Source of the DNA: Flavobacteriales bacterium
Lineage (GTDB): Bacteria; Bacteroidota; Bacteroidia; Flavobacteriales; UBA7430
NCBI GenBank assembly: GCA_029247585.1
Contig: JAQWKY010000031.1
Span: forward strand, 1-35,786
Reading direction: 5' to 3'
DNA: 35,786 bases
The notes under the pieces were generated by a model. That model searched no databases and had not been told where the DNA came from. It saw only the letters and a program-made list of their open reading frames with translations. The translations under genes and the position numbers were made by a program. Below, in pieces: positions 1 to 35,786 of this stretch (positions are counted from its first letter, which is position 1; each line of letters opens with the position of its first letter).

Positions 1-197
1 GCTATTGCGAAACCATCACCCCCATTATTTCCGGGGCCGCAAACAAGCGCAAACGTTTTTTTGTTTGCATAGTTTTTACAGATCCATTGTGTACATCTGT
101 ATGCAGCACGTTCCATTAGATCAAATGAGCTTATGGGTTCATTTTTAATGGTGTACTCATCTAATTTTCGTATTTCCGGAATTGTTAATAGTTTCAT
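1..197 (-). CDS. nnr: NAD(P)H-hydrate epimerase domain (Nnr), N-terminal part, cut by window edge
   Basis: Reading the reverse strand from the ATG at 197 gives 65 codons that run off the left edge. The peptide starts MKLLTIPEIRKLDEYTI and reaches GPGNNGGDGFAIA, the glycine-rich signature of the YjeF N-terminal domain. This domain epimerises damaged NAD(P)H hydrate (NADHX/NADPHX) so that a dehydratase can repair it. In many bacteria the epimerase is fused to an ADP-dependent dehydratase; whether that holds here lies outside the window. The 127 bases between this start and the next gene hold no recognisable feature and presumably contain its promoter. The identification rests on the signature motif and is firm for the family. 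Confidence 0.9.
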   Translation of the reverse strand, partial: MKLLTIPEIRKLDEYTIKNEPISSFDLMERAAYRCTQWICKNYANKKTFALVCGPGNNGGDGFAI

Positions 198-324
198 TTT
201 AACAAATTGATGGATTGTACCGACTTTTACGTGAGTTGGTTGGCTAGATCTTAAATTTAACAAAAATCAAGATGGAAAGACTTGCTTTTTTGTTTTCTAT
301 TAGTACAATCCCGGATTGCCAGTT

Positions 325-2232
325 TTAGATGGCTGTTTTTTTGATCTTAGTAAACTTTTGAAGTTTGTATTTCTTTTTCTTTTCCACCATTTGCAGTCTT
401 AGTTTATGCTTATTCCATTTCCATTTTTCAGGCATGACTAGTCTGTCGTTTAGAGGTTCTACATCAGCAATACGTCCTGTGGTGTGGAGCCTAATTTCTG
501 CAATTTTAGAAGGATCTTGGTCAATACTTATCGAATAGTAAGGGTTTGTCCATGGCCAGTCGGGTAATACATTTATGGTAGCGTCTGTGGATTTTTCTCC
601 CCGCATCAATACTGTTGGAATGTAGTACCGAGATATATCGCCGTTATTAAATTCAATGTCAAATTCTATCGGCATTGGCATTTCTCCTTTTTTTAGTGTG
701 ATTAGAGTTTCATCCTCTTTTTTACTGACCTCGTGGATGCCGAAATCAATGGTTTTTGTAGAATTTACAAAATATTCAAAATACCAATCCAGCTCCATAT
801 CGCTTTCTTTTTCAACGATTCTTTTAAAGTCTCTCGCATCGGGATGTTTATAGGCCCATTCATCAAAATACCGTTTCAAAGATCGGTCGACTACTTCGTG
901 CCCAACGATATGACTTAATTGATCTAAGATGATTACTCCTTTGGAGTAGGAAGCAACGCCATAAGCCCAATTGGTGTCAAAGTGATCTGCGTGCGTACAC
1001 AAAGGTTCTTCATAATCGCTGTTGGCTATTCTTTGGTAACTTTTGTAAGAGCCACCATGGGTGTTGGGAAAGTCTTCAGGGAAAAACTCATATTCAATTC
1101 GGTTGGAAGCATAGGAGGTGAAGCCCTCATCCATCCAAGCATACAAAGCCTCATTGGTAGCTAATAAGCCATGGTACCAACTGTGCATGGCTTCGTGAAC
1201 CGAGACGCCGACAAGGCTTTTTAAACTCCTGTGTCCGGTAATTAATGTAGCCATTGGGTATTCCATTCCTCCATCTCCTCCTTGAATGATAGAGTAGTGT
1301 GGGTAGGGGTATTCCCCAAAATGTTTGTCGGCATATTCAAAAGTTCGAATCATGTATTCCCCCAAATCTTTCCAGTGTTTTGTTTTCTCTCCTTCTTGGT
1401 AGAAAAGATGAAAGTTAGGTCCCTTGTCATTGGTAATGATTTCGTGCGTATAATCAGGGTCAGCAGCCCAAACAAAATCATGAACGTTTTCGGCTTTAAA
1501 ATTCCACGATAATCTGTCGGGAACCGAGTCTAAGATTAACTCTGTATATCCGTGGCCAATTTCATCTGGGTTTTGAAGAATTCCAGATGCAGCGATGGTG
1601 TATTTTGAGTCCATGTGGATGGTAACGTCAAAAGAACCCCAAACGCCATAAAACTCTCTTCCTACGTAGGGATTGGCATGCCATCCGTCTTTGTCGTATT
1701 CACAAAGTTTAGGGTACCATTGTGACATGGAGTAGTCAATACCTTCTTTATTCATTCTTCCTGAGCGACGAATTTGTAAGGGGACCTGTGTCTCAAACTC
1801 CATGCTAAATACTACTGTGTCATTTGGTAGGATACTTTCTATTAGAGAGACTTCTAGAATGGTTTCATTAATATCAAAAACCAAGGGTTTGCCATCTTGC
1901 TTTAAACTCAGAATCTCTTGAATTCCCATTTCTGATTGTTTCAATTTTGAAATGCGATTTCCAACTCGTCTATCTGAGTCAATAATGGTTCTCGATCGGA
2001 TGTCCATCATGCTCGCCGGTTGGAAAGCGTTTAGGTATAGGTGATAAAACACCTTGTGTAGGGTGTCGGGGGAATGATTGATGTAAGTTAGTTCTTGTAA
2101 ACCGTCAAATTGATGATTCGTGCTGTTAAAGTCGATGTCCATTTTGTAATGAGCTTCTTGCTGCCAATAGTTTTGACCGTAACTGCCTAGTGATGTCATT
2201 AAAATGATAAGTGTAAAAAAACATTTTTTCAT
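325..2232 (-). CDS. M1 family zinc metallopeptidase (aminopeptidase-like), secreted
   Basis: A 635-residue protein with a clear signal peptide (Lys-Lys, a hydrophobic core, and cleavage near Gly-Gln at 19-20). The M1 gluzincin signature is complete: a GAMEN-like GGMEYPMATLI at about 321-331, HEAMH at 346-350, and the third zinc ligand Glu369 exactly 18 residues after the second His. M1 enzymes remove N-terminal amino acids from peptides, here probably in the periplasm or outside the cell. The N-terminal beta domain (about 25-230) precedes the catalytic domain, and a basic C-terminal tail follows with no obvious T9SS signal. It is divergent from the WYL regulator at 2295, with only 62 bases between the starts. 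Substrate range cannot be read from the sequence. Confidence 0.92.
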   Translation of the reverse strand: MKKCFFTLIILMTSLGSYGQNYWQQEAHYKMDIDFNSTNHQFDGLQELTYINHSPDTLHKVFYHLYLNAFQPASMMDIRSRTIIDSDRRVGNRISKLKQSEMGIQEILSLKQDGKPLVFDINETILEVSLIESILPNDTVVFSMEFETQVPLQIRRSGRMNKEGIDYSMSQWYPKLCEYDKDGWHANPYVGREFYGVWGSFDVTIHMDSKYTIAASGILQNPDEIGHGYTELILDSVPDRLSWNFKAENVHDFVWAADPDYTHEIITNDKGPNFHLFYQEGEKTKHWKDLGEYMIRTFEYADKHFGEYPYPHYSIIQGGDGGMEYPMATLITGHRSLKSLVGVSVHEAMHSWYHGLLATNEALYAWMDEGFTSYASNRIEYEFFPEDFPNTHGGSYKSYQRIANSDYEEPLCTHADHFDTNWAYGVASYSKGVIILDQLSHIVGHEVVDRSLKRYFDEWAYKHPDARDFKRIVEKESDMELDWYFEYFVNSTKTIDFGIHEVSKKEDETLITLKKGEMPMPIEFDIEFNNGDISRYYIPTVLMRGEKSTDATINVLPDWPWTNPYYSISIDQDPSKIAEIRLHTTGRIADVEPLNDRLVMPEKWKWNKHKLRLQMVEKKKKYKLQKFTKIKKTAI

Positions 2233-2294
2233 TCGTGAAGATTTTGATTAGTTTAGAGCCTAAATCTACAAACTATATTTTTTTCAATACTTAG

Positions 2295-3182
2295 ATGGCA
2301 GAACAACGTAAGATATTGCGAATATTCAAGCTGATAAGCTTACTGAAAGGGGTGCGCAGAAGAACCCCAAAAGAACTCGCAGATATTCTTGAAATATCTA
2401 AGCGAACGGTTTATCGCTATTTTAACTTACTTGAGGAGCTGGGTTTTGTTATTGATCTTGATTTTGAAGGGGCCTATTTCATTCCTACCGACGAAGGGGA
2501 TGAGTATCAATTTACCTTTAATGCTGAAGAGTCTTTGTTGATTCGGCAGTCAATTAAAAGCTTGTCAGCTTCTCATAATTTGTCTGAGCACATTTTAAAG
2601 AAGCTCCACATGATGAGTGAGCAGGCTCAGATCGGGGAAAATATTTTAAATGCGAGCAATGGCTTGAAAATTGAAAAGCTATCTAAGGCTATTCAAGACA
2701 AAACTCAGGTTAAATTGTTGAATTACTCTTCCTTAAATTCAAATACCGATACCAACCGCTTGTTTGAGCCTATTACCTTTACGACCAACTACACAGGAGT
2801 AATTGGTGTGGATGTTCAAAAGGCTCCCAGCGAAGCAAGGATATTCAATATCAATAGAATTGGACAAGTAGAGGCGCTCGAAAAACAACAACAATTTGCA
2901 TCCGAAATAGAGGTGCAACCGATAGACTCCTTTGGGTTTAAAGGGGAAAAGCTTTTTGATGTTGAATTAAAGTTAAAGCGGAAAGCCTATTCGCATATGA
3001 TTCAATTTTACCCCCAAACAAAACCCTTAGTTAAAGGTAAGACAGACGATTATGTTTTTTCAGGAAAAGTATATTTCTCGGAGTACTTACTTCGATTCTT
3101 AATGGCATTTCCGGATGAAGTAGCCGTTTTGAGTCCTCAAGACCTTAATCAGGAACTCAAAAAATTCAAGGAAGCTCTCTAG
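2295..3182 (+). CDS. HTH and WYL-domain transcriptional regulator (YafY-like)
   Basis: A 295-residue protein. Residues about 8-60 form a winged helix-turn-helix of the HTH_11/DeoR kind (RRTPKELADILEISKRTVYR as the recognition region). Residues about 125-220 resemble a WYL ligand-sensing domain: RLFEPITF, then a strand-rich segment ending in RIFNINRIGQVE. The Trp-Tyr-Leu triad is not intact, so the WYL assignment is by overall pattern. Such proteins usually repress or activate nearby genes in response to a ligand, sometimes a nucleic acid. The gene is divergent from an M1 peptidase and lies 86 bases before the small gene at 3269. An imperfect 21-base palindrome in that gap is a candidate operator. 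Confidence 0.8.
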   Translation: MAEQRKILRIFKLISLLKGVRRRTPKELADILEISKRTVYRYFNLLEELGFVIDLDFEGAYFIPTDEGDEYQFTFNAEESLLIRQSIKSLSASHNLSEHILKKLHMMSEQAQIGENILNASNGLKIEKLSKAIQDKTQVKLLNYSSLNSNTDTNRLFEPITFTTNYTGVIGVDVQKAPSEARIFNINRIGQVEALEKQQQFASEIEVQPIDSFGFKGEKLFDVELKLKRKAYSHMIQFYPQTKPLVKGKTDDYVFSGKVYFSEYLLRFLMAFPDEVAVLSPQDLNQELKKFKEAL

Positions 3183-3206
3183 CTTAAATTATGCTTTAAA
3201 CCGACC

Positions 3207-3227
3207 TTGTGTCATAAGTTGTCACAA
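3207..3227 (+). promoter_or_regulatory. Candidate operator palindrome upstream of the 129-residue orphan gene
   Basis: TTGTGTCA-TAAGT-TGTCACAA: two 8-base arms around a 5-base centre, with only the symmetric T/T pair failing to match. It starts 25 bases after the regulator's stop codon and ends 41 bases before the next ATG, where a repressor site would sit. The arms resemble a CRP half-site (TGTGA), but the spacing is too long for a CRP box. Binding by the neighbouring WYL regulator is an inference from position. Confidence 0.45.
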
Positions 3228-3268
3228 CAATCCTTTTGATTTGTAGTGTAGAATAAAAACAACAGATC

Positions 3269-3658
3269 ATGACAACAACTTACGCACTCAGACAAAGTAC
3301 ACATCAGTTTTCACCTTTTGGAGTTGATTTTTTAAAAAAGGATGACCACCTAGGGGTTCGTAATACGCGATTGCTAGAAGAACTTATTGATGGACAATTA
3401 CAAAGAGAATATTATTTTCAAACCCGACAATTCGGACAAGTTTATTTGACCGTAGTAAGTAAGTTGGTTATTTCTGATCAAACCTGGAATGCTTTCATGG
3501 GTACTTTTATCAAAGATGCTGACGTGCATGAGTTCATTGATGTTATGCTTAACAATCAGCTTGAATCAGATTTGTTGGGTATAATTGGTAATAATTTACC
3601 CAAATATCCAGATGTACTTGGGGTTGTTTTGATGGGAGAATCCATTTACAAGGGTTAA
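3269..3658 (+). CDS. Hypothetical 129-residue protein (no family recognised)
   Basis: I do not recognise this protein. It has no signal peptide, membrane segment or metal-binding motif. It looks like a soluble mixed alpha/beta protein with an N-terminal segment rich in Thr, Gln and Phe, and helix-like stretches around RNTRLLEELIDGQL (about 32-45) and VHEFIDVMLNNQLESDL. The C terminus is Gly-rich (VVLMGESIYKG). The reading frame has normal codon use for the region, and its start lies below a candidate operator, which supports it as a real gene. It converges on the DPP IV-like gene with 12 bases between stop codons. It may be a target of the WYL regulator directly upstream. Confidence 0.7.
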   Translation: MTTTYALRQSTHQFSPFGVDFLKKDDHLGVRNTRLLEELIDGQLQREYYFQTRQFGQVYLTVVSKLVISDQTWNAFMGTFIKDADVHEFIDVMLNNQLESDLLGIIGNNLPKYPDVLGVVLMGESIYKG

Positions 3659-3670
3659 TTGTGTTTTTTC

Positions 3671-5791
3671 TCAGTTGTTGTGGTCAATAATGTAGTCAAT
3701 GACCTTCCTCATCAAGTGAACCCGGTCTTTTCCTCGGACATTATGGGGGTGGTTTGGATAGGGGAAATAATCCAATTGAACACCCTCTTCAATACATTTA
3801 CGGACGAAGGTCAAGGAGTGCTGCCAAACCACGATGTCATCCTGAGCGCCGTGAATCATAAGTAGGTCCTCTTTTAGATTTTTTGCTTTGTGGAGTAAGC
3901 TTGTGTTTTTATATCCCACCGGATTGGTTTCAGGGGTGTCCATGTAGCGTTCAGTGTACATGACTTCGTAGAATTTCCAGTCGGTAACGGGACCTCCAGC
4001 AACTCCACAAGTAAACACATTCGGATAGGAGCACATTAAGTTGGTGGTCATGTATCCCCCATAACTCCACCCGTGAACGGCTATCCGATTGGAGTCTATA
4101 AAGTCAAGCGATTTTAGATGCTCTACACCTTTTAATTGGTCTTGCATTTCAATTTCTCCGAGATTTCTAAAAATCTCTTGCTCAAAGTCGCGACCCCTGT
4201 TTTCAGACCCTCTACCATCCACTGTAAATACAATGTAATCGTACTCATTAGCGAGATAATGCATCCATAGAGGGGCTGCTGCTAGATTGGTGTTGTAGAT
4301 TAATTGCACTCCTGGGCCATTGTATACGTACACCATGACAGGATAGTTTTTCGAAGCATCAAAATCAGCCGGTTTGATCATTCTGCAATTCAAGGGACTT
4401 CCATTTTTGGATTTTATGGTGTACAATTCTGTTTGGGCAATTTCTGTGTTTTCAAATGGATCTTTAGATTGCAGTAGGGTGCGTATTGATCTTCCTGTAT
4501 TATCTATTAATTCAGTTGTTCTTGGATTTTTAAGGCTGCTGTGTATGTCAATTATAAATTGACCATCAGAATTAGCTTGAACACGATGCATTCCTTCTGC
4601 TTTCGTGATTCTTTTTGAACGTGAAGTGTTTATTGGGCTTTTAAACAGTTGGGTTTCTAAAGCGTTATTAGAGGTTCCGGTAATAAGAATGGACTTGTCC
4701 GAAAAGGCAATAAAGTCTTTTACCACCCATTTGCCTTTGGTCACTTGATTTAATAATTCACCTTCAACAGTATATCGGTAAAAATGGTCATATCCATCAC
4801 GTTCTGATCTCCACAGAAACTCATTGTCATTCCCTTTAATAAAAATCATTGGATGTAGGGGTTGAACGTAATTTTCGTGTTTTTCTTCGAATAAAGTTTT
4901 TATAAAATTACCAGTTTGCGCATCGTATTTATTGAGTTTAAGATGATTCTGATCTCTATTCAGAACAGCGATGTAGATGTACTCATCTTTGGGGTCCCAG
5001 GCAATATTTGTAAGGTATTGTTCTTTCGGTTCGCCTGTTTTTACATAAGTAGTTTTTTTAGTTTCTAAATTGTAGATTCCTAAAGTAACGTGGTGACTTT
5101 TCATGCCGGCCATGGGATACTTAATGTTGTTGGTCTCTGCGATTCTACTGTTTGTGTTTACTAAAGGGTAATCCGTAACCATAGATTCATCTTTTCTGTA
5201 GAATGCTAGGTAGCTTCCCGTGCTCGACCAAAAGGTGCCCTTTGAAATGCCAAATTCATACCGGTGAACGGCTTGGCCATTTATGATGTTTGGATTTTTA
5301 TCTGATGTGATTGTATGCTTTATTCCTTTAGAATCTTGAATGAGAAGATTGTTGTCTAAAGTATATGCTAATGCAAGAGCTTTGTCAGAGAATTCAGGGT
5401 GTTGAGCATTTTCATCAACGCTTAACAGTTTTTCCAAATGATCTTTAGAAATATCATGGATGTAAAAACTTGAGTCTTTTTGAAACCGGAAACGTTCTTT
5501 GTCGATCCATTGAATTCTTGGGAATTTACTTAAGCTATCTTCTGCTAAGTGATTGTTTAGTTCAGATAGCGTTAGAACCTTTTGTGTCCCATCAAGATTT
5601 TCTCGTATGAGTTTATTCTCTTCAGTATAACAAAATTCAGTACTGTTTTTCACCCATTGAAGACCGCTAATACGCTCAGGAGTGAATTTGCTCCATCGTG
5701 TCAAGATAGCATCTTCTAGGCTTAAGGTGTCTTTTTGGGCAAGTGCTGCTGAGCACAGACACATGATTAGACTGATGAGAATTTTTTTCAT
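3671..5791 (-). CDS. Dipeptidyl peptidase IV-like serine peptidase (S9B)
   Basis: A 706-residue protein with a signal peptide (cleavage near AALA-Q, residue 19). Residues about 40-450 form the beta-propeller. The DES in FYRKDESMV (197-205) sits where DPP IV enzymes carry the glutamates that hold the substrate N terminus. The alpha/beta-hydrolase domain follows, with nucleophile Ser576 in GWSYGGY, an acid at Asp651/652 (GAQDDIV) and His683 in NHPHNV. The enzyme should release X-Pro or X-Ala dipeptides from peptides in the periplasm. The length fits the family. It is transcribed away from porQ, with a 100-base gap that contains the short inverted repeat AAAGCT-AAAA-AGCTTT. Confidence 0.93.
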   Translation of the reverse strand: MKKILISLIMCLCSAALAQKDTLSLEDAILTRWSKFTPERISGLQWVKNSTEFCYTEENKLIRENLDGTQKVLTLSELNNHLAEDSLSKFPRIQWIDKERFRFQKDSSFYIHDISKDHLEKLLSVDENAQHPEFSDKALALAYTLDNNLLIQDSKGIKHTITSDKNPNIINGQAVHRYEFGISKGTFWSSTGSYLAFYRKDESMVTDYPLVNTNSRIAETNNIKYPMAGMKSHHVTLGIYNLETKKTTYVKTGEPKEQYLTNIAWDPKDEYIYIAVLNRDQNHLKLNKYDAQTGNFIKTLFEEKHENYVQPLHPMIFIKGNDNEFLWRSERDGYDHFYRYTVEGELLNQVTKGKWVVKDFIAFSDKSILITGTSNNALETQLFKSPINTSRSKRITKAEGMHRVQANSDGQFIIDIHSSLKNPRTTELIDNTGRSIRTLLQSKDPFENTEIAQTELYTIKSKNGSPLNCRMIKPADFDASKNYPVMVYVYNGPGVQLIYNTNLAAAPLWMHYLANEYDYIVFTVDGRGSENRGRDFEQEIFRNLGEIEMQDQLKGVEHLKSLDFIDSNRIAVHGWSYGGYMTTNLMCSYPNVFTCGVAGGPVTDWKFYEVMYTERYMDTPETNPVGYKNTSLLHKAKNLKEDLLMIHGAQDDIVVWQHSLTFVRKCIEEGVQLDYFPYPNHPHNVRGKDRVHLMRKVIDYIIDHNN

Positions 5792-5891
5792 TTTTTAACT
5801 ATTAAAATTGCTTAACAAAGCTAAAAAGCTTTTTGTAAAATACTAAGAACATCAGGATATCGTTATAAAATAGATTAGTATTTTAGCGCCT

Positions 5892-6923
5892 ATGAAATGG
5901 ATTCGAATTTTATTTTTCCTGTTTATTTATAACGTCTCTTTGGTTGCTCAAACAGGAGGAAATAACACTTTCGAGTTTTTGAATTTAACATCTTCAGCCC
6001 GAGTTTTGGCCTTAGGAAACGTATTGGTAAATGCGGTAGATGATGATGTAAACATAGCCCAGCAATTACCTTCTCTGAATCATGCTGGGATGAATCATCA
6101 ACTTTCCGTGAATTTTACAAATTACTATGCGGGTATTCGGTTTGGTTCATTGGTTTATGGTATGCCTAACGTCAAGTTTGAAAATGTGACTTTTGGTCTT
6201 CAGTACTTGAATTATGGAGATTTTAACCGAACCGATGCGTATGGCAATCTAACCGGTACTTTTAGTGCGGGAGAGTATGCATTTTATGCGTCTGCTCTTG
6301 TTTTTAAGCAATCTAAATTCTGGTTTGGATCCGCTCTTAAAGGGGTTTATTCAAATTTGGAGTCTTACAATTCTTTTGGTTTTTTAGCTGATGTATCAGC
6401 GACTTATGAAGTGAAAAAAGAGCGCGTATTTGCTTCCTTATTAATCAAAAACATGGGTTTTCAATTGAAGACCTATGCTCATGAGTCTGAGCCTATGCCT
6501 TTTGAAATTCTTTTGGGAGTTTCGTCAAAATTAAAACATTCACCTTTTAGGTGGTCTGTAACCTGGTCTCACCTAGAAAAATGGGACTTATCATACATAA
6601 ACCCTGAAGCATCTTCCGTTGATTTGATTACTAACGAGGAGGTACAAGTCGAATCCAATACTCGTGATAAAATACTTTCCCATCTACATGTTGGGGGAGA
6701 GTTTTTATTAGGTAAAAACTTCAACCTCAGAATGGGATATAATTTCAGAAGACGTCAGGAGCTTGCATTAGACTTGTACAAGCATAATGTGGGTTTGTCT
6801 TGGGGTTTTGGCGTAAAAGTTCGTAAATTTCAACTTAATTATGCTCGAGCTTTTTATCATGCAGTTGGGCCAATGCATACTTTCTCAGTGATTTCAAATA
6901 CGGCTAAATTCAAAAGAAAATGA
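5892..6923 (+). CDS. porQ: Type IX secretion system protein PorQ (PorV/PorP-like barrel)
   Basis: A 343-residue outer-membrane protein with a signal peptide ending LVAQ (about 20). The mature N terminus, NTFEFLNLTSSARVLALGN, is the hallmark of PorQ/PorV-type FadL-like barrels, and alternating hydrophobic strands fill the rest. In Porphyromonas gingivalis PorQ belongs to the T9SS attachment complex with PorU, PorV and PorZ. The last bases overlap the cmk start (ATGA at 6920-6923), so the two are translationally coupled. From memory this porQ-cmk pairing recurs in Bacteroidota. T9SS function fits the cargo-like protein encoded at 7593-8918. Confidence is high for the barrel family and good for PorQ itself. 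Confidence 0.85.
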   Translation: MKWIRILFFLFIYNVSLVAQTGGNNTFEFLNLTSSARVLALGNVLVNAVDDDVNIAQQLPSLNHAGMNHQLSVNFTNYYAGIRFGSLVYGMPNVKFENVTFGLQYLNYGDFNRTDAYGNLTGTFSAGEYAFYASALVFKQSKFWFGSALKGVYSNLESYNSFGFLADVSATYEVKKERVFASLLIKNMGFQLKTYAHESEPMPFEILLGVSSKLKHSPFRWSVTWSHLEKWDLSYINPEASSVDLITNEEVQVESNTRDKILSHLHVGGEFLLGKNFNLRMGYNFRRRQELALDLYKHNVGLSWGFGVKVRKFQLNYARAFYHAVGPMHTFSVISNTAKFKRK

Positions 6924-7606
6924 TTCCAATTATTATAGCAATAGATGGGTATTCTTCCACAGGTAAAAGCACATTAGCCAAATCTTTAGCTAAGGTTTTA
7001 GGTTACACTTACATTGATACTGGTGCTATGTACAGAGCAGTTTCCTTGCATGCGCTTAGAGAGGGTTATTTGGAGGGAGAGGATATTGATGTTGGGTCTT
7101 TGATTTCAGATTTGAAATCCATAGAGATTTCCTTTGTTTTAGGACAAGAATCCAACTCAGTGGTGTGCTTAAATGGGCAACAGGTAGAGTCGGAAATCAG
7201 AGGAATGGAGGTGTCCAATTGTGTAAGTAGAGTCAGTGCCATATCTGAAGTTCGTTGCTTTTTGGTAGCTCAGCAACAAGCTATGGGAGTTAAAAAAGCA
7301 TTAGTTATGGATGGTAGAGATATCGGTTCAGTAGTGTTTCCGGAAGCAGAATTGAAATTGTTTATGACGGCATCAGAAGAAATTAGAGCTCAACGACGGT
7401 ATGATGAGTTGCTTGCCAAAGGCGATGAGGTGGATTTTGAGGCGGTAAAATCCAATATTATTGAACGTGACTACAGAGATACACATAGAGAAGTAGCCCC
7501 TTTGATTCAAACAAAAGATGCGCTTGTTTTGGATAATAGTTCTCTTACCCCGAAGGAACAATTGGATTGGGTATTGGAAAAAGTTAGACAAATCACTTCG
7601 ATCTGA
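6920..7606 (+). CDS. cmk: Cytidylate kinase (CMP/dCMP kinase)
   Basis: A 228-residue protein of usual length. The P-loop is GYSSTGKST (10-18), followed by the family-specific IDTGAMYRAV (about 32-41) and the later DGRDIGSVVFP that binds the CMP base and phosphate. The enzyme converts CMP and dCMP to diphosphates with ATP, a core step of pyrimidine nucleotide supply. The start overlaps the porQ stop by four bases. The 3' end overlaps the convergent gene at 7593 by 14 bases, so the two transcripts must be complementary at their ends. Confidence 0.96.
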   Translation: MIPIIIAIDGYSSTGKSTLAKSLAKVLGYTYIDTGAMYRAVSLHALREGYLEGEDIDVGSLISDLKSIEISFVLGQESNSVVCLNGQQVESEIRGMEVSNCVSRVSAISEVRCFLVAQQQAMGVKKALVMDGRDIGSVVFPEAELKLFMTASEEIRAQRRYDELLAKGDEVDFEAVKSNIIERDYRDTHREVAPLIQTKDALVLDNSSLTPKEQLDWVLEKVRQITSI

Positions 7607-8918
7607 TTTCAATGAACTTGGTGTATTTGGTATGTCCATTTTCGTAGGTGTCTTCACGAAGGTATGGACCATAATTTATAGGCTTTTTGATGTTTTGCCC
7701 TTTTAGGTTGAAGTATTTACTTTTCGTAATCTTGTTTTTTTGATTGTTAATTTCAGTCAAAGAAACTTCATTAGACATCGAGTTTTCAATGTAAAATGCG
7801 TCTTCTTTCCTTTTCTTAAAAGCGTTGTTGTAAATCAAAGTGTCAGGGCCAGCCTTTATGAGATAATGACCGTCTGGATAATAGCCACCATTTAAGGAAC
7901 AACAAAAGCCATCACCAAACTCGTCATTAATGATGAATGAATAGCAAATTGAGGTGTCAAGTTTAAGTTCCCTACGAATAAATTGATAGGGCTGATAATT
8001 CCGTCCATCACCTTCGATAATGATATTCCCATCAGCATCTACTAGAAGCCAAGATATTTCTTCAGGATAGTAGTCCATTTGCAGTTCAATAGTAATGTCT
8101 TGATGGTAGGTGAGTTTTTTCTTGTGATTAATGCGGTTGTTTTTTGGGTTGATGTCTTTCTCTGCTTTGACTTCAAAATGAATTTCGGAAGCCTCTATTT
8201 GGGTGTCTTCATATAGAATAGGGTAAGGGGTTTCATTGCTTGTACTCGTGGGCAAAAGAGTATGGTCCCAGTATATACTGCTTTTGTAATTATTGTCTGT
8301 AAATACATCGATGTAGATATTGCTCACAGGTTTTAATCCGACATTTCCCAGATTTATCTGGGCAGTCACATTATTTTCACATTGTGTTATCTCCAAATCA
8401 AAAAGTGTAATGTCCGTGAAGTCGTAACCGTATTTGCAGGTATTTAATGCTTGTTCCCATTCTAATGTACTTAAGGGGTGTCTAAACCCAAATGTTAATA
8501 GCGTTATAGAGCGATCTGGACATATCATGAGGTAATTAGGGTATGCATGAATAAATGGAAGGTAGGCTTCTGGGATGGTATTTAAATTGATAATTGGGTT
8601 TTCAATGCCCCAAAGCAATGCCGTTTCTTTTACAATTTCGTTCGAGTTAGGATTAACTTCTATAGAAAGAGTTTCCATTTCATCTCGACCATAAGGACCG
8701 TGAATTTTCCAAAATTCATTCATGTAAGTGGAGCTTTCTTGACACGGGGGACAATTAGTGATGAAAAAATCCAAAAGAACGGTTTTACCATCATCCAAAT
8801 AATCATACAAATTATGAGACACGCCATCCATATCTATAAGGTTTAAATTGGGGGCTATTTGAGCAAATACGGATGTGTATACTGAGGCCAGTAAAATAAG
8901 TAGTTTAGTTTTAGTCAA
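7593..8918 (-). CDS. Secreted thioredoxin-fold protein with T9SS-like C-terminal sorting domain
   Basis: With the TTG start at 8918 the product is 441 residues and begins with a good signal peptide (TKTKLLILLASVYTSVFAQ). The first ATG, at 8996, would put 26 hydrophilic residues before that signal, which is implausible. Residues about 22-145 look like a TlpA/redoxin fold with a CPPC pair at 56-59 inside DFFITNCPPC. A beta-rich middle follows, containing a segment like those in Bacteroidota adhesins (DEFGDGFCCSLNGGYYPDG). The C terminus (YFNLKGQNI, GPYLRED, YTKFIEIRSK) resembles a type A T9SS sorting domain. Predicted role: cell-surface or released thiol-disulfide protein. The 3' end overlaps cmk by 14 bases. 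Confidence 0.75.
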   Translation of the reverse strand: MTKTKLLILLASVYTSVFAQIAPNLNLIDMDGVSHNLYDYLDDGKTVLLDFFITNCPPCQESSTYMNEFWKIHGPYGRDEMETLSIEVNPNSNEIVKETALLWGIENPIINLNTIPEAYLPFIHAYPNYLMICPDRSITLLTFGFRHPLSTLEWEQALNTCKYGYDFTDITLFDLEITQCENNVTAQINLGNVGLKPVSNIYIDVFTDNNYKSSIYWDHTLLPTSTSNETPYPILYEDTQIEASEIHFEVKAEKDINPKNNRINHKKKLTYHQDITIELQMDYYPEEISWLLVDADGNIIIEGDGRNYQPYQFIRRELKLDTSICYSFIINDEFGDGFCCSLNGGYYPDGHYLIKAGPDTLIYNNAFKKRKEDAFYIENSMSNEVSLTEINNQKNKITKSKYFNLKGQNIKKPINYGPYLREDTYENGHTKYTKFIEIRSK

Positions 8919-9111
8919 GTCAAACTTTTCATCATAATGTATCAAAAACCATTCCTTGTTAGCTTCTGTCACTGCCGAGAATGTATGATTGTGCATACTA
9001 AGTAAGGTGTAAACCTTTCGTTTTTCTAGGGTTTTTATAAAAGAGTATAATTCTTAGATTTGTGATATCCTATAATAAATTTAGTATCTTTTCCAGATTG
9101 ATTTATGATGT

Positions 9112-10371
9112 ATGAAAGTTTCCATAGTTACCATAGGTGATGAGATTCTCATTGGACAGATAGTAGATACAAATTCGGCTTGGATTGCTCAAAGGTTAAA
9201 TGAGATTGGTCTGCAAGTGCAGAAAATTTATTCCATTTCCGATACCGAAGAAGAAATTGTTAGAACGTTAAATCGTGCGAGTCAATTGACGGATATTATT
9301 CTCATTACAGGTGGTCTTGGTCCAACAAATGATGACATCACCAAAATAACACTAGCGAAATTTTTTAAGGATACCCTGCAGCGAAATGAAGAGGTCTTAC
9401 GGCATATAAAAACGTTATTTCAAAAATTTGGAGCAAAAAAGATCAATAAGTTAAATGAACAGCAGGCTGATCTTCCAACCAAATGTAAAGTGTTGTTAAA
9501 CCCAATTGGTACTGCCATGGGAATGTGGTTTGAAGAAAATAATAAACATTTCATCTCCATGCCAGGAGTTCCTCGAGAGATGAAAGGCATGATGACTGAT
9601 AGTGTTTTACCCTCTTTGCAATCCAATTACAGTGAGGGAGTCTTTTTGCACAGGACCATACTAACTCAAGGGGTTCCTGAGTCTATTTTAGCGGAGAAAC
9701 TTTTTGAATGGGAAGCTTCTCTTCCAAAGCAGATTAAATTAGCATATCTCCCTTCAGAGAATAGAGTTCGACTTCGGTTAAGTATCAACGGAAAGGATGA
9801 GTTTCAGCTTAATGAAGTATTGAAACATGAAATTGAGAAATTAAATACGCTAATTCCTGAACATATTTACGGTGAAGAAAAAGATCGTATTGAGCAACGC
9901 GTTGGAGATTTGTTGCGTAAAAACAAGTCTACAGTGGCAACAGCAGAAAGTTGCACCGGTGGTTACTTGGCACATTTGATAAGTTCTGTGCCTGGATGTT
10001 CTAAATATTTTCGAGGAAGTGTGTTGGCCTACGACAATAAAATCAAACAAGATATTCTTGGAGTAAAACAGGAAAGCTTAAAAGAATATGGAGCCGTAAG
10101 TGAACAGGTTGTAAAAGAAATGGCTATGTCCGTAAAGCAAATGATGGGAGTAGATTATGCGCTATCAACTTCGGGTATTGCAGGTCCGTCAGGGGGCTCA
10201 GAAGAGAAGCCTGTGGGAACAGTTTGGGCAGCCATTGTTGGGCCCAATGGGGTTAAGGCTGTAAAGTATCAATTAGGTGTTGAAAGACTTTCGAATATCA
10301 AGCGAAGTGCAAGCGCAGTGTTGTTGGATTTTTTACATCAATTAGAATCTGACGATAAAAAAATAGAATAG
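9112..10371 (+). CDS. cinA: CinA family protein (competence/damage-inducible; NMN amidohydrolase domain)
   Basis: A 419-residue protein with both CinA domains. The N-terminal molybdopterin-binding-like domain carries TIGDEI (7-12), GGLGPTNDD (67-75) and PGVPREM (151-157). The C-terminal nicotinamide mononucleotide deamidase domain carries AESCTGG (278-284) and STSGIAGPSGG (352-362). The protein is linked to pyridine nucleotide salvage, and in some Gram-positives to competence. It lies directly upstream of rpmB, an arrangement I recall from other Bacteroidota. The 115 bases before it separate it from the divergent T9SS cargo gene. Confidence 0.95.
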   Translation: MKVSIVTIGDEILIGQIVDTNSAWIAQRLNEIGLQVQKIYSISDTEEEIVRTLNRASQLTDIILITGGLGPTNDDITKITLAKFFKDTLQRNEEVLRHIKTLFQKFGAKKINKLNEQQADLPTKCKVLLNPIGTAMGMWFEENNKHFISMPGVPREMKGMMTDSVLPSLQSNYSEGVFLHRTILTQGVPESILAEKLFEWEASLPKQIKLAYLPSENRVRLRLSINGKDEFQLNEVLKHEIEKLNTLIPEHIYGEEKDRIEQRVGDLLRKNKSTVATAESCTGGYLAHLISSVPGCSKYFRGSVLAYDNKIKQDILGVKQESLKEYGAVSEQVVKEMAMSVKQMMGVDYALSTSGIAGPSGGSEEKPVGTVWAAIVGPNGVKAVKYQLGVERLSNIKRSASAVLLDFLHQLESDDKKIE

Positions 10372-10375
10372 TTTT

Positions 10376-10403
10376 TTTGATTTGAATAAAAAAGTTACTT
10401 TTG
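10376..10403 (+). promoter_or_regulatory. Bacteroidota-type promoter for rpmB
   Basis: TTTG at 10376-10379 is followed after 16 bases by TACTTTTG at 10396-10403, a match to the TAnnTTTG -7 element of Bacteroidota. The spacer is slightly shorter than usual. It leaves a leader of about 35 bases before the rpmB ATG at 10446, and indicates that rpmB is transcribed independently of cinA. Confidence 0.6.
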
Positions 10404-10445
10404 CAATCCATTTTCCAATAGACGAAGAACATAATTTATATAGAA

Positions 10446-10685
10446 ATGTCAAGAGTTTGTAGTGTAACAGGTAAAAAAGCGATGGTAGGAAACAATGTTT
10501 CTCACTCGCAAAGAAAGACGAAGAGAAAATTTGGAGTTAACTTGATTAAGAAGCGTTTCTTTATTCCAGAAGAAGATCAGTGGATTACGCTAAGGTTATC
10601 AGCTTCAGCTTTAAAAACCGTTAATAGAAAAGGAATTTCTGCAGTTCTTAAAGAAGCACGTGCCAATGGTATGGAGCTAAAATAG
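10446..10685 (+). CDS. rpmB: 50S ribosomal protein L28
   Basis: A 79-residue basic protein starting MSRVCSVTGKKAMVGNNVSHS, the conserved L28 opening. The later RRFG-like and RLSASALKTVNRKGI segments also fit. L28 is a component of the large ribosomal subunit. It has its own promoter and is followed at once by a strong terminator. In many Bacteroidota rpmB is followed by rpmG (L33) and a short DUF4295 gene; neither is present in the following 227 bases, so rpmB is monocistronic here. Confidence 0.97.
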   Translation: MSRVCSVTGKKAMVGNNVSHSQRKTKRKFGVNLIKKRFFIPEEDQWITLRLSASALKTVNRKGISAVLKEARANGMELK

Positions 10686-10700
10686 TATTTGATAGACCCC

Positions 10701-10738
10701 AAAAAAAGTTGTCTCAGAAATGAGACAACTTTTTTTTT
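10701..10738 (+). terminator. Strong intrinsic terminator after rpmB
   Basis: A perfect 16-base stem with a GAAA tetraloop: the left arm ends GTTGTCTCA, the right arm starts TGAGACAAC, and an A-run pairs with a T-run (10731-10738). The A-run on the left makes it usable in both orientations, although no reverse-strand gene ends nearby. It isolates rpmB from the DUF2851 gene at 10913. The remaining bases up to 10912 hold no gene that I can see. Confidence 0.93.
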
Positions 10739-10912
10739 GCCCAAATTCTACTTGTCTACAGCCTTTTGAATCTCGATAATTCAGATTCACTCAAACCCTA
10801 AACCATAGCTAGTCATCGCTAGAAACTTTTAGGTCATTAAATGATAATATTGATTAAATAATTTATATTAGTAGCTAATTCAATATTTATACAATGATAT
10901 TATAGATTAGTA

Positions 10913-12184
10913 ATGATTAATGAAGCCTTTCTGCAGTTCATCTGGAAATTTCAGCTGTTTAATTTTACGAACCTAAAGTGCTCACGAGGAGCTTCTTTAC
11001 AAATTCTAAATCGAGGTATACACAATCACAACGCGGGACCCGACTTTTTGAATGTAAAGGCGCGAGTAAATCAGATGCTTTGGAATGGAGATGTTGAGGT
11101 TCATGTGAAAAGTTCCGATTGGCTTGTTCATAAACATCAAGACAACCCTCATTATGATGCTGTTATTTTGCATGTGGTCTATGAAGAAGATGTGCAGCTT
11201 AAACAAGCTGATAGAACTCCATTGTTTTGTTTAGAACTGAAGGGCTTGATCCCTAACAAGTATTTGACAGATTATGATACGCTCTATCATTCCTACAGAG
11301 AGATACCTTGTTCCTATGCACTTCCAGTTCTCGATACATTTTTTTGGAACTCCTATACAGAACGTTTGCTTGTAGAGCGAATGGAGAAAAAACAGGCTCA
11401 GGTTAGGGCTATTTTTTTGGCATCGAATAAAGATTACCAAGAGTGTTTTTATCGTCTTATGGCTTATGGCTTAGGTTTAAAGATTAATAAAGATCCGATG
11501 CTTAGGCTAGCTGAAGCTACCCCTTTGCGTATACTCCAAAAGCATTGCCCCAATCGCTTACATGTCGAGGCGCTTCTTTATGGACAAAGCGGTTTGTTGT
11601 TAAAGAGGTTTAGTGATGAATATCCAAAAGAACTTCAATTAGAGTATCTGTTTTACAAAGAGAAATATAGACTACAGCCACTTAAGCATCAACAATGGAA
11701 GTTCTTTAGACTTCGACCCAATTCATTTCCAACACTTCGCATCTCCTATTTGGCTGATTTTATTTTAAAATCAGAGTCTGTATTTGAAGAGCTTTTTCAT
11801 TATAAAGGTGTAGAAAGCCTTCTTTCTTTTTTTAATTTGGACTTGTCGGATTATTGGAGATCTCATTATGTATTTGATAAAAAGTCAAAAAGAATAAGAA
11901 AGCATTTGGGGGATTCAACACTAAATACAATCATCATAAATACAGTTTTACCTTTTTGCTTTTTTTATGCAAAACAACAATCTGATGAACCTATGATGAT
12001 GCGTGTGTTAGAAACGTTTAAGGATTTGAAATGTGAAAAGAATAAAGTAGTTCGCAACTTTAAAGAAGCTGGTGTAAATGGGCGTTCGGCTATGATGTCC
12101 CAAGGCTTAATTCATTTGTATCAGAATTATTGCATTCCGAGAAATTGTTTAAATTGCAGAGTGTTGAATCAAATACTTAAGTAA
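10913..12184 (+). CDS. DUF2851 family protein
   Basis: A 423-residue protein matching the Bacteroidota family DUF2851 by its N-terminal pattern: LQFIWKFQLFN, then GIHNHNAGPDFLNVKARV and WNGDVEVHVKSSDW, then a conserved HYDAVILHVVY. The function of the family is not established. The N-terminal part has nuclease-like acidic and His residues (NAGPDF, GDVEVH), but no activity can be claimed from this. The C terminus has a four-Cys cluster (CIPRNCLNC, CRVL) that could bind a metal. It is followed two bases later by a PspC-domain gene, suggesting an operon. Confidence 0.85.
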   Translation: MINEAFLQFIWKFQLFNFTNLKCSRGASLQILNRGIHNHNAGPDFLNVKARVNQMLWNGDVEVHVKSSDWLVHKHQDNPHYDAVILHVVYEEDVQLKQADRTPLFCLELKGLIPNKYLTDYDTLYHSYREIPCSYALPVLDTFFWNSYTERLLVERMEKKQAQVRAIFLASNKDYQECFYRLMAYGLGLKINKDPMLRLAEATPLRILQKHCPNRLHVEALLYGQSGLLLKRFSDEYPKELQLEYLFYKEKYRLQPLKHQQWKFFRLRPNSFPTLRISYLADFILKSESVFEELFHYKGVESLLSFFNLDLSDYWRSHYVFDKKSKRIRKHLGDSTLNTIIINTVLPFCFFYAKQQSDEPMMMRVLETFKDLKCEKNKVVRNFKEAGVNGRSAMMSQGLIHLYQNYCIPRNCLNCRVLNQILK

Positions 12185-12186
12185 AT

Positions 12187-12408
12187 ATGTATTCTTGGTT
12201 TCGAAATACAGTAGAAAGACAAGCTTTTGGGGTTTGTTCAGATCTGGCGGATCGTTTAAATATGAGAGCTTCTTCAGTACGACTCTTTTTTATCTACAGT
12301 TCCTTTTTAACTTTGGGCTCGCCATTGTTGGTTTATTTAATTATGGCTTTTGTTTTTCGATTGAAAGATCTGGTGAATTCAAAAAGAACTTCTGTATACG
12401 ATTTTTAA
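12187..12408 (+). CDS. Small PspC-domain membrane protein
   Basis: A 73-residue protein. AFGVCSDLADRLNMRASSVRLFFIY matches the PspC pattern (FGVCGGIAEYLNID..LVRL), followed by one hydrophobic segment (about 33-58, ending VYLIMAFVF) and a short basic tail. PspC proteins are small inner-membrane proteins linked to envelope stress signalling in enterobacteria; in Bacteroidota their role is mostly unknown. The gene starts two bases after the DUF2851 stop, so the two are probably cotranscribed and translationally coupled. Confidence 0.8.
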   Translation: MYSWFRNTVERQAFGVCSDLADRLNMRASSVRLFFIYSSFLTLGSPLLVYLIMAFVFRLKDLVNSKRTSVYDF

Positions 12409-12455
12409 TGAATTACCTTTCCTCAATCTAATCTAATGAATGGTTTTGCTTTTAA

Positions 12456-13370
12456 ATGAAGAAGTTTTTAATTACGGGTGCTAATGGTCTTTTAGGTCAA
12501 AAGTTAGTTTCATTATTACACCAAGAAGTAAATGTATGTTTGCTTGCTACAGCCCAGGGAGATTGTAGATTTAACCTGCCTTCAGGTGTTACTTTCCAAA
12601 GTTTGGATATCACGGATGCTGATGCATGTGCGATGCTATTCCAAGAGTTTCAGCCGGATGTATTGTTTCACACGGCTGCAATGACGCAAGTTGATGCATG
12701 TGAAGATGAACGAGAGCGCTGTGATTTGATTAATGTTACAGGTGTTTCGAATTTAATTAAGGCCATAGGGGATTTTGATACACACTTCATACATATTTCT
12801 ACAGATTTCATATACAAGGGTGATGCGTCTGAATATTTTGAACATTCAAAAGCTGATCCTTTGAGTTACTATGGCTTGTCTAAATGGAAGTCGGAGCAAC
12901 TGTTTACAGAGGTTTCATTCCCTTACACGATATTAAGGACCGTATTGGTTTATGGGGTTCTTGACGATTTAAGTCGGACTAATATTGTGCTTTGGGCCAA
13001 AGGAGCTCTTGAGAAAGGACAAGAAATTCAGGTGGTTGACGATCAATTTCGCTGCCCAACTCTTGCTGAAGATTTAGCTCTTGCTTGTTTGCTAGTTTCT
13101 CGAGAAAAAGCAACGGGCACCTATCATATTTCGGGTAAAGATTTTTTGAGTGTATTAGAAATTGTGCATGAAATTGCTGATTTCTGGAATCTCGATAAAC
13201 AATTAATCAATTCAATTCCCACATCAAGTCTGAGCCAAAAAGCTAAAAGGCCTCCCAAAACGAAATTAAACATTAGCAAAGCCATGCAGCACTTTAACTA
13301 TCAGCCAAAAAGTTTCCGTGAAGGATTGGTTTTGGTTGACAAACAAATCCAAAATCTAAAACTGCAGTAA
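12456..13370 (+). CDS. RmlD-like NAD-dependent sugar nucleotide reductase/epimerase (SDR)
   Basis: A 304-residue extended short-chain dehydrogenase. GANGLLG (8-14) is the dinucleotide-binding loop, STDFIY (115-120) carries the catalytic Ser/Thr, and Tyr139-x-x-x-Lys143 (YGLSK) is the catalytic pair. Overall it is closest to the dTDP-4-dehydrorhamnose reductase (RmlD) family, with the typical [10 protein letters not shown] and C-terminal segments. No other rhamnose genes are nearby, so the substrate is unproven and the symbol is withheld. Its stop codon shares a base with the start of the symporter gene (TAATG at 13368-13372), so the two are coupled. Confidence 0.85.
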
Positions 13371-14848
13371 TGAAAAAAATACTAGCGATCTTGTTATTTC
13401 TACCTCAGATGTTAAGAGCAGAAAGTACGTTTAGTGATCAGGTCAATTTACTTTTTGAGCCTATTGTAAATATCATGGCGAAAGTGATTTTTTGGGAACC
13501 TTTTTCAGCGGGTATGCCCATTGTTGTAATTTGGTTAGTCATTGGAGCCGTCTTTTTTACTCTTCGAATGAATTTTATCAATCTTAGAGGCTTTAAACAT
13601 GCTTTACAATTGGTTCGGGGAGACTATGATAACCCTAAAGATAAGGGTGAGGTTTCACATTTTCAGGCTTTAACAACCGCTTTATCGGCAACGGTAGGTT
13701 TAGGGAATATTGCCGGGGTTGCGGTTGCCGTAGCCATTGGTGGACCCGGGGCTACTTTTTGGATGATCGCAGCCGGACTCTTAGGGATGTCTTCAAAATT
13801 TGTGGAGTGTACCCTTGGGGTTAAATACCGTAAGATCGACGAAAATGGTGAAGTTTCCGGTGGACCTATGTACTACCTGAAAACTGCTTTTGAAAAGAGA
13901 AATTTTCCTTTTGCAGGAAAGGTTATGGCAGGTCTTTTTGCCATCCTTTGTGTGGGAGGTTCTTTTGGTGGTGGAAATATGTTTCAGGCCAATCAGGCTT
14001 TTTCTCAGTTAGAGGGGCAGTTTTCGATGCTAGAAGGTAACGGAGCTTATTTTGGATTTATCCTAGCCATTTTAGTTGGTGCCGTAATTATTGGTGGTAT
14101 TAAGAGTATTGCCATCGTCACAGAGAAAGTGGTTCCGTTTATGGCTGTTTTATATGTGGGGGCGTCCTTATTTATTATTGTAATGAATTACGATCAAATA
14201 TTTGATGTGTTTGGATTGATCTTCGATTCCGCTTTTTCAGGCGATGCTGCCAAAGGTGGTTTTGTCGGGGTATTGGTTCAGGGATTCCGAAGAGCAGCCT
14301 TTTCTAACGAGGCGGGTGTGGGTTCTGCAGCCATTGCTCACTCGGCAGTAAAAACAAATGAACCGGTTACTGAGGGAATTGTTGCCTTGTTAGAGCCATT
14401 TATCGATACCGTTGTTATTTGTACCATGACCGCTTTGGTCATCATAATTACAGGAAGACATACAGGTTACGATCTGGAAGGAGCGCAGCTAACATCTTCA
14501 GCATTTGAATCTGTGATCTCTTGGTTCCCGATGCTATTGGTTGTAGCCATCTTCTTATTTGCATTCTCAACCATGATCTCCTGGTCTTACTACGGGTTAA
14601 AAGCATGGACCTACCTATTCGGTCAGTCTAAATTAACCGAATACGCTTATAAGTTGTTATTCTTACTATTTATTATTCTTGGCTCTTCGGTAAGTCTTGG
14701 AGCTGTAATAGATTTCTCTGATATGATGATCCTTGCCATGGCATTCCCGAATATTCTAGGTTTGTATTTGATGTCGGGTGAAGTTAGAGCAGATCTGCGG
14801 GATTATCTCACTCGCGTAAAAAGTGGAGCCATAAAGAAGTTTAAATAA
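13370..14848 (+). CDS. Alanine/glycine:cation symporter (AGCS family)
   Basis: A 492-residue integral membrane protein with about 10-11 hydrophobic segments. Family signatures are [17 protein letters not shown] (99-115), followed by a GGPGATFW segment, GGPMYYL (164-170) and [16 protein letters not shown] (311-326). These transporters import alanine or glycine with Na+. The N terminus ([19 protein letters not shown]) looks like an extra hydrophobic leader, seen in some Bacteroidota members. It is cotranscribed with the RmlD-like gene through an overlapping stop/start. The 202 bases after it contain only weak hairpins: AAGAAT-TAG-ATTCTT at 14862-14876 and AGGTG-TTTT-CACCT at 14969-14982. Confidence 0.94.
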
Positions 14849-15050
14849 CTATAGGTTATTTAAGAATTAGATTCTTTAATATCCACAGTCCTTAAAGGTC
14901 AGGTTTTTTTATAGTCTTTAATTTAGTTATATTGAGGCCGTTCATAGGTAGTGTTGCTCATGATGAAAAGGTGTTTTCACCTATTTCAGATGTGCATTTA
15001 TTTAAATAAATTTATTGCAATAAAGTTAATTTTTAGATTTTAATTAAATA

Positions 15051-15542
15051 ATGGTAATAATGAATATTTCTAAATATGTGCCTACGGTATTGGTTTTGCT
15101 TTTGTTTCTGTCATGTGAAAAGGTGAAAAATCCTCCCTACACTTTTTATGTTCATGAGTTCACAAGGTTGGATGATAATATAGAAGAGCCCTTTGATGAC
15201 AAAAGACTCGCATCGTTGAGCCATCAAAATTTTAGTCAAGCTTATCGGTCTGTAAGTAAAAACCAGACGAGCACGCACTTTTACGTTAAGTTTAAACCTA
15301 GTAACGATAGTGAGTTAAATCAGTTACGGCTAAATTCGACGAATCTACTTTCTCCCGTGCATCTTGATGAACGCATTGCGGACTTTTATGATTACCCTTT
15401 TTTAACAGATCAAATTCATTCCTATGAAATGAGTTGTTCAGATTTAAACCCTCAATATTCAATTGTTTCTGTAGATGCGGTTTTACTGGACTTACCTGTC
15501 TATGAGATCTTAGCGGAGTTAATCATTTCACATAACAATTAA
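15051..15542 (+). CDS. Small putative lipoprotein of unknown function
   Basis: A 163-residue protein whose start could equally be the ATG at 15060. The N terminus has a basic residue, a hydrophobic core and LFLSC, a relaxed lipobox of the kind common in Bacteroidota (Cys22 from the first ATG). The mature part shows a repeated pattern of Asp, Leu and Tyr without a family I can name. The motifs LRLNSTNLL and HLDERIADFYDYPF suggest a small alpha/beta domain. There is no operon partner within 70 bases, though the helix-hairpin-helix gene follows on the same strand. Confidence 0.65.
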   Translation: MVIMNISKYVPTVLVLLLFLSCEKVKNPPYTFYVHEFTRLDDNIEEPFDDKRLASLSHQNFSQAYRSVSKNQTSTHFYVKFKPSNDSELNQLRLNSTNLLSPVHLDERIADFYDYPFLTDQIHSYEMSCSDLNPQYSIVSVDAVLLDLPVYEILAELIISHNN

Positions 15543-15613
15543 TAATCTGACTAATTTTAATTGATCCAAGCGAAATTAAAACGGCTATTCGATCGATTAT
15601 TAAATATTTCTGT

Positions 15614-16231
15614 TTGAACAGAAGAGAGCGGACAGCCCTTTTGTTTTTCTTGCTTTTGTTGGTGTTTGTAAATTTGATTTTTCGTGCTTTCCAAAAGAAA
15701 GCTGAAACAGTGCATTACGACAATCACGAAATTCAAAGGAGTTTCGGGTTTGTTGATTCATTAAATCAGTCACAGAAAATTTATGTGCATCAACAAACCA
15801 GTGATGTTCCAAAAAGCAATGCACCCAAAATCCCATTCATTAATATCAATTCAGCCGATTCAATAGCATTAAGAAAGCTACCCGGAATAGGGGTGAAGTA
15901 TTCCTCTAGGATGGTTCGCTATCGCAATATGTTAGGAGGTTTCCATACCAAAGAACAGTTGCTAGAAGTTTATGGCATAGATTCTGTACTATTTGACCGT
16001 ATCTTACCTTATTTGTTGATAGGACAACAAGATTTAAGGAAGATAAATATCAACACATGTACGGAGAAGAATCTTAAAGCGCATCCTTACATATCTAATC
16101 CAGTTGCTAAGCTTGTTGTAAAGTACAGAGAGCATCATGGATTTTATCAGAGTCTTGACGAGCTCAAGAGTTTACCCTTGATAGATGAGCAATTATTCCG
16201 TAAAATTGTAGTGTACCTAGAGATAGACTAA
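15614..16231 (+). CDS. ComEA-like helix-hairpin-helix protein, membrane-anchored
   Basis: The reading frame is open from 15551, and the first usual start codon in it is TTG at 15614, giving 205 residues. One N-terminal membrane segment (about 7-24) follows the basic NRRER. Two helix-hairpin-helix units follow: ININSADSIALRKLPGIG (76-93) through about 130, and ININTCTEKNLKAHPYI (144-160) through about 200. Such domains bind DNA non-specifically, as in ComEA DNA-uptake receptors, and this arrangement is widespread in Bacteroidota. Relatives usually carry more residues before the RRER motif, so the true start may be upstream or the 5' end may have a one-base shift. The stop abuts the apt start at 16232. 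Confidence 0.8.
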   Translation: MNRRERTALLFFLLLLVFVNLIFRAFQKKAETVHYDNHEIQRSFGFVDSLNQSQKIYVHQQTSDVPKSNAPKIPFININSADSIALRKLPGIGVKYSSRMVRYRNMLGGFHTKEQLLEVYGIDSVLFDRILPYLLIGQQDLRKININTCTEKNLKAHPYISNPVAKLVVKYREHHGFYQSLDELKSLPLIDEQLFRKIVVYLEID

Positions 16232-16756
16232 ATGGAAGAAAGATTAAAATGTGTGATTCGGGATTTTCCTGATTATCCACATCCGGGAATTGTATTTAAA
16301 GACATTAGTCCTGTTCTTAAGGATGTAAAACTTTACGGAGATGTTATTGATGCCTTTGTTAGCCAAATTCGAGAATTAGATGTTGATGCTATAGTAGGTA
16401 TTGAGAGTAGGGGTTTTTGGTTTGGCCCAACTATTGCTCATCAATTGAGAGTACCCTTTATACCCATTCGTAAGAAGGGGAAGTTACCGGGGGATACCTA
16501 TTCTTATGTTTATGATTTGGAGTATGGTTCTTCAGAAATTGAGATGCAAATGGGTTGCTTACCCAAAGGGTCTAGGGTTTTAATTCATGATGATTTGTTA
16601 GCTACTGGAGGAACGGCAAAAGCAGCGACACACCTGATAGACTTGGCTGGGGCTAAAACAGTTGGTTTTGCTTTCTTAGTTCACCTTACTTTTTTGAAGG
16701 CTGAGGATTCATTGAAAGATAGTTCAAATACGATTATTTCACTTGCAAAATATTAA
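16232..16756 (+). CDS. apt: Adenine phosphoribosyltransferase
   Basis: A 174-residue protein of normal length. Its family features are FPDYPHPGIVFKDISP (12-27), IESRGFWFGP (57-66) and the PRPP-binding loop VLIHDDLLATGGTA (116-129). It salvages adenine to AMP using phosphoribosyl pyrophosphate in the cytoplasm. The start follows the previous stop codon with no gap, and the acyl-CoA dehydrogenase begins three bases after its end, so the three genes look like one transcript. Confidence 0.97.
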   Translation: MEERLKCVIRDFPDYPHPGIVFKDISPVLKDVKLYGDVIDAFVSQIRELDVDAIVGIESRGFWFGPTIAHQLRVPFIPIRKKGKLPGDTYSYVYDLEYGSSEIEMQMGCLPKGSRVLIHDDLLATGGTAKAATHLIDLAGAKTVGFAFLVHLTFLKAEDSLKDSSNTIISLAKY

Positions 16757-16759
16757 TTC

Positions 16760-17902
16760 ATGGATTTTTCTTATTCAGATACACAGAAAATGATTGCTGA
16801 AACTGTTCGTGATTTTGGCGCCAACCATATCAAACCTTTTATGAAGGGATGGGATGATAGACAAGAGTTTCCTGTTGAGGTGTTTAAAGCTTTAGGAGAA
16901 TTGGGTTTGATGGGTGTTTTAGTCCCCGAAGAATACGGTGGGTCTGGTTTAAATTATGAGGAGTACGTTACAGCAATTGATGAGATTTCACAGATAGACT
17001 CATCCATAGGCTTGTCGGTTGCTGCTCATAATTCTCTGTGTATTGGGCATATTTTGGAATTCGGAAATGAGAGCCAAAAGAGAAAGTGGTTACCTAAGTT
17101 GGCTTCTGCTGAGTATATTGGAGCATGGGGAATAACGGAGCACAATACAGGTTCTGATGCGAGAGGGATGAATACAACTGCTGTAAAGGATGGGAACGAA
17201 TGGGTGTTGAATGGATCGAAGAACTTCATTACGCATGCTAAGACTGGTGATATTGCTGTTGTTGTTGTTCGTACAGGAGATAAATCAGATTCATGTGGAA
17301 TATCCGCATTCGTTGTGGAGAAGGGTACTCCGGGTTTTAGTTCCGGAAAAAAAGAAGATAAATTAGGTATGCGGGCTTCTGAAACTGCTGAGTTGATTTT
17401 TGATGATTGTCGGATACCAGAGGAGAATTTATTAGGCGAAGTTGGAGCAGGTTTCATTCAAGCGATGAAGGTTTTAGATGGAGGACGAATTTCGATTGCT
17501 GCCCTTTCCCTGGGTATTTCAAAAGGAGCCTATAAAGCCGCCTTGCAATATTCAAAAGAGCGTATACAGTTTGGGAAACCTATATGTGAACATCAAGCAA
17601 TTGCTTTTAAATTGGCTGACATGGCTACTGAAATTGAAGCCTCTGAATTGTTAATTTATCGTGCTGCTGATAAGAAAAATAAAGGTCAGAAAATGACCAA
17701 AGAAGGGGCAATGGCCAAGTATTTCACTTCTGAGCTTGCTGTAAAGGCAGCAAGTGAAGCCGTGCAGATTTTTGGTGGTTATGGTTATACAAAGGATTTT
17801 CCTGTGGAAAAGTTTTATAGAGATGCGAAGTTATGTACTATAGGGGAGGGGACTTCTGAAATTCAGAAAATTGTGATTTCTAAGTCTATATTGAATGATT
17901 GA
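16760..17902 (+). CDS. Acyl-CoA dehydrogenase
   Basis: A 380-residue flavoprotein with all acyl-CoA dehydrogenase signatures: GAWGITEHNTGSDA near 130-143 (FAD/substrate contact), QFGKPICEHQAIAFKLADMA near 266-285, and GGYGYTKDFPVEKFYRD before the catalytic region. The base is probably Glu363 in IGEGTSEIQ, the position of the MCAD catalytic glutamate. The enzyme introduces the alpha-beta double bond of acyl-CoA in fatty acid or branched-chain amino acid breakdown; chain length is not readable from sequence. It follows apt by three bases. Confidence 0.95.
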   Translation: MDFSYSDTQKMIAETVRDFGANHIKPFMKGWDDRQEFPVEVFKALGELGLMGVLVPEEYGGSGLNYEEYVTAIDEISQIDSSIGLSVAAHNSLCIGHILEFGNESQKRKWLPKLASAEYIGAWGITEHNTGSDARGMNTTAVKDGNEWVLNGSKNFITHAKTGDIAVVVVRTGDKSDSCGISAFVVEKGTPGFSSGKKEDKLGMRASETAELIFDDCRIPEENLLGEVGAGFIQAMKVLDGGRISIAALSLGISKGAYKAALQYSKERIQFGKPICEHQAIAFKLADMATEIEASELLIYRAADKKNKGQKMTKEGAMAKYFTSELAVKAASEAVQIFGGYGYTKDFPVEKFYRDAKLCTIGEGTSEIQKIVISKSILND

Positions 17903-17937
17903 GTTGATGTTTAAGAAGTAAAAAAAGAAACATTTGC

Positions 17938-17966
17938 TTGTAGCGTAAAACAAATTTGTATATTTG
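17938..17966 (+). promoter_or_regulatory. Bacteroidota-type promoter for rpsU
   Basis: TTG at 17938-17940 (a second TTTG lies at 17933-17936) is followed after 18 bases by TATATTTG at 17959-17966, an exact TAnnTTTG. The leader to the rpsU ATG at 18011 is about 40 bases. Spacing and sequence both fit the sigma-A promoters described for Bacteroidota. Confidence 0.75.
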
Positions 17967-18010
17967 CCCTCCCAAAGTAGAGAAGAATTTAAGATTAAAT
18001 AAGAACAGAC

Positions 18011-18205
18011 ATGATTATTATTCCTGTAAAAGAAGGTGAAGCTATTGAAAGAGCTTTGAAGCGTTTCAAAAGAAAATTCGATAAAACCGGTGCGATGCGT
18101 CAGCTACGTGCTCGTAAAGAATTTATCAAGCCTTCTGTGAAAAGAAGAAAGCAGATGATTAAAGCTGCTTATATCCAGCAGTTGAGACAAGCAGAGGAAG
18201 CATAG
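18011..18205 (+). CDS. rpsU: 30S ribosomal protein S21
   Basis: A 64-residue very basic protein beginning MIIIPVKEGEAIERALKRFK, with the S21 feature of an N-terminal strand followed by long Lys/Arg-rich helices (RRKQMIKAAYIQQLRQ). S21 is a small-subunit protein acting at initiation. In Bacteroidota S21 is one of the proteins bordering the anti-Shine-Dalgarno region, whose occlusion explains why Shine-Dalgarno sequences are scarce in this phylum. It has its own promoter and terminator. Confidence 0.97.
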   Translation: MIIIPVKEGEAIERALKRFKRKFDKTGAMRQLRARKEFIKPSVKRRKQMIKAAYIQQLRQAEEA

Positions 18206-18225
18206 TCAGTATTTTATACGTATTT

Positions 18226-18266
18226 AAAGCGCTTTTGTGTATTTTTACACAAAAGCGCTTTTTTTT
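18226..18266 (+). terminator. Intrinsic terminator after rpsU, directly abutting the xerC start
   Basis: A perfect 15-base inverted repeat, AAAGCGCTTTTGTGT at 18226-18240 and ACACAAAAGCGCTTT at 18247-18261, with a 6-base loop and a T-run through 18266. The ATG of xerC is at 18267, immediately after the T-run. A GTG inside the hairpin (18237) would extend xerC by ten residues but is not credible as the start. Confidence 0.92.
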
Positions 18267-19154
18267 ATGCTACAAATACAGAAATTTATTCGTTACCTGA
18301 AGTTTGAAAAGCGCTACTCGATCCATACCCAAAAAGCTTACGAGGTCGATTTGGTTCAGTTTAATGATTACTTAGAATCTGAATACGAATCATCAATGCT
18401 AGAAGCTACAGACGTTATGATTCGTTCTTGGATGATGTCTATGATTGGTAGTTCGTGTTCTAAACGATCCTTAAACAGGAAGTTGTCCTCCTTACGTCAA
18501 TTTTATAAATACGCCCTTCGAAATAATCTGCTAGCTAATAATCCTATGCTTCGGGTAATTTCTATGAAAACAGACAAAAAGATCCCTTCATTCATAAGTG
18601 AAAAGGAAATGACTCATTTATTGGAAGATGTAAATTATTCTGATGATTATGAGGGGGTAAGAGATAAGGCAATCCTGCAGATGTTTTATTACACTGGGAT
18701 GCGCTTGTCCGAGTTGATTGCTTTAAAAGTTGATGATATTGATTTTTCTCTTAATCAGGTAAAAGTTTTAGGGAAACGTTCAAAAGAGCGAATTATACCT
18801 TTGCTAAATACGCATTTATTGGATTTAAAACGATACTTGAGTGTTCGGGAAGATTTTTTTTCGCCACCAAAAAGCCATTTATTCTTAACGACATCCGGTA
18901 ATATTTTATATCCAAAACTTGTTTATCGTTTTGTGAATTCTTATCTTAGTAGGGTAACGAAAGTGATGCAAAGAAGCCCTCATGTTCTTCGTCATGCTTT
19001 TGCTACTCACATGTTGAATGATGGAGCCGACTTGAATGCAGTTAAAGAAATACTGGGTCATGTTAGCTTAACATCCACACAGATTTATACTCATAATTCT
19101 GCAGAGCAATTAAAAAAAGTGTACAAACAAGCTCACCCTAGAGGTGACATATAA
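18267..19154 (+). CDS. xerC: Tyrosine recombinase XerC
   Basis: A 295-residue protein starting MLQIQKFIRYLKFEKRYS, typical of XerC/XerD. The catalytic set is complete: Arg146 (TGMRLSE), Lys170 (LGKRSKER), His239 and Arg242 (HVLRHAFATHM), His265 (LGHVS) and the nucleophile Tyr274 (QIYTH). It resolves chromosome dimers at dif. The setting between rpsU and raiA is the usual Bacteroidota housekeeping position, so it is not an island integrase. With a terminator touching its start codon and no room for a leader, its mRNA must come from read-through or from a promoter inside rpsU. Confidence 0.94.
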   Translation: MLQIQKFIRYLKFEKRYSIHTQKAYEVDLVQFNDYLESEYESSMLEATDVMIRSWMMSMIGSSCSKRSLNRKLSSLRQFYKYALRNNLLANNPMLRVISMKTDKKIPSFISEKEMTHLLEDVNYSDDYEGVRDKAILQMFYYTGMRLSELIALKVDDIDFSLNQVKVLGKRSKERIIPLLNTHLLDLKRYLSVREDFFSPPKSHLFLTTSGNILYPKLVYRFVNSYLSRVTKVMQRSPHVLRHAFATHMLNDGADLNAVKEILGHVSLTSTQIYTHNSAEQLKKVYKQAHPRGDI

Positions 19155-19167
19155 AAACAGATTTATT

Positions 19168-19470
19168 ATGGACGTAAGATTTCATTCCATCAACTTTTCG
19201 GCGGATGTTAAATTGTTAGACTTTGCACAAAAAAAGATTAATAAGCTTGATGTTTTTTATGATCAAATAGTTGGAGGAGATGCTTATCTGAAAGTTGAGT
19301 CGTCTTCAAATCGAGAGAATAAATGGGTTGAGATTAAATTGAGAGTTCCCGGTAAAGAGATTGTCGTGAAAAAGTACGACAGGACCTTTGAAGGTGCGAT
19401 TGATCAAGGCGTAGACGTCTTGAGAAGGTCGCTAATTAAGTACAAGGGGAAAATGAAAACATTAGTGTAG
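19168..19470 (+). CDS. raiA: Ribosome hibernation-promoting factor, short form (HPF/RaiA family)
   Basis: A 100-residue protein from the ATG at 19168 (a GTG at 19144 overlapping xerC is less likely). MDVRFHSINFSADVKLLDFAQKKINKL matches the beta-alpha opening of the S30AE domain, and the C-terminal half (FEGAIDQGVDVLRRSLIKYK) forms its second helix. The family binds the 30S decoding centre and stores idle ribosomes. It starts 13 bases after xerC, probably on the same transcript. In this phylum it usually lies just before the tRNA-Thr cluster, as here. Confidence 0.93.
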   Translation: MDVRFHSINFSADVKLLDFAQKKINKLDVFYDQIVGGDAYLKVESSSNRENKWVEIKLRVPGKEIVVKKYDRTFEGAIDQGVDVLRRSLIKYKGKMKTLV

Positions 19471-19489
19471 AAAAAAAAGTTGTTCATTG

Positions 19490-19519
19490 TTTGAACTACG
19501 GTATAATTTGTTAAATTTG
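19490..19519 (+). promoter_or_regulatory. Bacteroidota-type promoter for the tRNA-Thr/tRNA-Tyr unit
   Basis: TTTG at 19490-19493 is followed after 18 bases by TAAATTTG at 19512-19519, a full TAnnTTTG match. It lies 51 bases upstream of mature tRNA-Thr, as expected for a stable-RNA promoter. Confidence 0.75.
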
Positions 19520-19547
19520 CAGTCTCTTTTAGGGAGGCTGTTTTTTT
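19520..19547 (+). terminator. Terminator-like hairpin between raiA and tRNA-Thr
   Basis: CAGTCTC at 19520-19526 pairs with GAGGCTG at 19534-19540 (one G-U pair), followed by seven T at 19541-19547. It most simply ends the raiA transcript. It begins at the base after the -7 element of the tRNA promoter, so a transcript starting about seven bases downstream would lack the left arm and escape the hairpin. Confidence 0.6.
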
Positions 19548-19570
19548 ATGCAGTAAAAAAAAGAGGATAT

Positions 19571-19644
19571 GCCGATGTAGCTCAGCTGGCTAGAGCAGCT
19601 GATTTGTAATCAGCAGGTCGTGGGTTCGAGTCCCTCCATCGGCT
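19571..19644 (+). tRNA. tRNA-Thr (anticodon TGT)
   Basis: A cloverleaf of 74 bases: acceptor stem GCCGATG / CATCGGC with discriminator T, D arm GCTC...GAGC, anticodon stem GCTGA / TCAGC around the loop TTTGTAA (anticodon TGT), and T arm GTGGG-TTCGAGT-CCCTC. No CCA is encoded. Confidence 0.97.
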
Positions 19645-19665
19645 CATAACGATCTTTAACATAAT

Positions 19666-19747
19666 GGGGAGATACTCAAGCGGCCAACGAGGGCAGACTG
19701 TAAATCTGCTGTTTTTAACTTCGCAGGTTCGAATCCTGCTCTCCCCA
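19666..19747 (+). tRNA. tRNA-Tyr (anticodon GTA)
   Basis: A cloverleaf of 82 bases: acceptor stem GGGGAGA / TCTCCCC with discriminator A, anticodon stem GCAGA / TCTGC around the loop CTGTAAA (anticodon GTA), a long variable arm as in bacterial tRNA-Tyr, and T arm GCAGG-TTCGAAT-CCTGC. No CCA is encoded. It is the last conserved element before the AT-rich accessory region. Confidence 0.97.
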
Positions 19748-20078
19748 CATCTTTCAGAGAAGAAAATCAATTAGTAGAATATTTAGTAGAATGTTATGGA
19801 GTTATTTACGCAAAAAAGGGTCTTAAACGACGTTTAAGTGACGTTTAATCGTGATAAAATTATTTTGGATCCCATTTTGCCCAGGACTTATATTCTTTTC
19901 TCTACAGTTCTTTCTTGACAATTAAGGCTATATTTAGCTCTTTTCTTACAAGATCCATAATGCAGTTAATTATTGCATGTCCTCTAATTCAAGGAATTTT
20001 TTTACTAATAGCTGGATATAGTGAAATTTTTTTGTTAATTTTTATACTTTAAATACTTAATAATTTAAATTTACTTAT
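19748..20078 (+). other. 331-base gene-free spacer with repeats after tRNA-Tyr
   Basis: No gene is visible. It holds a direct repeat TTAGTAGAAT at 19771-19780 and 19783-19792. It also holds a perfect palindrome TTAAACG-A-CGTTTAA at 19823-19837, whose right half recurs (GACGTTTAA at 19829-19837 and 19840-19848). A weak inverted repeat ATGCA/TGCAT lies near 19960-19978. The tRNA-Gly and second tRNA-Thr expected here in Bacteroidota are absent. The end of the spacer is very AT-rich and probably carries the promoter of the gene at 20079. It marks the boundary between core and accessory sequence. Confidence 0.7.
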
Positions 20079-20588
20079 ATGAAATGGCTAATTATAATTT
20101 TCTTAATTCCAACATTATTATTTTCTCAAATACCTTCAAAAGAAGATGATGAATATGACTTTTCATATATGCTTGAAGAAATGGAAAATGATAAAAATTT
20201 TGTTGATACTTATGATTTAAAAGGAATGATTAATTACTTTATTGAAGATTGTAAAAAGCATTCTATTTCTATTCCAAATAAAATGACAATTGATGCTACC
20301 TTAACGGAGTTGGCTAAAGGCACTATTGCTCATGCTTTAGGAATGGAGGATGACTCTATTATTCATATTGAAATAGATCCAGATCAATGGCATAAAGCTC
20401 AAATTGAAAAACGATGGTATATACTTTACCATGAACTTGGACATGATTTTTTAAATCTTAGACATGGAGAAGGTGGTAAAATGATGTATAATATTATTGA
20501 AAGAAATTATACTTGGTATGATTTTGTAAGAGATAAGGAAACAATGTTTAAAATTGTTAAGAGAGAGCCTTATAGCTATGAATATTAA
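20079..20588 (+). CDS. Small secreted putative zinc metalloprotease
   Basis: A 169-residue protein with a signal peptide (MKWLIIIFLIPTLLFSQ). HELGH at 118-122 with a further His129 in LNLRHGEG gives an HExxH-x6-H pattern, and GGKMM (about 132-136) could supply a Met-turn. This arrangement recurs in small Bacteroidota lipoproteins and secreted proteins annotated as putative metalloproteases. It is one residue longer in spacing than classical metzincins (HExxHxxGxxH). Residues 30-110 form a prodomain-like helical part. It is the first gene of the AT-rich region. Activity and substrate are unknown. Confidence 0.65.
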   Translation: MKWLIIIFLIPTLLFSQIPSKEDDEYDFSYMLEEMENDKNFVDTYDLKGMINYFIEDCKKHSISIPNKMTIDATLTELAKGTIAHALGMEDDSIIHIEIDPDQWHKAQIEKRWYILYHELGHDFLNLRHGEGGKMMYNIIERNYTWYDFVRDKETMFKIVKREPYSYEY

Positions 20589-20637
20589 AAATTATTTTCT
20601 TATTTGAATTAATATTATTTTTAAAGCAGTTTTATTT

Positions 20638-21261
20638 TCATTCTTTGTGTTGTTTCTTTAAAACTTTTTTCATATTTTTTATTGTATAAAAAATTGCTCC
20701 AGCCCAGTAATTTCTAAATCCAAATCCTTTAGGTGTAACTTGACGTCTTACTGACTTAATGACTTTTAATGTTTTTGTGTTAAACCAAACAACATATATT
20801 GTTGCAGTTTTAGAGGGTTTGTCAAAAGAATGCACAATCAATGAAACTCCTACTTCATTTTCATAATTAAATTTATATCTATTTACGATTTTTTGTATTT
20901 TTTTTGCATCAAAACCTTTAACTGGTATAATAGAAAACATATAGTTTTCATCAAGTATTGCATTGGCTTCAATCATGTTTCCAACAAGATAATTTACTTT
21001 ATTCTTTCCAAATTCCTTTTCAATATTATATTTCTCTTTTTGAGAATAAAACAGATTATTCCAATTAGGAATAAATTCATTTTTTAATCTGACAGGGTCT
21101 CCATATTCTTTTTTATTTCCAATAAATTTGACTGAAGAAAAATCCAATCCAACAAAATCTAATCCATATGATGCTTTAAACAAAACATCTTTTAAATCTT
21201 GTGCATTTAAAAAATTAATTGGTATTATTGAGATAAGAAATATTAATATATATTTTTTCAT
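20638..21261 (-). CDS. Secreted protein of unknown function (207 residues)
   Basis: A signal peptide (KKYILIFLISIIPINFLNAQ) precedes a soluble domain that I cannot assign. Visible features are a duplicated GLDF (GLDFVGLDFSSVKF, about 33-46), an invariant-looking RYKFNYENEVGVSLIVHSF (about 128-146) and a C-terminal RNYWAGAIFYTIKNMKKVLK. The ending resembles the FWSGAKF segment of the small secreted protein at 23842, which lies on the other side of the DUF5686 gene. It is divergent from the DUF5686 gene, with 49 bases between starts, so the two may share control. Confidence 0.7.
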   Translation of the reverse strand: MKKYILIFLISIIPINFLNAQDLKDVLFKASYGLDFVGLDFSSVKFIGNKKEYGDPVRLKNEFIPNWNNLFYSQKEKYNIEKEFGKNKVNYLVGNMIEANAILDENYMFSIIPVKGFDAKKIQKIVNRYKFNYENEVGVSLIVHSFDKPSKTATIYVVWFNTKTLKVIKSVRRQVTPKGFGFRNYWAGAIFYTIKNMKKVLKKQHKE

Positions 21262-21310
21262 TTTACTAATGTATTTTTGTGTTAATAGATGTAATAATTA
21301 TGTATAAGTT

Positions 21311-23809
21311 ATGAAAATTTGTTTAAGTATAAAATTTTTCTTTTTGCTGAGTGTTATTTATTCACAATCAAAGGTTAGTGGGATAATTGTTGATGCAAAC
21401 AGTAACCCTTTATCTTATGCAAGCATTTCTTTTTATAATTCTAATAATGGTACAATTAGTAATGAGGATGGAACATTTTATCTTGAATCTAATTTAACGC
21501 ATAATAAATTAGTAGTTAATTTTTTAGGCTATAAGACTAAGGAAATTATACTAAATGAAAAGATAAATTATAATTTAAAAATTATATTATATGAAAAAAA
21601 TGAAACGTTAAGTAAGGTTATTGTATTTGGGGGGAAACAATCAAAAAAAAACAATCCTGCAATAGATTTATTGCTAAAAGTAATTGGGAAAAATAATAAG
21701 GAAAATATTCTAAAGGTCAATCAATACAAATATGATAAATATGAAAAAATTGAATTCCAATTAAACAATATTGATAGTTCCTTTATGAATAAAAAGACAT
21801 TTAAAAATCTAGAATTTATTTTTAAGGATTTAGATACATCTAAATATTCAGGAATAAATTACCTTCCTTTTTTTGTAAATGAATCTATTTCAGAAATATA
21901 TGGAGATAATACTAATAATTCTTATAAAGAAGTATTAGTAGGATCAAAAAATTCCGGGTTTGATTCTAATCAGGCTATTATAGCCTTTACAGAGGACTTA
22001 AAAATTAACTACAATATCTATGACAACTATATTAAACTGTTTGAAAAAAGTTTTACAAGCCCTATTTCGAAACCAGGTATAAATTCATATAATTATGTGC
22101 TTTTTGATAGTACATATATAGATAATAGATGGTCATACAATATTATTTACTATCCTCGCAGAAAGAATGAATTGACATTTAAAGGTGATTTTTGGGTAAC
22201 TGATACTACATATGCTGTAAAAAAAATAAATTTAGAAGCAACAAAGAGCGCTAATATTAACTGGATAAAACAAATTTATATTGAGCAGGAGTATAAGGAA
22301 AACTTAAATGGTGTCTATTTAATTAATAAGGACTATTTATTGGCTGATATTAGTTATTCAAAAAAATATGATAAAAGAGGAATTTATGCAAAAAGGACTA
22401 CACTATTTGATAAATATATTTTTAATGAATCTAAGCCAAATCATTTTTATCAAGAATCAAAAAATAAGTATAATGATGAAATCTACAATAAAAATGACAT
22501 TTTTTGGAAAGAAAGGAGATTGGAATCTTTAAATGATGATGAGAGAGGTGTTTATAAATTGATAGACACCTTGAAAACAATTAAAAAATTTAATAGATTT
22601 TATGATATTGCAAGCATTTTAGGATCTGGTTATATTGAGATAGATAAATGGAATATTGATCTTGGTCCAATATATAATATTATTGGTTATAATGAAGTTG
22701 AGGGAAATAGATATAAGTTTGGTGGAAGAACTTTTTTTGATCAAAATGATTTATGGAGATTAAAAGGCTATTTAGCATATGGTGAACGTGATAAAAGAGT
22801 TAAATATGGGTTTTCTTCTAGGTTTTTAATTGATAAGAACAGTAGATTTATTATTTCTAATTCCCATAGAAATGATATAATCCAACTGGGAATGAATTTA
22901 AATGCTTTAGATTATGATATTTTAAATACAGGGATAGCCTCATCATCTATTGCGACTAAAGGAATTAATAATTTATTAACTAATGTTCAATCAACATCAT
23001 TAGATTTTGAAATTGAGCCAGTTATTAATTTTAAAATTAGTTTAAAAAATAGATTTAGTAAATTTGATTCAGCTGTCGAGGATCAATCATTTTTTTCTTA
23101 TTATGATTCATCTACCTCAACCGGTATAAGTAATGAAATAAATCAATTTTCTATACAGACTACTTTTTCATATACACCCGGAATGGAAGTAGTTGGATAT
23201 GGTGTGGAAAGATATCTTGTTGATTATGATTATAGTACAATTATCTTAAGATACACTAAAGGGTTAAAGGGGGTATTTAATAGTGATTTTAATTACGATA
23301 AAATACAATTTTCATATATAAAACCATGGTATATAGGTAGCATTGGTAAATTAAAAACTAGCTTACACATAGGTAAAACTATAGGAACAGTTCCTATAGG
23401 GCTATTACATATAATTCCAGGAAATCAAACAATATATTCTCTACCAGGGACTTTCCATAATCTGGATTATTATGAATTTATAGCAGACACCTATGCGGCA
23501 TTACACCTTGAACATAATTTTAATGGAAGAATTTTTTCAAGAATTCCGCTTCTAAGAAAATATAATTTAAGAGAAATTGTTGGCATTAGAGGTGTTTGGG
23601 GTGAAATCTCAGATAAAAACAAGCAACTTTCAACTCCTTCAGAATTAAATTTAGTAGCACCAAACAATAAAATTTATTGGGAATACTCATTTGGAATTTC
23701 TAATATTTTTAAAATTCTTAGAATAGATTTTAACTTTAGAGGAAATTATCTAGAAAACCCTAATTCTAGAAACTATAACATTACAGGCACTTTTGGTTTT
23801 AGTTTTTAA
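21311..23809 (+). CDS. DUF5686 outer-membrane protein with carboxypeptidase-like regulatory domain
   Basis: An 832-residue protein with a signal peptide (to about 19, VIYSQ). Residues about 20-105 are a CarboxypepD_reg-like domain (KVSGIIVDANSNPLSYASISFYN, then DGTFYL and LGYKTKEIIL). The DUF5686 part follows (NPAIDLLLKVIGKN, KYEKIEF, then YPRRKNELTFKGDFWVTDTTYAVKKI). The C-terminal 400 residues alternate in a beta-barrel pattern and end in Phe (GTFGFSF), as outer-membrane barrels do. It has no TonB-box or plug that I can see, so it is not a classical SusC protein. The family is common in Bacteroidota and its function is unknown. Confidence 0.85.
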   Translation: MKICLSIKFFFLLSVIYSQSKVSGIIVDANSNPLSYASISFYNSNNGTISNEDGTFYLESNLTHNKLVVNFLGYKTKEIILNEKINYNLKIILYEKNETLSKVIVFGGKQSKKNNPAIDLLLKVIGKNNKENILKVNQYKYDKYEKIEFQLNNIDSSFMNKKTFKNLEFIFKDLDTSKYSGINYLPFFVNESISEIYGDNTNNSYKEVLVGSKNSGFDSNQAIIAFTEDLKINYNIYDNYIKLFEKSFTSPISKPGINSYNYVLFDSTYIDNRWSYNIIYYPRRKNELTFKGDFWVTDTTYAVKKINLEATKSANINWIKQIYIEQEYKENLNGVYLINKDYLLADISYSKKYDKRGIYAKRTTLFDKYIFNESKPNHFYQESKNKYNDEIYNKNDIFWKERRLESLNDDERGVYKLIDTLKTIKKFNRFYDIASILGSGYIEIDKWNIDLGPIYNIIGYNEVEGNRYKFGGRTFFDQNDLWRLKGYLAYGERDKRVKYGFSSRFLIDKNSRFIISNSHRNDIIQLGMNLNALDYDILNTGIASSSIATKGINNLLTNVQSTSLDFEIEPVINFKISLKNRFSKFDSAVEDQSFFSYYDSSTSTGISNEINQFSIQTTFSYTPGMEVVGYGVERYLVDYDYSTIILRYTKGLKGVFNSDFNYDKIQFSYIKPWYIGSIGKLKTSLHIGKTIGTVPIGLLHIIPGNQTIYSLPGTFHNLDYYEFIADTYAALHLEHNFNGRIFSRIPLLRKYNLREIVGIRGVWGEISDKNKQLSTPSELNLVAPNNKIYWEYSFGISNIFKILRIDFNFRGNYLENPNSRNYNITGTFGFSF

Positions 23810-23841
23810 AATCACTATTTTTATAATAGACGACATTTATC

Positions 23842-24246
23842 ATGAAAAATAAAATTATACTCTTTTTATTATCAATTTTTTTTATCTCAATAAATAATCA
23901 AGCACAAGATTTAGATAGTTTACTAACGAGAGGGAATAAGGTTTTCATATCTTCTGAAAATAAGGGTGTAATAAAATATTCTAAAGAAAAGATTATACTT
24001 TGGAATTATTGGAAAATTGTTGAAGATGTTAATGAAGCTGATATAATCCTACATTTAGATGCTACCTGGTCAGGAGTATATAAAATTGCTAGTTATATTA
24101 CTACAAAGGATGATAAAATTATAAAGCGTTTTAGGACTGACGCGTGGAATAACTTTTGGTCAGGAGCAAAATTTAATGTAAAAAAAGGATCAGTATTTGG
24201 ACTGTTTGAGCAAGAAATCATTCCTTATGTTCACAGTCTAGAATAA
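23842..24246 (+). CDS. Small secreted protein of unknown function (134 residues)
   Basis: A signal peptide (KNKIILFLLSIFFISINNQAQ) is followed by about 110 residues without a family I recognise. The pattern NEADIILHLDATWSG, then YITTKDDKIIKRFRTDAWNN, then FWSGAKF suggests a small beta-rich domain. It starts 32 bases after the DUF5686 stop, so it is probably cotranscribed with it. The last 29 bases overlap the convergent adenylate-forming ligase gene. Confidence 0.65.
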   Translation: MKNKIILFLLSIFFISINNQAQDLDSLLTRGNKVFISSENKGVIKYSKEKIILWNYWKIVEDVNEADIILHLDATWSGVYKIASYITTKDDKIIKRFRTDAWNNFWSGAKFNVKKGSVFGLFEQEIIPYVHSLE

Positions 24247-25537
24247 TTTCCTTATTCCTATTGTCAATTAATTTTCTTTTTTTTCTACTTAATTTGGGGA
24301 ATTGTAATTCATTTAATTTTTCTTTGTCAATAAATTTAATTATTGGCGAGACTTTTATATTAGCTTTTAGAGATAGGATAATTTTATCACTTAACATTTT
24401 ACTTGGGCTATCTGACAATATTTTTATTATTATTTGATCAGATCCTACAACACTATTTAGTTCTAATATATAGTCATGAATTTCATTAAATTTATTTAAT
24501 ACATTATAGATCATATCAGGATATATTGATGTGCCTTTTAATTTTATCATATGATTTTTTCTGCCAATTACTGGACTTAATCTAAATGTATTTCTACCGC
24601 ATTTGCATTTTGTTGAATCTGTTTTAATAATATCACCGGTCTTAAATCTTAGAAGAGGCATTCCTTCTACTGCAATAGTTGTTATTGTTAATTCGCCAGG
24701 ACACCCTTTTTTTACAGGATTATCATTTTCATCAAGTACTTCAATAATTAATAATTCTGGATGATGATGACCACCCTTATTATATTCACATTCGGTAAAT
24801 GCAGCTCTCATTTCTGTAGAGGCATATGTTGAAAATAATTTAATATTCCAATTACTTTTAATTTTTTTTGACAATTCATTCTCTGAAAATTTTTCATTTC
24901 TTATGGATTCTCCAATGCATATTGCATTTTTAATACTGCAACTATTTAAATCTATATTATTTTTATCTGCATACTCGATTAATTTTAAAAGAAAAGATGG
25001 AACAGTAATTAAATAAGTAGGGCTATATTTTAATATACTATTCCACTGTAATTCTGGTGAACCAGCTCCAGTCCTAATTATACCACATCCAATTTTTCTA
25101 GCTCCCAAAAAGTACGCTAGACCTGCCATAAATTGTTTATCTATAGTTGTTGATAATTGAACAATATCATTATTATTTATACCTGCACATGCAAATGAAA
25201 TAGCCTCATTATAAGCCAGCATATTTAAATCTTTTTCAGTTAGTATTATTGATATAGGATCTCCTAATGTGCCAGAAGTTGTTGTATAATCAATAATTTT
25301 TTGTTTGGGAACACATATAAATTCTTCATTATATTTATGCAATTGTTCTTTTGTTGTTACAGGAATTTTTACAAGATCATTTATGGAATTAATTTCATTT
25401 AAATTAATATTATTTTTTATAAATAGATTTTTATAATATTTTGAGTTTTTATATAAATAGGCCATTAGCTTATTTAATTTATTATCTTGATAGTTCTTTA
25501 TTTCTTTACTAGATTTTAATTCAATCTTAGGAATCAT
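24218..25537 (-). CDS. Phenylacetate-CoA ligase-like adenylate-forming enzyme
   Basis: A 439-residue PaaK-like member of the ANL superfamily. The phosphate loop is TTSGTLGDP (86-94), STYASTEM (236-243) is the adenine-contact motif, FKTGD (298-302) follows, and GRKN (325-328) leads into the C-terminal subdomain with KGTSIYP. Cys residues at TEC (250), KCKCG (310-314) and the GGHHHPE segment fit the zinc site of PaaK relatives. Such enzymes activate aryl or fatty acids as acyl-adenylates and load them on CoA or a carrier protein. It is the last gene of the reverse-strand operon and overlaps the C45 gene by 11 bases. In a pigment cluster its likely substrate is a hydroxycinnamate-like starter, which is inference. 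Confidence 0.85.
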   Translation of the reverse strand: MIPKIELKSSKEIKNYQDNKLNKLMAYLYKNSKYYKNLFIKNNINLNEINSINDLVKIPVTTKEQLHKYNEEFICVPKQKIIDYTTTSGTLGDPISIILTEKDLNMLAYNEAISFACAGINNNDIVQLSTTIDKQFMAGLAYFLGARKIGCGIIRTGAGSPELQWNSILKYSPTYLITVPSFLLKLIEYADKNNIDLNSCSIKNAICIGESIRNEKFSENELSKKIKSNWNIKLFSTYASTEMRAAFTECEYNKGGHHHPELLIIEVLDENDNPVKKGCPGELTITTIAVEGMPLLRFKTGDIIKTDSTKCKCGRNTFRLSPVIGRKNHMIKLKGTSIYPDMIYNVLNKFNEIHDYILELNSVVGSDQIIIKILSDSPSKMLSDKIILSLKANIKVSPIIKFIDKEKLNELQFPKLSRKKRKLIDNRNKEIILDCEHKE

Positions 25538-27215
25538 AATTTAATTTCTTCTTTAATTTTTTAATATATTTTTCTATTTCTTTTTTTTCTGAAATAGTTG
25601 GGATTTCTTTTGATTGAGCAATATTAAATGCATCTAGTGATTTATTATATTGATTTGTGTAATAATAATATTCCCCTAGCAGAAAATATGGTTCCCAATA
25701 ATCTGAGTTTAATTCCTTTAAATTTTTAAGTGTTTCTATAAAGATATATTCCTTCTTTTTTATTTTCTTTTTAACTTTTTCACTTAATATTCTATATTGA
25801 TTATAATTTTTAAAATCAATACTATTTACAAAACTGTCTTTATCTATAGTAAGGTGTTCTTCAGCTATCGAATAATCTTCTTTAAATATAAAGTCCTCAT
25901 CAAATATTTTATTAAGGTCATAACAAACAAATTCACCTAATTGGTAGGGATTTGATGAAACCCATACTTTTAATTCATCTGGTTTAAATACAATGCTATG
26001 ATGGGCTAATAAATGATTTAGAGATTTTTCATTACCATAACCTATATTAACATCTTTTAATCCTTTGGTGTTTCTAAGAATACTAACGGCATCTTTAACA
26101 TTTAATTTATCTTTTGCGTCTATTAATTCTTCCATTCTTTCATATCTATATTTAGAATGACTTTCTTTTATTTGTTTATTATTTTTTCTGTCATTATAAT
26201 ATGTTTTACTTTGAAAATGGTTAGAACATATTAATTGATTATCATTTTTAACTTCATATACTCCAAACTTTTTTGGGGATACTTCTATTGTAATAGCTTT
26301 ATTATCTTTTGAGCTACCAATTAAAATTGCTTCTGAAACGAATACCTTTCTTTTTTTAGCTATATCAATCGCCTCATTAATATTTGATGCATATTGCAAA
26401 ATCTCCCTTGTTAGTAATGATATTGGGGTTTTAGCAGATATGGGGATACTTGATTTTCCAGAATTAATGGTAACAGTAAGTCCTTTTTCATTCATTCCTG
26501 AAACTACACCTATCATGCCTGCCCAAGTCACCGACATATATTTGTAACCTTTGTCTGGATTAATAAATGCAACAATTTTATTTTCAGCAAATTTATCGCC
26601 TGCATAAAAATCAAAATTTCTTCCAATGAGCAATTCTCCATCCTCAGTTTTATTATCCCAAGCAGCAAAAGAAGAACAACCAACTAAGGCTAGATCTTGC
26701 AAGGCATGCCCAATATCATGTGCTCCATGAAAATATAATAATCGAAGATATTTTTCAGCTATATAATCATATTGGTCTGAAGCATATTTTGAAAGACCAA
26801 AAATTTCTGCTTTATATTCATTTGGCACATTTAAATATATTTTTCTATTGTACCAAGATAAAAAGTGACGTAATATAGATTTCCATGTTTTAGAAGGGAC
26901 TAATTCATCGATTTTTCCCATAAATGATTCTTCTTGAATTTCAAATAACTCTTTAGTTAAGCTACCATGAATTAATACTCTTTCAAGGGCATCCCCTTCA
27001 ATTTTTAATTCCCATAAATCATGTTCGTTTTTTAATATAAAGTTATTGTCTATTTTATATGAAGTATCAGAGATCTTTATTCTATCACCAATATTAGAAT
27101 TTAGGTTAATGATATTAGGTTTATGATTTAGAGATTTTTTTACCCCACATGAATATAAAATCGTTACACATAATAAAATCATTCTAAATAATATTTTAAT
27201 TCTATTTATAGACAT
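25527..27215 (-). CDS. C45-type Ntn-hydrolase/acyltransferase lipoprotein with helical C-terminal extension
   Basis: A 562-residue protein with a lipobox ending LYSC (Cys23), so it is probably anchored in the outer membrane. The catalytic region reads LVGCSSFAAW, with Cys180 as the candidate autoproteolysis nucleophile, then GRNFDF (198-203), WAGMIGVVSGMNEKGLTVTIN (231-251) and SSKDNKAITIEVSPKKFGVYE. This is the pattern of C45 acyl-CoA:6-aminopenicillanate acyltransferase and phospholipase B-like enzymes. A helical C terminus (about 470-560, YWEPYFLLGEYYYYTNQYNKSLDAF) looks like one or two TPR repeats. It overlaps the ligase gene by 11 bases and follows the oxidoreductase by 15. A role in esterifying or hydrolysing the cluster product is likely but unproven. 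Confidence 0.82.
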   Translation of the reverse strand: MSINRIKILFRMILLCVTILYSCGVKKSLNHKPNIINLNSNIGDRIKISDTSYKIDNNFILKNEHDLWELKIEGDALERVLIHGSLTKELFEIQEESFMGKIDELVPSKTWKSILRHFLSWYNRKIYLNVPNEYKAEIFGLSKYASDQYDYIAEKYLRLLYFHGAHDIGHALQDLALVGCSSFAAWDNKTEDGELLIGRNFDFYAGDKFAENKIVAFINPDKGYKYMSVTWAGMIGVVSGMNEKGLTVTINSGKSSIPISAKTPISLLTREILQYASNINEAIDIAKKRKVFVSEAILIGSSKDNKAITIEVSPKKFGVYEVKNDNQLICSNHFQSKTYYNDRKNNKQIKESHSKYRYERMEELIDAKDKLNVKDAVSILRNTKGLKDVNIGYGNEKSLNHLLAHHSIVFKPDELKVWVSSNPYQLGEFVCYDLNKIFDEDFIFKEDYSIAEEHLTIDKDSFVNSIDFKNYNQYRILSEKVKKKIKKKEYIFIETLKNLKELNSDYWEPYFLLGEYYYYTNQYNKSLDAFNIAQSKEIPTISEKKEIEKYIKKLKKKLNYDS

Positions 27216-27230
27216 ATAGATTATTATTTG

Positions 27231-28748
27231 TTAGTTTCTGATTTTATTTAATAAATATTTTTGACCTAAAATTTCTGAACATGTAAGAACTCCTCCTACT
27301 GTAACACCAAGAACACCATGCATATTTAGGCATTGCCCTGTAAAAAATAGATTTTTAATTTTTGTTTTTGGAGAAATGAATGACCTAAGGGGTTTATTAA
27401 CATCTTTAACATATCCATATATTCCACCTTTATTAGATCCAATATAGTCCCTATATGATAACGGAGTAGAAGTATATACTTTTTTAATACAGTTTCGAAT
27501 ATTTGGAATTTTTTTTTCTATTTCATTGAGCAATTTTTCTGTCTTTATTTTTTTAAATTTTTCATAACTACTCCCCCTATCATTTCTGTTTATAGCATAA
27601 TTAAATGTATTCTCCCATTCTTTTACATCTGCATATTTCATATATGTCATAACTGTTAAGGTTTCACCCCATTTTGAGGTTTTATTATTAACACCCATTG
27701 ACATTACATAACCTTTAGGCCAAGTTTTATCTGAATAATCTTGTATATTCCATATATCATTGTAATCTTTTATATGATAATAATTTCTGTTTTGATATTC
27801 AAATGTGTTTGGTTTTAATACAATATATAAACTAAAACAACCAATAATACTCTCTATATTTTTAATTCTATTAACATAAGATTTTCTTAATAAATTAGTA
27901 TTAAGCAAATTTAATGTAAGCTTTGGATCTGCGTTTGATATAAAAAGGTTACCCTTAATTTCTTTTCCATTTGAACAAATTACAGAATTTACTTTGCCAT
28001 CTTTGAATTTAAATTCATTTACTTCATGTCTTTTGAAGGCATCTCCTCCCTTACTTTTTAATTTTCTTACTAATAGTTTAGAAATTTGACTACCTCCATT
28101 CACAACTCTATAAGAGCTTTCAATAAAAGAATTAACTGACAACGCATGAACATAAAATGGCGTGCGATCTGCATCTCCTGCGTATAAGAAGCTTGTACCA
28201 GACAAAACAGCTTGTAATTTTTTATTTTTTGTTAATGAATCGATTAAATCTTTTGCCCGAGTAGTTAATATTTTTGGATTTTTAAAATATGGAGGCTCTC
28301 CTTCTTCTACATTATATAATGGAAACATGTCACAACATTTTTTTAAAATTTCACAATATTTATTAATTGCTTTTTTTTCATTTGGAAAATTCTGTAATAA
28401 GGTATTTGAAAAATTTTTATATCCTTGAGCGTGCTTGTATTCTTTTTCATCATTATCAAAAGAAATAATATCAAATCCATCTTCATAAAGTTTTCTTAAA
28501 TTCAATTCATCAATTATTTCTAAATATTTGAAGTATTTATATAAATTTTGATCTTTATCTAATCCCCCTATGTAGTGAACTCCTGTATCAAAAATTGTTT
28601 TATCTCTTGAAAATGTTTGAAGATTGCCTCCAAATTGTTGATTCTTTTCAAGAATACAGACTCTTAGATTTTCTTTAGCTAGAATATTAGCGCAAACAAG
28701 ACCGCCAAGTCCACTACCAATGATAACAGCATCATATAAATCTTTCAT
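27231..28748 (-). CDS. CrtI/retinol-saturase-like FAD-dependent oxidoreductase
   Basis: A 505-residue flavoprotein. The N-terminal dinucleotide loop is DAVIIGSGLGGLVCANILA (6-24), followed by LEKNQQFGGN. The C terminus has FTGQCLNMHGVLGVTVGGVLTCSEILG, the second FAD contact of phytoene desaturase-like enzymes. Family members desaturate, isomerise or saturate long conjugated chains. Its position inside an operon with a dehydratase and an aryl-acid ligase suggests that it acts on a polyene chain rather than a carotenoid: no phytoene synthase is seen. It overlaps the exporter gene by four bases. Confidence 0.88.
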   Translation of the reverse strand: MKDLYDAVIIGSGLGGLVCANILAKENLRVCILEKNQQFGGNLQTFSRDKTIFDTGVHYIGGLDKDQNLYKYFKYLEIIDELNLRKLYEDGFDIISFDNDEKEYKHAQGYKNFSNTLLQNFPNEKKAINKYCEILKKCCDMFPLYNVEEGEPPYFKNPKILTTRAKDLIDSLTKNKKLQAVLSGTSFLYAGDADRTPFYVHALSVNSFIESSYRVVNGGSQISKLLVRKLKSKGGDAFKRHEVNEFKFKDGKVNSVICSNGKEIKGNLFISNADPKLTLNLLNTNLLRKSYVNRIKNIESIIGCFSLYIVLKPNTFEYQNRNYYHIKDYNDIWNIQDYSDKTWPKGYVMSMGVNNKTSKWGETLTVMTYMKYADVKEWENTFNYAINRNDRGSSYEKFKKIKTEKLLNEIEKKIPNIRNCIKKVYTSTPLSYRDYIGSNKGGIYGYVKDVNKPLRSFISPKTKIKNLFFTGQCLNMHGVLGVTVGGVLTCSEILGQKYLLNKIRN

Positions 28749-31700
28749 TTCTTTTTTAATATTAATAAATTTGAATTACTGAAAACCTCTTTAAAACCTA
28801 AATTTACAAATTGTTTAATTGACAAATATCTACTATTTTTTAAAAGAAAAAGTTTTGTGTTTTCTTTGTTAATAAATTTAGTAATATTGATGTTTTTATT
28901 TGTAGTATTTAATATAATCGAATTAGAATCATTTTTAGTAATCTCATCAATTTTGTCAGAAAATTTAATTTTTCTTCTATTATTTGTAATAAAGGAATTA
29001 TTTAAAATTTTTAATATTTTTCTATTTGAAATATAAGTATATATATTTCTGTCTATGCTATCTAAACATAATAGAAAATCTAATTGACCATGATCATCAG
29101 AGAAATGTAAGATTTGATCATCTGATTTTATATAATCTAATATTTTGTAATATATTTTTGAAAATTTGTTTAAATCTTGTTTTATTTTGATATATAATTT
29201 ATTGTCCTTAAAAATGTATTCTTTAAGTATAATTTCATTAAAGTACTTTTCTTTTTCAATTTGTTTTCTAAGCGAGGTATGTTCTTTTTTAAAATATCTA
29301 CTTATTTGTTTTTGTTTTTCTGAATAAGTTTTTCCATAATTCAAATCATTACTTTTAATTCTATTAAGAATTTTTATTGTAAATTTTCCTTTATTTATAA
29401 TAAATTTCCCTTTAGGCAATATTTCATGATTACCATGAATTAATATTGGTAATATATCTACATTTAGTTTTTCAGCTATAAAAAATGCTCCTTTTTTAAA
29501 TCTATTAATTTTATTTGATTTTGATCTAGTTCCTTCAGGAAAAACAATAATTGAATATCCTAGTTTGATGTTTTCTTTTAATTCATCAATCCCTATATCT
29601 ATTCCTTTTGATATTGAGTATGATCCTGTCAATTGCAAAATTTTTCCAAATAACGGTGAATTAATTACCCAGTCATTTGTAAGAAAAATAGATTTTGGAT
29701 TTAGCATTCCAATGGCTAAAATATCAAGAAATGATGCATGATTTGCTATAATTATTGAACTTGTATTAAACGTTTCTTTATATTCATTAATTATATTAAT
29801 TTTAATTCCAGGATATGTGTAGAATGTAAACTTCATAAATTTACTTACTAATCTATTAACCAGATACCTTTTTTTTGTTTTAGCTAATGGTAAGACAAAT
29901 ATTATTGATGTATAAATTGATAGTAATAATGATCCAACTACAAAACATGAAAATGAAAAAAATGAATTAATAGTTTGAGTGATTGAGGCAGGTGCCCTAA
30001 ACTTATTCCCTACAAGAATATTAAAGAATATGGGCTGTATGCTGAATGCAATTAGAATTGACAATGAAATCCCTATTATGGCTACTATAGAAATTGAGAA
30101 TAATGCTGGATGATTTGCAAAAACAAGAACACCAACACCTAAAAATGTAGTAATAAACGATATTATAATTGAACTTTTATGTATTAACAGAGATTTGTCT
30201 GAAAACTTATTTTCATTAATTAATCCATTCGTAATAAAAATGCTGTAATCTATTCCTAAGCCAAAAATTAAAGTTGAAATAATTATATTAAAGACGTTAA
30301 ATTCAATATTTAGAGCTCCCATTATGCCGATTGTTAAAAACCAGGTGATACAAATAGGGATTACAGTAGTTAGCGTAAGGGATAAATTTTTATAAAATAT
30401 TAGCAAAATAATAACAACTATTATAAGTGAATAAATCACCAATTTATTAAAGTCACTTTTTAAATCAATTAAAAACGATTCATTAATTTTTTCTCTGTCA
30501 ATTAAAATAGTATTTTCATTTTCAAGTATATTTTGAAGTTCAGGCAAAAAACTTATATTACTAATTTTAATTAAACTAGATATAGTAGCAAAACCATTAT
30601 TACTGCTTATATAGTCATCAATTTGAATAGGATTAATAGAATCAAAATCTTCAATTTTAGACAGATTATTTTTGTTGTCTATATTAGAAAAGAAATGATT
30701 AAAGGTGTTTTCTTTAAACCCATAATTTCTACTACTTTTTTCAAAATGTTTTTTCAATTCAATTATTTTGGATTTTGTCCAGAATGAATTCCAGTTGTTG
30801 ATTTTGATTTTCTGTAATGAGTCAGATACTATTAGACTTGAAATAGAGCTAAAGTCTAAAATTTTATTTTCTTTTAATAATGATTGTAGTTGATTATATA
30901 ATTTATCATTTGATATTAATGCATTTTCTATTGAATTACCGTACGATATAGCATATATAGATTTTGCTTCACTATTAATTAGTTTATCTAATTTTTTTTG
31001 CTCAACTAATATTTCATTTGGAATAAAATTCATTTTTGATAAATCTTCATTGAATTTTACTTTATCATATTTAAAAATGCTTGTAATAAACAGCATTAAT
31101 ATTATTAATAATATTAATTTATTTTTATGAAGCGAGTATTTCGAAATTCTGATTAATAAATCATTTTTTTTAGTATTATTTTGATAGAAATGTGGTATTA
31201 ATATTAACGCAAAAAATGAAGAAAAAAGTACACTAATAGAGGCAATTAATCCAAGATCTTGTAAAGCTTGTGATTTTAAAAAAAATAATGTTGAAAAGAC
31301 AATTGAGGTAGTAAGACTACTCATAAGTATAGGCCTTGTAATTTTATTGTAAAGCTCTTTGACATCATTATTATTTTTAATATGTGTTAATATATGCAAT
31401 GAATAGTCTATTGTAATACCTAGAAGAACCGATGCAATCCCCAATGAAATTGCTGATATACTATCCCTCATAAATGAAGTTATGGCTAAGGCAAATAAAC
31501 CACCAAATATTGTTGGAATAAATAATAAAAATGGTACAGTAATTTTTTTATAATAAAGAATAAATAGAATTATAAGTATACTTAGAGATATTGAAATTGT
31601 AAATTTTATATCATTTTTAATTTGTTTAGCATTAGCTAATGCAATAATAGAACCTCCATATAGATAAGCTGAAATTTTTTCATTATATATATGATTTAAT

Positions 31701-32413
31701 TCATCGGTTATATTATATAATTCTTCAATAAAAATTTCGTTGTTTTTGTTGTCAGTTATTGATATATTAGGAGATATAAATAATAATAATTCATTTTTAT
31801 TTTTGCTTATAATAAAATTATTGTATACAACAAAGTTTTTGTTAAAATTAAGTTCTTGAAGTTTTTTTAATCCAATCAAGGAAATTCCCATAGGATCTTC
31901 TATTGAAGTATTTTTTGTAATAAAACTTGATGGTGATATTAAGGATTTATAGATGTTAAATACTATATTTTCAATACTATCATTATTGATTTTATTATTT
32001 ATATTATTATAATCATTTTCATTAATAAATAATGGCATATGGTTATTAATATAATCTATAGTTTTTTCAATATTTTTATCTTCAAACTTGCCCTGTATAT
32101 TTTTAATGTATCTATTTACTTTTTTATTTACGTTTTCTATATACAATGATGCATATTCAGTTAAATCTTCTACAGTGCCTAAAGAATCTGTTGATATTCG
32201 AATTATAATTTTATCCTTAAATGTGGCTGTGTTGAGAATTTTCTTTATGTTATTGTTTGCTTCATTTTTTGGAATGAGTTTAGTTATATCTTCTTCAAAT
32301 TTTAGTCTTGATGAAAAAAATAAAAGCAAACATAAAGTGGCGAATAGTATTAATATTCCTATTAGCCTATTTGATTTAATATATTTATATAGATTATAAA
32401 ATAAATTGCTCAT
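28745..32413 (-). CDS. RND/MMPL exporter fused to PlsC-type acyltransferase and degenerate methyltransferase-like domain
   Basis: A 1222-residue fusion. Residues 1-840 are an MMPL/RND permease: a first membrane helix (about 16-34), a large periplasmic loop, five helices (about 268-408), then the same plan repeated (about 430-445, loop, 657-800). The paired motifs GITIDYSLH (332-340) and GLGIDYSIF (718-726) carry the proton-relay Asp336 and Asp722. Residues about 885-1015 are a PlsC acyltransferase with NHASFLD (891-897) and FPEGTRS (958-964). Residues about 1085-1222 look like a Rossmann methyltransferase whose SAM loop is decayed: FSDDHGQLDFLLCL (1104-1117) where DxGCGxG is expected. It overlaps both neighbours by four bases. 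Likely role: acylate and export a lipid-linked product. Confidence 0.85.
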   Translation of the reverse strand: MSNLFYNLYKYIKSNRLIGILILFATLCLLLFFSSRLKFEEDITKLIPKNEANNNIKKILNTATFKDKIIIRISTDSLGTVEDLTEYASLYIENVNKKVNRYIKNIQGKFEDKNIEKTIDYINNHMPLFINENDYNNINNKINNDSIENIVFNIYKSLISPSSFITKNTSIEDPMGISLIGLKKLQELNFNKNFVVYNNFIISKNKNELLLFISPNISITDNKNNEIFIEELYNITDELNHIYNEKISAYLYGGSIIALANAKQIKNDIKFTISISLSILIILFILYYKKITVPFLLFIPTIFGGLFALAITSFMRDSISAISLGIASVLLGITIDYSLHILTHIKNNNDVKELYNKITRPILMSSLTTSIVFSTLFFLKSQALQDLGLIASISVLFSSFFALILIPHFYQNNTKKNDLLIRISKYSLHKNKLILLIILMLFITSIFKYDKVKFNEDLSKMNFIPNEILVEQKKLDKLINSEAKSIYAISYGNSIENALISNDKLYNQLQSLLKENKILDFSSISSLIVSDSLQKIKINNWNSFWTKSKIIELKKHFEKSSRNYGFKENTFNHFFSNIDNKNNLSKIEDFDSINPIQIDDYISSNNGFATISSLIKISNISFLPELQNILENENTILIDREKINESFLIDLKSDFNKLVIYSLIIVVIILLIFYKNLSLTLTTVIPICITWFLTIGIMGALNIEFNVFNIIISTLIFGLGIDYSIFITNGLINENKFSDKSLLIHKSSIIISFITTFLGVGVLVFANHPALFSISIVAIIGISLSILIAFSIQPIFFNILVGNKFRAPASITQTINSFFSFSCFVVGSLLLSIYTSIIFVLPLAKTKKRYLVNRLVSKFMKFTFYTYPGIKINIINEYKETFNTSSIIIANHASFLDILAIGMLNPKSIFLTNDWVINSPLFGKILQLTGSYSISKGIDIGIDELKENIKLGYSIIVFPEGTRSKSNKINRFKKGAFFIAEKLNVDILPILIHGNHEILPKGKFIINKGKFTIKILNRIKSNDLNYGKTYSEKQKQISRYFKKEHTSLRKQIEKEKYFNEIILKEYIFKDNKLYIKIKQDLNKFSKIYYKILDYIKSDDQILHFSDDHGQLDFLLCLDSIDRNIYTYISNRKILKILNNSFITNNRRKIKFSDKIDEITKNDSNSIILNTTNKNINITKFINKENTKLFLLKNSRYLSIKQFVNLGFKEVFSNSNLLILKKK

Positions 32414-33594
32414 TTTAACTTAGTTTCGATAGCTTTTAATGATATATAGCTAATTAATCCAATAATAATTGAGGAAAAAAAGGCTAACGTAAAACTCCCT
32501 ATTAAATACAAATATAAATTCCCTTGTATTTCCATATAAATAGTATTATCTGAGTTATTATAATTAGAATCTCCAACAATAAATTTTCCAATATTAATGC
32601 TAGAATATATAATTATAGGTATAAGTGGTGGTATACTAATATTTGAAAATGTAAAGGCTAAGACTTTATTTAGTTTAAATATAACTGCTAAGAATAAAAC
32701 AATTAATGTTTGATAGCCCCAAAAAGGAGTAAGACCAATAAATATTCCGATAGAAATGGAAACAGCTTTTTTTAAACTAGAATCAGTATTCTCTAAAATA
32801 TCTTCATAAACAAATTTTTTTATATTTTTTTTTCTAAAATTTTTTACAAAATCTCTAGGCTTGATGTATAACAAAGCGTATATAACTAACCAGGTATTTA
32901 TTATGCTGATTCTTAAAAAATCTATAAAAGGCCTAAAGTGTGAAACTCTATTTTTTTTATAACTAACATTTATTGGAATATTTTTTATTTCAATTCCTTT
33001 CCATGCACTTTTAACAAGAATTTCTATTTCAAATTCAAATCTATTGGTAATTAAATTTACATCTTCAATTACATTTAGTGGATATAGCCTGTATCCTGAT
33101 TGCGTGTCTTTTAATTTAATATTAGTTTGAAAATTGAACCAGAAATTAGAAAAATTATTTCCAAATCTACTTCCAAAAGGAACACTAACTTTATTCATAT
33201 CCCTTGAGCCTATAATTATTATATTATTATTAGATTTAATTTTTATTTCCTCAAGAAATTTTGGAATATCTTTTGTATAATGCTGTCCATCAGAATCAAT
33301 AGTTATTGCATATTTTAATCCAATACTTTTTGCATAATTCATTCCTTTTTTCAATGAGAATCCCTTTCCAGAATTTTTATTATTTTTTAGTTTATGAATA
33401 TTTGCATATTGTTTTAATATTCTATTTGTTGAGTCAGTAGAGCCATCATCAATAACAATTATATGATCAGTAAGCTTTAATAAATTATTTATTATTGATT
33501 CTAATGTATTCTCATTATTATACGTTGGTATTATAACACAACATCTAAGTTGTCTAATTTTTTTTTTAATGCTATTTATATCTTTTTTCTTCAA
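32410..33594 (-). CDS. GT2 glycosyltransferase fused to DUF2062 membrane domain
   Basis: A 394-residue protein. Residues about 15-240 are a family 2 glycosyltransferase of the dolichol-phosphate mannosyltransferase kind: VIIPTYNNENTLES (20-33), DDGSTDS (49-55), the metal-binding DSDGQH (100-105) and QSGYRLYPL (165-173). Residues about 270-385 are a DUF2062 domain with two or three membrane helices and the motif GLTPFWGYQTLIVLFLA (287-303). The fusion predicts transfer of a sugar to a lipid at the inner membrane. The gene overlaps the exporter by four bases and abuts the dehydratase, so it is in the same operon. Donor and acceptor are not known. Confidence 0.88.
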   Translation of the reverse strand: MKKKDINSIKKKIRQLRCCVIIPTYNNENTLESIINNLLKLTDHIIVIDDGSTDSTNRILKQYANIHKLKNNKNSGKGFSLKKGMNYAKSIGLKYAITIDSDGQHYTKDIPKFLEEIKIKSNNNIIIIGSRDMNKVSVPFGSRFGNNFSNFWFNFQTNIKLKDTQSGYRLYPLNVIEDVNLITNRFEFEIEILVKSAWKGIEIKNIPINVSYKKNRVSHFRPFIDFLRISIINTWLVIYALLYIKPRDFVKNFRKKNIKKFVYEDILENTDSSLKKAVSISIGIFIGLTPFWGYQTLIVLFLAVIFKLNKVLAFTFSNISIPPLIPIIIYSSINIGKFIVGDSNYNNSDNTIYMEIQGNLYLYLIGSFTLAFFSSIIIGLISYISLKAIETKLK

Positions 33595-33969
33595 TTAAGA
33601 TTTTTTTAGAAATTTACCTTTAAATTTTACAGCAATCTTATCATTATCAAGCATAATATTATTCTTAACTATAATGAACTTATTTTCTTTTTGTAGAAAA
33701 ATTTCAAATAATAGAAAATTATTAATTATTGGATTAATTGGTGAAATATATTTTATGTTAATTATTTCCCTTAGAAAAAGCTCATAACCTAAATGTTCTT
33801 CTAGAATCTCTTTAATAATTTGAATACTTATTACCCCTGGGGTTATCGGGTTATTAGGAAAATGTCCATTATAAATATCATGGTCTTTATTCAATTTAAT
33901 TCTTACAATCAATTTATTATGATCTGAACTTATAGTTTCTGCATTGTTATAAAAACCTTTAAAAAGCAT
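33595..33969 (-). CDS. Hotdog-fold 3-hydroxyacyl-ACP dehydratase-like protein
   Basis: A 124-residue single-domain protein. NGHFPNNPITPGVISIQIIKEI (from 34) matches the FabZ active-site region, with catalytic His36. At the place of the FabZ glutamate it has Gln50. From memory, related dehydratases in Bacteroidota pigment clusters also carry a Gln there, so this may be a family trait rather than a loss. It would remove water from a 3-hydroxyacyl-carrier intermediate to add a double bond. The stop abuts the glycosyltransferase start. Upstream, 65 very AT-rich bases separate it from the lipoprotein gene, the largest gap in this operon. Confidence 0.8.
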   Translation of the reverse strand: MLFKGFYNNAETISSDHNKLIVRIKLNKDHDIYNGHFPNNPITPGVISIQIIKEILEEHLGYELFLREIINIKYISPINPIINNFLLFEIFLQKENKFIIVKNNIMLDNDKIAVKFKGKFLKKS

Positions 33970-34034
33970 GTATATATAGTTTATAGATTAACAATTTAAA
34001 AATAATATATAATAATTATATTAAAATATACAAT

Positions 34035-34658
34035 TCAATTATTGAGAAATTCAAGATGAATAGTAATTGATGGATTAAAATTTTGAATTTTAATATTTGT
34101 AGCTATGTTATTTTGAATTTTATTAAAAGAAATAAATCTTTTTTTAAATCCTTTATTTATATTATATATTTCAATTAATGTATTAGTTGTATCTAGCAAA
34201 TATAAGATCTCTTTTCTTTCTTCTTTAGATTTATATATAAGTCTATTATTTTTTTTGTATGCAAATTTAATCTTATTATTCCCATAGATTAAATTTGTAA
34301 TATTGTCCCTCAATAATTTTTTAAAATATTTTTTGTCAATTTCAGCATTAATTGATTTCCATTTAAAATCATTTCTGCTGACTTCTATGTCAAATAATTT
34401 ATAACCAAATCCTGACATAAATACAATTCTATGGTAAATTGAATCTGTTTTTTTGATTGAAATTATCCCATTAATTTTTTTTTTGTTTTTCTCTATTTTA
34501 ACTGTGTAGTTATAGTCTATTTTTTTATTAGAGAAATAAGGATTTTCAATTTTATTTTTAGATGAATTATAAATATTTAAATCATGAAGTTCTTTAAACC
34601 CACAACCTAGAGATAGACTAAGAATAAAAACTATTATCAACCTTTTAGTTAATATCAT
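34035..34658 (-). CDS. LolB-like outer-membrane lipoprotein (putative)
   Basis: A 207-residue lipoprotein with a lipobox ending SLGC (Cys19). The mature part alternates strands in the manner of the LolA/LolB half-barrel: YTVKIEKNKKKINGIISIKK, then YHRIVFMSGFGYKLFDIEV, then RNDFKWKSI, with a C-terminal ITIHLEFL strand. LolB proteins accept lipidated cargo from LolA at the outer membrane. Similarity is structural in pattern, not a clear motif match. Direct pairing with a LolA-like gene (overlap of 14 bases upstream) supports it. A DUF3261-type lipoprotein of aryl-polyene clusters is the alternative. Confidence 0.6.
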   Translation of the reverse strand: MILTKRLIIVFILSLSLGCGFKELHDLNIYNSSKNKIENPYFSNKKIDYNYTVKIEKNKKKINGIISIKKTDSIYHRIVFMSGFGYKLFDIEVSRNDFKWKSINAEIDKKYFKKLLRDNITNLIYGNNKIKFAYKKNNRLIYKSKEERKEILYLLDTTNTLIEIYNINKGFKKRFISFNKIQNNIATNIKIQNFNPSITIHLEFLNN

Positions 34659-35253
34659 TATTTATTATTTTATTGAACAATACAATTTTAGTATAATCAT
34701 TTTCATCTTCAAGGATTTTAATTTCTAATACACCATAATTATTTTTATCAAATAATAATTCAAACGCTGAAAAATATTTGATTAGGGAAGTGTCTTTTAC
34801 TATAAATCTTATATAATAATTTGTGCTGTTATCATAATATTCAATATTGAATTTTTCTTTATCAAACATGTCCCCCTTTAAGGTATTAGCTATAATTTTA
34901 TTTAGTTCTTTAAATAGCTCATTTGAGCTAATATCTATTTGATTTATATTTCCTTCATTATTGATAGTAAGCTTTTCTTTTTCAAAAATACATTCATAGT
35001 TAAAAGGGTAATTATAGTCCCATTTTATATAATTTGGTTCTATATATACAAGATTACCCCTAGAAATAATATCTTTTTCTAAAAAGCTCAAATGTTTATA
35101 TTGTACAAAATCACTAATTATATTTTTAGTATTTAATGAACTATTTATAATATTATTCTTTAGTTTATTTGATTCTACTTCTTTTAGTAAAATTTGACCT
35201 ATAGAAGATTGATAAATAAGGAGAAAAAATAAAATTAATTTACGCATATGCAT
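34645..35253 (-). CDS. LolA-like periplasmic lipoprotein carrier
   Basis: A 202-residue protein with a signal peptide (RKLILFFLLIYQSSIGQ). The mature part follows the LolA pattern: IISDFVQYKHLSFLEKDIISRGNLVYIEPNYIKW as the first strands, then YPFNYECIFEKEKLTINN, and a later hydrophobic FSAFELLFD. LolA binds acyl chains in a hollow half-barrel and shuttles them across the periplasm. Encoded inside a biosynthetic operon, this copy is probably dedicated to the cluster product and separate from the housekeeping LolA. It overlaps both neighbours by 14 bases. Confidence 0.78.
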   Translation of the reverse strand: MHMRKLILFFLLIYQSSIGQILLKEVESNKLKNNIINSSLNTKNIISDFVQYKHLSFLEKDIISRGNLVYIEPNYIKWDYNYPFNYECIFEKEKLTINNEGNINQIDISSNELFKELNKIIANTLKGDMFDKEKFNIEYYDNSTNYYIRFIVKDTSLIKYFSAFELLFDKNNYGVLEIKILEDENDYTKIVLFNKIINNDIN

Positions 35254-35786
35254 TTAGATTAAATAGTTTGTCTATTGTTATTGATTTATAATTATTCTTC
35301 TTAAGAAATATTAATATCATTTCAAGGAGTTTAATTGTTGTATTGCTTTTGTCATGCAGTAAAATTATTGATCCTGGATGTATTTTTCTTGAAATTATAT
35401 GAAAAATTATATTTGGATTCTTAATAATTGTATCATATGTTCTTATATTCCATCCGATTACTTTATGTCCAGTTTCTTTAATTGCTTTAGAAATCATTGG
35501 ATTTGTTACACCAAATGGTGGGCGGAAAAATATCATATTTTTATTTGTAATCTTAAATATTTCTTTATTAGTTTCATCTATTTCTTTTAGTATTCTTTTT
35601 TTACTAAAAAAACCAATTAAATTACTATGAGTATATGTATGATTCCCAATAGTATGCCCATCATCAATTATTTTTTTAATCAGGCTAGGATTTGACTTAA
35701 TATTTTTTCCTATACAAAAAAAGGTTGCTTTTGCATTATATTTTTTTAATAAGTTTAGAACTTTTGGAGTATAGTCCAAATTTGGA
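35240..35786 (-). CDS. NodB-like polysaccharide deacetylase, cut by window edge
   Basis: The frame stays open to the right edge, giving 182 codons. It begins in PNLDYTPKVLNLLKKY, the part that normally follows the TFDDGP motif, so the first catalytic Asp lies just outside. Visible NodB motifs are ATFFCIG, GNHTYTHSNL (with the two zinc His), RPPFGVT and IILLHD near the C terminus. These enzymes remove N-acetyl groups from sugars with a bound metal. It overlaps the LolA-like gene by 14 bases. A TTG at 35777-35779 could be read as a start but would delete the catalytic motif. Confidence 0.85.
   Translation of the reverse strand, partial: PNLDYTPKVLNLLKKYNAKATFFCIGKNIKSNPSLIKKIIDDGHTIGNHTYTHSNLIGFFSKKRILKEIDETNKEIFKITNKNMIFFRPPFGVTNPMISKAIKETGHKVIGWNIRTYDTIIKNPNIIFHIISRKIHPGSIILLHDKSNTTIKLLEMILIFLKKNNYKSITIDKLFNLNAYA

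Follow-up and report, generated by a model that had tools for sequence, protein, structure and literature searches.

What does a chain that joins an RND permease, an acyltransferase and a methyltransferase-like tail export, and what has become of its tail? Both questions are raised by a gene on the minus strand, at positions 28745-32413, of contig JAQWKY010000031.1 from a Flavobacteriales bacterium, whose 35,786 nucleotides were analysed as a whole (hereafter the window). The orange pigment flexirubin has long been a classic marker in the chemotaxonomy of Bacteroidota, and to our knowledge its route to the outer membrane has not been established. Our reading is that the chain is probably a flexirubin-type aryl-polyene exporter of Bacteroidota that works by the mechanism proposed below and carries a pseudo-methyltransferase tail. 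Protein and operon are in themselves of an ordinary kind, and the protein already has a name; the one feature that merits re-examination is that, across a whole clade, an enzyme domain has become a pseudo-enzyme module and been retained.

A single chain with three modules

The reading frame begins with ATG, contains zero internal stops and encodes 1222 amino acids, in which an MMPL permease, a PlsC acyltransferase and a pseudo-methyltransferase follow one another in a putative FlxU-type flexirubin exporter. A Pfam search of the whole chain returned MMPL in two stretches (56 bits) and Acyltransferase (66 bits), both above their cut-offs, and left the tail without any match. Residues 1-835 (29909-32413) form the RND/MMPL permease, for which the Pfam match and the fold model indicate a 12-transmembrane (TM) RND fold with two periplasmic domains. 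Intramembrane aspartates of TM4 and TM10 lie in GITIDY (residues 332-337, 31403-31420; proton-relay-type D336) and GLGIDY (residues 718-723, 30245-30262; D722), and both are invariant in the homologue alignment. The PlsC-type acyltransferase occupies residues 836-1035 (29309-29908; PF01553), and residues 843-1020 match Thermotoga PlsC (5kym) with an E value of 3e-16 in phmmer. Its HX4D catalytic motif, NHASFLD (N891-D897, 29723-29743; N891, H892 and D897 invariant), and its acyltransferase motif III, FPEGTRS (residues 958-964, 29522-29542; F958, P959, E960, R963 and S964 invariant), are present across the family. Linker helices and the tail make up residues 1040-1222 (28748-29296). The model of the nearly full-length chain was weaker than that of the tail (pLDDT of 80.5), and its best fold matches in the PDB were HpnN and MmpL4, MmpL5 and MmpL3.

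Selective constraint was estimated by the Nei-Gojobori method, a simple counting method used here on 758-763 related pairs at 80-97% identity, and median dN/dS was 0.055 for the permease, 0.087 for the acyltransferase and 0.238 for the tail, with a tail maximum of 0.49.

Full-length colinear homologues, about 38-50% identical, are found in hundreds of Bacteroidota genomes. When genome contigs were scanned with the alignment as query, relatives at E ≤ 1e-60, most of them full length, appeared in 24 genomes of a phylum-wide sample of 296 and in 72 of 396 genomes of the class, and relatives at E ≤ 1e-100 in 84 of 396 genomes sampled in the order. A preliminary description of this DNA had placed the three modules on one chain, with a GxxIDY motif in each RND half and intact NHASFLD and FPEGTRS motifs, and in this it holds on the evidence of Pfam, structure prediction and the colinear homologues. 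The search for this domain order across Bacteroidota that it had proposed found the same order recurring and gave no support to a permease/acyltransferase fusion artefact; fusion through an assembly error is ruled out, since a great many independent genomes carry the chain in colinear form.

That description had also recognised the loss of a cofactor loop in the tail, discussed below, but it overlooked both the flexirubin operon and the fact that the family already has a name. The RefSeq protein WP_264793640.1 of Aureispira anguillae agrees with the window chain in its three modules, in their order and in the genes downstream; it is entered as a 'trifunctional MMPL family transporter/lysophospholipid acyltransferase/class I SAM-dependent methyltransferase', so the architecture was already known to annotators. 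The window tail, however, is without a SAM motif, and the third part of this name should therefore not be applied to it as an activity; in Flavobacteriaceae, naming these proteins 'SAM-dependent methyltransferase' would mislead. A literature search found no paper that names a trifunctional MMPL protein or the triple fusion, which is weak evidence of absence as subscription journals lay outside the search, and in the literature searched no biochemical test of any member of the fused family was found.

The gene belongs to a flexirubin operon

The genes around the exporter all lie on the minus strand. On its 5' side are a polysaccharide deacetylase (35240-35785; PF01522), cut by the contig end and open at its 5' end, the flexirubin biosynthesis/transport protein LolA2 (34645-35253; NF053544, 188 bits, cut-off 125), the flexirubin protein LolB2 (34035-34658; NF053540, 129 bits, cut-off 60), a FabA/ApeI-like dehydratase (33595-33969) and a GT2 glycosyltransferase with DUF2062 whose N-terminal half resembles ApeJ (32410-33594). 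On its 3' side are a phytoene-desaturase-like FAD oxidoreductase, assigned to the flexirubin operon by synteny (27231-28748), a C45-family autoproteolytic acyltransferase/hydrolase (25527-27215; NF040521 and synteny) and FlxY, the flexirubin acyl-CoA ligase (24218-25537; NF053551, 650 bits, cut-off 520). The operon is recognised by LolA2, LolB2, the GT2/DUF2062 gene, the C45 gene and FlxY around the exporter, and FlxY, LolB2 and LolA2 exceed the cut-offs of flexirubin-specific NCBIfam equivalogs.

The same arrangement was seen at 80 named loci with a homologue, nearly all from Flavobacteriaceae, where gene order equals that of the window in nearly all cases. The glycosyltransferase and the oxidoreductase stand beside the exporter at 80 of 80 loci; the C45 gene is present at 79 and FlxY at 78, while the deacetylase, LolA2, LolB2 and the dehydratase are each present at 74-75. 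Overall, we conclude that the window gene belongs to the export-related half of an operon for flexirubin, an aryl polyene.

Two observations were made in passing. One public contig (L091) bears the label of a Bifidobacterium breve MAG, but its flexirubin locus is typical of Flavobacterium and groups with Flavobacterium on the tree; this record is mislabelled or contaminated. In the window, a small secreted-type protein encoded at 20638-21261 has weak homologues (23-25% identity) near flexirubin genes at two loci (L143 and L145), and it may belong to the operon neighbourhood without having been recognised as such.

A probable chimera at about 19.6 kb

Positions 1-19,640 of the window have a GC content of 0.37 and are syntenic with two genus mates, to whose proteins theirs are mostly 70-95% identical. 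This stretch ends with a tRNA-Thr gene (19571-19645, 75 bp) that is identical to the genus mate's, and divergence begins immediately after it: within the junction region (19571-19748) the spacer is unlike that of the genus mates and the tRNA-Tyr is of another type, and the roughly 16 kb that follow (19750-35786), with a GC content near 0.235, include the flexirubin genes. A tRNA-Tyr of the genus-mate type lies on another contig (C10) of the same MAG, the exporter was not found in any other sampled genome of the window's family, and on a tree of permease and acyltransferase the window protein groups with marine Flavobacteriaceae. The likely explanation is a chimeric contig, misjoined at the identical 75-bp tRNA gene at about 19.6 kb, with a genomic island as the alternative. 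Assignment of the gene to this MAG is unsafe, although its integrity is unaffected by either explanation, as it lies 9 kb from the junction. At one other locus (L026), ketosynthase genes come next upstream, along with those for an acyl carrier protein and a methyltransferase. This biosynthetic half of the flexirubin cluster (ketosynthases, methyltransferase) was not found in the window's assembly; because the operon runs off the end of the contig, which is itself probably chimeric, its absence is no argument against the gene.

A proposed route of acylation and export

In the published model for the aryl polyene of Escherichia coli, ApeD and ApeJ anchor the molecule, ApeM takes it across the inner membrane, and the LolA/LolB-like proteins ApeL and ApeN deliver it (PMC8253772). 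For the flexirubin of Chitinophaga, flxP-flxU (deacetylase, acyltransferase, LolA, glycosyltransferase and exporter) have been assigned to pigment export, a role that was proposed and not studied (PMC3992019). The profile of the family described here matches ApeM at the permease region (E of 1e-41) and ApeD at the acyltransferase region (E of 6e-24). Module order, family, operon and the intact acyltransferase and permease motifs are established for the window chain; cargo, acyl acceptor and direction of transport are what we infer. The cytoplasmic PlsC domain would sit at the inner leaflet beside the permease and transfer an acyl group, most likely the aryl polyene, to a membrane-bound acceptor; the proton-driven RND permease would then move the product out of the inner membrane, and LolA2 and LolB2 would bring it to the outer membrane. 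Within the fused chain, the acyltransferase could plausibly pass its product straight to the permease, which fits the aryl-polyene model, in which ApeD acts before ApeM. Such a chain would physically couple acyl transfer and export.

The acyl acceptor might instead be the resorcinol itself, with PlsC making the polyene acid-dialkylresorcinol ester and the permease exporting finished flexirubin. The product of the pathway is indeed a polyene ester of dialkylresorcinol (PMC3992019), and an intact, strongly constrained acyltransferase (dN/dS of 0.087) is fused to the exporter. We nevertheless regard this as doubtful, because ApeD homologues in aryl-polyene clusters are believed to link the polyene to an anchor of the glycerophospholipid type (PMC8253772), and because the ester bond has other candidate makers in the C45 acyltransferase and the ligase-like FlxW, the latter already proposed for it.

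Methyltransferase ancestry of the tail

Residues 1040-1222 were modelled with AlphaFold2 on the basis of 64 homologous tails. Confidence was high along the entire segment (pLDDT of 94.5, pTM of 0.90), and its strands and helices follow one another as in class I methyltransferases, in a seven-stranded Rossmann-type fold. All 50 matches listed by Foldseek against the PDB were class I SAM-type folds (probability 1.00), nearly all of them methyltransferases. The glycine-rich SAM loop of motif I is absent from the window tail, as is the acidic residue after strand 2. In its place stands HFSDDHGQLDF (residues 1103-1113, 29075-29107), which profile alignment sets against DIGCGYGFLSY of intact homologues. 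Comparison of the two sets of tails by hhalign shows them to be homologous (98.9%, E of 2e-17, 139 columns, linker included). Intact tails score as Methyltransf_25/11/31 and related families, and GQLD-type tails have no methyltransferase-type family score. Both the Rossmann-like C-terminal segment and the lost SAM-binding glycine loop, as first described from the bare sequence, are borne out by these results.

Descent of the tail from the pathway methyltransferase ApeB was considered and is ruled out, as ApeB matches a separate, free-standing methyltransferase gene of the flexirubin operon (46% identity, E of 1e-118). An ApeB-type gene also adjoins a copy with an intact tail (L143); the tail's original methylation target was therefore probably other than that of ApeB.

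The SAM motif was lost once in a whole clade

The D-x-GCG[YF]G loop is intact in 41 of 139 homologues; a GQLD-type motif is carried by 90 and a close variant of it by 8. Loss of the loop is common to all 98 homologues examined from a Flavobacteriaceae/Weeksellaceae-like clade, in which a new conserved motif, ILHxSxDxGQLD, is present and the tail is shorter by about 60 residues, the C-terminal part among them; outside this clade, nearly all sampled homologues retain an intact SAM loop (D-x-GCGYG). On a quick-search tree of 59 representatives, built from permease and acyltransferase columns only, the intact and GQLD sets fall on the two sides of a single branch (SH-aLRT of 100), and by this phylogeny the loss has one origin in the clade. 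Recent decay in the window gene is thereby ruled out, and to call its tail 'decayed', as was done initially, misleads if taken as a mutation of this one gene. Since another family within the order (f8; L208-L210) also has the intact form, the change occurred inside the order. In a different family, one homologue (G487; L215:1562-5056) has a SAM loop altered in another way (DNCGQG) and a shortened tail, and may represent a second, independent loss of the methyltransferase.

The tail is retained and probably non-catalytic

With a dN/dS of about 0.24 that never exceeds 0.49, the pseudo-tail is under weaker but real constraint. Pairs with an intact SAM motif gave a tail dN/dS of 0.055, a comparison that is indicative only, as 2-5 pairs per module were usable. 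The best-kept residues are H1103, D1107, G1109, Q1110 and D1112 of the tail and R1049, E1053, Y1057 and K1069 of the linker; the five tail residues are mostly or wholly conserved over 64 diverse tails, G1109 in 64 of 64, and beyond the GQLD motif the tail is poorly conserved. Methyltransferase descent and fold, a single origin of the change and a weakened but continuing constraint are established. The tail is most likely a retained pseudo-methyltransferase scaffold, folded and probably non-catalytic; it is its loss of catalysis and its role that we infer. One possible role, put forward tentatively, is in binding: a single conversion in the Flavobacteriaceae/Weeksellaceae-like clade would have made the tail a new binding module, marked by HxSxDxGQLD, to which the aryl-polyene carrier protein, an intermediate of the pigment or some partner docks at the exporter, independently of the acyltransferase.

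Natural variants bear on this point. In two genera of the order (G1069 and G1016; L211:2528-5503 and L212:2365-5340), the acyltransferase has been deleted and the pseudo-tail retained in chains of 991-992 amino acids; the first of these tails matches the tail profile (E of 1e-16), and the two are 37% identical. In another genome of the order (G170; L138:8074-10512), the exporter is a permease alone, of 812 amino acids, in an operon that is otherwise similar but has neither acyltransferase, tail nor FAD oxidoreductase, and in which LolB2 was not detected. Acyltransferase and tail are therefore not strictly needed for every variant of the pathway. A 291-amino-acid reading frame that follows this permease is cupin/JmjC-like, as judged by eye. 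Intact methyltransferase tail, pseudo-tail, tail without acyltransferase and permease alone together provide a ready series for dissection of the modules.

A purely vestigial tail is an unlikely reading; on it, the methyltransferase, once inactivated, would be eroding slowly and be tolerated since it is folded and harmless to the exporter. In favour of this, the tail's dN/dS is fourfold that of the permease, it has no remaining Pfam match, a second lineage shows an altered SAM loop with a shortened tail, and the permease-only exporter has lost it completely; relaxed dN/dS and weak conservation past GQLD are also consistent with slow loss. Against this stand a dN/dS well below 1 in all pairs, the conservation of H1103, D1107, G1109, Q1110 and D1112 across diverse tails, and retention of the tail in the two genera despite deletion of PlsC. 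Less likely still is a tail that has remained an enzyme and uses its new motif to bind SAM or some other nucleotide-like ligand: a strongly conserved motif does occupy exactly the former cofactor-loop site, but the D-x-G-x-G signature has disappeared, a different residue stands in for the acidic one after strand 2, about 60 residues are missing, the C-terminal part included, and the pathway already has its separate methyltransferase, 46% identical to ApeB. The retained, non-catalytic scaffold is thus preferred, and its domain derives from a class I methyltransferase still intact elsewhere in the phylum, with the SAM motif lost once in the Flavobacteriaceae/Weeksellaceae-like clade and the folded module perhaps kept for docking or ligand binding.

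Comparison with known systems

The solved relatives HpnN and MmpL3, MmpL4 and MmpL5 share the RND lipid-exporter fold of the window permease but are without an acyltransferase or methyltransferase domain. A general phospholipid- or hopanoid-type exporter with no pigment role is highly improbable: HpnN and MmpL proteins are its best solved relatives, but the linkage to flexirubin genes is near-universal and the chain scores far under the HpnN and HAE3 family cut-offs (78 bits for the NCBIfam HpnN model, cut-off 752). Also related are E. coli ApeM (RND) and ApeD (lysophospholipid acyltransferase), which are homologous to the first and second modules and are encoded in an operon with LolA/LolB-like and GT2 proteins; they are separate genes, whereas the window has one fused chain, and ApeB is related to the window tail through its fold only. 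A further parallel is the flxP-flxU cluster of Chitinophaga pinensis, with deacetylase, LolA, dehydratase, glycosyltransferase and exporter/acyltransferase, then oxidoreductase, C45 gene and FlxY, and by gene order the window gene fits flxU. Homologues of this kind outside Flavobacteriaceae differ from the window chain in having an intact methyltransferase tail and in being about 60 amino acids longer.
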